From NCBI RefSeq assembly GCF_002009425.1, contig NZ_CP019936.1, positions 186,001 to 250,000 of the forward strand: a stretch of 64,000 bases of DNA. Reading direction: 5' to 3'. Under the pieces are notes generated by a model that was not told the DNA's origin, searched no databases, and was given only the letters and a program-made list of their open reading frames with translations. The DNA comes from Thiosocius teredinicola (GTDB lineage Bacteria; Pseudomonadota; Gammaproteobacteria; Chromatiales; Chromatiaceae). Both the position numbers and the translations under genes were made by a program. Within the stretch, counting starts at the first letter, position 1, and each line of letters opens with the position of its first letter. Below, piece after piece: positions 1-64,000 of this stretch.

Positions 1-1
1 C

Positions 2-346
2 AAGACGCTGCTCGTTGCGCTGAATGGTGATCAGCGACAACTCGCCGTGGGGATCGTGCCGGTTACCGGTCAACTCGATCTCAAGGCGATGGCCAGTGCA
101 TGCAAGGTCAAGAAGGTCGAGATGGCCGAACCAAAAAATGCCGAGCGCGCCACCGGTTACATCGTCGGCGGGATCAGTCCGCTCGGTCAGAAGAAGCGTT
201 TGCCCACGGTCCTGGACGAATCTGCGCTGTCTTATGAATCGATCTACGTCAGCGGCGGCAAGCGCGGCCTGGATATCGAGATCGCGCCGAACGACCTGCT
301 GAAGGTGTGCGGTGCGCACACCGCGGCGATAGGCCGTGCGGCATGA
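2..346 (+). CDS. ybaK: Cys-tRNA(Pro)/Cys-tRNA(Cys) deacylase YbaK, C-terminal part (5' end outside window)
   Basis: The frame is open from the first bases and ends in TGA, giving about 114 C-terminal residues of a protein that is normally near 160. The segment KTLLVAL...[13 protein letters not shown] and the later [13 protein letters not shown] and GLDIEIAP stretches are typical of the YbaK/EbsC family. These trans-editing enzymes hydrolyse cysteine mischarged onto tRNA-Pro in the cytoplasm. The lysine at the very start of the fragment may be the catalytic Lys of the family (Lys46 in the Haemophilus protein), but the preceding sequence is missing, so this is inference. The gene converges on the next one across a hairpin. 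Confidence 0.88.
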
Positions 347-350
347 ATAA

Positions 351-369
351 CCCGCCCCATTGGGGCGGG
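351..369. terminator. Bidirectional hairpin between ybaK and the ABM-like gene
   Basis: A perfect 8-bp stem (CCCGCCCC / GGGGCGGG) with a 3-nt loop lies between two convergent stop codons. On the minus strand it is followed by TTATT, so it works best as a terminator for the minus-strand gene. On the plus strand no T run follows. Confidence 0.7.
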
Positions 370-379
370 TGGTTCAACG

Positions 380-829
380 TCAGGCAGCGTATTGCGCCTT
401 GGCGGCACGTGCCGCTTTCGCATCTTCCGGCGAATAGGCTTTGCCCGACCACAACATCTCGTAGGCGATCTCTTCGTTGCCGTTTTCGCACAGTTCCAAA
501 ACCTTTCGGAACAGCGGCTGGAAGGTATCGCTGCGATGCGACGCTTCGTGGTCTTCAAACGATCGCCAGAATGTGACGATCAACGCCTCTTTGTCTTTCA
601 GCGGGCTGCGCACGGCCTGGCCAACTGTCGATCCCTCGTTCGAGATATCACCGCTGTTCAGTGCCACGAAGCCGCCGACGAAACCCGTATCGGAGTGATA
701 CGTTTTTACGTTTTCGCAAAGTTCGGCGACACGTTCCTGCAGGTCGTCGACCGTGTAACCGGGTTTGAGAATCACCCGGTTGACCGTCACGACGCCGTTG
801 TACGGAAAGTTACTGATCAAACCGCTCAT
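380..829 (-). CDS. Small protein with antibiotic-biosynthesis-monooxygenase (ABM)-like fold, function unknown
   Basis: The product is 149 aa from the ATG at 829, which has AGGAGG six bases upstream; an in-frame ATG eight codons earlier has no such site. The centre reads EALIVTFWRSFEDHEASHRS, the pattern of a dimeric alpha/beta-barrel (ABM) domain in which a strand ending in a Trp/Phe is followed by a helix carrying a His. The C-terminal 40 residues are charged and Ala-rich. No signal peptide or membrane segment is visible. ABM domains occur in monooxygenases, haem-degrading enzymes and many uncharacterised proteins, so the reaction cannot be named. It is divergent from trkA with a shared spacer of about 210 bp. 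Confidence 0.6.
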   Translation of the reverse strand: MSGLISNFPYNGVVTVNRVILKPGYTVDDLQERVAELCENVKTYHSDTGFVGGFVALNSGDISNEGSTVGQAVRSPLKDKEALIVTFWRSFEDHEASHRSDTFQPLFRKVLELCENGNEEIAYEMLWSGKAYSPEDAKAARAAKAQYAA

Positions 830-976
830 CAATGGCCTCCTGTATTTCGGCATATTCTTAATATCTGACTAAAACACTAAGGAATGGTTCCGCACGCTTC
901 ACCTGCCTGTCCGGCGATCGGTATGCGTACTGCCCAACGCATTGCAAAATCCAATTGTGTTTATGTCGAAACCGGG

Positions 977-1004
977 TTCGCTTTAACCGCATTCCGGCTA
1001 GAAT
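977..1004 (+). promoter_or_regulatory. Candidate sigma-70 promoter for trkA
   Basis: TTCGCT at 977-982 and TAGAAT at 999-1004 are separated by 16 bp. The -10 element matches the consensus at five of six positions, while the -35 element is poor. A start near 1011 would leave a leader of about 28 nt before the trkA GTG. Confidence 0.35.
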
Positions 1005-1038
1005 TGGCGCCAAATACGAAGAAGTAGAATCGGACACA

Positions 1039-2412
1039 GTGAAGATCATCATCCTCGGCGCCGGACAGGTCGGCACAACTGTCGCGTACAACCTGTCTAC
1101 CGAGGCCAACGACATCACCGTGGTGGACCAGGATTCGCACCTGTTGCGCGATCTGCAGGACCGCCTCGACATTCGCACCGTACTCGGGCAGGCATCGCAC
1201 CCCGGCGTGTTGCAGCGCGCCGGCGCCGACGATGCCGACATGATCATCGCGGTTACCAACAGCGATGAAACCAACATGGTCGCCTGTCAGACCGCATGGA
1301 CCCTGTTTCATACCCCGACCAAGATCGCGCGTGTGCGCGCACCCGAGTACCTGAGCCATCCGGCCTTGTTCAGCCAAGGCGCTTTGCCGATCGATGTGCT
1401 GATCAGCCCGGAACAGCTCGTGACCGATTACATCCTGCGCTTGATCGAGCATCCGGGCGCTCTGCAGGTGCTCGATTTCGCCGGCGGCCGCGTGCGCTTG
1501 GTAGCTGTGCGTGCCTATTACGGTGGTCCGTTGGTCGGGCACGAACTGCGTACGCTCAACGAGCACCTGAGCGGGGCAGAGGCACGCGTCGCGGCGATCT
1601 ATCGCAAGGGACGTGCGATTCAACCGGAAGGCCACACGGTGATCGAGCCGGATGACGAGGTGTTCTTCGTCGCCGCGGCGAACAATATCCCGGCCGTCAT
1701 GGCCGAACTGCGTAAGGCCGAAAAACCATTCCGCCGGCTTATCTTCGCCGGTGGCGGCAACATCGGTAAGCGCCTGGCGTCCGCGCTCGAGAACGATTAC
1801 CGGGTCAAGATCATCGAGCACAACGAAGAACAGGCACGCCGGGTATCCGAAGATCTGCATCACACGATTGTGCTGCAGGGCGATGCCGCTGACGAAGACC
1901 TGCTGCTCGAAGAAAACATCGAAGACACCGACGTATTCTGCGCGGTAACCAACGACGACGAGGCCAACATCCTATCGGCCATGCTGGCCAAGCGCCTGGG
2001 TGCGCGCAAAGTCATGGCGCTGATCAACCGCGCCGCTTATGTCGACTTGGTGCATTCGGGGACTGTCGATATCGCGATCTCGCCGCAACATGCCACGATC
2101 GGCACGCTGCTGACCCACGTTCGTCGTGGCGACGTGGTCATGGTGCACTCTCTGCGGCGCGGTGCAGCCGAGGCCATCGAGGCGGTAGCGCATGGCGACA
2201 AGGTGTCGTCACGCGTGGTCGGGCGTGCGGTCGAAGACGTGAAGCTGCCCGCTGGCACCAGCATCGGCGCGATCGTACGCGGTGATCAGGTCATCATCGC
2301 GCACCACGATACCGTGATCGAATCCGAAGACCACGTGATCCTGTTCCTCACCGACAAGCGGCGCATCACCGATGTAGAGCGCCTGTTCCAGGTCGGCATC
2401 ACCTTTCTCTGA
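1039..2412 (+). CDS. trkA: Trk system potassium transporter peripheral subunit TrkA
   Basis: TrkA is the cytoplasmic NAD-binding gating subunit of the low-affinity Trk potassium uptake system. The chosen GTG start gives 457 aa beginning [12 protein letters not shown], which matches the E. coli start and length (458 aa); the longer open frame from 955 would add 28 atypical residues. Two Rossmann (TrkA-N) domains are visible, with GAGQVG at residues 7-12 and [10 protein letters not shown] near residue 235. Each is followed by an RCK-C type domain. The stop is five bases before trkH, so the two are almost certainly one operon. The ribosome-binding site is weak. Confidence 0.95.
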
Positions 2413-2417
2413 TCGCC

Positions 2418-3869
2418 ATGTCATTTGCCGCCGTTCAGCGCATCCTTGGCCTGCTGCTGACTGTGTTCAGCTTCACTTTGGTGCCGCCGTTCATCGTGTC
2501 GCTGTTTGCGCAGGACGGTGCGTCGACGGCGTTCGCGATGGCGTTTGCGCTGACCTTGGTCGTCGGCTTCATCAGCTGGTTCCCGGTGCGCAACGTGCGC
2601 CGCGAGCTGCGGTTGCGCGACGGGTTCGTGGTCGTGGTGATGTTTTGGACCGTGCTGTCGGCCATCGGGGCGTTGCCCTTCGTGCTTGCCGATCATCCTC
2701 ACCTGTCGATCACCGACGCCGTGTTCGAGTCGATATCCGGGCTGACCACGACTGGCGCGACCGTGATCACCACCCTCGAAGGGCTGCCCAAATCGATTCT
2801 GTATTATCGGCAGCAGCTGCAGTGGCTGGGCGGCATGGGCATCATCGTGTTGGCGGTCGCCGTACTGCCGATGCTCGGTATCGGTGGCATGCAGTTGTAC
2901 CGTGCCGAAACGCCCGGGCCGATGAAGGACAACAAGCTGACCCCGAGGATCACCGAGACGGCCAAGGCGTTGTGGTACATCTATCTCGGGCTAACGGTTG
3001 CCTGCGGTGTGGCCTATTGGCTGGCCGGTATGAGCGCGTTTGATGCGGTCGGCCATGCCTTTTCGACGGTCGCCATCGGTGGTTTCTCGACCCACGATAC
3101 CAGCATGGGCTACTTCAACAGCCCATTAATCGACATGATTGCGGTCGTGTTCATGTTGCTCGCCGGCGTGAACTTCTCGCTGCATTTCATCGCTATCCGG
3201 TATCGCAGCATCACCGGCTATTTTCACGATGCCGAGTTCCGCTTCTACCTGCTGCTGATCGGAATCGTCAGTTGCATCACGATTCTCGGCCTGTATTTCA
3301 CCGGCACCTACGAGACCTGGCCCGACGCGATCGTCAATGGCCTGTTCCAGGCGGTATCGATCGGCACGACCGCAGGTTTCACCACCGCGGAGTACTACAA
3401 CTGGCCGGGCTTCCTGGCGATTCTGTTGTTGTTTTCCAGCTTCGTCGGAGGTTGTGCCGGTTCGACCGGGGGCGGCATCAAAGTCATTCGTCTGTTGCTG
3501 CTGGTCAAGCAGGGGATGCGGGAGATCACCCGCCTCGTGCACCCGAGTGCACATATCCCTGTCAGGGTTGGTAGCAAGACGGTCAGCTCGCGCGTCGTCG
3601 AAGCGGTGTGGGGATTTTTCGCGCTGTATGTCGCCAGCTTCACCGTGATGTACCTGGCCTTGGCGACAACAGGTCTCGACCTGATGACGGCCTTCAGTGC
3701 GGTGGCAGCCACCATCAACAACCTCGGCCCCGGACTTGGCAGCGTCGGCGCCCACTTCGCCTACATGCACGATCCGGGAAAATGGATTTTGTGTTTCTCG
3801 ATGTTGCTGGGGCGCCTGGAGATCTTCACCCTGCTGGTATTGTTGACACCGGCCTTTTGGCGCAAGTGA
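2418..3869 (+). CDS. trkH: Trk system potassium uptake protein TrkH
   Basis: This is the pore-forming inner-membrane subunit, 483 aa (E. coli TrkH is 483 aa). Most of its length is hydrophobic. The four pore-loop repeats can be seen with their filter glycines: TTTGATV, STVAIGGFST, IGTTAGFTT and INNLGPGLGS. The conserved GGCAGSTGGGIKV element lies between repeats three and four. It partners TrkA immediately upstream, and K+ uptake is driven by the proton gradient in known systems. There are no signs of truncation. Confidence 0.96.
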   Translation: MSFAAVQRILGLLLTVFSFTLVPPFIVSLFAQDGASTAFAMAFALTLVVGFISWFPVRNVRRELRLRDGFVVVVMFWTVLSAIGALPFVLADHPHLSITDAVFESISGLTTTGATVITTLEGLPKSILYYRQQLQWLGGMGIIVLAVAVLPMLGIGGMQLYRAETPGPMKDNKLTPRITETAKALWYIYLGLTVACGVAYWLAGMSAFDAVGHAFSTVAIGGFSTHDTSMGYFNSPLIDMIAVVFMLLAGVNFSLHFIAIRYRSITGYFHDAEFRFYLLLIGIVSCITILGLYFTGTYETWPDAIVNGLFQAVSIGTTAGFTTAEYYNWPGFLAILLLFSSFVGGCAGSTGGGIKVIRLLLLVKQGMREITRLVHPSAHIPVRVGSKTVSSRVVEAVWGFFALYVASFTVMYLALATTGLDLMTAFSAVAATINNLGPGLGSVGAHFAYMHDPGKWILCFSMLLGRLEIFTLLVLLTPAFWRK

Positions 3870-4053
3870 GCATTCTGTTTGGCTTCGCAGCGCAGGCGGC
3901 CACTGTCATACGCCGGCTGAGAACGCAAGAATTTCGCTCGACTGCTGCTTGAGCCGGCGGGTCATTTGCGCGGGCAAAAAACCGATCAGTTGCACCCTCG
4001 TGAATGCCCTCGGCCGCATATCCGCACGCGGCGTTCGTAGTATCCTCCACTCC

Positions 4054-6759
4054 ATGAGCAAGAAACCGCCTTTCATCCTGGTCGACGGGTCTTCGTACCT
4101 GTTTCGTGCCTTCCACGCCCTGCCTCCGCTGACCAACAGTCAAGGCGAACCTACCGGCGCAACGGTGGGAGTGATCAACATGCTGCGCAAGCTGATCGCA
4201 GACTATCAACCGACACACATAGCAGTAGTGTTCGACCCGCCCGGCAAGACGTTCCGTGACGACCTGTATCCCGAATACAAGGCCAATCGCCCGGAGATGC
4301 CCGAGGATCTGCGATCACAGATCGAGCCCACGCTCGACATCATTCGCGCAATGGGCTTGCCGCTGCTGATCGTGGAAGGTGTTGAGGCCGACGATGTGAT
4401 CGGCACGCTCGCACGTCAAGCCACAGAGCAGGGTGTCGAAACGCTCGTGTCGACTGGCGATAAGGACATGGCGCAACTGGTCAACAAGCATGTCACGTTG
4501 ATCAACACGATGACCAACAAGGTTACGGACGAAGATGGCGTGGTAGAAAAATTCGGTGTCCGTCCTGACCAGATCATCGATTTTCTGGCCCTGACCGGTG
4601 ACAGCGTCGACAACATCCCGGGTGTTCCCAAATGCGGGCCGAAGACGGCAGCCAAATGGCTTGCTCAATACGACACGCTCGACGCGGTGATGGAGCATGC
4701 AGAAGAGGCCAAGGGCAAGATCGGCGAGAGCCTGCGCGCGAGTCTCGACTTTCTGCCGCTATCGCGCACGTTGACGACGATCAAGACCGATGTCGAGCTG
4801 GATGAAGCGCCCGGCGATCTGCAGCCGCACGACGGAGACAAGTCTGCCTTGCGCCGGCACTATGAACGCCTGGAGTCGCGGCGCCTGCTGGCCAGCCTGG
4901 ACGATGGCGACACAGACGACGGTGAGTCAATGCCCGTCGCGGCCGACGCCGACTATGAAACGGTGCTCGATGCCAAGTCACTCGACGCTTGGTTGAAGAA
5001 GCTCAAGTCGGCTGATCTTTTCGCCTTCGATACCGAGACCACCAGCCTCAACTACATGGTGGCGGAAGTCGTCGGGGTTTCGTTTGCCGTTGAGGCCGGC
5101 AAAGCGGCCTATGTGCCGCTCGCCCACAGCTACCCGGGTGCCCCCGACCAACTCGGCCGCGATGAGGTGCTGAACAAGCTCAAGCCCATACTCGAAGCGA
5201 AAAAGTACGCAAAGGTCGGTCAGAACCTGAAGTATGACAAGAGCGTGCTCGCAAACCATGGCATCGACTTGGTCGGCATCGCGTACGACACGATGCTTGA
5301 GTCCTACGTGTTGAATGCAGGGACCGGTCGACACGACATGGACACCTTGGCCGAGCGTTACCTCAATCACAAGACCATCCATTTCGAAGATATCGCCGGC
5401 AAAGGCGCGAAGCAGCTGACCTTCGATCAGATTCCACTCGACCAGGCTGGGCCTTACGCGGCGGAAGACGCCGACATCACGCTGCGCCTGCACCAGACCA
5501 TGTGGCCTCAGCTTGAGAAAGAGCCATCGCTGCGCTCGGTGCTGAAGGACATTGAGGTGCCTTTGCTCAGCGTGTTGTCACGCATTGAACGTACAGGTGT
5601 GCGGCTCGATACCAAGATGCTCAACCGTCAGAGTCAGGAATTGGCGAAGCGTATGCACGAGTTGGAGCAGCAGGCCTACAAAATCGCCGGACGTAACTTC
5701 AACATGGGCTCACCGAAGCAGATCGGCCAGATCTTCTTTGAAGAACTCGAGCTGCCGGTAATTGCCAAGACGCCGAAAGGCGCGCCATCTACGGCAGAGT
5801 CGGTTTTGCAGGAGCTGGCCGACCAAGGGCACGAGTTACCTCAGGTTATCCTGGAGCATCGCGGCCTGGCCAAGCTGCGCTCGACCTATACCGAGAAACT
5901 GCCCGAGCTGGTCAATCCGCAGACCGGGCGCTTACACACCAGTTATCACCAGGCAGTCGCAGCGACCGGACGTCTGAGCTCATCCGATCCGAATCTGCAG
6001 AACATTCCGGTGCGTAGCGATGAGGGTCGCAAGATCCGGCGCGCCTTCATACCTGAAGAAGGTTGGAAGATGTTGGCGGCCGACTACTCACAGATTGAGT
6101 TGCGCATCATGGCGCACCTGTCTGGCGACGAGGGATTGCTGAAGGCGTTTGCTGCGGGCGAAGACATCCACCGGGCAACGGCCGCCGAGGTGTTCGGTGC
6201 AGACAGCCCGGAGGCGGTCACCAGCGATCAGCGCAGGTCGGCCAAGGCGATCAACTTCGGCCTGATCTACGGTATGTCGGCATTCGGCCTGGCGAAACAG
6301 CTGGGTATCGAACGTGGCGCGGCACAGGAGTATGTCGACCTGTACTTTGCCCGTTATCCCGGCGTAAAGGAGTTCATGGAAAGCACGCGCGAGCAGGCGC
6401 GTAAGCAGGGCTACGTCGAAACGTTGTTTGGCCGACGTCTCTACCTGCCGGATATCAATGCGCGCAACCAGCAGGTACGTTCCGGTGCAGAACGTACCGC
6501 GATCAATGCGCCGATGCAGGGGACGGCCGCCGATATCATCAAGCGGGCGATGCTCGCAGTCGACGATTGGATCGTTGCGAAGCAGCCGCCGGTCAGGATG
6601 TTGATGCAGGTGCACGACGAACTGGTGTTCGAGGTGAAGCAATCGGAGGTCGATAAGGCAGGCAAGAAGATCCGCGACCTGATGCAGGGCGCTGCCGAAC
6701 TCAAGGTGCCGTTGCTGGTCGATGTGGGTGTCGGCGACAACTGGGACGAGGCCCACTAG
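4054..6759 (+). CDS. polA: DNA polymerase I
   Basis: The 901-aa protein begins MSKKPPFILVDGSSYLFR, the usual start; an upstream in-frame ATG at 3949 would add 35 unlike residues. It contains the N-terminal 5'-3' exonuclease (to about residue 290, with DGSSYLFRAFHAL and TGDSVDNIPGVP), the proofreading 3'-5' exonuclease with the DTE motif at about D326/E328, and the polymerase domain. Polymerase motif A (DYSQIE, D677), motif B (RRSAKAINFGLIYG) and motif C (VHDE, D855/E856) are all intact, so all three activities should be present. It removes RNA primers and fills gaps in replication and repair. The spacer from trkH is about 180 bp. Confidence 0.97.
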   Translation: MSKKPPFILVDGSSYLFRAFHALPPLTNSQGEPTGATVGVINMLRKLIADYQPTHIAVVFDPPGKTFRDDLYPEYKANRPEMPEDLRSQIEPTLDIIRAMGLPLLIVEGVEADDVIGTLARQATEQGVETLVSTGDKDMAQLVNKHVTLINTMTNKVTDEDGVVEKFGVRPDQIIDFLALTGDSVDNIPGVPKCGPKTAAKWLAQYDTLDAVMEHAEEAKGKIGESLRASLDFLPLSRTLTTIKTDVELDEAPGDLQPHDGDKSALRRHYERLESRRLLASLDDGDTDDGESMPVAADADYETVLDAKSLDAWLKKLKSADLFAFDTETTSLNYMVAEVVGVSFAVEAGKAAYVPLAHSYPGAPDQLGRDEVLNKLKPILEAKKYAKVGQNLKYDKSVLANHGIDLVGIAYDTMLESYVLNAGTGRHDMDTLAERYLNHKTIHFEDIAGKGAKQLTFDQIPLDQAGPYAAEDADITLRLHQTMWPQLEKEPSLRSVLKDIEVPLLSVLSRIERTGVRLDTKMLNRQSQELAKRMHELEQQAYKIAGRNFNMGSPKQIGQIFFEELELPVIAKTPKGAPSTAESVLQELADQGHELPQVILEHRGLAKLRSTYTEKLPELVNPQTGRLHTSYHQAVAATGRLSSSDPNLQNIPVRSDEGRKIRRAFIPEEGWKMLAADYSQIELRIMAHLSGDEGLLKAFAAGEDIHRATAAEVFGADSPEAVTSDQRRSAKAINFGLIYGMSAFGLAKQLGIERGAAQEYVDLYFARYPGVKEFMESTREQARKQGYVETLFGRRLYLPDINARNQQVRSGAERTAINAPMQGTAADIIKRAMLAVDDWIVAKQPPVRMLMQVHDELVFEVKQSEVDKAGKKIRDLMQGAAELKVPLLVDVGVGDNWDEAH

Positions 6760-6797
6760 TCGGTCAACCTACATTGAGCGTCGACACCGTAGGATAT

Positions 6798-6827
6798 TGC
6801 GGGCACCTTTGCACAAGGTTGCCCGCA
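6798..6827. terminator. Hairpin between convergent polA and the lipoprotein gene
   Basis: An 8-bp stem TGCGGGCA/TGCCCGCA is continued, past one bulged base, by CCTT/AAGG with a 5-nt loop. It sits between two convergent genes. Neither side has a clear T run, so bidirectional termination is inferred from position and stability only. Confidence 0.5.
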
Positions 6828-6832
6828 TCCAC

Positions 6833-7588
6833 TCATCGCTCAGCGTGGCGCTCGCGGCGTTCTCGGCGCCAGTCCCTTCTGTCTTGACGCTCTTGCTTGT
6901 TTACCCGCGGATGGTTTCTACGCTGCTCGTGTCGCTCGTTATTCTTTGGTCTATGCTGCGCTCTGACGGGGGCGACGGGCGCTTTGCGCGGAGACGAATT
7001 GTCACGCGAGTGATGTCGACGCTCCTTGGCTTCGAGCGGACCGAACGCTGCGCGTTGCCGTCTTTCCATGCGATCGTCGCCACGCCGCTGTTGCTTGTTG
7101 CGGTTGCCCTTGTCTTGGCGGTTGCGCACGTCTTTCTGCTGCCGCTCCCGATGTGACCGCCCGTCTGCGCGATTACGCTGTCGTTCGTGCCGGTCTCTGT
7201 CGCGTCGCGATTCGCGATTTCGGTTGTCGGCGCGCTGGCGATGATCGTTGTCGCGTCGATGGCTACGTCTATCGCGGTCGTGGCCCTGCCGATGCGACGA
7301 AGCATTATCGCGGTGTGAGCGCCGATCGCGATCGTGACTGGAGTGCTTGGAGTAGTTGAAGATCAGCGCTGAGCCGGGAAAAGAACTGCCGTAATAGTCG
7401 TCATGACCACGGTCGTAGTAGTCGCGACGCGAATAGCCGTGGTCGTGGTAACCGTCATAGTGCGAATTGTAGTGGCCACCGTAGCCTGCTCCCATGGTCG
7501 TTACGCAGCCTCCGAGGCCAAGCGACAGCAGGCTCAGTACGACGATCGACCGCAGGGCCGTGCGGTGATGCGGTAGCGGTGTGTTCAT
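6833..7588 (-). CDS. Lipoprotein with a long Arg/His/Asp-rich disordered tail, function unknown
   Basis: The ATG at 7588 is preceded by GAGGAG at proper distance and opens a 251-aa protein. Residues 9-28 form a lipoprotein signal (RTALRSIVVLSLLSLGLGGC), with Cys28 as the lipidation site, so export to the periplasm and anchoring to a membrane are expected. A Gly/Tyr/His-rich stretch follows (roughly residues 33-65). From about residue 80 to the end there is almost only Arg, His, Asp, Asn, Gln and Lys, in repeated DRDRRSHR-like runs. The tail is strongly basic and probably disordered. Possible roles (binding of polyanions or metal, envelope stress) are guesses; no family was recognised. Confidence 0.7.
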   Translation of the reverse strand: MNTPLPHHRTALRSIVVLSLLSLGLGGCVTTMGAGYGGHYNSHYDGYHDHGYSRRDYYDRGHDDYYGSSFPGSALIFNYSKHSSHDRDRRSHRDNASSHRQGHDRDRRSHRRDNDHRQRADNRNRESRRDRDRHERQRNRADGRSHRERQQKDVRNRQDKGNRNKQQRRGDDRMERRQRAAFGPLEAKERRHHSRDNSSPRKAPVAPVRAQHRPKNNERHEQRRNHPRVNKQERQDRRDWRRERRERHAER

Positions 7589-7711
7589 GCCATTCTCCTC
7601 TGCACAGCGCAAATCTCTGGCTGATCGGTACGCCACGCTGTGTCGCCCGCTTGTAAGAGCCATCGAGCACGTGCCGTTTTGCTGCGCGTAGTTTGTTGTT
7701 TGACGTAGGGT

Positions 7712-7794
7712 CAGCTTATGGAGTGGAAGCTGAACAGCCGCTGAATAGTGGCTGGACGGATGTGACCGGGTTCGCGCTTGACGGGACCGGTCAC
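7712..7794. other. Three consecutive inverted repeats in a 246-bp gene-free spacer
   Basis: The spacer 7589-7834 holds CAGCTT/AAGCTG (7712-7717, 7727-7732), CAGCC/GGCTG (7735-7739, 7750-7754) and GTGACCGG/CCGGTCAC (7762-7769, 7787-7794) in close succession. They could be a terminator for engB on the minus strand, part of the promoter region of the lipoprotein gene, or a small structured RNA. No T run follows any of them. I see no coding region in this spacer. Confidence 0.35.
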
Positions 7795-7834
7795 GGTCGG
7801 CGTGGCAATGTCTGCGATGGCAGTGGGGTGGGGG

Positions 7835-8449
7835 TCAGTCGGATGGCGGAGTCGTCAACTCGAACCATGCATCGAGCTTGGCATGTGCCTGGTCGATGCC
7901 GTCGCGTTTCAGCGAAGAAAACGTCTGCGCGCTGAAACGCTCATCCATATTCTTCAGGTCTTTTTTCAGCTTGAGCAAGGTACTGGATGCCGGGCCTCTC
8001 TTGAGTTTGTCGGCCTTGGTCAGCAACACATGCACAGGCAAGGCAATGTGCTTCGCCCAGTTCAGCATCTCCAGGTCGAATTCTTTCAATGGATGGCGGA
8101 TATCCATCATCAACATCAGGCCGCGCAGGCATTTGCGTTCCTCGAGATAGCTCGCCAGCGTGCCCTGCCATTCACGCTTGATGCCTTCCGACACCTTGGC
8201 ATACCCGTAGCCCGGCAGGTCGACGATGCGCCGTTGCTCGTCAACCGCAAAGAAGTTCAGAAGCTGGGTGCGCCCGGGCGTTTTGCTGGTGCGCGCCAGC
8301 GTCTTCTGATCGCAGATGGCGTTGATCGCGCTCGATTTCCCGGCATTCGAGCGCCCAGCGAACGCCACCTCGTAGCCGCTGTCGTCCGGTGCCTGGTGCA
8401 GTTTCGCGGCGCTGGTCAGAAACGCCGTCTGTCGATAGATCGGGTTCAC
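7835..8449 (-). CDS. engB: Ribosome biogenesis GTP-binding protein EngB (YihA/YsxC)
   Basis: The 204-aa protein has the G1 loop GRSNAGKS (residues 32-39), a G2-like [10 protein letters not shown]3 DLPG (77-80) and G4 TKAD (144-147). This set and the length are those of the EngB family, an essential GTPase for assembly of the large ribosomal subunit. The start overlaps the stop of moaC by four bases, so translation is probably coupled. In E. coli the gene also lies close to polA, and here only one gene intervenes. Confidence 0.95.
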
Positions 8450-8940
8450 GTCGATTCGGATGCGCTACGCCGCCAATGGCCCGATTTGCCGCCGACTTTT
8501 TCCTCGAGCTGGACCTGCTCGATCACCATGCCGCGGTCGACCGCCTTGCACATGTCGTACACGGTCAGCAATGCGACCTGGACAGCGCACAGGGCCTCCA
8601 TCTCGACACCGGTCTTGCCGTGGGTCTTTGCCGTCGCCTCGCAGCGAATGCGCTGCTGATCCACCAGCGGTGTGAAGTCGATCGATACCTTGGTCAGCGG
8701 TAGCGGGTGGCATAGGGGAACAAGGTCGCTGGTACGCTTGGCGCCCATGATGCCGGCGATTCGCGCCACGCCAAGTACGTCGCCTTTCTTGTGCCCACCT
8801 TCGAGGATCATCGCCAGCGTCTCTGCCTGCATCCGGATAAACCCGCTGGCGATCGCGACCCGTTCCGTGACGGCTTTGTCGCCAACGTCGACCATGTGCG
8901 CCTGGCCGTCGGCATCGAAATGGGTGAACCGGTCGCTCAT
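8446..8940 (-). CDS. moaC: Cyclic pyranopterin monophosphate synthase MoaC
   Basis: MoaC makes cPMP from the MoaA product in molybdenum cofactor synthesis. The 164-aa product carries MVDVGDK, the catalytic-lysine segment [17 protein letters not shown] (K51), LCHPLPL and [10 protein letters not shown], with D129 and K132 near [11 protein letters not shown]. All expected active-site residues are present. It overlaps engB downstream and the phosphoesterase gene upstream by 4 bp each, which suggests one operon. No other moa gene is in the window. Confidence 0.96.
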
Positions 8941-9479
8941 TGAACGCGGTCCCGATACTCGAGTGATTTGGGTATTTCGTGTTGCTCGAACCGCATGCTC
9001 TCAAGATCGCCCATCACCCAGGTGGCCGGCGCCTGACCGACACCGCCGATGGTGCCGGGATTGACGACGTGCGTCGTCCCGCCCTTGCAGTTCTTCTGTT
9101 CGAGGATGTCGACCTTGTGACTGTGGCCGCAGCACACCAGATCCCAGTCGCCGGTTGCCGCCATGGCGCGTGCATAGTGTGGGTAGTGCACAAGAAAGAT
9201 GCGTCTGCCGGCCAGCTCGATGCCCGCGTCCATGCCGTGAAAGCGCACGACGCCGCCGGGTTTGTGCGCCAGTTGGGTCAGGGCGTACAGGTCACCGGTG
9301 TTGTTGCCGTGGATGACGTGCACCGGCAGGCCGTACTTTTCCAGGCAATGCAGTGTGCTCGGCGCGACCAGATCGCCACAGTGCAACACGGCCTCGGCGC
9401 CAGCTGCCTTGGCATCGGCGACGGCGGCGTCGATCAGCGCGATATGGTCATGGCTGTCGGAAAGAATGCATACCTTCAT
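8937..9479 (-). CDS. YfcE/MJ0936-type metallophosphoesterase
   Basis: The start at 9479 gives [12 protein letters not shown], the normal beginning of this family; an ATG four codons earlier (9491) is equally possible since neither has a clear ribosome-binding site. The protein is 180 aa. Metal-binding blocks are visible in order: SDSHD, HCGDL, GNNTG, VHYPHY and CGHSH. This indicates a dinuclear-metal phosphodiesterase or phosphatase. The natural substrate is unknown for most members. It is coupled by a 4-bp overlap to moaC. Confidence 0.85.
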
Positions 9480-9566
9480 GGGTGACAACATCTATGCGGC
9501 GGAATAGCGCGTATCGTACCGTAATTCCGGCCACCCGGCGGCGAAGCCGGCTGGTCCATAACCGCT

Positions 9567-10007
9567 TTAAGGCAGCAGGAAAGCCAGTGCCGAGGCGACC
9601 AGTTGCACCAACAGCATGGCGCCCTGATAGCGGAGGAGCCGCATTGCGCCCTCGATTCGGGCGTCCAGCGAGCGCGGCGGATCGGTGTCGCGGCCTATTT
9701 TCCGGTCGAATGCGGCCATGTCGGCGTGTGGGTCTGTGCCTGTCTTCCACTGATTGGCCCAGCGATGGAAGACGGTTGCATCAAACTGGGTTCTGGCGGC
9801 GAGATAGAGCTGAGCGGCCCCGGCAGCGATCGACACGACCAGCCAGGCGGTGTTGCTCGCAAGGCCAGCGACGCCGACCGCGATGAACGCCAGCACGCCG
9901 GCCAGTATCGAGACCAGTGCCAGCCATGCGCCGTTTCGCAGTCGCCGGGCAGTCTGCGCGGCCCGCGCTGCGTGCTGATCGGTGCTCATTGAAGACGATG
10001 GTGACAT
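9567..10007 (-). CDS. Small membrane protein coupled to the YnbD-like phosphatase
   Basis: The gene starts in a TGATG overlap with the stop of the PAP2/phosphatase gene and encodes 146 aa (a second ATG six codons later is possible). Three hydrophobic stretches are seen at about residues 27-48, 53-71 and 128-145. The soluble part between them contains VFHRWANQWKTGTD and AAFDRKIGRDTDPPRSLDARIEGAMRLLRYQ. No known family was recognised. Tight coupling suggests that it works with YnbC/YnbD-like proteins at the inner membrane, perhaps in lipid metabolism (inference). Confidence 0.7.
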   Translation of the reverse strand: MSPSSSMSTDQHAARAAQTARRLRNGAWLALVSILAGVLAFIAVGVAGLASNTAWLVVSIAAGAAQLYLAARTQFDATVFHRWANQWKTGTDPHADMAAFDRKIGRDTDPPRSLDARIEGAMRLLRYQGAMLLVQLVASALAFLLP

Positions 10008-11332
10008 CAGGGCATCGCTGGTGACTGCTGCTGCACTGCCGTCCTGAGGTTGTCGATCCACTTGGCGCCCAGCACCACCTGCGGGCGTTGTTCCCTCACA
10101 TGTTGCAAAGCCGTCTCCCAGCAGTGCGTCCGACCGCTCACACACAACCATGCGGCGACCGCCAGCGCGCTGCGTGAATAGCCAAGTGCACAGCTCACCA
10201 ACAGGTTGCCGCCGGCACGATGCAGGCGCTCGATGTGCGCGGCTGCTTCGCGCAATTGCGTCGGGGTTGGCGGCACCAGGTCGAGCATCGGCACATTGGC
10301 GACATGCGCGATGCCTGTCGGCGGATTGAGTTCCGCAGTGAGGTCGACAAACGCAGTGAAACCGAGCCGTGCGAATTCGTCTCCGGTCGGGAAGCGGCCG
10401 AGCCACACCCCCTCTGTGATGTGACTAGGCTCGGGTTTGCGCCATGTCCATAGCCGTGAATTGATCCAGGCGGCCAGATGATAGGGGGCCAACAGCACGG
10501 CGACGGCGATGCTCTGCCTGGTGCGCGTTTTCTGAAAGCCTCGTTCGCCACTCCAGGCGTAGATCACCGCGACCATGGCCAGCGAAACGGCGGGCCACAG
10601 TGACCACAGTGCCACGCCGCCGAACAATGCCATGGCGCCGAAGATCATGCTGCCGATGGCGTAGTAGCTGGCGAGACGCCGGTGTCGTTCGGTTGGTACC
10701 ACACCGCGTCTTAGCGGGCTTTGTTGTGTATCGGGCCAAAGCCACAGGCAGACAAAGCCGAGCAGGGCGCCGGTCGGCACGTCGATGAAGTGATGCTGGT
10801 AGGTCGTCAGCACGGAGACCGCGATCAGGATAGCCCAGGCATTGATCAACCAACGCCAGTAGCGCGTGACATGCGCGGCGAAACTGTGCCAGATGATGAC
10901 CAGCAATGCGATATGCAGAGAGGGCGCCTGGTTATAAGGCTGATCGAAGGCGGCCAGGGCGTCGAACCACAAGCCGAAGAACCCATCGACCGGCGGTTTA
11001 TCAAAACTGTATTGCAGTGGGAACAGTACGAAACAGGCCACAGCTATGAGCTGTGCCGTCAATAGCCGCAGTGCATGTCGATCCACCTCACGGCGTGTGC
11101 GGCACAGCAGAAACGATAGGCCGTACAGCAGGTCGATTGACCAGTAGGGCACGATGGTCCAGGCCCAAAACGGAATCTGCTGCTCCCAGCCGAACACGAT
11201 GCTGGTCGTGATCTGGCGTTCGGCAGCCAATTGGTTGGACCATCCATAGCTGATGAAGAACAGCGGGCCGAGCAGCGCGAGCCAGGCGAGGCTGCGCCCC
11301 CACTGAATGGCATACCCTTGTTTGCCATCCAT
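10007..11332 (-). CDS. ynbD: PAP2 phosphatase fused to a dual-specificity protein-phosphatase domain (YnbD-like)
   Basis: The protein is 441 aa from the ATG at 11332. Its N-terminal half is a multi-spanning membrane domain with PAP2 motifs: PSLH at residues 137-140 and H180-H181 in YQHHFIDVPTGALLG. After more membrane segments the C-terminal domain carries the phosphatase loop CALGYSR (Cys381 to Arg387) with a DLTAE segment before it. This domain order and length match E. coli YnbD (430 aa). Lipid phosphates such as phosphatidate or phosphatidylglycerophosphate are possible substrates, by family inference only. The gene is five bases downstream of the ynbC-like gene. Confidence 0.88.
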   Translation of the reverse strand: MDGKQGYAIQWGRSLAWLALLGPLFFISYGWSNQLAAERQITTSIVFGWEQQIPFWAWTIVPYWSIDLLYGLSFLLCRTRREVDRHALRLLTAQLIAVACFVLFPLQYSFDKPPVDGFFGLWFDALAAFDQPYNQAPSLHIALLVIIWHSFAAHVTRYWRWLINAWAILIAVSVLTTYQHHFIDVPTGALLGFVCLWLWPDTQQSPLRRGVVPTERHRRLASYYAIGSMIFGAMALFGGVALWSLWPAVSLAMVAVIYAWSGERGFQKTRTRQSIAVAVLLAPYHLAAWINSRLWTWRKPEPSHITEGVWLGRFPTGDEFARLGFTAFVDLTAELNPPTGIAHVANVPMLDLVPPTPTQLREAAAHIERLHRAGGNLLVSCALGYSRSALAVAAWLCVSGRTHCWETALQHVREQRPQVVLGAKWIDNLRTAVQQQSPAMP

Positions 11333-11337
11333 CGGGT

Positions 11338-13101
11338 TCACGCTGTAACCCGGCGCGCCAGGCCGACGGTGAAGATGCCCCATTCGTCGATGCGTTGTTC
11401 GATCTTCTCGAAACCGGCATCGCGCACCAACTGATCCATCTCGGCGGTCGTGCGGCGACGCATCACCCAGGCGGCGCCATCGCGGTGGCTGGTCAATGCC
11501 CGGGCAATCATCTCCAGTTGCGGATGCCAGGGTTGGCCGGTGTAGATCAGGTAGCCACCGGGTTCGACAGCACTGGCCATGCCGGCGAGCGACCGTCGGA
11601 CCAGGTCGTTGTCGGGAAAGAGTTCGTACAGCCCCGAAACGATGCCGATCGTGGTTGCCGGTTGGGCGGCCGCCACCGAATCAGTGTCGAAGGCGTCGCC
11701 TTGTTCAAAGTGCGCGATGTCGCCGAGATGTTTTTGCTCGACCATCCGTTGGCCCGCCTCGACATTCATGTCGCTGAAATCGCGCAAGACGATGGCGTCG
11801 GGTTTGCCGCTGTCTGCGGTGAGCGCGTCGAGAACATAGCGTCCGTGTCCGGCCGCGATATCAAGCACCTTGACCGCGCGATCCTGGTCGCGCAGATGTT
11901 GCATGGCGGCGCGGATCAACTCGCCGATGTGTACCTTGCGCCGCCGAATGCCTTTCCAGCCGACGGCGTCGAGATAGTTGCGATCGATCATCCTCCCCAG
12001 CGGTGTCAGTCCGTTCACCTGGTTGCGGTAGACATAGTCGAGCGTACTACCGGAGTCGAAGCCGGTACGTTGTCCTAGCGAAACGCCTTCAGACAGCATG
12101 CCGGACCAAGTGAGTCCCTTGCGGTACAGGTTCCAGCCGATGCCCCGCAATGATCGCGGAGGTAGCGGTGCGGCAAGGCGTTCGGCTTCGTCGAACGTAT
12201 AGCCATGTTTGTGTGCATCGCTGAAATCGACGGCAGGTGCCGGGTCGTCGAACTGACGCAGAATGAAGTCACGCGCTTGGCGCACCGCCCGTTCGCGGCC
12301 ATCTTCCCCGAACGTGTCGTGAAAGAAGCCGTCGAGCACGTGCTTTTCTTTGACAGGGCTGCCCAAGCGGTCAAAGAAATCGTGCTGGGGTTTATGGTGC
12401 ACGACCCAATCGGCGCCTGAGATCAGTAGCTGTGTCGGCACCGTGATGGCTTGCGCGTCTGCCACCAGGCGTTCGGCGGCTCGGTACAGGCCGAGCAGGA
12501 TATTGACCGAGATCGGTCGCGAGATCAGCGGGTCTTTGTCATAGCTCGCCTGGCGCGCCTTGTCGTGGGTGAGAAACGAGGATTTGACGTAGCTGTTGAC
12601 GAAGAAGTTGCCTTTGATGCGCTGCAGAAGGCGCAGCCCCGGGCGTGCGAACGGGACATAGAGTTTTACCTTGAATGCCGGCGAGGCAAGCACCAGCGAG
12701 CGGATCGGCGGTGCATAGTCATGTACCCAGGTGGCCGCAAGCACGGCGCCGACACTCTGCGCGACCACCGCGATATCGCGTGTGGCGACCGCGTGGTGTG
12801 CGTTGATGTGATCGATGAAGGTCTGGATGTCACGCACCGAGGTGCCGACGCTTGGTGAATAGCCGCGTTTGCCGGGCGAGCGGCCGTGGCCGCGGGCGTC
12901 CCAGGCGAACACGTCGAGGTCCGGTAGCTTCAGTTCATCGGCCAGATGGGCCATTCGTCCTGAGTGCTCGTGACCGCGATGAAACATCACCACTGCGCCG
13001 CGGCGGGTTCCGGTCGCTGGCCAGTGACGGTAGAAAAGCTCGACGCCGTCGTGGGTTGTGAAGCTGCATTCTGTTACGGGACGTTCGCTCAGCGCGTTCA
13101 T
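11338..13101 (-). CDS. ynbC: Bifunctional alpha/beta hydrolase - SAM-dependent methyltransferase (YnbC-like)
   Basis: The 587-aa protein has an N-terminal hydrolase of the monoglyceride-lipase type (about 1-285) with RGHEHSGR, DARGHGRS, a putative nucleophile Ser116 in AQSVG, Asp at GADW (about 231) and His at FFHDTFGE (about 261). The usual Gly before the nucleophile is Ala here. The C-terminal half (about 340-587) has methyltransferase motif I VKVLDIAAGHGRYVL (about 410-424). The fused architecture and length match E. coli YnbC (585 aa). It is the first gene of a three-gene unit with the YnbD-like phosphatase. The ynbA/ynbB homologues are not in the window. Confidence 0.88.
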   Translation of the reverse strand: MNALSERPVTECSFTTHDGVELFYRHWPATGTRRGAVVMFHRGHEHSGRMAHLADELKLPDLDVFAWDARGHGRSPGKRGYSPSVGTSVRDIQTFIDHINAHHAVATRDIAVVAQSVGAVLAATWVHDYAPPIRSLVLASPAFKVKLYVPFARPGLRLLQRIKGNFFVNSYVKSSFLTHDKARQASYDKDPLISRPISVNILLGLYRAAERLVADAQAITVPTQLLISGADWVVHHKPQHDFFDRLGSPVKEKHVLDGFFHDTFGEDGRERAVRQARDFILRQFDDPAPAVDFSDAHKHGYTFDEAERLAAPLPPRSLRGIGWNLYRKGLTWSGMLSEGVSLGQRTGFDSGSTLDYVYRNQVNGLTPLGRMIDRNYLDAVGWKGIRRRKVHIGELIRAAMQHLRDQDRAVKVLDIAAGHGRYVLDALTADSGKPDAIVLRDFSDMNVEAGQRMVEQKHLGDIAHFEQGDAFDTDSVAAAQPATTIGIVSGLYELFPDNDLVRRSLAGMASAVEPGGYLIYTGQPWHPQLEMIARALTSHRDGAAWVMRRRTTAEMDQLVRDAGFEKIEQRIDEWGIFTVGLARRVTA

Positions 13102-13282
13102 GAAGACACCTGCCTTGGTTTGACGGACCGCTTTGGGGCCCGCTTCGCGTTTTAAGTTGTGCAGAGCATAGCTATCGGCGGCCGAGCCGGCGCGAACTTT
13201 GCAAAAAGTTGCGCATCGCGATACCTGTCGGTGTGAGCGGCAGGACTTGCGGAAGATTCAGCAGGACACCGGGCTGCAAAAA

Positions 13283-13311
13283 GAAACGCCCATGCGATGC
13301 ACGGGCGTTTC
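13283..13311 (-). terminator. Rho-independent terminator of ppa
   Basis: A 9-bp perfect stem GAAACGCCC/GGGCGTTTC with an 11-nt loop is followed on the minus strand by a T5 run (TTTCTTTTTGC). It begins about 25 bases after the ppa stop codon. Confidence 0.9.
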
Positions 13312-13335
13312 ATTTGGCAGATGGACAGAGGGCTA

Positions 13336-13881
13336 TCAGAAAGCCGGTCTTTCCGGCGCCTCTTTGTACATCTGCACGCTGTCCATGATCTCTTTTTTCG
13401 CCTCGTCGATGCCGTACCAGCCGTCAACGCGCACCCACTTGCCTTCGTCGAGGTCTTTGTAATGCTCGAAGAAGTGCGAAATCTTGTTGAGTACGTCGCC
13501 CGGCAGGTCGCGGAAGGTTTCCACGCCGCGGTAGGCCTTGCTGAGTTTGTCGACCGGCACGGCGAGCACCTTGGCGTCGTCACCGGATTCATCGGTCATC
13601 TTCAGCACGCCGACCGGACGGCACTTGATGACGGAACCGGAGATCAGCGGGTGCGGCGTCAGCACGAGCACGTCGACCGGGTCGCCGTCTTTCGACAGGG
13701 TGTGCGGCACGTAGCCGTAGTTGCACGGGTAGTACATCGCCGTCGACATGAAACGATCGACGAACATGGCGCCGGTCTCTTTGTCGAGCTCGTATTTGAC
13801 CGGATCGGAGTTGGCCGGGATCTCGATGATGACGTTGATTTGATTGGGCACATCGCCCTTGCTCACGCGGTCGAGGTTCAT
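13336..13881 (-). CDS. ppa: Soluble inorganic pyrophosphatase (family I)
   Basis: The enzyme hydrolyses cytoplasmic PPi to two phosphates. From the ATG at 13881 (AAGGAAA upstream) it is 181 aa, close to E. coli Ppa (176 aa). The signature DGDPVDVLV places metal ligands at D65, D67 and D70, the same numbers as in E. coli. The [12 protein letters not shown] and [13 protein letters not shown] stretches are also typical. Longer in-frame starts up to 14070 would run through the terminator of the upstream pyrophosphatase gene and are rejected. It lies beside two membrane pyrophosphatases but is separated from the nearest by a terminator, so it has its own promoter. Confidence 0.97.
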
Positions 13882-14002
13882 GCGCGTTTCCTTGGGATTC
13901 TTAGTTGCAGATTCTGAACGGCCCGGACTCGGCCGGACGTGAAATAGCTGGGTAGAGTAAGCGTAGCTCCGGTCGCCGTCCACACCCGCGCCGGCCGCCC
14001 AC

Positions 14003-14026
14003 AAAAAAGGGGGCTCATCGGCCCCC
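14003..14026 (-). terminator. Rho-independent terminator of the K+-independent membrane pyrophosphatase gene
   Basis: The stem GGGGGC/GCCCCC (14009-14014, 14021-14026) with a 6-nt loop is followed on the minus strand by a T6 run (14003-14008). It lies 28 bases after the stop codon of the membrane PPase. Confidence 0.9.
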
Positions 14027-14053
14027 GTTAATTTTCCACCAAAAATCCGTTGC

Positions 14054-16063
14054 TTAGAGCATTGGCACAATCAGCAGCGCCACAATATTGATGATCTTAA
14101 TCAAAGGGTTCACGGCTGGTCCGGCGGTGTCCTTGTAGGGGTCGCCGACGGTGTCGCCGGTCACGGCTGCTTTGTGAGCATCCGATCCCTTGCCGCCATG
14201 GTTGCCGTCTTCGATGTATTTCTTGGCGTTGTCCCATGCGCCGCCGCCGGTGGTCATCGAGATCGCGACGAACAGGCCGGTGACGATGGTGCCGATCAAG
14301 AGGCCGCCCAGTGCCTTCGGGCCGAGCAGCAGGCCGACCGCCACCGGTACCGCAATCGGCAGCAGGGATGGGATGATCATTTCCTTGATCGCGGCCTTGG
14401 TCAGCATGTCGACTGCGCGGCCATAGTCGGGCTTTTCCGAGTGATCCATGATGCCCGGCTTTTCCTTGAACTGACGGCGCACCTCGTTGACGATGCCGCC
14501 CGCCGCGCGGCCGACCGCTTCCATCGCCATCGAACCGAACAGATAAGGAACAAGGCCGCCGATGAATAGGCCGATGATCACCATGTGGTCCGACAGGTCG
14601 AAGGCCATGCTGATGCCTTCTTTCTCCAGCGAGTGGGTGTAGTCCGAGAACAGCACCAGTGCGGCGAGGCCGGCCGAACCGATCGCATAACCCTTGGTGA
14701 CCGCCTTGGTGGTGTTGCCGACGGCATCCAGCGGGTCGGTGATGTTGCGGATCTTCTCGTCCAACTCGGCCATCTCGGCAATGCCGCCGGCGTTATCGGT
14801 GATCGGTCCGTAGGCGTCGAGCGCGACGATGATGCCGGTCATCGACAGCATGGAGGTCGCCGCGACCGCAATGCCGTACAGACCGGCCAGATCGTAGGCC
14901 GCCCAGATCGACGCGCAAACCGCCAGCACCGGCAGTGCGGTCGATTTCATCGATACCGCGAGACCGGCAATCACGTTGGTGCCGTCGCCGGTGGTCGATG
15001 CCGAGGCGATGTGGCGCACCGGGCTGTACTCGGTCGCGGTGTAGTACTCGGTGATGACGACCATGGCCGCGGTCAGCGCCAGGCCGATCAGGGCGGCGAG
15101 ATACAGGTCGAATGACGAGAACTGTTCGTTGCCGCTCATCATCGAGTCGGTCACGAAGTAGAAGCCGATCGCGGCGATCACGCCGGACACGATCAGGCCC
15201 TTATACAGCGCAATCATAATCTTGGTATCGCCGGCTTTCGCCTTGACGAAAAATGTGCCGACAACCGACGCGACGATCGACACCCCGCCCAGAATCAGTG
15301 GGTACATGATGGCCTCGGCCGAACCGAGGATCAGCCCGCCGAGCAACATGGTGGCGACCACCGTGACGGCGTAGGTTTCGAACAGGTCGGCCGCCATGCC
15401 GGCGCAGTCACCCACATTGTCGCCGACGTTGTCGGCAATCACGGCCGGGTTGCGCGGATCATCTTCGGGGATGCCTGCTTCGACCTTGCCGACGATGTCG
15501 GCACCGACATCGGCGCCCTTGGTGAAGATGCCGCCGCCGAGACGGGCGAAGATTGAGATCAGTGAGCCGCCGAATGCCAGCCCGACCAGCGGATGCAGCG
15601 GGTCTTCGACCCCCAGCCAGACGAGGATGCCGTAGTAGCCGGCAACGCCCAGCAGCCCCAGGCCGACGACCAGCAGGCCGGTGATCGCACCGCCGCGGAA
15701 TGCGATCTGCAGGGCAGCGTTGATGCCGTGCTCGGCGGCCTTTGCGGTGCGCACGTTGGACCTGACCGAGATATTCATGCCGATGTAGCCGGCGAGCCCT
15801 GAGAAAACCGCACCGATCAGAAAACCGACCGCCGTGGCCCAACCGAGGGTGATGAACAGGACGATGGTGAGAATCACCCCGACGATACCGATCGTGGTGT
15901 ACTGGCGATTGAGGTAGGCCGAGGCGCCTTCCTGCACTGCCTGGGCGATCTCCAGCATCCGTTCGCTTCCGCTGGGCTGGCTCAATATCCATTTGACGGA
16001 AACGAAGCCATAACCGATCGCCAACAGCGAGCAGGCGAGCGCGAACCACAGTGCAGTGTCCAT
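14054..16063 (-). CDS. hppA: Membrane-bound pyrophosphatase, K+-independent type (H+-pumping expected)
   Basis: The 669-aa integral membrane enzyme couples PPi hydrolysis to cation pumping across the inner membrane. The ATG at 16063 follows AAGGGGA. PPi/Mg-binding blocks are present: [47 protein letters not shown] and, near the end, [15 protein letters not shown]. The segment [10 protein letters not shown] places Lys453 and Thr456 at the two positions that identify K+-independent membrane PPases (Lys/Thr instead of Ala/Gly), a class known to pump protons. A gating Glu is in DLFETYA (about 229). It is divergent from a second, different membrane PPase. Confidence 0.96.
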
Positions 16064-16376
16064 CAACGTATCCCCTTTATGAAAACCTCGTTATTTTGGA
16101 AATTTATAATTTTTATTGGTAATTCCCGTGACGGATTGTTCGCTTTCGGAACCAAATTACCAACCAAATTGTTCGAATGGCGCGATTAACAGTGCTGCTA
16201 GCAGGGTAATGGGCGCCGTGGTGACGGGTTTTCGGGCGGCGCTTGCAGTCGCGGGGGCGGTTCTTACAATGGATAACTATTAGAAAATTTTGGGGTAGCG
16301 CAAGACACTTGCCATGTAAAAGTCGATATGCGTTTCGCCAGAAACACAAAACAATAACACCGGAGGAGTTAGTTTA
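16064..16376. promoter_or_regulatory. Divergent promoter region between the two membrane pyrophosphatase genes
   Basis: This gene-free spacer of 313 bp is AT-richer than its surroundings near the minus-strand gene (TTATAATTTTTATT around 16105). For the plus-strand gene a candidate promoter is TTGCAG (16243-16248), 16 bp, TACAAT (16265-16270), with transcription from about 16277. GGAGGAG at 16362-16368 is a strong ribosome-binding site for the plus gene. No convincing operator was recognised; shared regulation of the pair is only inferred from the geometry. Confidence 0.5.
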
Positions 16377-18377
16377 ATGATGGGCACTTACCTGCCGCCG
16401 ATCCTTGGCATCATCGGTCTGCTTTCCGCTTATTACATCTATCGGCTTATCCATGAGCACCCTGCGGGGGAGGAGAAGGTGACCGGCATCGGCAACCAGA
16501 TCCACCTCGGCGCGATGGTGTTCATGAAGCGCGAATTCAAGACGCTCGGCATCTTCGGCGTGATCGTTCTCGCGTTCCTGCTCATCTTTCTCGGTGTGAA
16601 AACCTCAATCGCCTTCGTCGCCGGCGCGCTGGCCTCGGGTCTGGCCGGTTACTTCGGCATGTTTACCGCCACCCACGCCAACGTCCGCACCACGACGGCC
16701 GCCAACCGCGAAGGGCCGGCCGCGGCCCTGTCGGTGGCCTTTTTCGGCGGTTCGGTCATGGGCCTGTTGGTCGCCTCGATGGGTTTGCTCGGGCTCGGCA
16801 CGCTGTACCTGGTGTTTGGCGGTGACCCGGACACGGCACATGCGATTCACGGCTTCGGCATGGGCGCCTCAATGGTTGCCCTGTTCTCGCGTGTCGGCGG
16901 CGGTATCTATACGAAAAGCGCAGACGTCGGTGCGGACCTGGTCGGCAAGGTCGAGGCCGGTATTCCGGAAGACGATCCGCGCAACCCGGGCGTGATCGCC
17001 GACAACGTGGGCGACAATGTGGGCGACGTCGCCGGGATGGGATCGGACATTTTCGAATCCTACTGCGGCTCGATGATCGCCACGATCGCCATCGCCTCGA
17101 CCATGACGCTGGTTGCGGCCGACGCCTTGGGCGGCAGGGAGATGTTGATGGGATTGCCGCTGCATCTGGCGTCCATCGGGCTGTTGTGTTCGATCGCCGG
17201 CATCCTGTTGGTGCGCAAGTCGTCCGACAAGGCGCCGGAAAAGGCGCTGCGCACGGGCACGCTCGGCGCGTCGGCGCTGTTCATCGTGGTTGCCTACCTG
17301 CTGATCGATGCGATGGGTGGCTCGGTGGCCATCTGGGGCGCGGTGGTTTCCGGTGCGGTCGGTGGCGTGATCATCGGCCTGGTCACCGAGTACTACACCG
17401 GCGGTGCCCCGGTCCGGCGGATCGCCAAGTCGGGTGAAACCGGCTCGGCCACGGTCATGATTACCGGCCTGGCGGTCGGCATGCAGTCGGTCGTTATTCC
17501 GGTCATCACGATCTGCGCGATCATCTTCGTGTCCAACTGGTTGGTTGGCCTTTACGGCGTGGGTATTGCCGCTGTCGGCATGCTGGCGACCGTCGGTATC
17601 ACCATGGCGATCGACGCCTACGGCCCGGTCGCCGACAACGCCGGCGGCATCGCCGAAATGGCGGGCTTGGGTGAAGAAACCCGCAAGATCACCGACTCGT
17701 TGGACGAACTGGGCAACACCACGGCGGCGATCGGCAAGGGCTTTGCCATCGGCGCAGCTGCCCTGGCTGCGCTGGCGATCATCACCGCATTCGTGGAAAC
17801 CGTGTCTGCCCGGATACCGGATTTCGCCCTCAATCTAAACGATCCCTTGGTGCTGATCGGTATGTTCGTCGGCGGGCTGCTGCCGTTTCTGATTGCTTCG
17901 ATCACGATGACTGCGGTTGGCGATGCCGCCTACGAGATGATTCACGAGATCCGTCGGCAGTTCCGCGAGATCCCCGGCCTGCTCGAAGGCACGGGCGAGC
18001 CCGATACCGCGCGCTGCGTCGATATCGCCACCAGCGCCGCGCTGCAACGCATGGTGTTGCCCGGGGCCATCGCAGTGGTCGCCCCGGTTGCGGTTGGATT
18101 CGGTGTCGGTGCCCAGGCGCTCGGCGGGATGCTCGGCGGCGCGCTGGTGTCGTGCGTGCTGTTGGCGCTGACCATGGCGAATGCCGGTGGCGCCTGGGAC
18201 AACGCCAAGAAATGGGTCGAGAAAGGCAACCTCGGCGGCAAAGGCTCTGAGGTTCACAAGGCCGCGGTGGTCGGCGATACCGTCGGCGACCCGTTCAAAG
18301 ACACCTCAGGTCCGTCGATGAACATCCTGATCAACGTCATGGCGATCGTGTCGCTGGTGATTGCGCCGTTGCTGTAA
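16377..18377 (+). CDS. Membrane-bound pyrophosphatase, K+-dependent type (Na+ or H+ pump)
   Basis: The 666-aa enzyme is a complete membrane PPase with [22 protein letters not shown] (183-204), DNVGDNVGD (209-217), [16 protein letters not shown] and [15 protein letters not shown] near the C-terminus. The diagnostic segment [10 protein letters not shown] has Ala450 and Gly453, the signature of the K+-dependent class. The gating Glu lies in DIFESYC (E227), the position used by Na+-PPases and some H+-PPases. Na+ pumping is therefore possible but not proved. Start codons at 16377 and 16380 are both served by GGAGGAG. It differs widely from the neighbouring minus-strand paralogue, so it is not a recent duplicate. 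Confidence 0.95.
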
Positions 18378-18422
18378 GGGCGCGGCAATCAAGTCTGAGG
18401 CGGATGCCGCTCGGCGTTCGCC

Positions 18423-18626
18423 TCAGCGACCCACCTTGGAGAAGTCCGTACCGGGTTCGAGCTCGAACTTCTGCTGCAGGTCGAATTCGCGTATCAACTG
18501 ATCGACCGCACCCTGGCCGTGCACATTGCTCACCTCGGCGAGAATCAGGCGCACCGCATTGCGGTTGTACCCACTGGTGAACGACAGTTGGACCTGGATC
18601 AGTTCGCGTGCCCTGTCGAGTGTCAT
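18423..18626 (-). CDS. 67-aa conserved-looking protein of unknown function
   Basis: The ATG at 18626 is preceded by AGGAG and opens MTLDRARELIQVQLSFTSGY, ending in ELEPGTDFSKVGR. The central part (RNAVRLILAEVSNVHGQGAVDQLIREFDL) looks like two amphipathic helices. There is no signal peptide or membrane segment. It lies 53 bases downstream of the receiver-PAS-GGDEF-EAL gene on the same strand and may be a small partner of it. It converges with the K+-dependent pyrophosphatase gene. I do not recognise the family. Confidence 0.6.
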   Translation of the reverse strand: MTLDRARELIQVQLSFTSGYNRNAVRLILAEVSNVHGQGAVDQLIREFDLQQKFELEPGTDFSKVGR

Positions 18627-18679
18627 GCTGCGGCTCCTGCTTGCTGCGGTTGAGTTGCTCGGTGACGCCGCAAGCGGCA

Positions 18680-20818
18680 TCAGGCGTTCTTGCCACCGTC
18701 AATCATCTTAAGCCTGGCTGCAGAATGCCGGCGGACAAATTCCACGATCTTATCGGCTGAGATAGCCTTGGAGAACGCGAAGCCCTGGTTGAACTCGCAG
18801 CCGATGGACTGCAGGTATTCGACTTCTTGTTGTGTCTCACCGCCTTCGGCAATGGCGGCCAGACCCAGGTTCTGCGCCAGCGAGACGATGGCGCGCACGA
18901 TCTCGCGGCTCTTGGTGTCGCGGTCCACACCGGCGACAAAGCTGCGGTCGATCTTGAGCGCATCGAACGGCAGACGATGCAGATAGCTGAATGACGAGTA
19001 CCCGGTGCCGAAGTCGTCGATGATCGTTCTGACGCCCAGTTGCTTCAGTTCCTGCAGAACCTGGGCGGCTTGACGGGTGTTGTCGATCAGCACCGACTCC
19101 GTGATCTCGAGACGCAGAAATTCGGCCGGCAGTCCACTGTCTTCGAGCGCCGCGGCGACGTGCTGCAGCAGGTCGGGGTGGCTGAACTGACGACTGGAGA
19201 GGTTGATGGCGACAAAGGTCTTGCGTGCTGCCGATAATTCCTGGTGCCAGGCGGCGAGTTGCTGCGTCGCTTGGCGGATCACGCCATATCCGATCGGCAC
19301 GATCAGCCCGGTCTCTTCGGCGAGACCGATAAAGGCTTCCGGCGCAAGCTCGCCCCTGGCGGGATGCCGCCAGCGCAGTAGCGCCTCGAAGCCGACGATA
19401 CGGTCGTCCCCCAGGTGGCGGATAGGTTGGTAGTGGATCTCGAAGTCGTTGCGCGTGGTCGCAGCGCGCAACTCGCTTTCCATCTGCAGCATGCTCGCGA
19501 CCTGTGTATGCATGGTGCTGTCGAACACCTGGTAGCGGTTCTTGCCGGTCGCTTTGGCGCGGTACATGGCGATGTCGGCGTCGCGCAGCATGTCTTCGGC
19601 AACGTTGTAGGCGACCGAACTCAAGGTCACGCCGATGCTCGCGGCGGTCGCGACTTCTTGTCCCATCAGTACGAAGGGCTGAGCGATCTCGTGACGGATC
19701 CGCTCGATGAGGTGATCGAGGTTGGTGAAATCGGCGAAGTCGTCGAACAGGATCGCGAATTCGTCGCCGCCGAGGTGCGCCAGGGTGTCGGACGCCCGCA
19801 AGTGGCCCGCGATGCGTTCGCCGATACGGCGCAAGAGGCTGTCGCCGGCCAAGTGGCCCAGGCTGTCGTTGATGGTTTTGAAACGGTCGAGGTCGATGAT
19901 CGCGACAGCAAATGCGTAGTCGACGCGCCGGCGAGCGAGCTTGATCGCGTGCGAGATCCGCTCCAGCAGCAGTCTTCGGTTGGCCAGCCCGGTGAGCGGG
20001 TCGTGCAGCGCATCGTGCAACACCTGTTGCTCGGCGTCTTTGCGTTCCGTGATATCCGTCTGTGAACCGGCGATGCGGTAGGGATTGCCGTCGCCATCGC
20101 GGATCGCCAGGGCGCGGCACAGCATCCAGCGATAGGTGTCGTCGCGATCGCGCACCCGGTATTCGATCTCGAGTTTGGGCGTTTGCCCGGCGAGGTGGGC
20201 ATTGAGTTCGTTGTGAAATCCCAGTTGGTCGTCGGGATGAATGCGGCTGAACCAGTTGCTGGTCTTGCCGCCGAGGTCTGCCTCGCGCAACTTCAGCTGC
20301 TCGCGCCAGCGGGGAGAGAAATAGGCGGTGTCTTGGGCGATATTCCAGTCCCACAGGCCATCGTTGGCGCCCGCGGCGGCGAGTGCGTAGCGTTCCTCGC
20401 TCTCGGCCAGCCGGGCACGGTCGCGCGCCGCGCGCAGCAGGTATTGCAGCTGGTGGCGCAGAATGGCCCAGTTGATCGGTTTGTTGACGAACGTGGTCGC
20501 GCCTTCCTGGTAAGCGGCCTCGATCGATGCCGTGTCGTCGTTGCTGCTCGCGATAACGATCGGAATCTGGTGGCCGGCCGGCGAGTTGCGCACCTCTCGG
20601 CAGATCTCGAAGCCGCTGGTGCCGGGCAGCACGAGGTCGAGCACGATGATGTCCGGGGTCTGCCGTTGGATCGCGTCCCGCGCAGCGTCGCCAGAGGTCA
20701 CCGTGCGTACCTCGAACCCGAAGTCACTCAGTGCCATCTTGGCCATCAGGGCCACGGTCGCGTCGTCGTCGACGACCAGAAGCCTAATGGGGCGACCGAG
20801 GATATCCGTTGCGCTCAC
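18680..20818 (-). CDS. Response regulator with PAS, GGDEF and EAL domains (c-di-GMP turnover)
   Basis: The 712-aa cytoplasmic protein starts with a receiver domain (acid pocket D17-D19, phospho-acceptor D61, K113). It continues with a PAS/PAC domain (about 130-270: DGLWDWNIAQDTAYFSPRW, GSQTDITERKDAE), a GGDEF domain with intact LGGDEFAIL, and an EAL domain with FEALLRW, DDFGTGYSSFSYL and KIDRSFV. The usual EGVE motif reads EGGE, which keeps the glutamate. Both cyclase and phosphodiesterase activity look possible. No cognate histidine kinase is adjacent. It sits between the two parts of the pyrophosphate region, though a functional link is not shown. Confidence 0.92.
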   Translation of the reverse strand: MSATDILGRPIRLLVVDDDATVALMAKMALSDFGFEVRTVTSGDAARDAIQRQTPDIIVLDLVLPGTSGFEICREVRNSPAGHQIPIVIASSNDDTASIEAAYQEGATTFVNKPINWAILRHQLQYLLRAARDRARLAESEERYALAAAGANDGLWDWNIAQDTAYFSPRWREQLKLREADLGGKTSNWFSRIHPDDQLGFHNELNAHLAGQTPKLEIEYRVRDRDDTYRWMLCRALAIRDGDGNPYRIAGSQTDITERKDAEQQVLHDALHDPLTGLANRRLLLERISHAIKLARRRVDYAFAVAIIDLDRFKTINDSLGHLAGDSLLRRIGERIAGHLRASDTLAHLGGDEFAILFDDFADFTNLDHLIERIRHEIAQPFVLMGQEVATAASIGVTLSSVAYNVAEDMLRDADIAMYRAKATGKNRYQVFDSTMHTQVASMLQMESELRAATTRNDFEIHYQPIRHLGDDRIVGFEALLRWRHPARGELAPEAFIGLAEETGLIVPIGYGVIRQATQQLAAWHQELSAARKTFVAINLSSRQFSHPDLLQHVAAALEDSGLPAEFLRLEITESVLIDNTRQAAQVLQELKQLGVRTIIDDFGTGYSSFSYLHRLPFDALKIDRSFVAGVDRDTKSREIVRAIVSLAQNLGLAAIAEGGETQQEVEYLQSIGCEFNQGFAFSKAISADKIVEFVRRHSAARLKMIDGGKNA

Positions 20819-21030
20819 CCGACACCTGCGCCCGAGTCGCCGCTGCAGGCGTCTCCGAATTGAAGATTTGTCAGGTCGACAGGCATCTGCGGTTGCTACA
20901 AAAGTGTGATCTGGCGCACGTTTTTGGTCGGGTTGCGCCGAGTGTACTTTGATTCCCTCTCAAAGACACGGCCACATAACCCTACAGAACGCCGGACTTA
21001 GCGCCCTACTCGAGCCCGCTTCCGTGCCGC

Positions 21031-21060
21031 AAATAAAAAGGGCCCCAACATGGGGCCCTT
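21031..21060 (-). terminator. Rho-independent terminator of the PPi-phosphofructokinase gene
   Basis: The stem AAGGGCCCC/GGGGCCCTT (21038-21046, 21052-21060) is followed on the minus strand by TTTTTATTT. It lies 26 bases after the stop codon. Upstream of it, 20819-21030 holds only the promoter region of the c-di-GMP gene, with no coding sequence that I can support. Confidence 0.92.
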
Positions 21061-21085
21061 GAGAGGGTCGGCTGGAACCTGCCGC

Positions 21086-22342
21086 TTACAGCTCGAAGTT
21101 ATCCAGTTTGCGCGCCACGCCGGCCAGTTTGAGGGTGACGTAGTCCGGCATGCCGTTGCTCTTGTAGGGTGGATAGGCCTCGCCCTGGATCAGCGGATAC
21201 AGGTAGTCCTTGCACTTCTGCGTGATGCCATAACCGTCGTCGGAAATGAAATCGGTCGGCATCATCTTCTCGACATTGGCTACTTCGCTCAGCGGCGCCT
21301 CGCCGATCTCCCATTTGTATGGGCTGTTCGAGGTGCGCACCACGGTCGGCATGATCGAGTTTTTGCCTTCCAATGCCTTCTCGACCGCCGCCTTGCCCAG
21401 CGCGTAGGCCTGCTCGACATCCGACGCCGACGCCAGGTGACGCGCGGCGCGCTGCAGGTAGTCGGCGACCGCCCAATGGTATTTGTAGCCCAGCGCGTCC
21501 TTGATCATGTTGGCGACCACCGGTGCTGCGCCACCCAACTGGGCATGCCCGAACGAGTCGCGCGTGCCCTGCTCGGCGAGGAACTTGCCGTCCGGCCAGT
21601 GACAGCCTTCCGAGACACAGATTGTGCAGTAGCCATGCTTTTTCACATTGGCGTCGACTTTCGCCAGGAACTTGTCCTTGTCGAATTCGACTTCGGGGAA
21701 CAGCGTGACCACGGGAATGCCCTCGTCTTCAACCAGAGCGCCCGCGGCGGCGATCCAGCCGGCGTGACGACCCATGACCTCGATGACGAAGATCCTGGTC
21801 GAGGTGGCCGCCATCGAACGCACGTCGTAGCTGGCCTCCAGCGTCGATACCGCGATGTACTTGGCGACCGAACCGAAGCCCGGGCAGTTGTCGGTGATCG
21901 GCAGATCATTGTCGACCGTCTTCGGCACGTGGATCGCCTGCACCGGGTAGCCCATCTTCTCGGACAGCTGCGAGACCTTGTAGCAGGTATCTGCCGAGTC
22001 ACCGCCGCCGTTGTAGAAGAAGTAGCCGATGTTGTGCGCCTTGAAGATCTCGATCAGGCGTTCGTATTCGCGCTTGTTGTCTTCCAGGCTCTTGAGCTTG
22101 AAACGACAAGAGCCGAAACCGCCTGACGGGGTGTGTTTGAGGGCTGCGATCGCTTCGGCAGATTCCTGGCTGGTATCGATCAGGTCTTCGGTGAGTGCGC
22201 CGATGATGCCGTTGCGGCCGGCATACACATTGGCGATCTTGTCCGGGTGGGCGCGGGCGGTCTCGATAACGCCACAGGCCGAGGCATTGATAACGGCGGT
22301 GACCCCGCCGGACTGTGCGTAAAAGGCGTTTTTCGCCGTCAT
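21086..22342 (-). CDS. pfp: Pyrophosphate-dependent 6-phosphofructokinase
   Basis: The enzyme reversibly converts fructose 6-phosphate plus PPi to fructose 1,6-bisphosphate plus phosphate. It is 418 aa and begins MTAKNAFYAQSGGVTAVINA. The phosphoryl-donor loop reads NGGGDSAD (111-118) and is followed by VPKTVDNDL (139-147). The Asp before Ser (D115) and the Lys of PKT (K141) are the residues that mark PPi rather than ATP use. MGRHAGW and SEGCHW are also typical. The first Asp of the common GGDDS form is Gly here. In methylotrophs and some sulfur-oxidising symbionts such enzymes also act on sedoheptulose bisphosphate in a PPi-saving Calvin cycle; that role is inference here. Confidence 0.93.
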   Translation of the reverse strand: MTAKNAFYAQSGGVTAVINASACGVIETARAHPDKIANVYAGRNGIIGALTEDLIDTSQESAEAIAALKHTPSGGFGSCRFKLKSLEDNKREYERLIEIFKAHNIGYFFYNGGGDSADTCYKVSQLSEKMGYPVQAIHVPKTVDNDLPITDNCPGFGSVAKYIAVSTLEASYDVRSMAATSTRIFVIEVMGRHAGWIAAAGALVEDEGIPVVTLFPEVEFDKDKFLAKVDANVKKHGYCTICVSEGCHWPDGKFLAEQGTRDSFGHAQLGGAAPVVANMIKDALGYKYHWAVADYLQRAARHLASASDVEQAYALGKAAVEKALEGKNSIMPTVVRTSNSPYKWEIGEAPLSEVANVEKMMPTDFISDDGYGITQKCKDYLYPLIQGEAYPPYKSNGMPDYVTLKLAGVARKLDNFEL

Positions 22343-22398
22343 TTATGTTCCCTCTGGTCGGTTGTTTGTTTTGAAGAATCTGCCGTGAATTCAGTTGC

Positions 22399-22758
22399 TT
22401 AGCGACGCTTGGCGTCGATGTCGCCGCGCTCTCGGGCGAGGTGGTCGGCCTGCGCCTGGAGCAGCGAAACGGCGCACTCGGTCAGGTCGTCATACTCGTG
22501 GACCCCGGTGCCGTATTGTTGATATCCGCGGTAGAAGAACTGGCAACGATATCGTCTTTCGCCGCTCTTAAAGATGACGAAATGGCAATTTTCGGCCTCC
22601 CACACGAATACGGGGCACGAGGTGAGCTCGCGGTCGGCGGGATTCAGGCGGATTTCGGCGTCTGCGTATTGCAGATCGATGTCGCGCCCGTAGCGTTCTT
22701 TGAGGGTGGTCTTGACGATCCACTCCTCGGTCTCGGTGATGTCTGGAATTGTGCTCAT
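22399..22758 (-). CDS. 119-aa protein of unknown function upstream of the PPi-phosphofructokinase gene
   Basis: The product begins MSTIPDITETEEWIVKTTLKERY and contains a Cys/Trp/Phe-rich centre (CPVFVWEAENCHFVIFKSGERRYRCQFFYRGYQQYGTG). An acidic helix with LTECAVSLLQAQADHLARERGD follows. No membrane segment or signal peptide is seen. It is 56 bases upstream of pfp on the same strand, so the two probably share a transcript. Three cysteines might bind metal, but no standard motif is present. Family not recognised. Confidence 0.7.
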   Translation of the reverse strand: MSTIPDITETEEWIVKTTLKERYGRDIDLQYADAEIRLNPADRELTSCPVFVWEAENCHFVIFKSGERRYRCQFFYRGYQQYGTGVHEYDDLTECAVSLLQAQADHLARERGDIDAKRR

Positions 22759-23088
22759 GGCGTTTACCCGTGTCCGGGTACCGCGACCTGGTCGGAATAG
22801 ACAGCGCGGCTCAAAGCCCGGTTTTAGAAAAAACCAAGCTAATATACTCGTTTATTTCAGTTAATCGCCTAAAATCTTTAGAAAATCAGGCGCTTCGTTG
22901 ACAGGTAATTTAATGTGCGATTAGCTTAGACAACGCGGCACAACGCAGCCAATGCAAAACACGCATGCCCCCATAGGAAAATCCTAATTTCCTTATATGA
23001 CAAATAGTTGGAAAACTTGCCGCCGACACCCGCAGAGTGCAGGCAGCGACGCGCCAAACAAAACAATAAAGGCCACTGAGGAGCCATA
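22759..23088. promoter_or_regulatory. AT-rich divergent spacer upstream of the pfp unit and the kinase-like gene
   Basis: This 330-bp stretch has no supported gene. It is markedly richer in A and T than its surroundings, especially 22820-23000. A perfect -35 hexamer TTGACA lies at 22898-22903, but the matching -10 (TTAGCT or TAGCTT near 22921) is weak. This could mean an activated promoter for the plus-strand gene. GAGGAGCC precedes the ATG at 23089. I found no clear operator repeat. Confidence 0.4.
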
Positions 23089-24441
23089 ATGAGGATCGTT
23101 CTTTTAGGTCCCCCTGGATCGGGGAAATCCGAACTCTCCCAACAGATTTCAGAACACTACGGCATGCCGATCATCACCGTCTCCAGCGTGATGCAGCGTG
23201 CCGCCTCGGAATCCTCAGAGCTTGGCCGGCTGGCCAAAGAAGCGATGGATATGTCGCGGGTATCCGACGAGCTGCTGCTGGCGCTCCTGCGGATACAGAT
23301 CCCGCAGATGGACCTCAGCAAGGGATTCGTACTGGTCGACCTGCCGAAAAACGCCGGCCAGGCCGACGTGCTCGACAGCGTGCTCAGCGACCTGGGCGCC
23401 GATATCGAGCTGGTGCTCAATCTCGAAGTCGACCCGGACGAGCTGATGGAGCGGCTGGTGGGCCGGATCACCTGCGACAACTGCGGTGCCCAGTACAACA
23501 CCTACGTCAATCCGCCGATGGTCGAAGGCGTATGTGACGCCTGCGGCGCCCGTGTCGTGCGTCGGCCAGACGATTACGAAGAAACGATCAGCAACCGTCT
23601 GCGCGTCTACGAGAACCAGATGGGGCCGCTGCTGCAGTACTACCAGCTGAGCGACAAGCTCAAGCGCATCGACGCTGATGACGGCGGCGAAAAGGTCTGG
23701 AAAGCGGTGGGTGCGATTATCAAGGCCATGCCGCCGAGCGTACCGCCGGCATCAGCCGCCGAGGAAGCACCGGCCGAGCCGCCGGCTGCCGCGGAAAAGC
23801 CCGCCGGCGAGCGAAAGGCAGGCGGCAAAGCCAAAGCCAAGGCAAAAGCAGCGGACAGCGTCACCAAATCCAAGTCGACGAAGAAGGCTGCGGCGGCCAA
23901 GGGCAAGACTGAAAAGCCGGCGAGGAAGGCAGAGCAAAAGCCCGAAGCGAAGCCGGTTGCCAAGAAAAAGGCGGCAGCCACGAAAGCGGCCGAACCTGCA
24001 TCAGCCAAGACCGGCAAAGCGGCAGGCAAGAAAGCCGCGGCCAAGAAGACGGCCTCTAAACCAGCGAAGAAGGCAGTCGCCAAGAAGGCTGCGAAGAAGA
24101 AGGCAGCCGCCAAGCCGGCCAAAAAGGTTGCGGCCAAGAAGGCCACGGCAACGAAGGTGACTGCCAAGAAGGCAGCGGCGAAGAAGGCTGCCGCCAAGAA
24201 GAAGGTCGTCGCCAAGAAAACGGCTGCGAAGAAAGTCGCAACCAAGAAGAAAGTCGTGAAGAAGGCCGCCGTGAAGAAAGCCGCAGCCAAGAAGGCCGTG
24301 GCAAAGAAAACGGTGGCGAAGAAAGCGGCAGCCAAAAAAGCTGTAGCGAAGAAGGTGGTGAAAAAAGCCGCCTCCAAGAAGGCTGCTGCCAAGAAGAAAG
24401 CGGCGAAAAAGCCGGCCAAGAAGAAATCCGGACGGCGGTGA
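23089..24441 (+). CDS. Adenylate-kinase-like protein fused to a long Lys/Ala-rich histone-H1-like tail
   Basis: Residues 1-213 form a nucleoside monophosphate kinase: Walker A GPPGSGKS (7-14), Arg at VMQR (37), LMERLVGR (119-126), a zinc LID with Cys129/132/149/152, and RRPDDYEETISNRLR (158-172). The core motif normally DGFPR reads VDLPK (83-87), so the usual Asp and Arg are replaced. Residues about 215-450 are almost only Lys, Ala, Val, Thr and Pro in KKAAAKK-type repeats like bacterial histone H1/AlgP tails, able to bind DNA, RNA or polyphosphate. The fusion is continuous in frame. It may interconvert adenylates beside the PPi enzymes; activity is uncertain. It is divergent from the pfp unit. 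Confidence 0.85.
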   Translation: MRIVLLGPPGSGKSELSQQISEHYGMPIITVSSVMQRAASESSELGRLAKEAMDMSRVSDELLLALLRIQIPQMDLSKGFVLVDLPKNAGQADVLDSVLSDLGADIELVLNLEVDPDELMERLVGRITCDNCGAQYNTYVNPPMVEGVCDACGARVVRRPDDYEETISNRLRVYENQMGPLLQYYQLSDKLKRIDADDGGEKVWKAVGAIIKAMPPSVPPASAAEEAPAEPPAAAEKPAGERKAGGKAKAKAKAADSVTKSKSTKKAAAAKGKTEKPARKAEQKPEAKPVAKKKAAATKAAEPASAKTGKAAGKKAAAKKTASKPAKKAVAKKAAKKKAAAKPAKKVAAKKATATKVTAKKAAAKKAAAKKKVVAKKTAAKKVATKKKVVKKAAVKKAAAKKAVAKKTVAKKAAAKKAVAKKVVKKAASKKAAAKKKAAKKPAKKKSGRR

Positions 24442-24547
24442 TCGCCGATATGGCGGGCTGGCGCCGGCCGTTGCGGCGGATCGCTGTCGATGTCAGACCG
24501 GTGGCGGCGGGTTCAGCGGAACGTACGCTGCCGGGGCTGCTGCAGTA

Positions 24548-24775
24548 TCAATCCAACGACGGTCCGAGCTGAAACTCGACGGCCTCGAAGCCGTGGTCTT
24601 CGAGCATCGCCAAAACATCTTCCCAGGTGTAATCGGGGTTCTGTTCTTCCACTTCGGCGATCAGCCCCGTGACCTTGCGATAGACCTCCTGCCCTTGATA
24701 GTCCGGCGGAATCTTCACCAGCCGGATATGCGACTTGTTGCTTGCGGGCAGGATCATCAGGTCAGAACTCGACAT
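24548..24775 (-). CDS. 75-aa acidic protein downstream of gloA, function unknown
   Basis: The ATG at 24775 follows GAGG at suitable distance and is 10 bases downstream of the gloA stop codon, so cotranscription is likely. The sequence (LPASNKSHIRLVKIPPDYQGQEVYRKVTGLIAEVEEQNPDYTWEDVLAMLEDHGF) looks folded, with a possible strand-helix-helix pattern and no membrane segment. I do not recognise the family. It converges with the kinase-tail gene across about 100 bp with no further gene. Confidence 0.65.
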   Translation of the reverse strand: MSSSDLMILPASNKSHIRLVKIPPDYQGQEVYRKVTGLIAEVEEQNPDYTWEDVLAMLEDHGFEAVEFQLGPSLD

Positions 24776-24785
24776 CTGTACAACC

Positions 24786-25175
24786 TCAGTGGCTTTTTTT
24801 GCCGATCAGTTCGATGGGGTAACCGTCCGGGTCTTCGACGAACGCGATGATCGTCGTACCGGCGTTCATCGGGCCGGCGTCGCGCAGGATCTTGCCGCCG
24901 CGGGTGCGGATATCGTCGGTCGCCTTGTATACATCGTCGACCTCGATCGCGATGTGCCCATAGGCGCTGCCCATCTCGTAGGTGTCGACGCCCCAGTTGT
25001 AGGTGAGCTCGATCACCGTGTTGTCCGACTCGTCGCCATAGCCGATGAATGCCAACGTGAACTCGCCATCCGGGTAGTCTTTTTGACGCAGCAGGCGCAT
25101 GCCCAACACCTGCGTGTAGAAATCGATCGACCGCTGCAGGTCGCCGGTACGTAGCATCGTGTGCAGGATACGCAT
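24786..25175 (-). CDS. gloA: Lactoylglutathione lyase (glyoxalase I)
   Basis: GloA isomerises the methylglyoxal-glutathione hemithioacetal to S-lactoylglutathione. The 129-aa protein carries all four metal ligands at H5, E56, H74 and E122, the same numbering as in E. coli Glo[39 protein letters not shown] and [10 protein letters not shown] are typical. GGAGG precedes the ATG. It lies 45 bases downstream of pmbA. Confidence 0.97.
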
Positions 25176-25220
25176 CAGAAGAGTCCTCCGTTCAGTTTGT
25201 ACGGCTGCGTGGCGACGGTT

Positions 25221-26552
25221 TCAGTCGCCACCGACCATCATTCGCTCGATCAGCCACGAGCCGGTATCGATGCTGCCCGGTATATCGTTGTCGTTGCCGA
25301 CGGCGACCAGCTGACGAAACATGTCTTTCAGGTTGCCGGCAATCGTGATCTCTTCGACCGGGTATTTGATCTCGCCGTTCTCCACCCAGAAGCCTGCCGC
25401 GCCCCGCGAATAGTCGCCGGTTACCATGTTCGACCCTTGGCCCATCAGCTCGGTGACGACCACGCCGTGGTCCATCTCGCGCACCAGTTGGTCGAAAGAC
25501 TGGCCGGTGCTGCTGATGCTGGCATTGCGCACGCCGCCTGCGCTGGCAGTACTTTGCAGCCCGAGTTTGCGTGCCGAGTAGCTGTCGAGCAGGTAACCCT
25601 GCAGCACGCCGTCGCTGATCAGTTCGCGGTACTGGGTGGCAACGCCTTCGTTGTCGAATGGCGCACTCGCCGGACCGCGTGGCAGCAGCGGGTTCTCGCT
25701 GATCTTTACCCAATCGGGAAACAACTGCGTGCCGACCTGGTCGAGCAGAAACGTCGATTTGCGATACACCGCGTGGCCGCGGATCGCGCCGAACAGGCTG
25801 CGTAGCAGGCTGGGCGCGGTCTCGGCGCGGAACAGCACCGGACATTCGCGGGTGCCCAAGTGCCTGGCGCCGAGGCGTGCCAGCGAACGTTCGGCCGCCT
25901 TGCGACCAATCGCGATCGGATCGCCGAGTTCGCTGGCGACGCGACCGCTGTCGTACCAGTAGTCGCGCTCCATGTCGTCGCCTTCCTGGGCGATCACGGC
26001 GCAACTCACGCTATGGCGCGAGGTGGGGTAGCCGCCGACGAAGCCGTGGCTGTTGCCGTACACGAACGCCGAGCGCTGGGTATACACGGTTGCGCCTTCG
26101 GAGTTGGTTATCCGTGCGTCGAATCCGCGTGCTGCATCTTCACAGCGTTTGCCGATATCGGCGGCCTGGTCGGCGTTGATATCCCATGGATGGAACAGGT
26201 CGAGATCCGGGATGTCGCGTGCCATCAGTTCCGGATCGGCCAGGCCGGCGGCCGGGTCTTCCGAGGTGTACTTGGCGATACGGCAGGCCGCGGCGACGCT
26301 TTCGCGTATCGCCTCGGGACGCAGGTCCGTCGTGTTGGCCGAGCCCTTACGCTGGCCGAAGTAGACGGTGATACCCAGGCCGTTGTCGCTGTTGTGTTCG
26401 ATGGTCTCGGTCTCGCCGAGGCGCACGGTCACCGACAGCCCGGTCTGCGCCGAGACGCCGGCTTCGGCTGCGTCGGCGCCCTGGGTGCGGGCCTCTTGCA
26501 GCAAGTCGGCGACGACCTGCTGCAGGTGTTCTATCTGTTGTGAATCTGTCAT
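25221..26552 (-). CDS. pmbA: Metalloprotease PmbA (TldE)
   Basis: PmbA is the partner of TldD; the heterodimer degrades unfolded peptides such as antitoxin CcdA and matures microcin B17 in E. coli. The start at 26552 (MTDSQQIEHLQQVV, with AGGGA upstream) gives 443 aa; the longer frame from 26666 would run into tldD. Family blocks include YFGQRKGSANTTD, GTRECPVLF, GAIRGHAVYRKSTFL and MGQGSNMVTGDYSRGAAGFWVENGEI. It starts 13 bases after the tldD stop. Confidence 0.95.
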   Translation of the reverse strand: MTDSQQIEHLQQVVADLLQEARTQGADAAEAGVSAQTGLSVTVRLGETETIEHNSDNGLGITVYFGQRKGSANTTDLRPEAIRESVAAACRIAKYTSEDPAAGLADPELMARDIPDLDLFHPWDINADQAADIGKRCEDAARGFDARITNSEGATVYTQRSAFVYGNSHGFVGGYPTSRHSVSCAVIAQEGDDMERDYWYDSGRVASELGDPIAIGRKAAERSLARLGARHLGTRECPVLFRAETAPSLLRSLFGAIRGHAVYRKSTFLLDQVGTQLFPDWVKISENPLLPRGPASAPFDNEGVATQYRELISDGVLQGYLLDSYSARKLGLQSTASAGGVRNASISSTGQSFDQLVREMDHGVVVTELMGQGSNMVTGDYSRGAAGFWVENGEIKYPVEEITIAGNLKDMFRQLVAVGNDNDIPGSIDTGSWLIERMMVGGD

Positions 26553-26565
26553 TACGTCCCTGGGG

Positions 26566-28008
26566 TCAGGCGGCGGTGCCGCCGACGGTAAGCTGATCGA
26601 TCTTGAGGGTGGGCTGGCCGACGCCGACCGGCACGCTCTGGCCCTCTTTGCCGCAGGTGCCGACACCGGTGTCGAGTTCGAGATCGTCGCCGACCATGCT
26701 GATGCGGGTCATGACCTCCGGCCCGTTGCCGATCAGGGTGGCGCCTTTCACCGGGTGCGTGATCTTGCCGTTTTCAATCATGTAGGCTTCGTTGGCCGAA
26801 AACACGAACTTGCCTGAGGTGATGTCGACCTGGCCGCCGCCGAAGTTCACGGCATAGATGCCGCGATCCACCGAGGCGATGATCTCTTCGGGCTTGTGTT
26901 CGCCGGGCAGCATGTAGGTGTTGGTCATGCGCGGCATCGGCAGATGGGCGTATGACTCGCGGCGCCCGTTGCCGGTGGGCGCGACGCCCATCAGGCGGGC
27001 GTTCATTTTGTCTTGCATGTAGCCTTTCAAGATCCCTTTCTCGATCAGCACGTTGTTGCCGGAGGCGGTGCCTTCGTCGTCGATTGTCAGCGAGCCGCGC
27101 CGGCCGGGCAGGGTGCCGTCGTCGACCACGGTGCACAGCGGCGAGGCGACCTGTTCACCGATGCGCCCGGAGAACGCCGAGGTGCCCTTGCGGTTGAAGT
27201 CGCCTTCGAGACCGTGGCCCACCGCCTCGTGCAGCAGCACCCCGGGCCAGCCCGGGCCGAGCACCACCGGCAGCATGCCGGCGGGGGCGGCGACCGCCTC
27301 GAGATTGACCAGTGCCTGGCGTACCGCCTCGCGGGCGAAGCTCAATCCGCGATCGTCCTGCAGGAAATAATCCAGGCCCTGGCGTGCACCGCCGCCGGCA
27401 CTGCCCTGTTCGCGCCGGCCCTGATGCTCGGCGATCACCTGAACATTCATGCGTACCAGCGGGCGGACGTCGGCATGGATCTGTCCACCGTTGTCCATGA
27501 CCAGCACGATATCGTGCGCCGCGACGAGGCTGACGATAACCTGCTGTACCCGCGGGTCGGCGGCGCGTGCCGCCGCGTCTGCACGCCGCATCAGGTCGAG
27601 TTTCTCCGCCTCACTGAGCGTTTCCAGCGGGTTGATCGGGGCGTACAAGGCGGGCACCTGGGGCGATGCCGAGACCGCTTGGCTGCCGTGTTGCCCTGCC
27701 TGCGCGATCGCCCGCGCGGCGCCGGCTGCTTCGAGCAGGCGCGAAAGTTCAAGACTGTCGGTATAGGCGAACCCGGTCTTGTCGCCGCTGATCGCACGCA
27801 GCCCGGCGCCCTGTTCGATGCTGTGGCTGCCTTCCTTGATGATGCCGTCTTCGAGCACCCAGGATTCCAACCGGCCGTATTGAAAATAGATGTCCGCCGC
27901 ATCGACCTGTCGGCTCAGCAGGCGGTCCATGACCTTTTCCAGCTGGTTGTCGCTCAGCCCGGGCAGGTCCAGCAGGGTCTGGCGGGCAATGGTCAGACTT
28001 TGAGACAT
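26566..28008 (-). CDS. tldD: Metalloprotease TldD
   Basis: The 480-aa subunit has the zinc motif HEAVGH in [13 protein letters not shown] and a conserved Cys in GTCGKEGQ close to the C-terminus. Both match the catalytic half of the TldD/TldE heterodimer. [12 protein letters not shown] and [21 protein letters not shown] are also typical. It acts in the cytoplasm. Its neighbours (pmbA downstream, nitrilase, yhdP and rng upstream) recall the E. coli rng-yhdP-tldD order. Confidence 0.96.
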
Positions 28009-28056
28009 AGTTGATAGCTCTCTCTAGCGTGACGGCGGGCCGCAAGGGCCTCGCTG

Positions 28057-28887
<831 letters not shown>

Positions 28888-29001
28888 CTGGGGTGCTTAA
28901 CTGCTGTCCTTGTTACGAACTCTACTGCCTGACGCGCCGAGCGCAAAGGTTTGTTGCGCCAAGAAACCAGGTGAGTCTGGATGGTAATTGCCCAAGACAG
29001 A

Positions 29002-32000
29002 TCAATCCGGGGTGCCGGGTATGTCCGCGCCGTGCGGATCGCCTTTCTTCAGCAGACGCATCAATCCATTGCCTGCCTCGTCGTCGTCCGACGACGAGGC
29101 AGGCTCTTGCGGCTGCGTGCTGGGCACGCCCGCCGACGGTGGCTCGAAGGCCTCGGTAGGATCTTGCGGCAGGGTCTGGCCGGGTAGCGGTGCATCCGGG
29201 TCGGGCGGTTGTGCGGTTTGTTCCTTCGAGTCGCCGCCGGGACCGAGGATCTTCGACAGCGTGCCCCCGGTATCGAGCTGAGTGATCTCGGGTGAATCCC
29301 ACGATCCGCTCAGGCTGTACTCGAAACGGTTGATCTTCTCCCCGCTGGTGACCAGTTTCTGGGCGACGTACACGGCAATCCCGGCGACCGGTCCACCGGC
29401 GATCGTGCCGGCGATCGGCAGGGTCGCATCCAGGTTCGGGACGACGGTGACGTGTTGGTCGAGGGTGCGCTCCACGAGATCGGCCGTGCCTTTCAGATCG
29501 ATGCTGCCGGTCGGCCCGAGTACGCTCAGGTCCTCGGTTTTGGCGACCCCGTCGGCGATCCTGAAGTGCCCCTTGATGCTGTCGAAACTGTAGCCCTTCT
29601 TGTAGAAGTCGCTGAAGTCGAGGCGTAGTCGCCGGGTCAGTGCGTTCAGGTTCAACAGGCCGACCACCCGGGTTACGCCGGGGTCGAGTTCGGCGAGTCT
29701 TCCGCGTCCGACATCGAGATTGAAATGGCCGTCGAGCGTGGCGCGGTGAACCTGCGCCGGGTTGCCCGGCCACTGGCCGAAGAACTCGATGTCGGTCTTT
29801 GCTTCTTCGACCTGGCGCGAATAGCCGAGCGCGACCAGGAAGTCGCCGATCGCCTTGCTGTGCGCGTGTCCGCCCAGCTGGCTGACGAAGCCATCGCCTT
29901 CTCGCGACCAATGTCCTGCGCTCTGCAGTTCCAACTGCCCGCCGCTCAGATCCAGGCGCGTGATCTGCATGCCGCTGCCGCTGGGCTGTGCATCGAGGCG
30001 CAGCTGGCCGAGTTCAGCCTGATTGATCTTGAAGTCGACGATGCTTAGCACCAAGCCCGGCAGCGACAAGGGGTCGGGTCCGGTAGCAGGGTCCGGTGGT
30101 GCGGCAACCTCTTCTTCAACTCCATCGACCGGTATGTCGAGATGCAGCCGCTGCAGTTCGATCTGCACCGGGATGTTGTCGATCGCATCGGCGACCACGA
30201 ACGTCCCGGCCAACGAGTCGGCGTCGACGATGCCGCGCCACTGTCGGTCGCTGTGCGTGGTGTTGAGGTGGGCATCCTTGATGCTGAATTCGTCGACCAA
30301 TACCCGGTCGAAACGCAGGTCGACGGTCAGCGGGGGCGTATCCGCAGCGTTTTGTGTGGCTACGGCGCTTAGCGCGTCGGCCCATGCGAGTACGTCAAGC
30401 ACCTTCATGTGCCCGCCGATGCGCACGCCCGGGCCGCGTTGCAGTACCGCTTCGTCGCCGCCCAGTAAGACGTCGACCTGCCGGCCATCCAGGCCGAACT
30501 CGGCATCCACCAGATCGGCGTAGCGCGCATGGCCGGTGCGATCCTTGCCGCTCAGCGGGATGGTGACGCTAAACGAGCGCTTCTCGGGCGGTGCCTTGCC
30601 AAAGGGTGTCGGCAACGCCACCGCGATACCCTCGAGCTGGCTGGCGACAGTCAACCGGGCGGCTTTGTTGTCGCCTGCGCTGCTCGGTGGAATATCGATG
30701 TCAACGGCGAAGTCGGCCTTGCCTTTGATTAGCGGTATATCGAGTGCGGGCAGCTGGCGGTGGATGTCGGCAAGATCAAACGTGCCGCTCGAACTGATGC
30801 GAGTCGTTCCGTTTTTGGCCGGGGCCAGGTCGACTCGGATGGGCGAGCCCAGCGCGCGCGCCTTGATGCCCTTGGCGCGCAGGCCGTCGAGCGTGAAATC
30901 GAGCGTACCGTCGATCTGGGTGATGTCGAGCTGCCAGTCGGGCAACGACAGCGTGCTGCCGTTGAGCCGCAATTTGCCGTCGAGCGCATAGTCTCCCCGG
31001 CCGCTCACCAGCGGTATCGTGAAATCGAGCGACAGATCCGAATCGCCCTGCGCCTGCAATGCGTCGGCGAACTGACCAAAACGATCGCGCAGGCCTTCGT
31101 CGCGCAACAGTTGCAGCGGGTCTTTCAACGGGCCGACCAGGCGACCGCTGATCTCGATCGGCGAGGTCGGCTCGAGGCTGGCGACGTGGGCATGTGCCTC
31201 GACGACCTTGCTGTCGTACAGCGTGGCGGAGCGCGTCACGATGTCGAGATGGTTGCCGAAGAACTTCACGTAGGCATCGATGTTTTCCAGGTGCGGCCAA
31301 CCTTCACGGTAGGCGAGTACCACGTCGCGGGTGTCGTACACGACCTCGAACACGCCGTTGCCGGACTTTTCGAACGCGAACGAATCGGCCGGGCCGTAGA
31401 CCAGCGCCGATCCGGAGACTACCTTGCCCGAAATGACCGACTTGTCGAGCCACGCCACCAGTTCGTCGCCCATGATGGCCGCTGGGTAATACAGCGAGGC
31501 ATAGGCGGCATCGCCGTCGGCGAAGTCCGACTGCACATCGACGAACAGGGGTTTGCCGGGTTCCTGCACCAGTGCCAGGCGGGTGTTGCTCTTGATGTGC
31601 GGCGTATTCGCGACCAGCTTGTCGCTCGATAGCCGCCAGCCCAGTGCGTGTTGCTCGAAGTCGAGTTGCCCGGCGAGCCGATCGAACGGCAGCGGATTGC
31701 GGAACAGGTCGGTGAAAAGGATTTTGGCATCGCTGCTGTCGAGCGTTATCTGCACATGATCCTGTTGGCCGTGCAGCGTGCCGCTGATGTTCTCGATGCC
31801 TGGAACACCGCCAGTAGGCGACATTTGCAGACCGCTGAAAGCGGCCGTGCCGCGCCAGTCGAACTGTTGGTCGCCGATGTTGGCGGCCATGCGCAGCTTG
31901 CGAATCTCACCGCCGGGCTGCAGTTGATCGAAGGTCTCACCCAACGCTGCCCAGGGCACCCGCACCTGCAGCATGCGCACGACATCATCGATGCGCAGAT

Positions 32001-33003
32001 AGTCGGCGGCCGCTGCGATCTGCAGCGTGCCGTCATCGGTATCCGCCAATGACAGGGCCAGGTCGGTTGCCGGCCAGGTGTGGTCCTCCATCTGCAATTC
32101 GAGGTTGCGCACGCCGACCCGCAGTCTGTCGTCCTCGTGATTGACGGTGAACTCCGCACTCGCGGCTGGGATCGCCAGCGCTTTCGAGTGTTCGCTGCGC
32201 GGGCTTAGGTCGAGGTCGCGGATGCGTAAGTCGCCCTGTACCGCGACCGGGAAGGCGTCGCGCCATTCGCTCCAGGCCGTGAGGTTGAGTTGCAGGCTGG
32301 TCAGGCCAAAGCTTTCCGGGATGTAGCCGGACAGGATATTGGCCACATCCAGGTTCTCGACGTGGAGGTAGGCGTCGCCATTCCACGCCGTGGTCGCCAG
32401 CAGGCCATCGAGTCGCGCGCCCATTTCGGCCCGGCCGACCTCGGTTTCGAGATGCGCATGCAGCGCCAGTTCGCTGCCGTCGCGATCGAGTATCACGGCG
32501 ACGTTGTCGAGCGTCATGGGTGCGCGCCCGGCTTTGCGGTCGATCCAGACGACGCGGGTGTTCACCAGGTTGACGTGATTCGGTAGTGCGATCTGTTCGC
32601 TGGCCGTGTCATCCGTGTTAAGGATACCGATGCCCTCGAGATGCAGTTGCCCGGATTCTTCGCGCACCAGGGTGAGTTGCATGCCATCGACCGTCACTCG
32701 TAGTGCATCCAGCAGCGAGCCGCCCAGGAGTTCGCCGGCGGCAAAACTCACCGACACGCTGTTGACATCGATCGCGTCGGGTTCGGCGCCGACCGTGACG
32801 TCGTGCAATTCGATCAGTGGACTTAAGCCATACCAGCGCGACGACATGTCGCCGATCGTGATCGGTGTATTGAGTTCACTGCTGAGATAGGAGGCCAGAT
32901 CGTCGCGATGGTCGGCGATGAACGGTGCAGCGACGCGCACCGTGATGGCGAGGATCGCCCACAGGATTACCAATCCGGCCAGCAGATTTCTGACGATACG
33001 CAA
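29002..33003 (-). CDS. yhdP: YhdP-family AsmA-like envelope protein
   Basis: The protein is 1333 aa, near the usual length of YhdP. A single N-terminal membrane anchor (about 8-30) is followed by a very long periplasmic region of beta-strand-rich repeats with many LDI/LDL-type strands. It ends in a Pro/Asp-rich tail. Family members bridge inner and outer membrane and are implicated in phospholipid transport to the outer membrane. Typical blocks are SSRWYGLSPLIELHDVTVG near residue 55 and LRLDFSDFYKKGYSFDSIKGHF near 1130. It lies 38 bases after rng. The gap 28888-29001 after it holds nothing that I recognise. Confidence 0.92.
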   Translation of the reverse strand: MRIVRNLLAGLVILWAILAITVRVAAPFIADHRDDLASYLSSELNTPITIGDMSSRWYGLSPLIELHDVTVGAEPDAIDVNSVSVSFAAGELLGGSLLDALRVTVDGMQLTLVREESGQLHLEGIGILNTDDTASEQIALPNHVNLVNTRVVWIDRKAGRAPMTLDNVAVILDRDGSELALHAHLETEVGRAEMGARLDGLLATTAWNGDAYLHVENLDVANILSGYIPESFGLTSLQLNLTAWSEWRDAFPVAVQGDLRIRDLDLSPRSEHSKALAIPAASAEFTVNHEDDRLRVGVRNLELQMEDHTWPATDLALSLADTDDGTLQIAAAADYLRIDDVVRMLQVRVPWAALGETFDQLQPGGEIRKLRMAANIGDQQFDWRGTAAFSGLQMSPTGGVPGIENISGTLHGQQDHVQITLDSSDAKILFTDLFRNPLPFDRLAGQLDFEQHALGWRLSSDKLVANTPHIKSNTRLALVQEPGKPLFVDVQSDFADGDAAYASLYYPAAIMGDELVAWLDKSVISGKVVSGSALVYGPADSFAFEKSGNGVFEVVYDTRDVVLAYREGWPHLENIDAYVKFFGNHLDIVTRSATLYDSKVVEAHAHVASLEPTSPIEISGRLVGPLKDPLQLLRDEGLRDRFGQFADALQAQGDSDLSLDFTIPLVSGRGDYALDGKLRLNGSTLSLPDWQLDITQIDGTLDFTLDGLRAKGIKARALGSPIRVDLAPAKNGTTRISSSGTFDLADIHRQLPALDIPLIKGKADFAVDIDIPPSSAGDNKAARLTVASQLEGIAVALPTPFGKAPPEKRSFSVTIPLSGKDRTGHARYADLVDAEFGLDGRQVDVLLGGDEAVLQRGPGVRIGGHMKVLDVLAWADALSAVATQNAADTPPLTVDLRFDRVLVDEFSIKDAHLNTTHSDRQWRGIVDADSLAGTFVVADAIDNIPVQIELQRLHLDIPVDGVEEEVAAPPDPATGPDPLSLPGLVLSIVDFKINQAELGQLRLDAQPSGSGMQITRLDLSGGQLELQSAGHWSREGDGFVSQLGGHAHSKAIGDFLVALGYSRQVEEAKTDIEFFGQWPGNPAQVHRATLDGHFNLDVGRGRLAELDPGVTRVVGLLNLNALTRRLRLDFSDFYKKGYSFDSIKGHFRIADGVAKTEDLSVLGPTGSIDLKGTADLVERTLDQHVTVVPNLDATLPIAGTIAGGPVAGIAVYVAQKLVTSGEKINRFEYSLSGSWDSPEITQLDTGGTLSKILGPGGDSKEQTAQPPDPDAPLPGQTLPQDPTEAFEPPSAGVPSTQPQEPASSSDDDEAGNGLMRLLKKGDPHGADIPGTPD

Positions 33004-33041
33004 TCTGGTTCCTTAACGTCCCGGTCGCCGTGCTGCGTCTA

Positions 33042-34493
33042 TCAAATCAGTACGACGTCGTATTGTTCCTGGTTATACAGTGCTTCGGCCTGCAGTTTGA
33101 TGGGTCGGCCGATGAACTGTTCCAGCTCCGCGAGGTTCTGCGATTCTTCGTCCAGTAAGCGGTCGACGACCTCCTGCGACGCGAGAACCAGCAATTGTTC
33201 CACGTCGAACTGACGCCATTCGCGGAGTATGTCGCGGAATATGTCGAAACAGGTTGTCTCGGCGGTTTTCAACGTGCCGCGACCACCACAGGTAGGACAG
33301 CTCTCGCACAGCACATGTTCCAACGACTCGCGCGTGCGCTTGCGGGTCATCTCGACCAGGCCGAGCGATGAGACCTCGGAGATATGCGTCTTGGCATGAT
33401 CGCGCGCGAGGCAGCGTTCGAGTGCGCGCATCACCTGGCGCTTGTGTTCATCGTCGGTCATGTCGATGAAGTCGATAATGATGATGCCGCCGAGGTTGCG
33501 CAGCCTTAGCTGACGGCAGATCGCCTGCGCCGCCTCGAGGTTGGTCTTAAAGATCGTCTCTTCGAGCGTGCGGTGGCCGACGAAGGCACCGGTATTGACG
33601 TCAATGGTGGTCATCGCCTCGGTCTGATCGATAACCAGGTGGCCGCCCGACTTTAGGTCGACCTTGCGTTCGAGCGCCTTGACGATCTCGTCTTCAACGC
33701 CATAGAGATCGAAGATCGGGCGTTCGCCCGGGTAGTACTCGATCGATGCGCGCTGATCCGGGATGTACTTGCTGGCGAACAGTTGCGCCTTTTCCCAGGT
33801 GGAACGCGAGTCGATGCGAATCTTTTCGACCTCCGGGTTGATCAGGTCGCGCAATGCACGCAGCGCCAACGGCAGGTCTTCGTGGATCATCTCCTTGGCC
33901 GGCACGGCTGCCGCTCGCTCTTGGATGGACACCCACAGCCGGGTCAGAAAGCGCATGTCTTTGTGCAGCGCCTCTTCAGAGATGCCTTCGGCAGCGGTGC
34001 GCGCGATGAAACCGGCGTTGACCTGGTTGGCCTCGGCGTACTGCGTCAGTACTTCGCGCAGGCGGGAGCGCTCGCTTTCGTCTTCGATCTTCTGCGATAC
34101 GCCGACGTTGCTTACGTTTGGCATGAACACCATGTAGCGCGAAGGAATCGAGATGTTGGTCGTGAGGCGGGCGCCCTTGGTGCCCAGAGGATCTTTGACG
34201 ACCTGCACGATCACCTCGGCACCTTCGCGTACGAGGTCGGTGATCTGATCGGACTTGTCGCCGTTCTCGGCGTGTATGTCCGATGCATGCAGAAACGCTG
34301 CGCGTTCCAGGCCGGCGTCGACGAAGGCCGCCTGCATGCCGGGCAGTACCCGGCATACCTTGCCCTTGTAGATGTTGCCGACGATGCCGCGCTTGGCCGT
34401 GCGTTCGACGATGATCTCCTGAACAACGCCGTTTTCGATAACGGCCACGCGGGTTTCCGGCGGCGTAACGTTGATCAGGATTTCTTCACTCAT
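33042..34493 (-). CDS. rng: Ribonuclease G
   Basis: RNase G processes the 5' end of 16S rRNA and degrades some mRNAs. The 483-aa protein has an N-terminal S1 domain (GNIYKGKVCRVLPGMQAAFVD, about 39-59). The catalytic Asp residues are in TIDVNTGAF (D298) and IIIDFIDM (D341), and the zinc-link CPTCGGRG lies near residue 404. There is no RNase E-like C-terminal scaffold. It lies nine bases downstream of maf, the same order as in E. coli. Confidence 0.97.
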   Translation of the reverse strand: MSEEILINVTPPETRVAVIENGVVQEIIVERTAKRGIVGNIYKGKVCRVLPGMQAAFVDAGLERAAFLHASDIHAENGDKSDQITDLVREGAEVIVQVVKDPLGTKGARLTTNISIPSRYMVFMPNVSNVGVSQKIEDESERSRLREVLTQYAEANQVNAGFIARTAAEGISEEALHKDMRFLTRLWVSIQERAAAVPAKEMIHEDLPLALRALRDLINPEVEKIRIDSRSTWEKAQLFASKYIPDQRASIEYYPGERPIFDLYGVEDEIVKALERKVDLKSGGHLVIDQTEAMTTIDVNTGAFVGHRTLEETIFKTNLEAAQAICRQLRLRNLGGIIIIDFIDMTDDEHKRQVMRALERCLARDHAKTHISEVSSLGLVEMTRKRTRESLEHVLCESCPTCGGRGTLKTAETTCFDIFRDILREWRQFDVEQLLVLASQEVVDRLLDEESQNLAELEQFIGRPIKLQAEALYNQEQYDVVLI

Positions 34494-34502
34494 AAGAAGA
34501 GT

Positions 34503-35072
34503 TTACACGCCGAGGCGGCCGCGAACCCCTACCGAGTTGAGTAATTGCATGGTCTCGAATAACGGCAATCCCATAATGCCTGAGTAGCTGCCTTCGATGC
34601 GCTCGATGAACGCCGCCGCCAACCCCTGTACCGCGTAGCCGCCGGCTTTATCGGCGGGTTCGCCGGTGTCCCAGTAGGCAAAGGCTTCCCTTTGGCTGAT
34701 CGTGCGAAAGGTCACGCTGCTGACGCTGAGCCGGTAGTCGATGTTCTCGTGGCAGATGGCCACGCCCGTCATCACCTGATGGCTGCGGCCGGACAGCGCG
34801 AGCAACATGCGCACGGCGTCGTCACGTCCGCCCGGTTTGCCGAGTATTTGCGCGTCGACAACCACGGCGGTATCCGAGCCGATCACCGGCATATCGGCAT
34901 GCAGCGCGTGGACGGCCTGCGCCTTGGCGGTGGCGATGCGCTGTACATAGTCAGTCGGTGATTCGCCCGGCAATACCCGCTCGTCGATGTCCGCCGGTGC
35001 GGTGCGGAATGCCACGCCCATCTGCGACAGCAGTTCGGCGCGCCGCGGGGATTGCGAGGCGAGGATGATCAT
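34503..35072 (-). CDS. maf: Maf family nucleotide pyrophosphatase (YhdE type)
   Basis: The ATG at 35072 gives MIILASQSPRRAELL, the standard start, and 189 aa. A GTG at 35099 overlapping the rlmH stop is possible and would add nine residues. The SQSPRR substrate loop, IDERVLPGESP, GSDTAVVVD and the KAGGYAVQG block are intact. YhdE-type enzymes hydrolyse dTTP, UTP and modified nucleotides to monophosphates plus PPi, with a house-cleaning or division-arrest role. The preceding gene is rlmH, the following one rng. Confidence 0.92.
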   Translation of the reverse strand: MIILASQSPRRAELLSQMGVAFRTAPADIDERVLPGESPTDYVQRIATAKAQAVHALHADMPVIGSDTAVVVDAQILGKPGGRDDAVRMLLALSGRSHQVMTGVAICHENIDYRLSVSSVTFRTISQREAFAYWDTGEPADKAGGYAVQGLAAAFIERIEGSYSGIMGLPLFETMQLLNSVGVRGRLGV

Positions 35073-35091
35073 CGGGTCGGCTGTGGACTTG

Positions 35092-35562
35092 TCACGCACG
35101 ATGGTAGGGGTGATTGCGCAGCACGCTCCACGCCCGATAGAGCTGCTCGGCCAGCACGATGCGCACCAGTGGATGGGGCAGGGTCAGGGCCGACAGCGAC
35201 CATAGCTGATCTGCTGCGGAACGGGCGCGTTCGGTCATACCGTCAGGTCCGCCGACCAGCAGGGCGACATCCTGACCCGACTGCATCCAATCACCGAGTT
35301 GCTCGGCGAGCTGCTCGGTCGACCAGTTGCGGCCGCCGACCTCAAGCGCAACAACGCGTGCCCCTTTGGGTATCGCGTTGAGCAGGCGGTCGGTTTCGTC
35401 GCGCATGATGCGTTCGATGTCGGCGTTCTTGCCGCGCTTGCCGGCCGGGATCTCGACCAGCTTCAGGCGGCATTCAGCGGGAAGGCGTTTTGCGTATTCT
35501 TGATAACCCTGCTGCACCCACGCCGGCATCTTTTCGCCGATGGCGATCAAATGGATCTGCAT
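35092..35562 (-). CDS. rlmH: 23S rRNA pseudouridine-1915 N3-methyltransferase
   Basis: RlmH is a SPOUT (knotted) methyltransferase acting on the assembled ribosome. The 156-aa length matches E. coli (155 aa). The SAM-binding LLVGGPDGM and the C-terminal [29 protein letters not shown] block are characteristic. It follows rsfS by 46 bp, as in many bacteria. Confidence 0.97.
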
Positions 35563-35608
35563 GGGTTATCAGAGTCAGTCCGTTCAAACCGGACGTCGGC
35601 GATTGTGA

Positions 35609-35971
35609 TCAGCCGCCGCGCTCCTTGCTGACCTTCTCGGCCATGACCGGATCGAGGTTCCACAGGCGTTCCAACTGATAGAAATCGCGCACCTTGGGTT
35701 GCATCACGTGAACCACCACGCCGTTCAGGTCGATCAGCGCCCATTCGCCTTCCTGCAGGCCCTCGGTGCCGATGGGAGGCTGGCCCGCCTGTTTGGCTTG
35801 GAATGCGACCGATTCGGCGGTCGATTTGACGTGTCTGTCTGAGGTGCCGGAGGCAATAACGAAGTAATCGGTAATGCTGGTTTTGCCGCGAACATCGATC
35901 GTGGCGATGTCGAAGGCCTTCATATCTTCTAGCGTTTTGACGACAAGATCGCGGAGTTCTTCTACCTGCAT
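35609..35971 (-). CDS. rsfS: Ribosomal silencing factor RsfS
   Basis: RsfS binds ribosomal protein L14 and blocks subunit joining in poor growth conditions. The 120-aa protein has the family blocks TSITDYFVIASGTSDRHVKS and GEWALIDLNGVVVHVMQ. It lies between nadD and rlmH, the standard neighbourhood. The 120-bp spacer 35972-36091 shows no gene. Confidence 0.96.
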   Translation of the reverse strand: MQVEELRDLVVKTLEDMKAFDIATIDVRGKTSITDYFVIASGTSDRHVKSTAESVAFQAKQAGQPPIGTEGLQEGEWALIDLNGVVVHVMQPKVRDFYQLERLWNLDPVMAEKVSKERGG

Positions 35972-36091
35972 GCGGGATTCCGAAAAAAGCTGCTAATGGT
36001 GAATGATAAACCAACTACCGGGGACTGCACCCCGATTCGCCTCGTCGGCGCTCCCGTCAGCCCGATGTTCGACATGTAGGTGACTGATTAT

Positions 36092-36709
36092 TCAGGCGTA
36101 AAGTGCTCGCTCGAGAATCATATCGCGGACCCTGTCGGGCACGAGGTAGTCGATACTCCGGCCGCCACGCAGGCGGTCACGAATGTCGCTCGACGAGATC
36201 TCGAGCTGAGTGACGGGACAGAATACGACCTGCCCGGTTACTCCGGCCACCAGGCGCTCGGTTTGCCTGTCGTCCAACATCTGCCTGACGGCTGGATTGG
36301 TATGCGGCAAATGCCCCGGGCGTTGCAGCACCGCGATGTTGGCGATCGCCAGGATGCCTTGCGGGTCACGCCAGGTATCGAACGCGCCGAATGCATCGCC
36401 GCCGAGCAGCAGGCACAGACCCTGGTCGGGGAAATCGGCGCGCAGCGACCGCAGTGTATCGATCGTGTACGACGGACCGCTGCGGAGAATCTCCCGGTCA
36501 TCGGCGACCAGATCGCTGCGCCCTTCGGTGGCGACCTTCAGCATCTGCAGGCGAAATGCCGCAGGTGTGCCGGGTTGGTCACGGTGCACGGCCTGCGCCA
36601 GAGGTATCAGGCGTACTTGCTCCAGAGGGAGCTGCTCCAGGGCATCCAGCGCAATGCGCAGATGCCCGAGATGAACTGGATCGAAGGTGCCGCCGAATAC
36701 GCCGATCAT
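36092..36709 (-). CDS. nadD: Nicotinate-nucleotide adenylyltransferase
   Basis: NadD adenylates nicotinate mononucleotide with ATP, releasing PPi, in NAD synthesis. The 205-aa protein starts MIGVFGGTFDPVHLGHLRIAL with the GTFDPxHxGH nucleotide-binding motif. It ends with the SSSDIRDRLRGG block corresponding to the ISSTxIR motif. It lies between proA and rsfS. Confidence 0.96.
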   Translation of the reverse strand: MIGVFGGTFDPVHLGHLRIALDALEQLPLEQVRLIPLAQAVHRDQPGTPAAFRLQMLKVATEGRSDLVADDREILRSGPSYTIDTLRSLRADFPDQGLCLLLGGDAFGAFDTWRDPQGILAIANIAVLQRPGHLPHTNPAVRQMLDDRQTERLVAGVTGQVVFCPVTQLEISSSDIRDRLRGGRSIDYLVPDRVRDMILERALYA

Positions 36710-36794
36710 GGTTTCTCTCCGTCGGCGAACTCAGTGCCCGTCAGCACATGGAGCTCGCTTCGAAGATCGTTCCGGCGTCGCCGAGAAGAACGGC

Positions 36795-38081
36795 TTACTG
36801 CCGGATGTGGCCGTCACCGAGCACCACGTATTTCACCGAGGTGAGCCCTTCGAGGCCGACCGGTCCGCGCGCGTGGAACTTGTCGGTCGATATCCCGATC
36901 TCCGCACCCAGGCCGTATTCGAAGCCGTCGGCGAAGCGCGTCGATGCGTTGACCATGACCGAGCTGGCATCGACCTCGCGCAGGAAACGGCGCGCCTTGG
37001 TGATGTTCTCAGTGATGATGCTCTCGGTATGCATCGAGCCGTGGCGTGTGATGTGGTCGATCGCGCCGTCGAGATCGTCGACCACTCGGATCGACAGGAT
37101 GGGGGCGAGATACTCCTCGTCCCAGTCTTGCGGCTTGGCGGGCGAGCAGCGATCGCCCAGCAGTGCGCAAGTCTTGTCGCAACCGCGCAGTTCAACGCCT
37201 TTCTCGAGGTATGCCGCAGCAATCTCCGGCAGAAAGTCGGCGGCGATAGTATCGTTGACCAACAGCGTTTCCATCGTGTTGCAGGTGCCGTAGCGCTGGG
37301 TCTTGGCATTCAGCGCGACGTCGAAGGCTTTTTTGGGGTCAGCTTCGTCATCGACATAGACGTGACAGATGCCGTCGAGATGTTTGATGACCGGTACACG
37401 TGCGGCAGCCGAGATGCGCTCGATCAGGCCTTTGCCGCCACGCGGAATAATTACATCGATGGATTCCGGCATGGTAACCATCAGGTCGACGGCGGTGCGG
37501 TCGGTCGTGGCGATGACCTGCACGGCATCGGCAGGCAGGCCCGCGCTTTCGAGTGCAGCGTGAATCGCGGCGGCGATCGCCTGATTGGAATGAAACGCTT
37601 CAGAGCCGCCGCGCAAGACGGTCGCGTTGCCCGATTTCAGACACAACGCCGCCGCGTCGGCCGTCACGTTCGGCCGCGACTCGTAGATGATCCCGACGAC
37701 GCCCAACGGCACCCGCATGCGGCCGACCTGGATACCGCTGGGGCGATATTTCATATCGAACATCTCACCGATCGGATCCGGCAGCGCGGCAATCTGGCGC
37801 ACGCCTTCGATCATCGAGTCGATGCGTGCTTCGTTGAGTTCCAGACGGTCGAGCAGCGCAGCATCGAGGCCTTTCGCGGCGCCGGCGTCGAGGTCCTTGC
37901 GGTTCTCGGCAATCAGCGTGGCGCGCTGTCGGTCGAGAGTGTCGGCGATAGCCAGCAGAGCGGCGTTCTTGGCGGCGGTTTCCGCGGCGGCCAGGACGCG
38001 TGACGCGGTGCGAGCACGCGCACCGGTGTCCTGCATATAGCTGGCAATGTCGTCGATCTGGATCTGTGCGGCTTGGGTCAT
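36795..38081 (-). CDS. proA: Glutamate-5-semialdehyde dehydrogenase (gamma-glutamyl phosphate reductase)
   Basis: ProA reduces gamma-glutamyl phosphate in proline synthesis. The ATG at 38081 ([16 protein letters not shown]) gives 428 aa. An ATG at 38117 would add 12 residues; AGGAG lies just after that upstream ATG, so the true start is not certain. The catalytic Cys is in [10 protein letters not shown], with [10 protein letters not shown] and [11 protein letters not shown] as other family blocks. proB is not in the window. It begins the minus-strand series nadD-rsfS-rlmH-maf-rng. Confidence 0.95.
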
Positions 38082-38123
38082 GGCGACGTCGGCTGAGGTA
38101 GTACGGGAACTCCTCATACTAGC

Positions 38124-38154
38124 AAAAGCCGCGGCGGCCAGGGAGCGCCGCGGC
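38124..38154 (-). terminator. Terminator of the Anbu gene
   Basis: A perfect 9-bp stem GCCGCGGCG/CGCCGCGGC (38128-38136, 38146-38154) with a 9-nt loop is followed on the minus strand by TTTT. It separates the Anbu gene from proA, so the two are separate units. Confidence 0.75.
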
Positions 38155-38195
38155 CGGGGCCGGTTGGCAAGCCGCTTGGGGAGCCGGGGTTCGGC

Positions 38196-39002
38196 TCAGG
38201 TGTTGGGAACCGGTACCGGTCCGGTCGGCGCGGGCTCTTTGTTCGCGGCCTGCGCGGCTTTCTTCGCCGGTTGCTCCCACGAGAACTTCGGCAGGTTGCG
38301 GAAACCTTCCTGGATGCCGTTGTTCCAGGCGTCACGCAGGGCGATCAGGTACTGGTCGTCGGCATCGAAGCGACAGCGACAACCGAGCACCAGGCTGTCT
38401 TTCTCGTAGGTGGCGACTTCGAACGGCGGTCCGACCGTGATGTTCGATCGGGTGGTGGCGTCGAGCGAGACCAGCGCCAGCCGTGCACCCTGATTCAGGG
38501 AAAGGCCCGGATGCACGATGCGGTCGAGCGCCGGCTTGCCGTATTTGCTTTCGCCGATCTGCAGGTAGGGCGTTTCGGGCGACGAGGTGATGTAGTTGCC
38601 CTGCGGATAAATCAGCATCAGGCCGTGCGGCTGTCCTGCGATCTGGCCGCCGATCAGCAAGGTGGTTTCGCCGCTGACGCCTGACTGAGACAGCGCCATG
38701 TTGTGTTCTTTCTGCACCGACAGGCTGACCGCGCCCACATACTCGGCGGCCTCGAACAGGTAGCGGACATTCGCCAGGTTGGGCCCGCCCGACGGGTAGT
38801 CGAGGTCGCGCTGGATGTGATTGATGACTTCCTGCGTGGTCGCGAGGTTGCCGGCCGACAGGATCACGAATAGGCGATCCGGCGAAGGCGTGAACACGTG
38901 CATCTTGCTGTAGGTAGTCACATAGTCAACGCCCGCGTTGGTGCGCGAGTCAGATGCGAATACCAAGCCATCGTCGAGGCTGAGACCGACACAGTAAGTC
39001 AT
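38196..39002 (-). CDS. Anbu (ancestral beta subunit) proteasome-like peptidase
   Basis: The ATG at 39002 opens MTYCVGLSLDDGLVFASDSRTNAG, the Ntn-hydrolase start of the Anbu/BPH family, and gives 268 aa. After Met removal Thr would be the N-terminal nucleophile; D18 and K33 occupy the other catalytic positions of the proteasome fold. A longer frame to 39734 runs antisense into the transglutaminase-like gene and is rejected. Anbu forms helical or ring-like assemblies with unclear peptidase function. The C-terminal 25 residues are Ala/Pro/Lys-rich. It is divergent from a three-gene cluster that accompanies Anbu in other proteobacteria. Confidence 0.92.
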   Translation of the reverse strand: MTYCVGLSLDDGLVFASDSRTNAGVDYVTTYSKMHVFTPSPDRLFVILSAGNLATTQEVINHIQRDLDYPSGGPNLANVRYLFEAAEYVGAVSLSVQKEHNMALSQSGVSGETTLLIGGQIAGQPHGLMLIYPQGNYITSSPETPYLQIGESKYGKPALDRIVHPGLSLNQGARLALVSLDATTRSNITVGPPFEVATYEKDSLVLGCRCRFDADDQYLIALRDAWNNGIQEGFRNLPKFSWEQPAKKAAQAANKEPAPTGPVPVPNT

Positions 39003-39155
39003 GGGAGGATCCAACCGAAGGTTGCAGAGTGTAATAGTATCGGATGAAACGCCGCGGTGATGGAAGTCTTTTTTTCGTGTCTCAGCGGCCTTCTGCTCTG
39101 CTAAGCTGATGACGGCTTTTTCCTTTGCAGGCCGTTGTTTGGCCGAGGTGGTGAC

Positions 39156-42100
39156 ATGTCGATCCGGGTGGCGATACGCCATAGAACCGAGTACCTGTTC
39201 GATCGAAGCGTGGCGCTTTCGCCGCACCTGATTCGCCTGCGTCCCGCACCGCACACGCGAACGCCGATCCATGAGTATTCGCTGAAGGTCGAGCCGGAGG
39301 AGTACTTCCTCAACTGGCAGCAGGATCCGTTCGGCAACTTCGCCGCGCGCTACGTGTTCCCTGAAAAGACCCGCAAAATGGTGATCGATGTCGGGCTCGT
39401 GGTCGAGATGGTCACGATCAACCCGTTCGATTTCTTTGTCGAGGAGTTCGCCGAGCATTTTCCGTTCGAGTACCCGAAGCAGCTGCATAAGGAACTCAAA
39501 CCCTATTTTGAATGCACCGAATCGGGGCCGCGGCTGAGCGAGTGGCTGCAGTCGGTGTCGCGCGAGTCGGTGCACATCGTGACCTTCCTCGTGGAGCTCA
39601 ACCAGCGGCTGCAGAAAGACATCGGCTATGTCATCCGCATGGAACCCGGAGTCCAGACCTGCGAAGAAACGCTGGGGCGGGCCAAAGGGTCGTGCCGTGA
39701 CAGTGCCTGGCTGCTGGTGCAGATACTGCGTCACCTCGGCTTGGCTGCGCGTTTTGTGTCGGGCTACCTCGTGCAGCTCGCACCCGACCAGGAGTCACTC
39801 GATGGCCCGTCCGGACCCACCGAGGATTTCACCGACCTGCATGCCTGGGCCGAGGTCTACGTACCCGGTGCAGGCTGGATCGGCCTGGATCCGACCTCGG
39901 GCCTGTTCGCCGGTGAAGGGCATATCCCGCTCGCCTGCACGCCGGACTATGTCAGTGCCGCTGCGGTCACGGGGGCGACCGACAAGTGTGAGGTCGAGTT
40001 CAAGTTTCTCAACGAGGTTAAGCGCATCCATGAAGACCCGCGCGTCACCTTGCCGTATTCGGATGAACAATGGGCGGCCGTCATGGCGCTGGGCGAACGT
40101 GTCGATGCCGAGCTGACGGCGAACGATGTGCGCCTGACCATGGGTGGCGAGCCCACATTCGTTTCGATCGACGATATGGACGGCGCCGAGTGGAACACCG
40201 CAGCCCTCGGGCCGCACAAGCGCGAACGTGCGGAGGTGTTGCTGCGCCGTCTGTGGAAGCGTTTTTCACCGGGCGGCGCGTTGCATCACGGTCAGGGCAA
40301 ATGGTACCCGGGCGAGCCGCTGCCGCGCTGGGCCTTGTCCTGCCTGTGGCGCGAAGACGGCACGCCGGTTTGGGAAGATTCGTCGTTGCTCACCGATCCG
40401 ACATCGCCGGGCAATGCCGATGCAAGCAGTGCGCAGCGGTTTGCCCAGACATTGGCCAAGCGTCTCGGTGTGTCGGCCGGCAACGTCGAAGCCGGTTTCG
40501 AAGACGTGCTGTACTACCTGTGGAAGGAAGGCACGTTGCCGGAGAACGTCGACGTGCTGGACAGCAAGCTGTCGGACAAGCTCGAACGCGCGCGCCTGCG
40601 TCGGCTGTTCGAGCGCGGACTGGATCAGACCGTCGGCTACGCTTTGCCGCTCGGCTGGGATCACGATGCAGACCGATGGACCAGCTCGCGATGGTCTTTC
40701 CGCCGCGGCCACATGTTCTTGTTGCCCGGCGATTCCCCGATGGGTCTCCGTCTACCGCTCGATGCATTGGTCTGGGAGAAACCGGAACTGCGCCAGCCGT
40801 TGCTGTTCACCGATCCGTTTGCACCGCGCGGTGCATTGCCGGGTGCCGGGCGCAGTCGCGGTCCGGGCGATGTGGCCGAGCGTTACGCCGAGTTCACCGA
40901 GGGTTATCCGCCGTCCAACTACCAGACCCATGGTTTGAGTGAGCAGTCGTTGGCCGACGCCGAGCATCAGGGCAAGCACTTCGTGCGCACCGCGATGGCG
41001 TTCGAACCGCGCGACGGCAATCTGCATGTGTTTATGCCGCCGATCGGCGACGTGGCGCACTGGCTGGAGCTGGTCACCGGCATCGAGGATACCGCGCGTG
41101 AACTTGGGCAGCCGGTTGTGCTCGAGGGTTATCCTGCACCGCATGATCCACGCCTCAAGCGTTTTTCGGTGACGCCCGATCCGGGTGTTATCGAGGTCAA
41201 CGTCCATCCTGCGCATAGCTGGAAGGAGATGGTGGAGAACAACGAGATCCTCTACGAAGAGGCGCGCCTGTCGCGACTGGGTACCGAAAAGTTCATGTTG
41301 GATGGGCGGCATACCGGTACCGGCGGCGGCAACCACGTGACACTGGGCGGCCCGAGCCCGGCGGACAGCCCGATACTGCGTAACCCGCAGGTACTCGGCA
41401 GCTTGGTGCGCTATTGGCAGAACCATCCGTCGCTGTCGTACCTGTTCTCCGGTATGTTCATCGGCCCCACCTCGCAGGCGCCGCGCGTCGATGAGGCGCG
41501 TGACGACAGTCTGTATGAATTGAACATCGCCATGCAGCAGCTTCCACCGGGCGAGGTGCCTGCGCCGTGGCTGGTCGACCGCGTGTTGCGCAACCTGTTG
41601 GCCGACATGACCGGCAACACGCACCGCTCGGAGTTCTGTATCGACAAACTGTATTCGCCGGATTCATCGACCGGGCGTTTGGGTCTGGTTGAGTTCCGCG
41701 GGTTCGAGATGCCGCCGCATTCGCGCATGGCGATGGTGCAAAGCCTGCTGCTGCGCTCACTCGTGTCGCGTTTCTGGAAGCAGCCGTATGACAAGGAGCT
41801 GGTGACCTGGGGTACCGAACTGCACGACCGCTTTATGCTGCCGCATTACGTCGAGCGCGATATGAATGATGTGGTCGCCGATCTGCAGCGCTGGGGTTAC
41901 CCGGTCGACGACAGCTGGTTCGAGCCGTTTGTCGAATTCCGTTTCCCGCGTTACGGCACGATCAACGTCGATGACATCGAGCTGGAACTGCGCTTCGCGA
42001 TCGAGCCATGGCATGTGCTCGGCGAAGAGGTGACCGGGCAGGGGACTGCGCGCTTCGTTGATTCATCGGTCGAGCGTTTGCAGATCAAGGCACGTGGCAT

Positions 42101-42491
42101 GACGGATACGCGCCATGTTGTCACATGCAACGGACGCCGCGTCCCATTGCGGTGCACAGGCGAACGTGCCGAGTTTGTTGCGGGCGTCCGATATAAAGCC
42201 TGGAACCCACCTTCCGGATTACATCCTACAATTCCAATACATGCACCATTGGTGTTCGATATTCTCGATACCTGGTCGGATAGATCGCTTGGCGGTTGCA
42301 CGTACTATGTGTCACACCCAGGTGGGCGCAACTACGAAACGTTGCCGGTCAACGCCTACGAGGCTGAATCGCGCAGGCTGGCACGGTTTTGGCCTGTCGG
42401 TCACACCGCCGGTAACGTCACGGCCCCGAACGAGGCTCCGCAGTGCGATCATCCCTATACCTTGGATCTGAGGTTCTCGAACAAGAGCTAG
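39156..42491 (+). CDS. Transglutaminase-like protein with DUF2126 C-terminal region (Anbu cluster)
   Basis: The start at 39156 ([16 protein letters not shown], with GAGGTGG upstream) gives 1111 aa. The N-terminal part is a bacterial transglutaminase-like domain with catalytic Cys180 (GSCRDSAW), His229 ([10 protein letters not shown]) and Asp245 (GLDPTSGL). From about residue 290 the long DUF2126 region follows, with [42 protein letters not shown] and [13 protein letters not shown]. No signal peptide is visible. In comparative genomics this type is linked with ATP-grasp and alpha-E proteins in a proposed peptide ligase/hydrolase system. It may cleave or cross-link amide bonds; substrate unknown. 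Confidence 0.93.
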
Positions 42492-42525
42492 AACAACCAC
42501 AGCGCATACCGAAAAGGATGCAACG

Positions 42526-43977
42526 ATGCCCATAGAACTCAAAGACTACGACCCGGGCCCCTTCTTCGACGAGATGATGGCAGGTAAGAACCGGGCGAGG
42601 CCGATTGCGAAGGAACTGATCGGTCTGTTCCGTAAGATGGACAGTGAAGAACTGGCAGCGCGCCAGGCAGCGGCCGATATGGCCATCAAAGAGATGGGCA
42701 TCACCTTCACGGTGTACAGCGAAAACGACGGCATGATCGACCGAAGTTGGCCGTTCGACATCGTGCCGCGGGTGATCGACAAGGCGGAGTGGGACATCGT
42801 CGAGGCTGGACTGAAGCAGCGCGTGAAGGCGCTGAATATGTTCATCGACGATCTGTATCACGACCAGAAGATCATCAAGGACGGCGTGTTTCCCAAAGAG
42901 GTGCTGGCGGATTCGAAAAACTTCCGTCCGCAGTGTATCGGTGTGAATCCACCGCACGGGATCTGGGCGCACATCTGTGGCTCGGATCTGGTGCGCGATG
43001 ACAAGGGCACGATCTATGTGCTCGAAGACAACCTCAGGGTTCCGTCGGGCGTGTCGTACATGCTCGAGAACCGCCTGGTGACCAAGCGGGTTTTTCCTGA
43101 GCTCTTCGATTCCTACAATCCCTTGCCGGTCGGCGATTACCCCACCCAGTTGTACGAGACGCTGACTTGCCTTACCTCACGTCAGTTGAAGCGGCCAAAG
43201 GTCGCTGTGTTGACGCCGGGTATCTACAACTCGGCCTACTTCGAGCACGCCTATCTCGCGATGGAGATGGGAGCCGAGCTGGTCGAGGGCCGTGACCTGT
43301 TCGTCGACAAAGACGACTGTGTCTACATGCGTACCGTGTCCGGCGCGCAGCGGGTTGACGTAATCTATCGGCGCATCGACGACGAGTTCATCGATCCCGA
43401 GGTGTTCCGCGACGATTCGATTCTTGGCGTACCCGGATTGATGCGCGCCTGGAAGGCCGGCAATGTCGGCCTGGCCAATGCCCCGGGGGCCGGTGTGGCG
43501 GATGACAAGGTCGTGTACGCCTTCGTGCCCGAGATTATTCGCTACTACCTGGACGAAGAACCGGGCATCCCCAACGTGCCGACCTACCGCTGTATGTACC
43601 CAGAAGAGCGTGAGTACGTGCTGGAGCATATCGAGGAGTTGGTCATCAAGCCGGCCAACGAATCCGGTGGTTATGGCATGTTGATCGGCCCACGGTCGAC
43701 CAAGGCCGAACGCAGAGAATTCCAGAAGCTGATCAAGCGCAACCCGCGCAACTATATCGCCCAACCGACGCTCGGCATCTCGACCGTCCCGACGGTGGTA
43801 GGCGAGACGCTCGAGCCCCGGCACGTCGACCTGCGGCCGTTCATTCTGAGCGGACGCACGCCGTCGGTAACCACCGGTGGGCTCACGCGCGTGGCGTTAC
43901 GCAAAGGCTCTTTGGTCGTCAATTCCTCGCAGGGCGGTGGATCCAAAGATACCTGGATCGTTGAAAGCGGATCGTAA
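42526..43977 (+). CDS. Circularly permuted ATP-grasp protein (DUF404/DUF407)
   Basis: The 483-aa protein starts 34 bases after the transglutaminase-like gene. Blocks typical for this family are visible: FDIVPRVIDKAEWDIVEAGLKQR, NPPHGIWAHICGSDLVRD, VLEDNLRVPSGVSYMLENR, ELVIKPANESGGYGMLIGP and RHVDLRPFIL. Circularly permuted ATP-grasp enzymes are predicted to join an amine to a carboxylate through an acyl phosphate, so peptide or amide synthesis is the expected reaction. It is cytoplasmic. The stop is 11 bases from the alpha-E gene. Confidence 0.93.
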   Translation: MPIELKDYDPGPFFDEMMAGKNRARPIAKELIGLFRKMDSEELAARQAAADMAIKEMGITFTVYSENDGMIDRSWPFDIVPRVIDKAEWDIVEAGLKQRVKALNMFIDDLYHDQKIIKDGVFPKEVLADSKNFRPQCIGVNPPHGIWAHICGSDLVRDDKGTIYVLEDNLRVPSGVSYMLENRLVTKRVFPELFDSYNPLPVGDYPTQLYETLTCLTSRQLKRPKVAVLTPGIYNSAYFEHAYLAMEMGAELVEGRDLFVDKDDCVYMRTVSGAQRVDVIYRRIDDEFIDPEVFRDDSILGVPGLMRAWKAGNVGLANAPGAGVADDKVVYAFVPEIIRYYLDEEPGIPNVPTYRCMYPEEREYVLEHIEELVIKPANESGGYGMLIGPRSTKAERREFQKLIKRNPRNYIAQPTLGISTVPTVVGETLEPRHVDLRPFILSGRTPSVTTGGLTRVALRKGSLVVNSSQGGGSKDTWIVESGS

Positions 43978-43988
43978 TCGGAGGCAGC

Positions 43989-44939
43989 ATGCTCTCTCGT
44001 GTAGCTGAAAACATCTACTGGCTGGCGCGCTATGTCGAACGCGCGGAAAACACTGCGCGCTTGGTGCGCGTCAACTCGCATCTGGTGCTCGACACACCGA
44101 GCGGGATTACGCCCGGCTGGGAGCCGTTGGTCGATATCACCGGGCTGCGCTATTACTGGAGCGCGGTCGAGCGCGAAGCCAACGAACGCAATGTCGTGCG
44201 CTTCCTGATCGGCGACACGAACAATCCCGGTTCGATCCTGCGGTCGCTCGCGGCAGCCAGAGAGAACTGTCGTACGGTGCGAGAGATTCTGCCGCGTTCG
44301 GCGTGGGAAGGTCTCAACGAACTCTACCTGTTCGCCAAGGAAAACGTTCAGTCCGGTCTGACCAAAGGCGGGCGCGATCATTTTCTCGACGGGATCATCA
44401 CCGGATCGCAACAGCTTACCGGCTTGTTCGGGTCGGTGATGTACCGCGACGAGGCCTGGGAATTCGCCCGCATCGGCCGCAACCTGGAACGCGCGGACAT
44501 GACGACGCGCATCATCGACGTGCGCTCGACCGATCTGTTCGCCGATGACCTCCTTGAGTCGCGTTCACTCGATACGCTGCAATGGATCAGCGTGCTGCGC
44601 TCGCTGTCCGGCTACCAGGCATACCGGCGACATGTCGCGATTCGGGTAAGCCGGTCTGAGGTGCTGGATTTCCTGTTTCGTCACTCAATGTTCCCGCGCT
44701 CGTTCATGCACTGCCTCGATGCGGTGGACGAGGGGATTGGTGAGCTCGCCAACAACGGCAGGGCGCTGCGCAGCATTCGTTCTCTGAAGCGTAAGCTGAA
44801 CCGGACCGATGTGGCGTCACTCAACCAGAAAGGCCTGCATGATTTCATCGATGACCTGCAGCGCGGCATCATCACGCTACACAGCAGCATGGCAAAGACT
44901 TACTTTCCGCCACCGCTGCCGATGGAAGAGGCAAGCTGA
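43989..44939 (+). CDS. Alpha-E domain protein (DUF403)
   Basis: The 316-aa, mostly helical protein begins MLSRVAENIYWLARYVERAENTARLVR, the hallmark of the alpha-E family. Other blocks are ITGSQQLTGLFGSVMYRDEAWEFARIGRNLERADMTTRIID and HSMFPRSFMHCLDAVD. It is the last gene of the plus-strand Anbu-associated cluster and is tightly spaced after the ATP-grasp gene. Its biochemical role is not known; it always keeps company with the ATP-grasp protein, so a scaffold or accessory-subunit role is inferred. Confidence 0.93.
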   Translation: MLSRVAENIYWLARYVERAENTARLVRVNSHLVLDTPSGITPGWEPLVDITGLRYYWSAVEREANERNVVRFLIGDTNNPGSILRSLAAARENCRTVREILPRSAWEGLNELYLFAKENVQSGLTKGGRDHFLDGIITGSQQLTGLFGSVMYRDEAWEFARIGRNLERADMTTRIIDVRSTDLFADDLLESRSLDTLQWISVLRSLSGYQAYRRHVAIRVSRSEVLDFLFRHSMFPRSFMHCLDAVDEGIGELANNGRALRSIRSLKRKLNRTDVASLNQKGLHDFIDDLQRGIITLHSSMAKTYFPPPLPMEEAS

Positions 44940-44950
44940 CGCGTGTCAGC
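44935..44950. terminator. Short hairpin covering the facing stop codons of the alpha-E and holA genes
   Basis: GCTGAC/GTCAGC form a 6-bp stem with a 4-nt loop (GCGT). The stem contains both stop codons, which are only six bases apart. No T run follows on either strand, so function as a terminator is uncertain. Confidence 0.3.
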
Positions 44951-45980
44951 CGGTGAGGCGTGCGGCGGGTGTCGGTGACTTGCCGCACATCGCCAGGAGG
45001 ATCTGTTCGAGCAGTAACCAGGGTTGCTGCGCCGAAAGCCCCTTGATCGCGCGATCGACCGTGTGGCACTGGTCAAGCAGATCCAGCCAGCCAGCTGTGC
45101 GATGACGCGGCAGCCCCTGACGCACCAGGCCAACGCGCTTGCTGAATACCTTCGCCCTGCTGATGGCGTGATCGGCGCTGAGACCCTTCGCGACATCGGC
45201 CGAGATCTGCGCCAGCGTATGCAGTTCACGATGCACAGCCCACAACACCACCGGTGCGGCAACCGCCTCGGCGCGCAAGCCGTCGAGGATGTGAACACAG
45301 CGTTCGCCTTCTCCGCGCAACGCGCTGTCCACCAATTCGAATACGTCATACCGCGCGCTGTCGGCGACGGCGGCCATCAGTTGGTCGGCATCGAGTTGGC
45401 CTTTGCCGTGTAACAGCAGCAGTTTTTCGATCTCTTGGCGCGCGGCCAGCAGATTGCCTTCGACCCGGTCGGCCAGCAGGCGGATAGCGTCGGGCGTGGC
45501 GTCGATACCGATAGAGCGTAGGCGTTGTTCAACCCAGGCCGGCAGGCGCGACGGTTCGATCGGCCAAACCTGCACCACGCCGCCAAGCGCGTCCAGCGCC
45601 TTGAACCATTTGCTGTTCTGCTGCTGTCTGTCGATCTTCGGCAGGCTGACCAGAAGCAAGGTGTCGGGCGGCGGGTTATCGCAGTAGGTTGCCAGCGCCT
45701 TGCTGCCCTCGGCGCCGGGCTTCCCGGAGGGAATGCGCAAATCGATGATCTTTTTGTCGGCGAACAACGAGAATGCCGCCGCTTCAGCAAGTAGTTGCTG
45801 CCAGTCGAAGCCGGTGCCGACCTCCAGCACCTCGCGCGTCGAATAGCCGCCGTCGCGTGCCGCCGCACGGATCGCATCGCAACTCTCGCCATGCTGCAAA
45901 GGTTCGTCGCCGCTGACGACGTAGACCGGCAACAGCTCGCGTTGCAAAGCCCCTGCGAGTTTGTCGGCGTACAGACGCAA
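44946..45980 (-). CDS. holA: DNA polymerase III subunit delta
   Basis: HolA is the clamp-loader delta subunit that opens the beta sliding clamp. The 344-aa length matches E. coli (343 aa). N-terminal blocks MRLYADKLAGALQRELLPVYVVSGDEPLQ and RDGGYSTREVLEV, and ADRVEGNLLAARQEIEKLLLL in the middle, are typical. It starts two bases after lptE, as part of leuS-lptE-holA. Confidence 0.96.
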   Translation of the reverse strand: MRLYADKLAGALQRELLPVYVVSGDEPLQHGESCDAIRAAARDGGYSTREVLEVGTGFDWQQLLAEAAAFSLFADKKIIDLRIPSGKPGAEGSKALATYCDNPPPDTLLLVSLPKIDRQQQNSKWFKALDALGGVVQVWPIEPSRLPAWVEQRLRSIGIDATPDAIRLLADRVEGNLLAARQEIEKLLLLHGKGQLDADQLMAAVADSARYDVFELVDSALRGEGERCVHILDGLRAEAVAAPVVLWAVHRELHTLAQISADVAKGLSADHAISRAKVFSKRVGLVRQGLPRHRTAGWLDLLDQCHTVDRAIKGLSAQQPWLLLEQILLAMCGKSPTPAARLTG

Positions 45981-45982
45981 CG

Positions 45983-46483
45983 TCAGCTCTGGGCTGCGAG
46001 CCGTCCGAGCATGCGTTCGACCAGTTCACGCAGCATGTCTTCGCGCAATAATTCGCCTTCGCGTTCCGAGCCCAATATGGCATCTTGCGGATTGAACTGA
46101 ATGCGTACCACGCGGATCAGCTGCGGCGGAACGCGTTCCCCGCCATCAGGATTACGCAGCGAGAAACGCACGGTTTCTTCCATCTCGTATTCGACGACCT
46201 TGTTGCGGCTGTTCAGCGATAACACGCGTCGGTCGCGCTTCCACCTGATGATTCGCAGCGTGGTCTGGCTGCTTTGCGCATCCGGCGCGATGGCAACACC
46301 GGCGATGTCCAGCTGCTTTTTCAGTTCGCGGTAGATATCCGAATAGGGTTGAACACCGGCGATGTATATCGGACCGGGAATGCCATCGATCGGATGTGCC
46401 TGACCCCGAGGCTGAAAGCCACAGCCGGTCAGAAGAAAGCTTGCTGCCAACAGCAAGGCTGTTATGCGGAGGACGAGTGTCAT
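45983..46483 (-). CDS. lptE: LPS-assembly lipoprotein LptE
   Basis: LptE plugs and helps fold the outer-membrane LPS translocon LptD. The 166-aa precursor has a lipoprotein signal ending LLTGC (Cys21) and then GFQPRG, the common start of mature LptE. The rest fits the family only weakly by eye, so the position between leuS and holA supports the call. It starts 11 bases after leuS. The other Lpt genes are near 60 kb in this window; lptD is not present. Confidence 0.94.
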   Translation of the reverse strand: MTLVLRITALLLAASFLLTGCGFQPRGQAHPIDGIPGPIYIAGVQPYSDIYRELKKQLDIAGVAIAPDAQSSQTTLRIIRWKRDRRVLSLNSRNKVVEYEMEETVRFSLRNPDGGERVPPQLIRVVRIQFNPQDAILGSEREGELLREDMLRELVERMLGRLAAQS

Positions 46484-46494
46484 GCGCGATATCT

Positions 46495-49164
<2,670 letters not shown>

Positions 49165-49342
49165 TCACAACAATGCGCTGCGTGCTGGCTATGCTTAGAC
49201 ACAAGAGCGGTATTTGCGCTGGATTAAAAACTCCGCAATTCGCAATTGTCAGCGAGAGGTGTTTTTATCCATAGTACTTTCAGGGCTTTTTCCCGTTTAT
49301 TCCCACCCCACCACCACCCGGCGGATGCAAGGAGATGACACC

Positions 49343-49789
49343 ATGGTTAGTTATCAGCAGTTGCACCAGCAAAATCATAAGATCACGGAACTGACGAATA
49401 TCCTGCAGCACCTTCTCGGCGATCGCTCGTTGTGCGATTCCGATGTGACTTGTGACCTGTTCTTCAACTATGTCAACGCGGTCAAAGAACATATGGCCGT
49501 TACCGACAGCGCGATGTATTCGAAGTTGCTCGGTGCCGGCGACCAGAGGATGAGCAATCTGGCCAATCGTTTTATGGGCGGCTCGCGCGAGATCAACCGG
49601 ATCTTCTCGGCCTACCTCAAGCGTTGGTGCAAGATGCGCAGCAAGCGTCTGGTCATCAAAGAGTACGAAGCCTTCATGCGCGACACCCAGGAGATGTTCG
49701 ACATGGTGCTTGAACGGATTCAGGACGAAACCGAGCACCTGTATCCCGCGGTGCGCGACGTGACCGGCGACATGCGCGAGGTCGCATAG
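49343..49789 (+). CDS. Hemerythrin-like four-helix protein
   Basis: The ATG at 49343 has AAGGAGA upstream and opens MVSYQQLHQQNHKITELTNIL, 148 aa. Paired helices with EHMAVTDSAMYSKLL and RIQDETEHLYPAV resemble the two repeats of a hemerythrin (HHE) domain, where His and Glu bind two irons. Several expected His ligands are replaced here, so metal binding is doubtful. A basic region LKRWCKMRSKRLVIKEYE sits between. Hemerythrin-like proteins sense or store oxygen or protect against nitrosative stress. The longer frame from 49214 has no supporting site. Confidence 0.65.
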   Translation: MVSYQQLHQQNHKITELTNILQHLLGDRSLCDSDVTCDLFFNYVNAVKEHMAVTDSAMYSKLLGAGDQRMSNLANRFMGGSREINRIFSAYLKRWCKMRSKRLVIKEYEAFMRDTQEMFDMVLERIQDETEHLYPAVRDVTGDMREVA

Positions 49790-49876
49790 TCCGGTTTTTG
49801 GCGTAACGCCACCCCGCCAGTTCTCCTCGGGCGAGTTAGAATCTAGTTAGATCAACAAGCCCGAGGAGTAGCGATC

Positions 49877-50410
49877 ATGAGCGACAAGCAAAGAGATGCC
49901 GTCGACCGAATGGTCGATGCGTATGAGGCGATGCTCGCGCGCGTTCACGAGGCCGCCGACACGGCAGAAAAGAAGACCGTGCCCTGGTTGCGCGAAGCGC
50001 TGTCGAGTGCACGTGACAAGGCCGTCGAGCTCGAAGAGCTCACTCGCGAAGAGGCGGAAAAGGTATCCAATTATGTCGAGCGCGACCTCCACGAGGCAGC
50101 GAGCTTCATCGCGGATACTGGTCAGGGCCTACGCGACTGGCTGCGTTTCGACTGGCAGCTGATGCAGAGTCGGATGCTCGACATGTTTGCCGGTATGGCG
50201 GATCAAACCAGTGCCGCTTTGAAAGGCTTTGCCGAGCAGGCGCGCCAGGCGAGCGTCTATCGCACCGGTGAAATCACCGCCCCGGGGGTGCTTCAATGCA
50301 CCCAGTGCGGCGAACAGCTGCATTTTGAAAAGACCGGGCATATCCCGCCATGCCCGAAATGCAAGGCAACCACGTTTCAACGACAGCCGGCCGAGCCCGA
50401 ATCGTCATAG
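49877..50410 (+). CDS. ybeL: YbeL-like protein with C-terminal zinc ribbon (DUF1451)
   Basis: The 177-aa protein starts with a long charged helix (about 1-75), then DLHEAASFIADTGQGLRDWLRFDW, and ends with a zinc ribbon of two CxxC pairs: CTQCG and CPKCK. This is the DUF1451/YbeL arrangement. A good GAGGAG site precedes the ATG. In E. coli ybeL is close to leuS, which matches the neighbourhood here. Function unknown; the preceding gene is the hemerythrin-like one, 87 bp away. Confidence 0.85.
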   Translation: MSDKQRDAVDRMVDAYEAMLARVHEAADTAEKKTVPWLREALSSARDKAVELEELTREEAEKVSNYVERDLHEAASFIADTGQGLRDWLRFDWQLMQSRMLDMFAGMADQTSAALKGFAEQARQASVYRTGEITAPGVLQCTQCGEQLHFEKTGHIPPCPKCKATTFQRQPAEPESS

Positions 50411-50422
50411 TCTCAGCGCGGC

Positions 50423-51184
50423 TCAAGCCGAGGGGTCGGTCAATCGGGTTATACGATTGGCCAGCGTGGCAAAGTCGATACCCCAACGCTGCCCGTGCCG
50501 GACAAGGTCGCCCGTGCTGGGCGTCGCGGGCTGCCTGCCGGCGAACGCCAAAACCAGCAGGTTGTCGTGATTCGGATTGCTCAACAGCAGAACGTTGGCA
50601 CCGAATACCTGGCGTACGCGGTACAGCGATTCACTGATCTTCTTCTCGTCGTCCATGATCAGGTTGAGCGTCAGCGTGCCGGTTGCCGTCAGGTGCGAGC
50701 GACAGCCGTTGAGAAAATCGAACTCGGTGGTCCAGTTGGGCGTGGTCTGGTTTTCCTCGAGGTCGACCAGGATGTAGTCATACCGTGCATCCGAGTGCAC
50801 CAGGTGCTCGCGCACATCTTCGATCAACAACCGCCAGCGGCTGGTGGCGGGCGGAAAGTCGAAGTACTCGCGCGCCAGGCGCGCCACCGTGGGCGACAGT
50901 TCGATGGCGTCGCCCGCGACCTCCGGCGCGCGCGCATGAAACCAACGCGCAATCGCCCCGCCGCCGCAACCGGCGAGCATGGCCCGTTGCATCGGTTGGC
51001 CGAACATAAGGTGGGCGAGCATGGATTGGTTGACCGGATTCGGCAGTACCGCCGGGTCGTGGATGTGGATCTCCGACTGCAGAATAATGTCGTCGAACCA
51101 CAGGCTGCGGCGATCGCCTTCTTCCCAGATCTCGAGGTGGGTGTCTGCATTTTCCTCACGGTAGATGCAGCGGGCCGATGTCAT
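50423..51184 (-). CDS. Spermidine-synthase-like class I methyltransferase-fold protein
   Basis: The ATG at 51184 overlaps the mgtE stop (ATGA) and gives 253 aa. A much longer frame to 51670 lies inside mgtE and is rejected. The nucleotide-binding loop AMLAGCGGGAIARWF and YDYILVDLEEN follow the spermidine synthase (SpeE-like) Rossmann fold. The polyamine-specific acidic residues cannot be confirmed, so it may be a SpeE-like protein without aminopropyl transfer. Translational coupling to the Mg transporter is unusual. It converges with ybeL, with only 12 bases between the stop codons. Confidence 0.75.
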   Translation of the reverse strand: MTSARCIYREENADTHLEIWEEGDRRSLWFDDIILQSEIHIHDPAVLPNPVNQSMLAHLMFGQPMQRAMLAGCGGGAIARWFHARAPEVAGDAIELSPTVARLAREYFDFPPATSRWRLLIEDVREHLVHSDARYDYILVDLEENQTTPNWTTEFDFLNGCRSHLTATGTLTLNLIMDDEKKISESLYRVRQVFGANVLLLSNPNHDNLLVLAFAGRQPATPSTGDLVRHGQRWGIDFATLANRITRLTDPSA

Positions 51185-52539
51185 AACAGAAACAGCGACG
51201 CCAGCCCGAGGAATGACAGGAAGCCGACGACGTCGGTCACCGTGGTCAGCAACACCGAGCCGGCCAGCGCCGGATCGATCCCCACTTTCTCCAGCAGGAG
51301 GGGTAACAGTGAGCCGGTAACGGCCGCGAACAGTAGGTTGATCGTGATCGCGACGCCGATCAGAACGGCGATTTCGCTGTTCTGAAACCAAACCCCTGCA
51401 ATCACCGCGACCACCACCGCCCAGATCAGGCTGTTGAGCGTACCTACGGCCAGTTCTTTGAGTAGCAGGGCGCGCGCATTGCTTCTGCTGAGCTGGCCGA
51501 GCGCGATACCGCGGATCGCGAGCGTCAATGTCTGACTGCCGGCGATGCCGCCCATGCTGGCGACGATCGGCATCAACACGGCCAAGGCAACGATCTTGGA
51601 CAAGGTCTCTTCGAACTGGCCGATCACCCATGAGGCGAGAAACGCGGTCGCCAGGTTGATGCCGAGCCACACGGCACGCCGCCGGGTGCTGGCCAGCACC
51701 GGCGCGAACATGTCTTCCTCTTCGGACAGACCGGCGCGCCCCATGAACTGGTGCTCGCCTTCTTCACGGATAACGTCGATGACGTCGTCGACGGTGATAC
51801 GGCCCAGCAACCGGCCGTCTTCATTGATGACCGGCGCTGACAGAATGTCGTGTGCCTCGAAGCGGCGGGCCACTTCGGAACTCGACATGTCCGCGCGCAG
51901 CGCCTGCATGTCGAGACTCATCGCCTCGGCGACGGTGTCCTCCGGGTCGCGTGAGACCAGTTGGGACAATTGCAGCACGCCGAGATATTCATCATCGCGA
52001 TTGACGACGAACAGTTTGTCGGTGTCGCGTGGTACGCCGTCGCCGAGGCGACGCAGGTAGCGTAAAACCACGTCCAACGTAACCTCGGGCCTGACGGTCA
52101 CCGTATCGGTATTCATCAGGCCGCCGGCCGTGTCTTCGGAAAAAGACAACACGGCTTCGAGGCGATGGCGGCGCTGGTCGTCGAGCGCGTTCATGACCTC
52201 AGCGGTGATCGCCGACGGCATCTGCTGGACGAGGTCGGCCAGGTCGTCGAGGTCGAGGTTGGCCGTCGCTGCCAGCAGCTCTTCGGGATCCATGTGGCGG
52301 ATCAGCGAAGCGCGCACCTCGTCGGTAACCAATAGCAGGATCTGGCCGTCGTGTTCTTCGTCGACCAGGTTCCAGATGATCTCGCGTTCCGCCGGCGGCA
52401 GGGCTTCGAGCAGGTGAGCGATCTCTGCCGGCGCGAGACTGCGCAGCAGACGGGCGGCCTCGCGTACGGCACCGGATGCGAGGATATCCTGCAACCTCAG
52501 CAGGCGGGAATCTTCGCTGGTTTCCGCTTGGGCGCTCAT
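51181..52539 (-). CDS. mgtE: Magnesium transporter MgtE
   Basis: The 452-aa protein has the full MgtE order: an N-terminal superhelical domain (LLRSLAPAEIAHLLEALPPAEREIIW, EELLAATANLDLDDLADLVQQMP), two CBS domains (about 140-260, with VINEDGRLLGRITVDDVIDVI), and five membrane helices from about residue 290. The pore segment MPIVASMGGIAGSQTLTLAIRGIALGQL is conserved. It is an inner-membrane Mg2+ channel gated by cytosolic Mg2+. The 130-bp spacer to the ptsI stop has no gene. Confidence 0.96.
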   Translation of the reverse strand: MSAQAETSEDSRLLRLQDILASGAVREAARLLRSLAPAEIAHLLEALPPAEREIIWNLVDEEHDGQILLLVTDEVRASLIRHMDPEELLAATANLDLDDLADLVQQMPSAITAEVMNALDDQRRHRLEAVLSFSEDTAGGLMNTDTVTVRPEVTLDVVLRYLRRLGDGVPRDTDKLFVVNRDDEYLGVLQLSQLVSRDPEDTVAEAMSLDMQALRADMSSSEVARRFEAHDILSAPVINEDGRLLGRITVDDVIDVIREEGEHQFMGRAGLSEEEDMFAPVLASTRRRAVWLGINLATAFLASWVIGQFEETLSKIVALAVLMPIVASMGGIAGSQTLTLAIRGIALGQLSRSNARALLLKELAVGTLNSLIWAVVVAVIAGVWFQNSEIAVLIGVAITINLLFAAVTGSLLPLLLEKVGIDPALAGSVLLTTVTDVVGFLSFLGLASLFLL

Positions 52540-52671
52540 CGGGTAACTACTGCGTCGTGTTCGTGAGTTGCCGCTGAGTGTAGCAGCAGGGCGTGTCGGA
52601 TGGGGCGTGGTTGAACGTTACCGCACTATCCGTAGGGCAACCCGGTTGTGGAAGAGACGCGGTACGCGCGA

Positions 52672-54402
52672 TCAGCCGTTCAGCAATTGGGTCAATACGT
52701 CGATGCCGTCGACTTGATCGAGGTTGTCGAACAGCCGGCAAACGCGCTCGGTGAGATCGCCGGCGTTGAGGTTCTGCACGCGGTCACGCGCATCCAGCAA
52801 GGCGGCCGGCTGCATGCTGAATTCACGCAGCCCCATGCCGACCAGCAGCGGGATATAACGCGCATCGCTGGCCATCTCACCGCACATGCTGACCGGCACG
52901 CCGGCTTTCTGGCCGGCGGTGATTACGGCGGCGATCAGGCGCAGCACGGCGGGATGCGCCGGATCGTAGAGGTAGTTGAGTTCGTCATCGACGCGGTCGA
53001 TCGCCAGCGTGTATTGGATCAGGTCGTTGGTGCCGATCGACAGAAAATCGAGGCGTTCGGCAAAGGCGCGCGCGTGCAGTGCCGCCGCGGGGACTTCGAT
53101 CATGCCGCCGATGGGGATATCGCGATCGTAGGCGACGCCTTCGGTATCGAGGTGATGCATCGCCTGGGCGATCAGCCGCTCGGCCTGCTCGATCTCCCAG
53201 ATGCTTGTGAGCATGGGCAGCAGGATGCGCACCGGGCCGAACGCGGAAGCCCGCAGAATTGCGCGAATCTGCGGGTAGAACAGCTCGGGCTCTTTCAGGC
53301 ACAAGCGGATGGCACGCAATCCGAGCGCCGGGTTCGACGACACGGGTGTCAGCGGCGGGCCGCCCGGCTGCTTGTCCGCACCCAGGTCGAGTGTGCGAAT
53401 GGTGACCGGTTTGCCTTGCAAGCCGTCGACCACCGCGCGATAGGCCTCGAAGTGCTCTTCCTCGCTCGGCGGCGTCTGCCGGTTCATGTACAAGAACTCG
53501 GTGCGATACAGGCCGACACCCTGCGCGCCGTTGCTCTGTGCGGCGCCTACATCGTCGGCCAGTTCGATGTTCGCGAAAAGCTGCAATACAACGCCGTCAT
53601 CGGTCACCGTCGCCTCGGTGCTGCGTCGACGCAACTCATCGATACGCGACAGATCGGCGAGACGTCGGTTTTCGAAATGCGCGAGCATATCGGCGTCGCA
53701 CTCGGCCAGCACGATGCCGCTGTGCGCATCGAGCACCAGGCGTTCGCCATGCTGCAGACAGCTGGTGGCACCACGGGTGCCGACCACCGCCGGGATGCCG
53801 AGGCTGCGTGCCAGGATCGCGGTGTGCGAGGTCGGCCCGCCATAGTCGGTCACGAATCCGGCGATCCCCTGATTCTTCATCAGGATGACATCCGCCGGCG
53901 CCAGGTCTTCGGCGAGTACGATCTGATCTTTGAGGTCGTCGAACTGTTCGCCATGGTGTTCGAGCAGAATCGCCATGATCCGATTCACGACATGATCGAG
54001 ATCGTCGCAGCGTGTGCGCAGATAGGTGTCCTCCATCTTCTCGAACACCCGCACCAGCGCATCACGATGTTGCTGCAATGCCCATTCTGCACTCAGGCCT
54101 TCATTGCGGATCAGCTGGATAGGCTGCGATGACAGCGCCTTGTCTTCGAGCATCAGCAGGTGGGTATCGATGAACTCGGCGATCTCCGACGGCGTCTCGC
54201 GCGGGATCTGCGCCTTGACGTCGCGCAGTTGCTGGCCGGCGACCTCGATAGCCTGTTCGAAGCGTCTTACCTCGGTGTCGACCCGCTCGGTCGCAACCCA
54301 GCTGGGCGTAATGCAGACAGGGCCGCGGCATAGCAGAAAGGCGTCGCCGACGGCGATGTTGGCGACCGCGCCGACCCCGATGCCGGCACAGGCAATCGTC
54401 AT
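52672..54402 (-). CDS. ptsI: Phosphoenolpyruvate-protein phosphotransferase (PTS enzyme I)
   Basis: Enzyme I takes phosphate from PEP and passes it to HPr. The 576-aa protein has the phospho-His in GGPTSHTAILARSLGIPAVVG (H193), the PEP-binding LYRTEFLYM and DLGADKQPGG, and the catalytic SMCGEMASD. No GAF domain is present, so it is EI and not EI-Ntr. The start overlaps the HPr stop as ATGA. No sugar-specific IIB/IIC subunit is nearby, which points to a regulatory PTS. Confidence 0.96.
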   Translation of the reverse strand: MTIACAGIGVGAVANIAVGDAFLLCRGPVCITPSWVATERVDTEVRRFEQAIEVAGQQLRDVKAQIPRETPSEIAEFIDTHLLMLEDKALSSQPIQLIRNEGLSAEWALQQHRDALVRVFEKMEDTYLRTRCDDLDHVVNRIMAILLEHHGEQFDDLKDQIVLAEDLAPADVILMKNQGIAGFVTDYGGPTSHTAILARSLGIPAVVGTRGATSCLQHGERLVLDAHSGIVLAECDADMLAHFENRRLADLSRIDELRRRSTEATVTDDGVVLQLFANIELADDVGAAQSNGAQGVGLYRTEFLYMNRQTPPSEEEHFEAYRAVVDGLQGKPVTIRTLDLGADKQPGGPPLTPVSSNPALGLRAIRLCLKEPELFYPQIRAILRASAFGPVRILLPMLTSIWEIEQAERLIAQAMHHLDTEGVAYDRDIPIGGMIEVPAAALHARAFAERLDFLSIGTNDLIQYTLAIDRVDDELNYLYDPAHPAVLRLIAAVITAGQKAGVPVSMCGEMASDARYIPLLVGMGLREFSMQPAALLDARDRVQNLNAGDLTERVCRLFDNLDQVDGIDVLTQLLNG

Positions 54403-54668
54403 TCGGCCTCACCGAATTTGTTGTCTATCAGCTCGACCAAGGCCTGCATGGCTTCGTTTTCCCCCTCGCCGTTGACGTTGATCTGCAGCACCGTACCGCA
54501 ACTTGCTGCCAGCATCATGACGCCCATGATGCTTTTGCCGTTCACTCGTTGGCCGTTCTTCTCGATCATGACCTCGGCGCCGAAACCGTTGGCGATGTTC
54601 ACCAACTTGGCTGCCGCACGAGCGTGAAGGCCGAGTTTGTTGATGATGGTGATTTCGCGCGAAAGCAT
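54399..54668 (-). CDS. ptsH: Phosphocarrier protein HPr
   Basis: The ATG at 54668 gives 89 aa. His15 (KLGLHARAA), the EI phosphorylation site, and Ser46 (NGKSIMGV), the HPr kinase site, are both at their standard positions. A start one codon earlier (TTG) is less likely. It is coupled to the EIIA gene by TGATG and to ptsI by ATGA. Together with hprK a few genes upstream this allows dual phosphorylation control. Confidence 0.96.
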   Translation of the reverse strand: MLSREITIINKLGLHARAAAKLVNIANGFGAEVMIEKNGQRVNGKSIMGVMMLAASCGTVLQINVNGEGENEAMQALVELIDNKFGEAE

Positions 54669-55090
54669 CAAAGCGATTCCTGTGACTTGTTATGCGTTTT
54701 TACCGGGCAGCTCATGATGCCGCGCGTTCCGCCCTCTGCCGCCTTGCTGGTCAGCGTGTCCAGATTGTCCATCGGATAGTTGAAAACCCGCACCAGCATC
54801 GGCAGGTTGAGGCCGGACAGCACGGCCGCGTCCGACTGGTCGCAAGCGATCCGCTGGGCAATGTTGTGCGGCGTCGCGCCGTAAATATCGGTCAGCACCA
54901 GCACCCCGGAGCCATGATTGAGCACCTTCAGCATCGCCTTGGCGCGTTCGCACATCGGTTCGAGCGCGGCGTCCGGCGGCACCTCGAGGCATTTGATCGG
55001 TACGGTCGTGCGGCCGATGATGCGCGTCGCGATGTGCAGGATCGCGGTGCCGACCCCGGGGTGCGTAATCAGCATGACCCCGACGCTCAT
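54668..55090 (-). CDS. PTS EIIA component of the mannose family
   Basis: The ATG at 55090 overlaps the rapZ stop (ATGA) and gives 140 aa beginning MSVGVMLITHPGVGTAILHIA. H10 in LITHPGVG is the expected phosphorylation site. TDIYGATPHNIAQ is also typical of the EIIA-Man fold. Without a partner IIB/IIC/IID in the window it is probably a regulatory phosphate acceptor from HPr. Its targets are unknown. A longer frame to 55360 is inside rapZ. Confidence 0.9.
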   Translation of the reverse strand: MSVGVMLITHPGVGTAILHIATRIIGRTTVPIKCLEVPPDAALEPMCERAKAMLKVLNHGSGVLVLTDIYGATPHNIAQRIACDQSDAAVLSGLNLPMLVRVFNYPMDNLDTLTSKAAEGGTRGIMSCPVKTHNKSQESL

Positions 55091-55974
55091 GGCAGTTCCC
55101 GATGGCTTGTAACGACCTGGCGACCCTGAGAAGTGAGGAACTTGGCGATGTTCTCGATCAGGAAGACAGAGCGATGCTGTCCACCGGTGCAGCCGACCGC
55201 AACGGTCAGATAGCTGCGGCCTTCGCGTTCGAAACAGGGAATCCAGTGGGTCAGGAAGTCGCAGATGTGGCTGAGCATGCTCTTGACCTGCAGGTCGTCG
55301 CCGAGAAACGCAGCGACTTCGGCATCTTTGCCGGTGAGTGGCCGCAGGTCCGGATGCCAATGCGGGTTGGGCAGGCAGCGCGCGTCGAACACGAAATCGG
55401 CATTGCGCGGCACACCGTGTTTGAAGCCGAACGACTGCAGCATGATCGACATCTCGCCGCTTTCGCGTTCGGCAACGCGCGCACGAATCAATTCGCGCAG
55501 CTCGTGTAGCGTGGTGCGCGAGGTGTCGATCTTCAGGCGTGCCAGATCGAGCAACGGTTCGAGCAGCTCGCGTTCGAGCTTGATCGCCTGCTCGAGGGTG
55601 GTACCGTCGTCGGTCAACGGGTGTCGCCGGCGGGTTTCACTGAAGCGCTGAATCAGGATCGCATCTTCGGCATCGAGGAATACCACCTCGCAGTCGACGC
55701 CGTGATCGCGCAGGCGCTTGATCATGCCGGGCAGGCGGTCGAGCTCGGTGCCTGGATTGCGCGCGTCGATGCCGATGGCAAACGGGCTGCGCGCCTTGGT
55801 CGGGTTGACGGTGATGTCGCGCACCAAGGCGTCGAACAGGCTGACCGGCAGGTTGTCGATGCAGTAGTAACCGACGTCTTCCAGAACGTGCAAGGCGATA
55901 CTCTTGCCGGAGCCGGAAAGGCCGGTTACCAGAATGACGCTGGGCGTATCGTTTTGCGCAGGATCGGTCGACAT
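55087..55974 (-). CDS. rapZ: RNase adapter protein RapZ
   Basis: RapZ is a nucleotide-binding adapter that in E. coli delivers the small RNA GlmZ to RNase E and senses glucosamine 6-phosphate. The 295-aa protein has Walker A GLSGSGKS (18-25), the family VGYYCIDNLP block, and the C-terminal AVGCTGGQHRSVFL block. It sits in the rpoN-hpf-ptsN neighbourhood, as in E. coli, here after hprK. GlmZ and GlmY were not searched for outside this window. Confidence 0.95.
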   Translation of the reverse strand: MSTDPAQNDTPSVILVTGLSGSGKSIALHVLEDVGYYCIDNLPVSLFDALVRDITVNPTKARSPFAIGIDARNPGTELDRLPGMIKRLRDHGVDCEVVFLDAEDAILIQRFSETRRRHPLTDDGTTLEQAIKLERELLEPLLDLARLKIDTSRTTLHELRELIRARVAERESGEMSIMLQSFGFKHGVPRNADFVFDARCLPNPHWHPDLRPLTGKDAEVAAFLGDDLQVKSMLSHICDFLTHWIPCFEREGRSYLTVAVGCTGGQHRSVFLIENIAKFLTSQGRQVVTSHRELP

Positions 55975-56069
55975 GGGCTGATTATATGTGCAGCGGTCGA
56001 GACAAACAGCGGCGCGTTGGTTTTCCCGCGCTTATTTCCCGGTTTGACCCGGTGACGCGCCGCGGCCGC

Positions 56070-57014
56070 TCACGATTGGTCGAGGATCGCCTGCTGCTGG
56101 CGTTCGATCAGCACCTCGGTGGCATCGTAGCCCTTCAAGCGCAGCAGGTGGTTGCGCACTGCCGATTCAACCAGCACGGCGAGGTTGCGGCCGGGGGCCA
56201 CCGGCACGGTGACCTGGGGAATCTGCACGCCGAGTACATCGCGGATCGCATGCGCCCCCGATAAACGGTCCATGCCGGAGATCTGGTCCGCCGACATGCG
56301 CTTGAGGTGCACGATCAGGCGCAGATACTTGGTGCGCTTGATTGAGCTGTCGCCGAACATCTGGCGAATATTCAGGATGCCCAGGCCGCGTACCTCGAGA
56401 AACTCGCGCAGGATCGGCGGGCAGGTGCCGCTGACGATGTCCGGCGCGATCCGGGTGAACTCGGGTGCGTCGTCGGCCACCAGGCGGCTGCCGCGGGTGA
56501 TCAGGTCGAGCGCCAGTTCGCTCTTGCCGACTGCGGGGTCGCCGGTCAGCAGCACGCCCATGCCGAGTACCTCGAGAAACACGCCATGCAGCGTGGTCTT
56601 CTCCGACAGGAACAGCGAAGCGTAATACTGCAGGTTGTCCAGGACCTGGCTGTCGCCGAGCGGCGAGCGCATCAGTGCCACACCCGCCTCGTCGGCCATG
56701 GCCGCCAGTTCCGGAAGACCTTCCACGCGGTCGACCAGCATGACCAGGGCCGGTCGCTCGGCGAACAACTGTTGCAGTGCCTGCTGCCGGTTCGGCGAAT
56801 ACAGGCTGTTGAGATAGCGTTCTTCAGCCGGTCCGATGACCTGGACGCGGTTGGGGTGGATGTAGTTCAGCGGGCCGGCGATGATGCCGGTGCCGGCGTC
56901 GCTGCTCGACGACAGAATGGTGCTGTCGGCGCCGGAGTGGCCGGCCAGCCATTCGAGTTGCAATCGTTCCTGGAGTGCTTCGTAAAGGTCGCGGACGCGA
57001 ATGCTATGCGGCAT
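56070..57014 (-). CDS. hprK: HPr kinase/phosphorylase
   Basis: HPrK phosphorylates Ser46 of HPr using ATP or PPi and reverses the reaction with phosphate, making PPi. The 314-aa enzyme has the family LHGV block (H143), Walker A GDPAVGKS (158-165), ALDLITRGSRLVADD and the capping block LEVRGLGILNIRQMFG. It overlaps ptsN by 11 bp. The combination with EI, HPr and EIIA on the same strand suggests one regulatory unit. The 95-bp spacer to rapZ has no gene. Confidence 0.96.
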   Translation of the reverse strand: MPHSIRVRDLYEALQERLQLEWLAGHSGADSTILSSSSDAGTGIIAGPLNYIHPNRVQVIGPAEERYLNSLYSPNRQQALQQLFAERPALVMLVDRVEGLPELAAMADEAGVALMRSPLGDSQVLDNLQYYASLFLSEKTTLHGVFLEVLGMGVLLTGDPAVGKSELALDLITRGSRLVADDAPEFTRIAPDIVSGTCPPILREFLEVRGLGILNIRQMFGDSSIKRTKYLRLIVHLKRMSADQISGMDRLSGAHAIRDVLGVQIPQVTVPVAPGRNLAVLVESAVRNHLLRLKGYDATEVLIERQQQAILDQS

Positions 57015-57468
57015 GGGAGCTGGAGTGGCCGGTCAGGATAGCGATCGCTTCCTTCGCCTCTGCCTCGCGCAGTCTCGCGCGTAGCTCTTCTTCGTTGAAC
57101 ATCGCCGCCAGGCGGGCGAGCAGCTGAAGGTGTTCTTCGTTGGCGTCTTCCGGTACCAGCAGGGCGAACACCAGGTCGACCGGCTGGCCGTCCAGCGCAT
57201 CGAATTCGATAGGGGTTTCCAGGCGCAGGAATGCGCCGCGCGTGTCGCTGATGCCGGGCATGCGGGCGTGCGGCAAGGCCACACCTCCCGCAAGCCCGGT
57301 GCTGCCCAGGCGCTCACGTTCGAGCAGGCGTTCGAAAATCTGCTCCGCCGTCGGCTCGTCGGTATCCCGTGCGAGCAGGCGTGCCGCCTGCTCGAGGATG
57401 CGTTTTTTGCTCGATGCCGGGTCAGCGATGCTGACGCTGCCCGACGTGAGGATGCCTTTAGGTAGCAT
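57004..57468 (-). CDS. ptsN: PTS IIA-like nitrogen-regulatory protein PtsN
   Basis: The 154-aa protein has the phospho-His in GGVALPHARMPG (H67) and the EIIA-Ntr pattern of helices afterwards. In E. coli PtsN controls potassium transport (TrkA, KdpD) and phosphate starvation responses. TrkA is also encoded in this window, though far away. Start chosen at 57468. It lies between hpf and hprK. Confidence 0.94.
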   Translation of the reverse strand: MLPKGILTSGSVSIADPASSKKRILEQAARLLARDTDEPTAEQIFERLLERERLGSTGLAGGVALPHARMPGISDTRGAFLRLETPIEFDALDGQPVDLVFALLVPEDANEEHLQLLARLAAMFNEEELRARLREAEAKEAIAILTGHSSSHAA

Positions 57469-57485
57469 GGTGAGACCGGATCAGT

Positions 57486-57815
57486 TCATCCCGCCGCTTC
57501 GACGGACGCATCTTTGTGTCCGTTGCCACGGTGGCTCTTGATCTTTTCTTTGTGGCGGATGACCTGACGATCCAGTTTGTCGACAAGCGAGTCGATGGCA
57601 GCGTACATGTCTTCGTGAGTGGAATCCGCAAAGACGTCGGCACCGGCGATATGCACGGTGGCTTCGGCCTTCTTGGTGAGTTTTTCAACACTCAGGATGA
57701 CGTGTACGTTGGTGACGTGGTCGAAGTGACGCTCGAGTCGGGCGATCTTCTCGTCAACGTAGGCACGCATCGAGTCGGTGATGTCGACATGGTGACCGGT
57801 CAGGTTGACTTGCAT
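57486..57815 (-). CDS. hpf: Ribosome hibernation promoting factor (short form)
   Basis: Hpf binds the 30S decoding region and promotes 100S dimer formation in stationary phase. The 109-aa length is that of short HPF. MQVNLTGHHVDITDSMRAYVDEKIARLERHFDHV and SVEKLTKKAEATVHIAG match the family. AAGGAGA precedes the ATG. It follows rpoN by 31 bp, the order conserved in E. coli. Confidence 0.96.
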   Translation of the reverse strand: MQVNLTGHHVDITDSMRAYVDEKIARLERHFDHVTNVHVILSVEKLTKKAEATVHIAGADVFADSTHEDMYAAIDSLVDKLDRQVIRHKEKIKSHRGNGHKDASVEAAG

Positions 57816-57846
57816 CGATTTTCTCCTTGCATTTCAGCGCTTTCGA

Positions 57847-59349
57847 TCAAGCTAAGCGCTTGCGTTCGTTCGACGGCGGGATCGCCATCGATTCACGATA
57901 CTTGGCAACAGTGCGGCGGGCGACGTTGATCCCCTGATCAGCGAGGATGGCCGCGATCTTGTTGTCGGAAAGGGGTTTGTTGGGTTTCTCCGCACCGATC
58001 AGCTTTTTGATCAGCGCGCGAATGGCCGTGGCCGAGGCCTCGCCACCGCTGGCGGTGCTCACGTGGCTGGAGAAGAAGTATTTGAACTCGAAGGTGCCCC
58101 GTGGGGTGTGCATGTATTTCTGGGTGGTTACCCGTGAAATGGTTGATTCATGCATCTCCAACGCCTCGGCGATATCCCGCAACACGAGCGGTTTCATGGC
58201 CTCTTCTCCATATTCGAAGAAATTGCGTTGAAAGTCGACTATCCGTGTCGCAACTCGCAGCAGCGTATCGTTGCGGCTCTGCAGGCTCTTGATGAACCAG
58301 CGGGCCTCCTGCAGGTGGTTTTTCAGCGTGACGTTGTCGGCGCTGTTGTCCGCCCGCCTGATCATGTTCGCATACTCGGCGTTGACGCGTAACCGGGGGG
58401 CTGCATCCGGGTTGAGTTCGACCCGCCACTGGTTGTTACGTTTGTACACGAACACATCGGGCTCGACGTAGGTCGGCGGCTGGCTGGCAACGCTGGTACC
58501 CGGGCGCGGGTTGAGCGAGCGGATCAGGTGGATGACCGACATCAGGTCGTCGCTCTCCAGCTTGAGCTTGCGCTTCATCTGCGCCTCGTCCTGCGCCGCG
58601 AGCAGGTCGAAGTGCTCGCCGATCAGGAACAGCGCGCGCTCGCGCCACTCGAAGTCTTCGGGCAGCTGGCGCAGTTGAATGAACAGGCATTCACGCAGGT
58701 CGCGTGCCGCAATGCCAGGCGGATCAAAGGCCTGCACGCGGTGCAGCACGGCCTCGACCTCTTCGGTCTCGATATCCGGATCATCCATGCTGGTGACGAT
58801 GTCTTCGATCGGCGTGGTCAGGTAGCCGTCTTCGGAGATGCCGTCGATGATCGCCTCGGCAATCGCCAGGTCGGTCGGGCTGAACGGCGTCAGCTGCATC
58901 TGCCAGATCAGGTGGTCCTGCAGAGATTCGCCGCTGCTTTGTTGATTCAGGAAGTCCTGGCTTTCGTCGCTGCTGGCGGCGCTGCCGGGAGAGGCGGGTG
59001 TGACGCTGTCGTAGATGTCATCCCACACGGTATCGACCGGCAGTTCATCCGGCATGGCCTCGGATTCGATCTTGACCTCGCTTTCGTTGTTCGGGTCGTT
59101 GCGCGAATCGTCGTTGTTGTTCTGGGTGCTTGCATTCTCACCGTCGTTCTCGCTCTTTTTGCGCTCGCTGTCGGCTTCGTCGCGACGCGTACCTTCCTCT
59201 TCGGTTTCGAGCATCAGGTTGGAGTCGAGGGCTTCCTGGATCTCCTGTTTGAGATCGAGCGTCGACAGCTGCAGCAGCTTGATTGCCTGCTGCAGTTGCG
59301 GCGTCATCGTCAGGTGTTGACCCAGTCGAAGCTGGATGGTGGGCTTCAT
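57847..59349 (-). CDS. rpoN: RNA polymerase sigma-54 factor
   Basis: The ATG at 59349 ([29 protein letters not shown]) is the standard start and gives 500 aa; the longer frame to 59394 lacks support. Region I (Gln-rich N-terminus), an acidic region II (about 55-130) and the core-binding domain are present. The RpoN box is conserved near the C-terminus in the segment ending [23 protein letters not shown]. It directs transcription of nitrogen, flagellar and other genes with enhancer-binding activators. It follows lptB after a 151-bp spacer with no gene. Confidence 0.97.
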
Positions 59350-59500
59350 TCGGCTACTATCTGGTATGAAATTTGATCGGACTCCCAATGCCATTCTAGC
59401 GCAACTGCGCGCGAGTCGAACCCGCTGTGCAGACCGGCGTTCCCGACTTTGGCGAGGCGCAGTATTTGGCGATGTTGCTGCGCAGCAATCATACGCCTAA

Positions 59501-60226
59501 TCACAGCCGGAAGTTCTCGCCGAGATAGACTGCGCGGACTTGCGGGTTCTCGAGAATCTCCTTCGGCGCACCGAGTGCGAGCACGCTGCCTTCACTGATG
59601 ATGTAGGCGCGCTGACAGATCCCAAGGGTCTCGCGGACATTGTGATCGGTGATCAGTACACCGATCCCGCGTTCGGCCAGTTGACCGACAATGCGCTGGA
59701 TATCCATGACTGATATGGGGTCAATGCCGGCGAATGGCTCGTCGAGCAGGATGAAGCGCGGCTGTACCGCCAGAGCCCGGGCGATCTCCAGGCGCCGGCG
59801 TTCACCGCCCGACAGGCTGATCGCCATGTTGTCGCGCAGGTGACTGATACCGAACTCGCGCAGCAGGTCGTCGCACATCTGCTCGCGCTGGCCGCGATCG
59901 AGGTCGTCGCGCGTCTCGAGGATCGCGATGATGTTCTGCGCCACCGTGAGTCGGCGGAAGATCGACGGTTCCTGCGCCAGGTAACCCAGGCCGAGACGGG
60001 CACGCGCATGCATCGGTTTGTCGGTGAGGTCGTGCTCGCCGAGCGTAACCCGCCCCTGGTCGGCGGGAATCAGCCCGGCCATCATGTAGAAGGTTGTCGT
60101 CTTGCCCGCTCCGTTGGGGCCGAGCAGACCCACAACCTCGCCTTCGTTAAGGTACAGCGACACGCCGTTGACGACCGAGCGCCCACGGTAGCGTTTCACC
60201 AGATCTTCGGCGGCGAGTCGGGTCAT
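59501..60226 (-). CDS. lptB: LPS export ABC transporter ATP-binding protein LptB
   Basis: LptB powers extraction of LPS from the inner membrane with LptF/LptG/LptC. The 241-aa protein has Walker [10 protein letters not shown] (36-44), the Q-loop AQEPSIF, signature [15 protein letters not shown] and Walker [14 protein letters not shown]. The length matches E. coli LptB (241 aa). It lies between lptA and rpoN. Confidence 0.97.
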
Positions 60227-60252
60227 GGCGTTGTATGGATCGCGTGTACTGC

Positions 60253-60741
60253 TTATTGATTCGGCGGATCGATGGTGATCTGAACGCGCTGCTTGCCTTT
60301 CGCGGCGGCGCCGGCCTTGACCACCGAACGTACCCGGTCGTACACGATGCGGTCACTGCGCATGCTGTCTTTGCCCTGCACCAGCACGGCATCGCCGATC
60401 AACACGAGGTTTTCGCTGTTCACCTCGTATTCGGCGCGGCGCGCCTGTCCTTTCACCGGTCCTTTATTGGACTGCTGCGAGAACTTGACGGGGCGTCCCT
60501 CGGCGACGATTTTCGACGGCTTTTTGCCGCGGTGCTGCACGGTCACGACATCGGCCTGCAGATGAATGCTGCCTTGGCGCAGGTCGACGTCGCCGCGGTA
60601 GATACTGACGCCTTTCGACTGGTCGACATCGACGCTGTCGGCCGCCAGCTGGATAGGCTGTTGCTTGTCTGATTCGAGTGCCGTGGCCGTTGCGGTCAGC
60701 ACGACGAGCAACAGCGCCAGCAGAGAATTAACGCGGTACAT
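60253..60741 (-). CDS. lptA: LPS transport periplasmic protein LptA
   Basis: LptA forms the periplasmic bridge that carries LPS to LptD. The 162-aa precursor has a signal peptide (about 1-21, [17 protein letters not shown]) and the beta-jellyroll pattern [30 protein letters not shown]. The C-terminal 15 residues are more basic than usual. It overlaps lptC by 14 bp. Confidence 0.95.
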
Positions 60742-61294
60742 AGTAGCCTTTTACCTGCGAGAGAAATTTCAGTTTCGATGGCGAACGCAGCCACGCCTGC
60801 AGGCCGACGGATTCAACCCAGTCGCCATCGCTGTCCACCCTAACGTGTTCGTCGGTTTCCGCATAGTCTTGTTCGGGCTGTACGCGAACCTCGCTCGTCA
60901 CCAGGTGCACCGGCGCGTTCTGCGCATCGCCCTCTCGATCGATGATCACCTCGCCGGACAACAACAGCAGGCTGCCGTCGGCCGACAGCCAGGCCGTCTC
61001 CGAGTCGATCTGCCAGGGGGGCGCATTGTCCTGAAACACGGTCAGCTTGGGGTCGGCCAGCTCGGTGGTGTCGTCGTCGGTGAAATGCTTCACCTTGGTC
61101 GCGATCAGGCGGTGTGCCGGTTTGCCGGCCTCGGTCATGCGCAGCACGTTCAACCCGGTGATGTGGTAATCGATCTCGCGCGGCCCGCTGGGTTTGGCGG
61201 GCGTTGGCGCGATCGGCCCGGTTTCCACCATCCACCAACTGAACAGCGCAGCGGCCAGCAACAGCAGGGCAAAGACCGGGCGGAACTGGCGCAT
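60728..61294 (-). CDS. lptC: LPS export system protein LptC
   Basis: LptC is a bitopic inner-membrane protein that connects LptBFG to LptA. The start at 61294 (MRQFRPVFALLLLAAALFSWWMV) gives 188 aa with one membrane helix (about 6-23). The repeating strands such as ITGLNVLRMTEAGKPAHRL and LLLLSGEVIIDREGDA follow. A GTG just before the ATG is a poorer alternative. It begins directly after the kdsC stop. Confidence 0.94.
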   Translation of the reverse strand: MRQFRPVFALLLLAAALFSWWMVETGPIAPTPAKPSGPREIDYHITGLNVLRMTEAGKPAHRLIATKVKHFTDDDTTELADPKLTVFQDNAPPWQIDSETAWLSADGSLLLLSGEVIIDREGDAQNAPVHLVTSEVRVQPEQDYAETDEHVRVDSDGDWVESVGLQAWLRSPSKLKFLSQVKGYYVPR

Positions 61295-61297
61295 CAC

Positions 61298-61822
61298 TCA
61301 ATCGACGTAGTGCTGCAACGAGGATTCGAGCGTGCCCTGGGCGTCCATCAGCAGTTCGCAGACCTCGCGCGCCGCACCACGGCCGCCGCCGCTGGGTGTT
61401 ACCCAATGCGCGTGCTGCTTGGTGAGGTAGTGGGCGTCCTGCACCGCGATCGCCAGCCCGACCTTGGTCATCACCGGCAGGTCGACCACGTCGTCGCCGA
61501 CGTAGGCGATCTGGCTGTCTTCGAAACCCGATTCCTTTTTCAGTTCCTCGTAGGCCGGCAGCTTTTCTTTTTTGCCCTGGTAGACGCGCTCGATACCGAG
61601 GCTGGCCATGCGAATACGGACGACTTCGGACGTACGCCCGGTGATGATGGCGATCTCCACGCCGGTGTGTTGCAGCATCACCATGCCGTGGCCGTCCTTG
61701 GAATTGAACGCCTTGTATTCCTGGCCGTCATCGCCGATGTACAGGCTGCCGTCGGTCAGGACGCCGTCGACATCGAAGATCACCAGACGAATGGCAGCGG
61801 CCTTGTCTTGAATATCCTGCAT
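61298..61822 (-). CDS. kdsC: 3-deoxy-D-manno-octulosonate 8-phosphate phosphatase KdsC
   Basis: KdsC removes phosphate from Kdo 8-phosphate for LPS core synthesis. The ATG at 61822 (with AGGGAA upstream) gives 174 aa. The HAD nucleophile is in VIFDVDGVLTDG (D17/D19), with AIITGRTS and the YVGDDVVDLPVM block. No cap domain is present, as expected for the C0 tetrameric type. It lies 19 bases after kdsD. Confidence 0.96.
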   Translation of the reverse strand: MQDIQDKAAAIRLVIFDVDGVLTDGSLYIGDDGQEYKAFNSKDGHGMVMLQHTGVEIAIITGRTSEVVRIRMASLGIERVYQGKKEKLPAYEELKKESGFEDSQIAYVGDDVVDLPVMTKVGLAIAVQDAHYLTKQHAHWVTPSGGGRGAAREVCELLMDAQGTLESSLQHYVD

Positions 61823-61841
61823 GCTTTTGTTCCCTATCGGT

Positions 61842-62819
61842 TCACACGACGCCGGCGCGCAGCAGATCGTGCATGTTGAGTGCGCCGCACAGCTGTTCAT
61901 TGCCGTCGATCACCAGCAACGCATTGATTTTCTTCTCTTCCATCAGGTTCAGTGCATCCACCGCCAGCTGATCCGGGCCGATGCGTTTGCCGCCGGGGAT
62001 CATGACCTCGGATACGGACGCCTCGCGCACGTCGATCCCGCGGTCGAGGCAACGACGCAAATCGCCGTCGGTGAAGATGCCGATGGCCTTGCCGTCGTGA
62101 TCGACGACCGCGGTCATGCCCAGCCCTTTGGCGGTCATCTCCATCAGGGCATCACGCAGCGGCGCGTCGACGTTGACGGCGGGAATCTGGTCACCTTCGT
62201 GCATGATGTCTTTCACTCGCAGCAACAGTCGGCGACCCAGGCTGCCACCGGGGTGCGACAGGGCAAAGTCTTCTGCGGTGAAGGCGCGCGCTTCGAGCAG
62301 CGCGATCGCCAGCGCATCGCCCATCACCAGCGCGGCGGTGGTGCTCGCTGTCGGCGCCAGGTCGAGCGGGCAGGCCTCTTTGGCGACGCTGACGTCGAGA
62401 TTCACATCGGCTTCGCGGGCCAGCGTCGATTCGGGCTTGCCGGTCATGCTGATCAGCGGGGCCCCCATGCGCTTGATCAGTGGCACGATGGTGACGATCT
62501 CACTGGTCTCGCCCGAGTTCGACAGGGCGAGGACGACGTCGCTCGGCGTGATCATGCCCAGGTCGCCGTGGCTCGCTTCGCCGGGGTGGACGAAAAACGC
62601 CGGGCTGCCGGTGCTGGCCAGCGTCGCGGCGATCTTGCTGCCGATGTGGCCGGATTTACCCATACCGGTCACCACGATGCGGCCGCGGCAGGCCAGCATG
62701 TGTTCGCAGGCAGCGACGAAATTGGCGTCGATCCGCTCTTCGAGCGATTTGACCGCCTCAGTCTCGATCTGGACGACGCTCAGCCCGGCCTGGCGTAGTT
62801 CATCAGCTTTTTGGCTCAT
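61842..62819 (-). CDS. kdsD: Arabinose-5-phosphate isomerase KdsD
   Basis: KdsD makes arabinose 5-phosphate, the precursor of Kdo. The 325-aa protein has an N-terminal SIS domain (VTGMGKSGHIGSKIAATLASTGSPAFFVHP, GDLGMI, LALSNSGETSEI) and two C-terminal CBS domains (about 210-325). The length matches E. coli KdsD (328 aa). AGAGAG precedes the ATG. Its order with kdsC and the antiporter is that of E. coli. Confidence 0.96.
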   Translation of the reverse strand: MSQKADELRQAGLSVVQIETEAVKSLEERIDANFVAACEHMLACRGRIVVTGMGKSGHIGSKIAATLASTGSPAFFVHPGEASHGDLGMITPSDVVLALSNSGETSEIVTIVPLIKRMGAPLISMTGKPESTLAREADVNLDVSVAKEACPLDLAPTASTTAALVMGDALAIALLEARAFTAEDFALSHPGGSLGRRLLLRVKDIMHEGDQIPAVNVDAPLRDALMEMTAKGLGMTAVVDHDGKAIGIFTDGDLRRCLDRGIDVREASVSEVMIPGGKRIGPDQLAVDALNLMEEKKINALLVIDGNEQLCGALNMHDLLRAGVV

Positions 62820-62837
62820 TGTTTTCTCTCTGTCAGG

Positions 62838-63818
62838 TTAGGCCGCGGCGCTGGCGTGTGCTTGCCAGATGATCCAACCCTGGTAGGCGAGGAACGCCGC
62901 CAGCAACAGGGCGCCCTGACCACGGTTGATCACTCCATGGGTATGCATGCTGCGTCCCATGACGAACAGCGCCAGCGTCAGGCCGAGCATCACCAGCATG
63001 TCGCGGCTGACGACTTCGTCCGGCAACAGGCCGGGCGCCAGTAGCCCCGGTATGCCGAGAACTGCCAGCAGGTTCCAGATGTTGGAGCCGATGACGTTGC
63101 CGATCGCCAGGTCGGGCTCGTTCTTGTGTGCGCTCATGATACTCGCAGCCAGCTCGGGCAGGCTGGTACCGATGGCCACGATCGTCAGGCCGATCACCAG
63201 GTCGCTGACGCCGAACGCTGCGGCGACCTCGACCGCGCCCCACACGAGCATCCGCGAACTCACCACCAGCACGATGAGGCCCACGACGAACCAGCCGGCG
63301 GCGGCCCTGGTGCTGAGGTCGGTCGGCAGTTCGGCCTCGATCTCGTCCACCAGTGGATCGTGGTCGCGGCGTTTCAGCCCGATTCTGACCAGCGCGTACA
63401 TGCTCGCCACCAGGCCGAGCAGCAACACGATGCCGTCGAAGCGATCCAGCTTGCCGTCCAGCAGCAACAAATAGGTGCCGGCGGATACCAGGAGCAATAA
63501 AGGGTATTCGCGGCGCAACATGTCGGAGCGCACCATCAGCGGGGCGATCAATGCGGTCGCGCCCAGGATCAGGCCGATGTTGGCGATATTCGATCCCAGC
63601 GCGTTACCGATCGCGATGCCGGGATTGCCCTGCAGCGCAGCCACCGTTGAAACCAGCATTTCCGGGGCCGACGTGCCGAAACCTACCACGGTGAGCCCGA
63701 TCAGCAGCGGCGGTACGCCGAGGTTGCGCGCCAGGCCGGCGGCACCGATGACGAAACGGTCGGCACCCCACACCAGGAATCCGAGACCAAACAGGATTGA
63801 AGCGGCGGCGAGCAGCAT
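62838..63818 (-). CDS. yrbG: Calcium/sodium antiporter (YrbG family)
   Basis: The 326-aa protein has about ten membrane helices and the two antiparallel alpha-repeats of the CaCA family: GFGTSAPEMLVS and AIGTSLPELAAS. Each is followed by a Gly/Asn-rich helix (GNALGSNIANIGLILG and GNVIGSNIWNLLAVLG). It exchanges Ca2+ for Na+ at the inner membrane by family inference. It is the first gene of the kdsD-kdsC-lpt series. The 84 bases after its start (63819-63902) have no gene. Confidence 0.93.
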   Translation of the reverse strand: MLLAAASILFGLGFLVWGADRFVIGAAGLARNLGVPPLLIGLTVVGFGTSAPEMLVSTVAALQGNPGIAIGNALGSNIANIGLILGATALIAPLMVRSDMLRREYPLLLLVSAGTYLLLLDGKLDRFDGIVLLLGLVASMYALVRIGLKRRDHDPLVDEIEAELPTDLSTRAAAGWFVVGLIVLVVSSRMLVWGAVEVAAAFGVSDLVIGLTIVAIGTSLPELAASIMSAHKNEPDLAIGNVIGSNIWNLLAVLGIPGLLAPGLLPDEVVSRDMLVMLGLTLALFVMGRSMHTHGVINRGQGALLLAAFLAYQGWIIWQAHASAAA

Positions 63819-63902
63819 AGACAGCGAAGAGCTCAGGTACGTCGGAGGTTATTCAAGGAGCGCGAATTGTCGCGGAAGCGCAGCCGCATGTCCAAGCGGC
63901 CG

Positions 63903-64000
63903 CTAGTCGGCTTTGACCTTGGTCTTTCCGCATCGTGAACAGCGGTAGCGGTTCACAAGTTTGCCGAGTTTCACGTCGAACACCGATTCCTTGTCGAGCA
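63903..64000 (-). CDS. C-terminal end of a protein with a CxxC pair (start outside window)
   Basis: The minus strand is open from the window edge and ends in TAG (63905-63903), giving LDKESVFDVKLGKLVNRYRC followed by SRCGKTKVKAD. The C-S-R-C pair near the end may be half of a zinc ribbon, or a minimal metal site. Too little is visible to name the family. It is on the same strand as the yrbG-kds-lpt genes, 84 bases upstream. Confidence 0.45.
   Translation of the reverse strand, partial: LDKESVFDVKLGKLVNRYRCSRCGKTKVKAD

Follow-up and report, generated by a model that had tools for sequence, protein, structure and literature searches.

An rpoN-linked phosphotransferase cluster with HprK in Thiosocius teredinicola, probably regulatory, in which two Enzymes I appear to share one HPr

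Does a cluster of phosphotransferase system (PTS) genes that includes an HPr kinase and lies beside rpoN take part in sugar uptake, or does it form a purely regulatory relay? This question is raised by a locus in a 64,000-nucleotide stretch of the Thiosocius teredinicola genome (NZ_CP019936.1, positions 186,001 to 250,000; hereafter, the window, whose numbering is used below). A sequence-only reading had described the genes at 52672-57468 as a complete regulatory PTS with HprK and without a sugar permease. These coordinates are exact, and each of the parts listed (EI, HPr, a mannose-type EIIA, HprK, PtsN, and RapZ) passes its Pfam cut-off. The order rpoN-hpf-ptsN-hprK-rapZ-EIIA(Man)-HPr-EI forms a single co-directional run on the minus strand (59394-52672), with mgtE next. 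The run comprises rpoN (57847-59394; sigma-54, 515 aa, Pfam Sigma54_DBD, CBD, and AID over cut-off), hpf (57486-57815; ribosome hibernation factor, 109 aa, PF02482 1.5e-29), and ptsN (57004-57468), whose product, EIIA(Ntr), has 154 aa and a phosphorylatable His67 in the motif ALPHAR (PF00359 1e-32; TIGR01419 nitro_reg_IIA over cut-off) and is the sole PF00359 match in the whole single-contig genome. These genes are followed by hprK (56070-57014), which encodes a full-length HPr(Ser) kinase/phosphorylase of 314 aa, rapZ (55087-55974; RNA-binding adaptor/P-loop protein, 295 aa, PF03668 and PF22740 over cut-off), and a gene for a mannose-family EIIA without fused IIB (54668-55090; 140 aa, His10, PF03610 4.6e-17). 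At the end of the run lie ptsH (54399-54668), which encodes the only HPr matched in the genome (89 aa, His15, Ser46, and Gly49; PF00381 3.4e-30), and ptsI (52672-54402), which encodes an Enzyme I (EI) of the regulatory (EI-R) type (576 aa, His193; PF02896 E 5e-106, PF05524, and PF00391). Thus, EI, HPr, and soluble EIIA are encoded beside rpoN, as in an rpoN-linked regulatory PTS of the EI-R type. The Mg2+ transporter gene mgtE (51181-52539, minus strand; PF01769 and PF03448), 132 nt downstream of ptsI, is a loosely associated neighbour, found in 43 of the 66 named hprK loci whose flanks are long enough.

The gene order and the active sites are conserved among relatives. In the same 66 loci, rpoN occurs in 66, ptsN in 60, rapZ in 62, EIIA-man in 59, HPr in 61, and EI in 51; since the cluster is without EI in 15 loci and without EIIA-man in seven, not every part is indispensable. 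In aligned relative loci, the catalytic histidine is kept in all EIs (20/20), HPrs (20/20), mannose-type EIIAs (17/17, His10), and PtsN proteins (19/19). The three ATGA or TGATG junctions previously noted are real: rapZ and EIIA overlap by ATGA at 55087-55090, EIIA and HPr share one nucleotide of TGATG at 54668, and HPr and EI overlap by ATGA at 54399-54402; a fourth overlap, that of ptsN and hprK (11 nt, 57004-57014), had not been named. With start codons chosen heuristically, the 4-nt overlap is found at rapZ/EIIA in 16/16 relative loci with both genes and at HPr/EI in 16/20, and such recurrence argues against chance. A scan of the whole window for the sigma-54 promoter pattern gave fewer matches (28) than chance would yield (33) and was not useful.

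Parts such as EI, HPr, and a mannose-family EIIA are also of the transport type, and the cluster might serve as the energy-coupling part of a sugar-transport PTS proper, with IIB and IIC encoded elsewhere, the very finding that, according to the sequence-only reading, would make it a transport system. Indeed, Desulfovibrio vulgaris is described as having a mannose-class transporter adjoining EI-R (PMC2405797), and HprK is compatible with transport, since three of the six genomes of the class with EIIC over the cut-off also have HprK (no association between the two among class genomes, p 0.67). However, EIIC passes the cut-off in just 6 of 274 class genomes, there is no IIB or IIC within the cluster, and a search for PTS_EIIC, PTS_IIB, EII-Sor, and EIIC-GAT (PF02378, PF02302, PF03609, and PF03611), for which E. 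coli and others served as positive controls, gave no match in the single-contig T. teredinicola genome or in 37 relatives (0/38 genomes), a result that applies to these four families. The IIB and IIC components of a transport PTS are therefore lacking for the four families searched, for which transport is already largely refuted; we have rejected this explanation, which now seems hardly credible. Given the absence of matches to these permease families in all of these genomes, the regulatory role proposed earlier for the HprK-containing PTS is well supported as judged from gene content.

The term "complete" is inexact, as a second EI, which had been missed, is encoded outside the window, 3.5 Mb away. 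This protein is a GAF-domain PtsP of 753 aa, identified by its GAF and EI domain matches (L010:5179-7440, minus strand). In a phylogenetic tree, it groups with E. coli PtsP (support 100/100), as a GAF-domain EI(Ntr) of a PTS(Ntr) should, and the cluster EI falls with EI of the Xanthomonas type, separated from E. coli PtsI (support 100/99). The latter branch has 31 EI-R rows on one side, and E. coli PtsI, which lies outside, is the only transport-type EI included; by this comparison, the cluster EI belongs to the EI-R group rather than to the sugar-transport EIs. With a single HPr in the genome, PtsP presumably feeds the same HPr as the cluster EI, and the two Enzymes I thus appear to share it. 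Both types were confirmed by the tree in 16 genomes (T. teredinicola and at least 15 relatives), whereas the 2008 survey of Comas et al. states that gammaproteobacterial lineages kept only one EI and names G. sulfurreducens as having both (PMC2405797). Our literature search found no published dual-EI/one-HPr state, which does not prove its absence from print.

A further input to HPr would be HprK. The hprK product has both the N- and C-terminal domains of an HPr kinase/phosphorylase (PF02603 4e-18 and PF07475 1e-60; TIGR00679 hpr-ser over cut-off), the P-loop GDPAVGKS, and LEVRGLGILNIRQMFG, which we take to be the signature motif. Residues H143, G163-K164-S165, D181-D182, and E207-R209, presumably catalytic, are invariant in 17 aligned HprKs, and a sequence search with this protein finds the solved HprKs 1ko7 and 1jb1/1kkl. 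The enzyme is predicted to phosphorylate Ser46 of HPr, with ATP or PPi as donor, and to dephosphorylate it with Pi. As had been claimed, HPr carries both His15 (GLHARAA) and Ser46 (VNGKSIMGVMML). Of the 274 class genomes, 172 have HprK over the cut-off, and HPr is present in 168/172 of these vs. 39/102 of those without HprK. Ser46 alone was rejected as a marker of HprK action, as it is present in 48/48 HPrs from HprK-positive and 19/19 from HprK-negative genomes; its retention in 20/20 HprK-negative HPrs examined means that it is by itself no proof of such action. Gly49 behaves differently: it is kept in 85/88 HprK-positive vs. 12/20 HprK-negative genomes (p 4e-5), the sample being those genomes with listed places among the 168 and 39, respectively, that have HPr. 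Counted by family, HPr without Gly49 occurs in 2/69 HprK-positive vs. 7/14 HprK-negative families (p 3e-5). The initial set (48/48 Gly) consisted mainly of the best-scoring HprK-positive HPrs and was therefore biased; 40 lower-ranked ones were added, and the three exceptions (G032, G120, and G239) then surfaced. One genome, G273, gave no match at the initial HPr settings and entered the test through looser ones. This co-variation supports Ser46 as the likely kinase target; a literature search on HPr Gly49 gave no match, which likewise does not prove absence from print.

It is reasonable to view the locus as a full version of the proteobacterial regulatory PTS linked to rpoN, with two EIs, one HPr, two soluble EIIAs, and HprK, a reading to which we assign a probability of approx. 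0.87. In such a relay, phosphate from PEP would reach His15 of HPr via the cluster PtsI and the distant PtsP, and HPr would hand it on to EIIA(Ntr) and EIIA(Man), the soluble end points, which might act by binding other proteins in the phosphorylated or free state; no sugar would be moved. With ATP or PPi as donor, HprK would phosphorylate Ser46; if known HPrs are a guide, this modification would slow the His15 relay and turn P-Ser-HPr into a signal in its own right. The relay probably gauges the energy and carbon state of the cell.

Two other explanations concern HprK. It could be a relic that no longer acts on HPr, in which case PEP would be the sole driver of an otherwise ordinary PTS(Ntr). 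Two members of the family, G011 and G018, have indeed lost hprK and kept the remaining cluster except EIIA-man (they are sisters in the EI tree, 98/89, and thus this loss may be one event), and proteobacterial HprKs are described as poor at dephosphorylating the P-Ser substrate (PMC2937029). However, the P-loop and other catalytic residues are invariant in the 17 HprKs, Gly49 goes with HprK and is often changed where HprK is gone, and the Brucella enzyme is an active kinase according to the same report, all of which make a relic most unlikely. It is also conceivable that PPi is the main donor of HprK here and that the enzyme reports on the PPi economy, as set by the window's pyrophosphatases and PPi-phosphofructokinase; a link to the PPi region had been raised, as speculative, by the sequence-only reading. 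The window does encode two membrane pyrophosphatases and a PPi-phosphofructokinase (14054-22342), pyruvate,phosphate dikinase is encoded as well, and PPi is a proven donor of Brucella HprK (PMC2937029). However, HprK is a general enzyme that also uses ATP (PMC2937029), and the linkage is not conserved: 40 kb separate hprK from the pyrophosphatase gene in T. teredinicola, and the two are >400 kb apart (linear coordinates) in 8/8 other single-contig genomes listed for both, and a connection through gene linkage was accordingly rejected. Co-occurrence is weak (membrane pyrophosphatase in 107/172 HprK-positive vs. 48/102 HprK-negative genomes, p 0.017, not corrected for kinship), with 65 of the 172 having no membrane pyrophosphatase match, and a predominantly PPi-driven HprK appears improbable. 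A broader proposal, equally improbable, is that three inputs converge on the single HPr of a PPi-run cell, in which EI-R would report PEP, PtsP would report GAF-gated PEP, and HprK, fed by PPi and restrained by Pi, would report the mass-action state of the PPi-phosphofructokinase reaction, since PPi, Pi, and fructose-1,6-bisphosphate take part in that reaction and are also known to serve HprK as donor or effectors; a combined carbon/nitrogen/PPi signal would then be carried by the two EIIAs. If so, both Enzymes I would be kept for distinct roles, not redundancy.

As a regulatory PTS, the cluster is not new, and its presentation as something unusual cannot be upheld, as the same cluster has been published with the same reading (PMC2621215 and PMC6916182). 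Acidithiobacillus ferrooxidans AFE3018-23, from a different lineage, comprises EIIA, HprK, an ATPase (RapZ-like by position), a second IIA, HPr, and EI, with no IIC in the published description; the authors interpreted it as a regulatory cascade together with RpoN (PMC2621215). Xanthomonas campestris XC_1304-1310 is alike in parts and gene order; the account of this cluster, whose title calls HprK a serine kinase, reports no EIIB/EIIC and no obvious sugar-uptake defect in mutants (PMC6916182). Xanthomonadales are stated to have lost ptsP (PMC2405797), which the T. teredinicola genome has. The equivalent set of Brucella melitensis (EI, an HPr-like protein, EIIA(Ntr), EIIA(Man), and HprK, described without a permease) is a working relay in vitro, but its EI is of the GAF type only, its HprK is truncated, and its genes lie in other clusters (PMC2937029). 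All elements that Comas et al. assign to the ancestral proteobacterial rpoN cluster (rpoN, ptsK, ptsI (EI-R), ptsH/ptsO, ptsN, and IIA(Man), with ptsP elsewhere) are retained here (PMC2405797). The E. coli PTS(Ntr) (PtsP-NPr-PtsN) is likewise solely regulatory and has the rpoN-hpf-ptsN-rapZ-HPr-type order; compared with it, the T. teredinicola cluster adds hprK, EIIA(Man), and EI-R, and one HPr replaces separate HPr and NPr (PMC13104625).

HprK appears to be more common in the class (172/274) than is stated in a 2008 survey ("absent from ... most species of gamma-Proteobacteria"; PMC2405797) and a 2026 review ("absent in most other proteobacteria"; PMC13104625), although the class as used here may be broader than in 2008, so the comparison is not like-for-like. 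The cluster as such is ordinary, and its value lies in the dual EI/one HPr state and in Gly49. The 2008 proposal holds that the two Enzyme I types are functionally analogous and have displaced one another (PMC2405797); genomes that have both types and one HPr provide a natural test of this displacement. Furthermore, the frequent loss of Gly49 where hprK is gone offers a possible sequence marker of HPrs that are real HprK substrates, and the Gly49 pattern draws attention to G011 and G018 as lines in which hprK has been lost naturally.

On the minus strand, rpoN, hpf, ptsN, hprK, rapZ, EIIA(Man), ptsH (HPr) and ptsI (Enzyme I, EI) run in that order from 59394 to 52672. The sequence-only reading, which had grouped EI, HPr carrying both His15 and Ser46, EIIA(Man), HprK, PtsN and RapZ, is borne out, as each cluster protein passes its curated Pfam family cut-off, and HprK and PtsN also pass NCBIfam equivalog cut-offs. 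HPr contains GLHARAA (His15) and NGKSIMGVMML (Ser46). In HprK the P-loop reads GDPAVGKS, and LEVRGLGILNIRQMFG is also present; the residues that we take to be catalytic are unchanged across 17 aligned HprKs, and the closest solved structures in a sequence search are HprKs (1ko7, 1jb1/1kkl, 2qmh, 1knx and 3tqf). The three proposed coupled junctions are likewise present: rapZ/EIIA and HPr/EI both read ATGA, and EIIA/HPr reads TGATG. In addition, ptsN and hprK overlap by 11 nt. With start codons picked by a heuristic, the 4-nt overlap recurs at rapZ/EIIA in 16/16 relative loci with both genes and at HPr/EI in 16/20.

The observation is thus real and its reading correct in outline, and the cluster is an ordinary one. 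Among the 66 named hprK loci with sufficient flank, drawn from the best-matching 80 of 578 and therefore leaning towards close relatives, hprK has nearby rpoN in 66, hpf in 65, ptsN in 60, rapZ in 62, EIIA(Man) in 59, HPr in 61, EI in 51 and mgtE in 43; the closest named record among the matches listed comes from a Chromatiales metagenome bin, whose HprK is 84% identical. The mgtE gene itself (51181-52539, minus strand, Pfam) lies 132 nt beyond ptsI, a Mg2+ transporter persistently beside a Mg2+-dependent relay. Acidithiobacillus ferrooxidans AFE3018-23 has the same gene set and has been given an equivalent regulatory reading (PMC2621215), and Xanthomonas campestris XC_1304-1310 is a cluster identical in kind, in which mutants had no obvious defect in sugar uptake and an hprK mutant was altered in growth and virulence (PMC6916182). 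Regulatory effects on storage polymer are described for the R. eutropha ptsMHI operon (PMC3222305).

A transport system would be expected to have IIB and IIC proteins elsewhere, a finding that the sequence-only reading had named as its refutation. The genome (one contig, 4.79 Mb) and 37 relatives gave no match to PTS_EIIC, PTS_IIB, EII-Sor or EIIC-GAT, each search having positive controls among well-known genomes. EIIC passes the cut-off in just 6 of 274 sampled gammaproteobacterial genomes (9 at E up to 0.001). The genome encodes one HPr and one PTS_EIIA_2 protein.

It had also been speculated that HprK is linked to the PPi genes of the window. Such genes are indeed present: two adjacent membrane pyrophosphatases on opposite strands, of different NCBIfam subtypes (14054-16066 and 16377-18377), and a PPi-phosphofructokinase about 3 kb past them (21086-22342). 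Two such pumps in one genome suggest differing ion or K+ dependence. Brucella HprK uses PPi as donor, is inhibited by Pi and dephosphorylates poorly (PMC2937029). Nonetheless, hprK and pyrophosphatase lie >400 kb apart by linear coordinates in 8/8 other single-contig genomes with both places listed, and their co-occurrence is weak (107/172 genomes with HprK vs 48/102 without, p 0.017). The link may hold, but it has no specific support.

The sequence-only reading overlooked a second EI. The PEP-utiliser C domain occurs in four proteins of the genome: the cluster EI, a 753-aa GAF + EI protein (PtsP), pyruvate,phosphate dikinase and PEP synthase. A 53-sequence EI tree joins the 753-aa protein to E. 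coli PtsP with 100/100 support and places the cluster EI with the Xanthomonas type, in a set of 31 rows that one branch (100/99) separates from E. coli PtsI. Both types are held by 16 genomes of the tree, which is not an unbiased rate because genomes were chosen from PEP-utiliser C matches. Since this genome and the two other dual-EI genomes within the HPr search (G023 and G036) each have a single HPr, both EIs presumably share it. A gene for polyphosphate kinase 2 neighbours ptsP in the same orientation (locus L010, 4138-7440; own genome C1, ~3.786-3.789 Mb). Comas et al. (2008) proposed both EI types as ancestral, with G. sulfurreducens retaining both, other proteobacterial lineages retaining one and gammaproteobacteria except Xanthomonadales having lost ptsI (PMC2405797); the T. 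teredinicola family does not fit this last statement. At loci without the cluster EI, PtsP alone may serve, as that paper proposed.

HprK exceeds the cut-off in 172 of the 274 genomes, and HPr occurs in 168 of these vs 39/102 without HprK. HPr residue 49, near Ser46, is Gly in 85/88 genomes with HprK vs 12/20 without (Fisher p 4e-5); counted by family, non-Gly49 HPr occurs in 2/69 vs 7/14 (p 3e-5). All 72 HPrs found at named hprK loci (72 of the best 80 of 578) have Gly49, and all 18 hprK-bearing loci among 20 relative loci read KSIMG. The three exceptions with HprK (G032, G120 and G239; HPr loci L105, L114 and L122) have Ser at position 49 and match HprK less strongly (E 1e-34 to 1e-30); their HprK may itself be altered or have another target. 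Two genomes of the same family as T. teredinicola, G011 and G018, have hprK nowhere and read KSIME and KSIMS, respectively; as they are sisters in the EI tree, the loss may be one event. Their relative G019 (L020) lacks EIIA(Man) in its cluster yet retains hprK and Gly49, whereas G011 (L024) and G018 (L029) lack both EIIA(Man) and hprK, with Gly49 replaced by Glu and Ser; stepwise loss in one family branch is likely. Several genomes of the class, for example G016, G103 and G128, have short HprKs, consisting of the C-terminal domain alone in open frames of about 181-191 aa, beside the full-length form; similar ones are described for alphaproteobacteria and Coxiella in PMC2405797. The Gly49 pattern supports, without proving, the use of Ser46. 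Beyond the known cluster, the additions are modest: two EIs per one HPr, and a tendency of Gly49 to track HprK.
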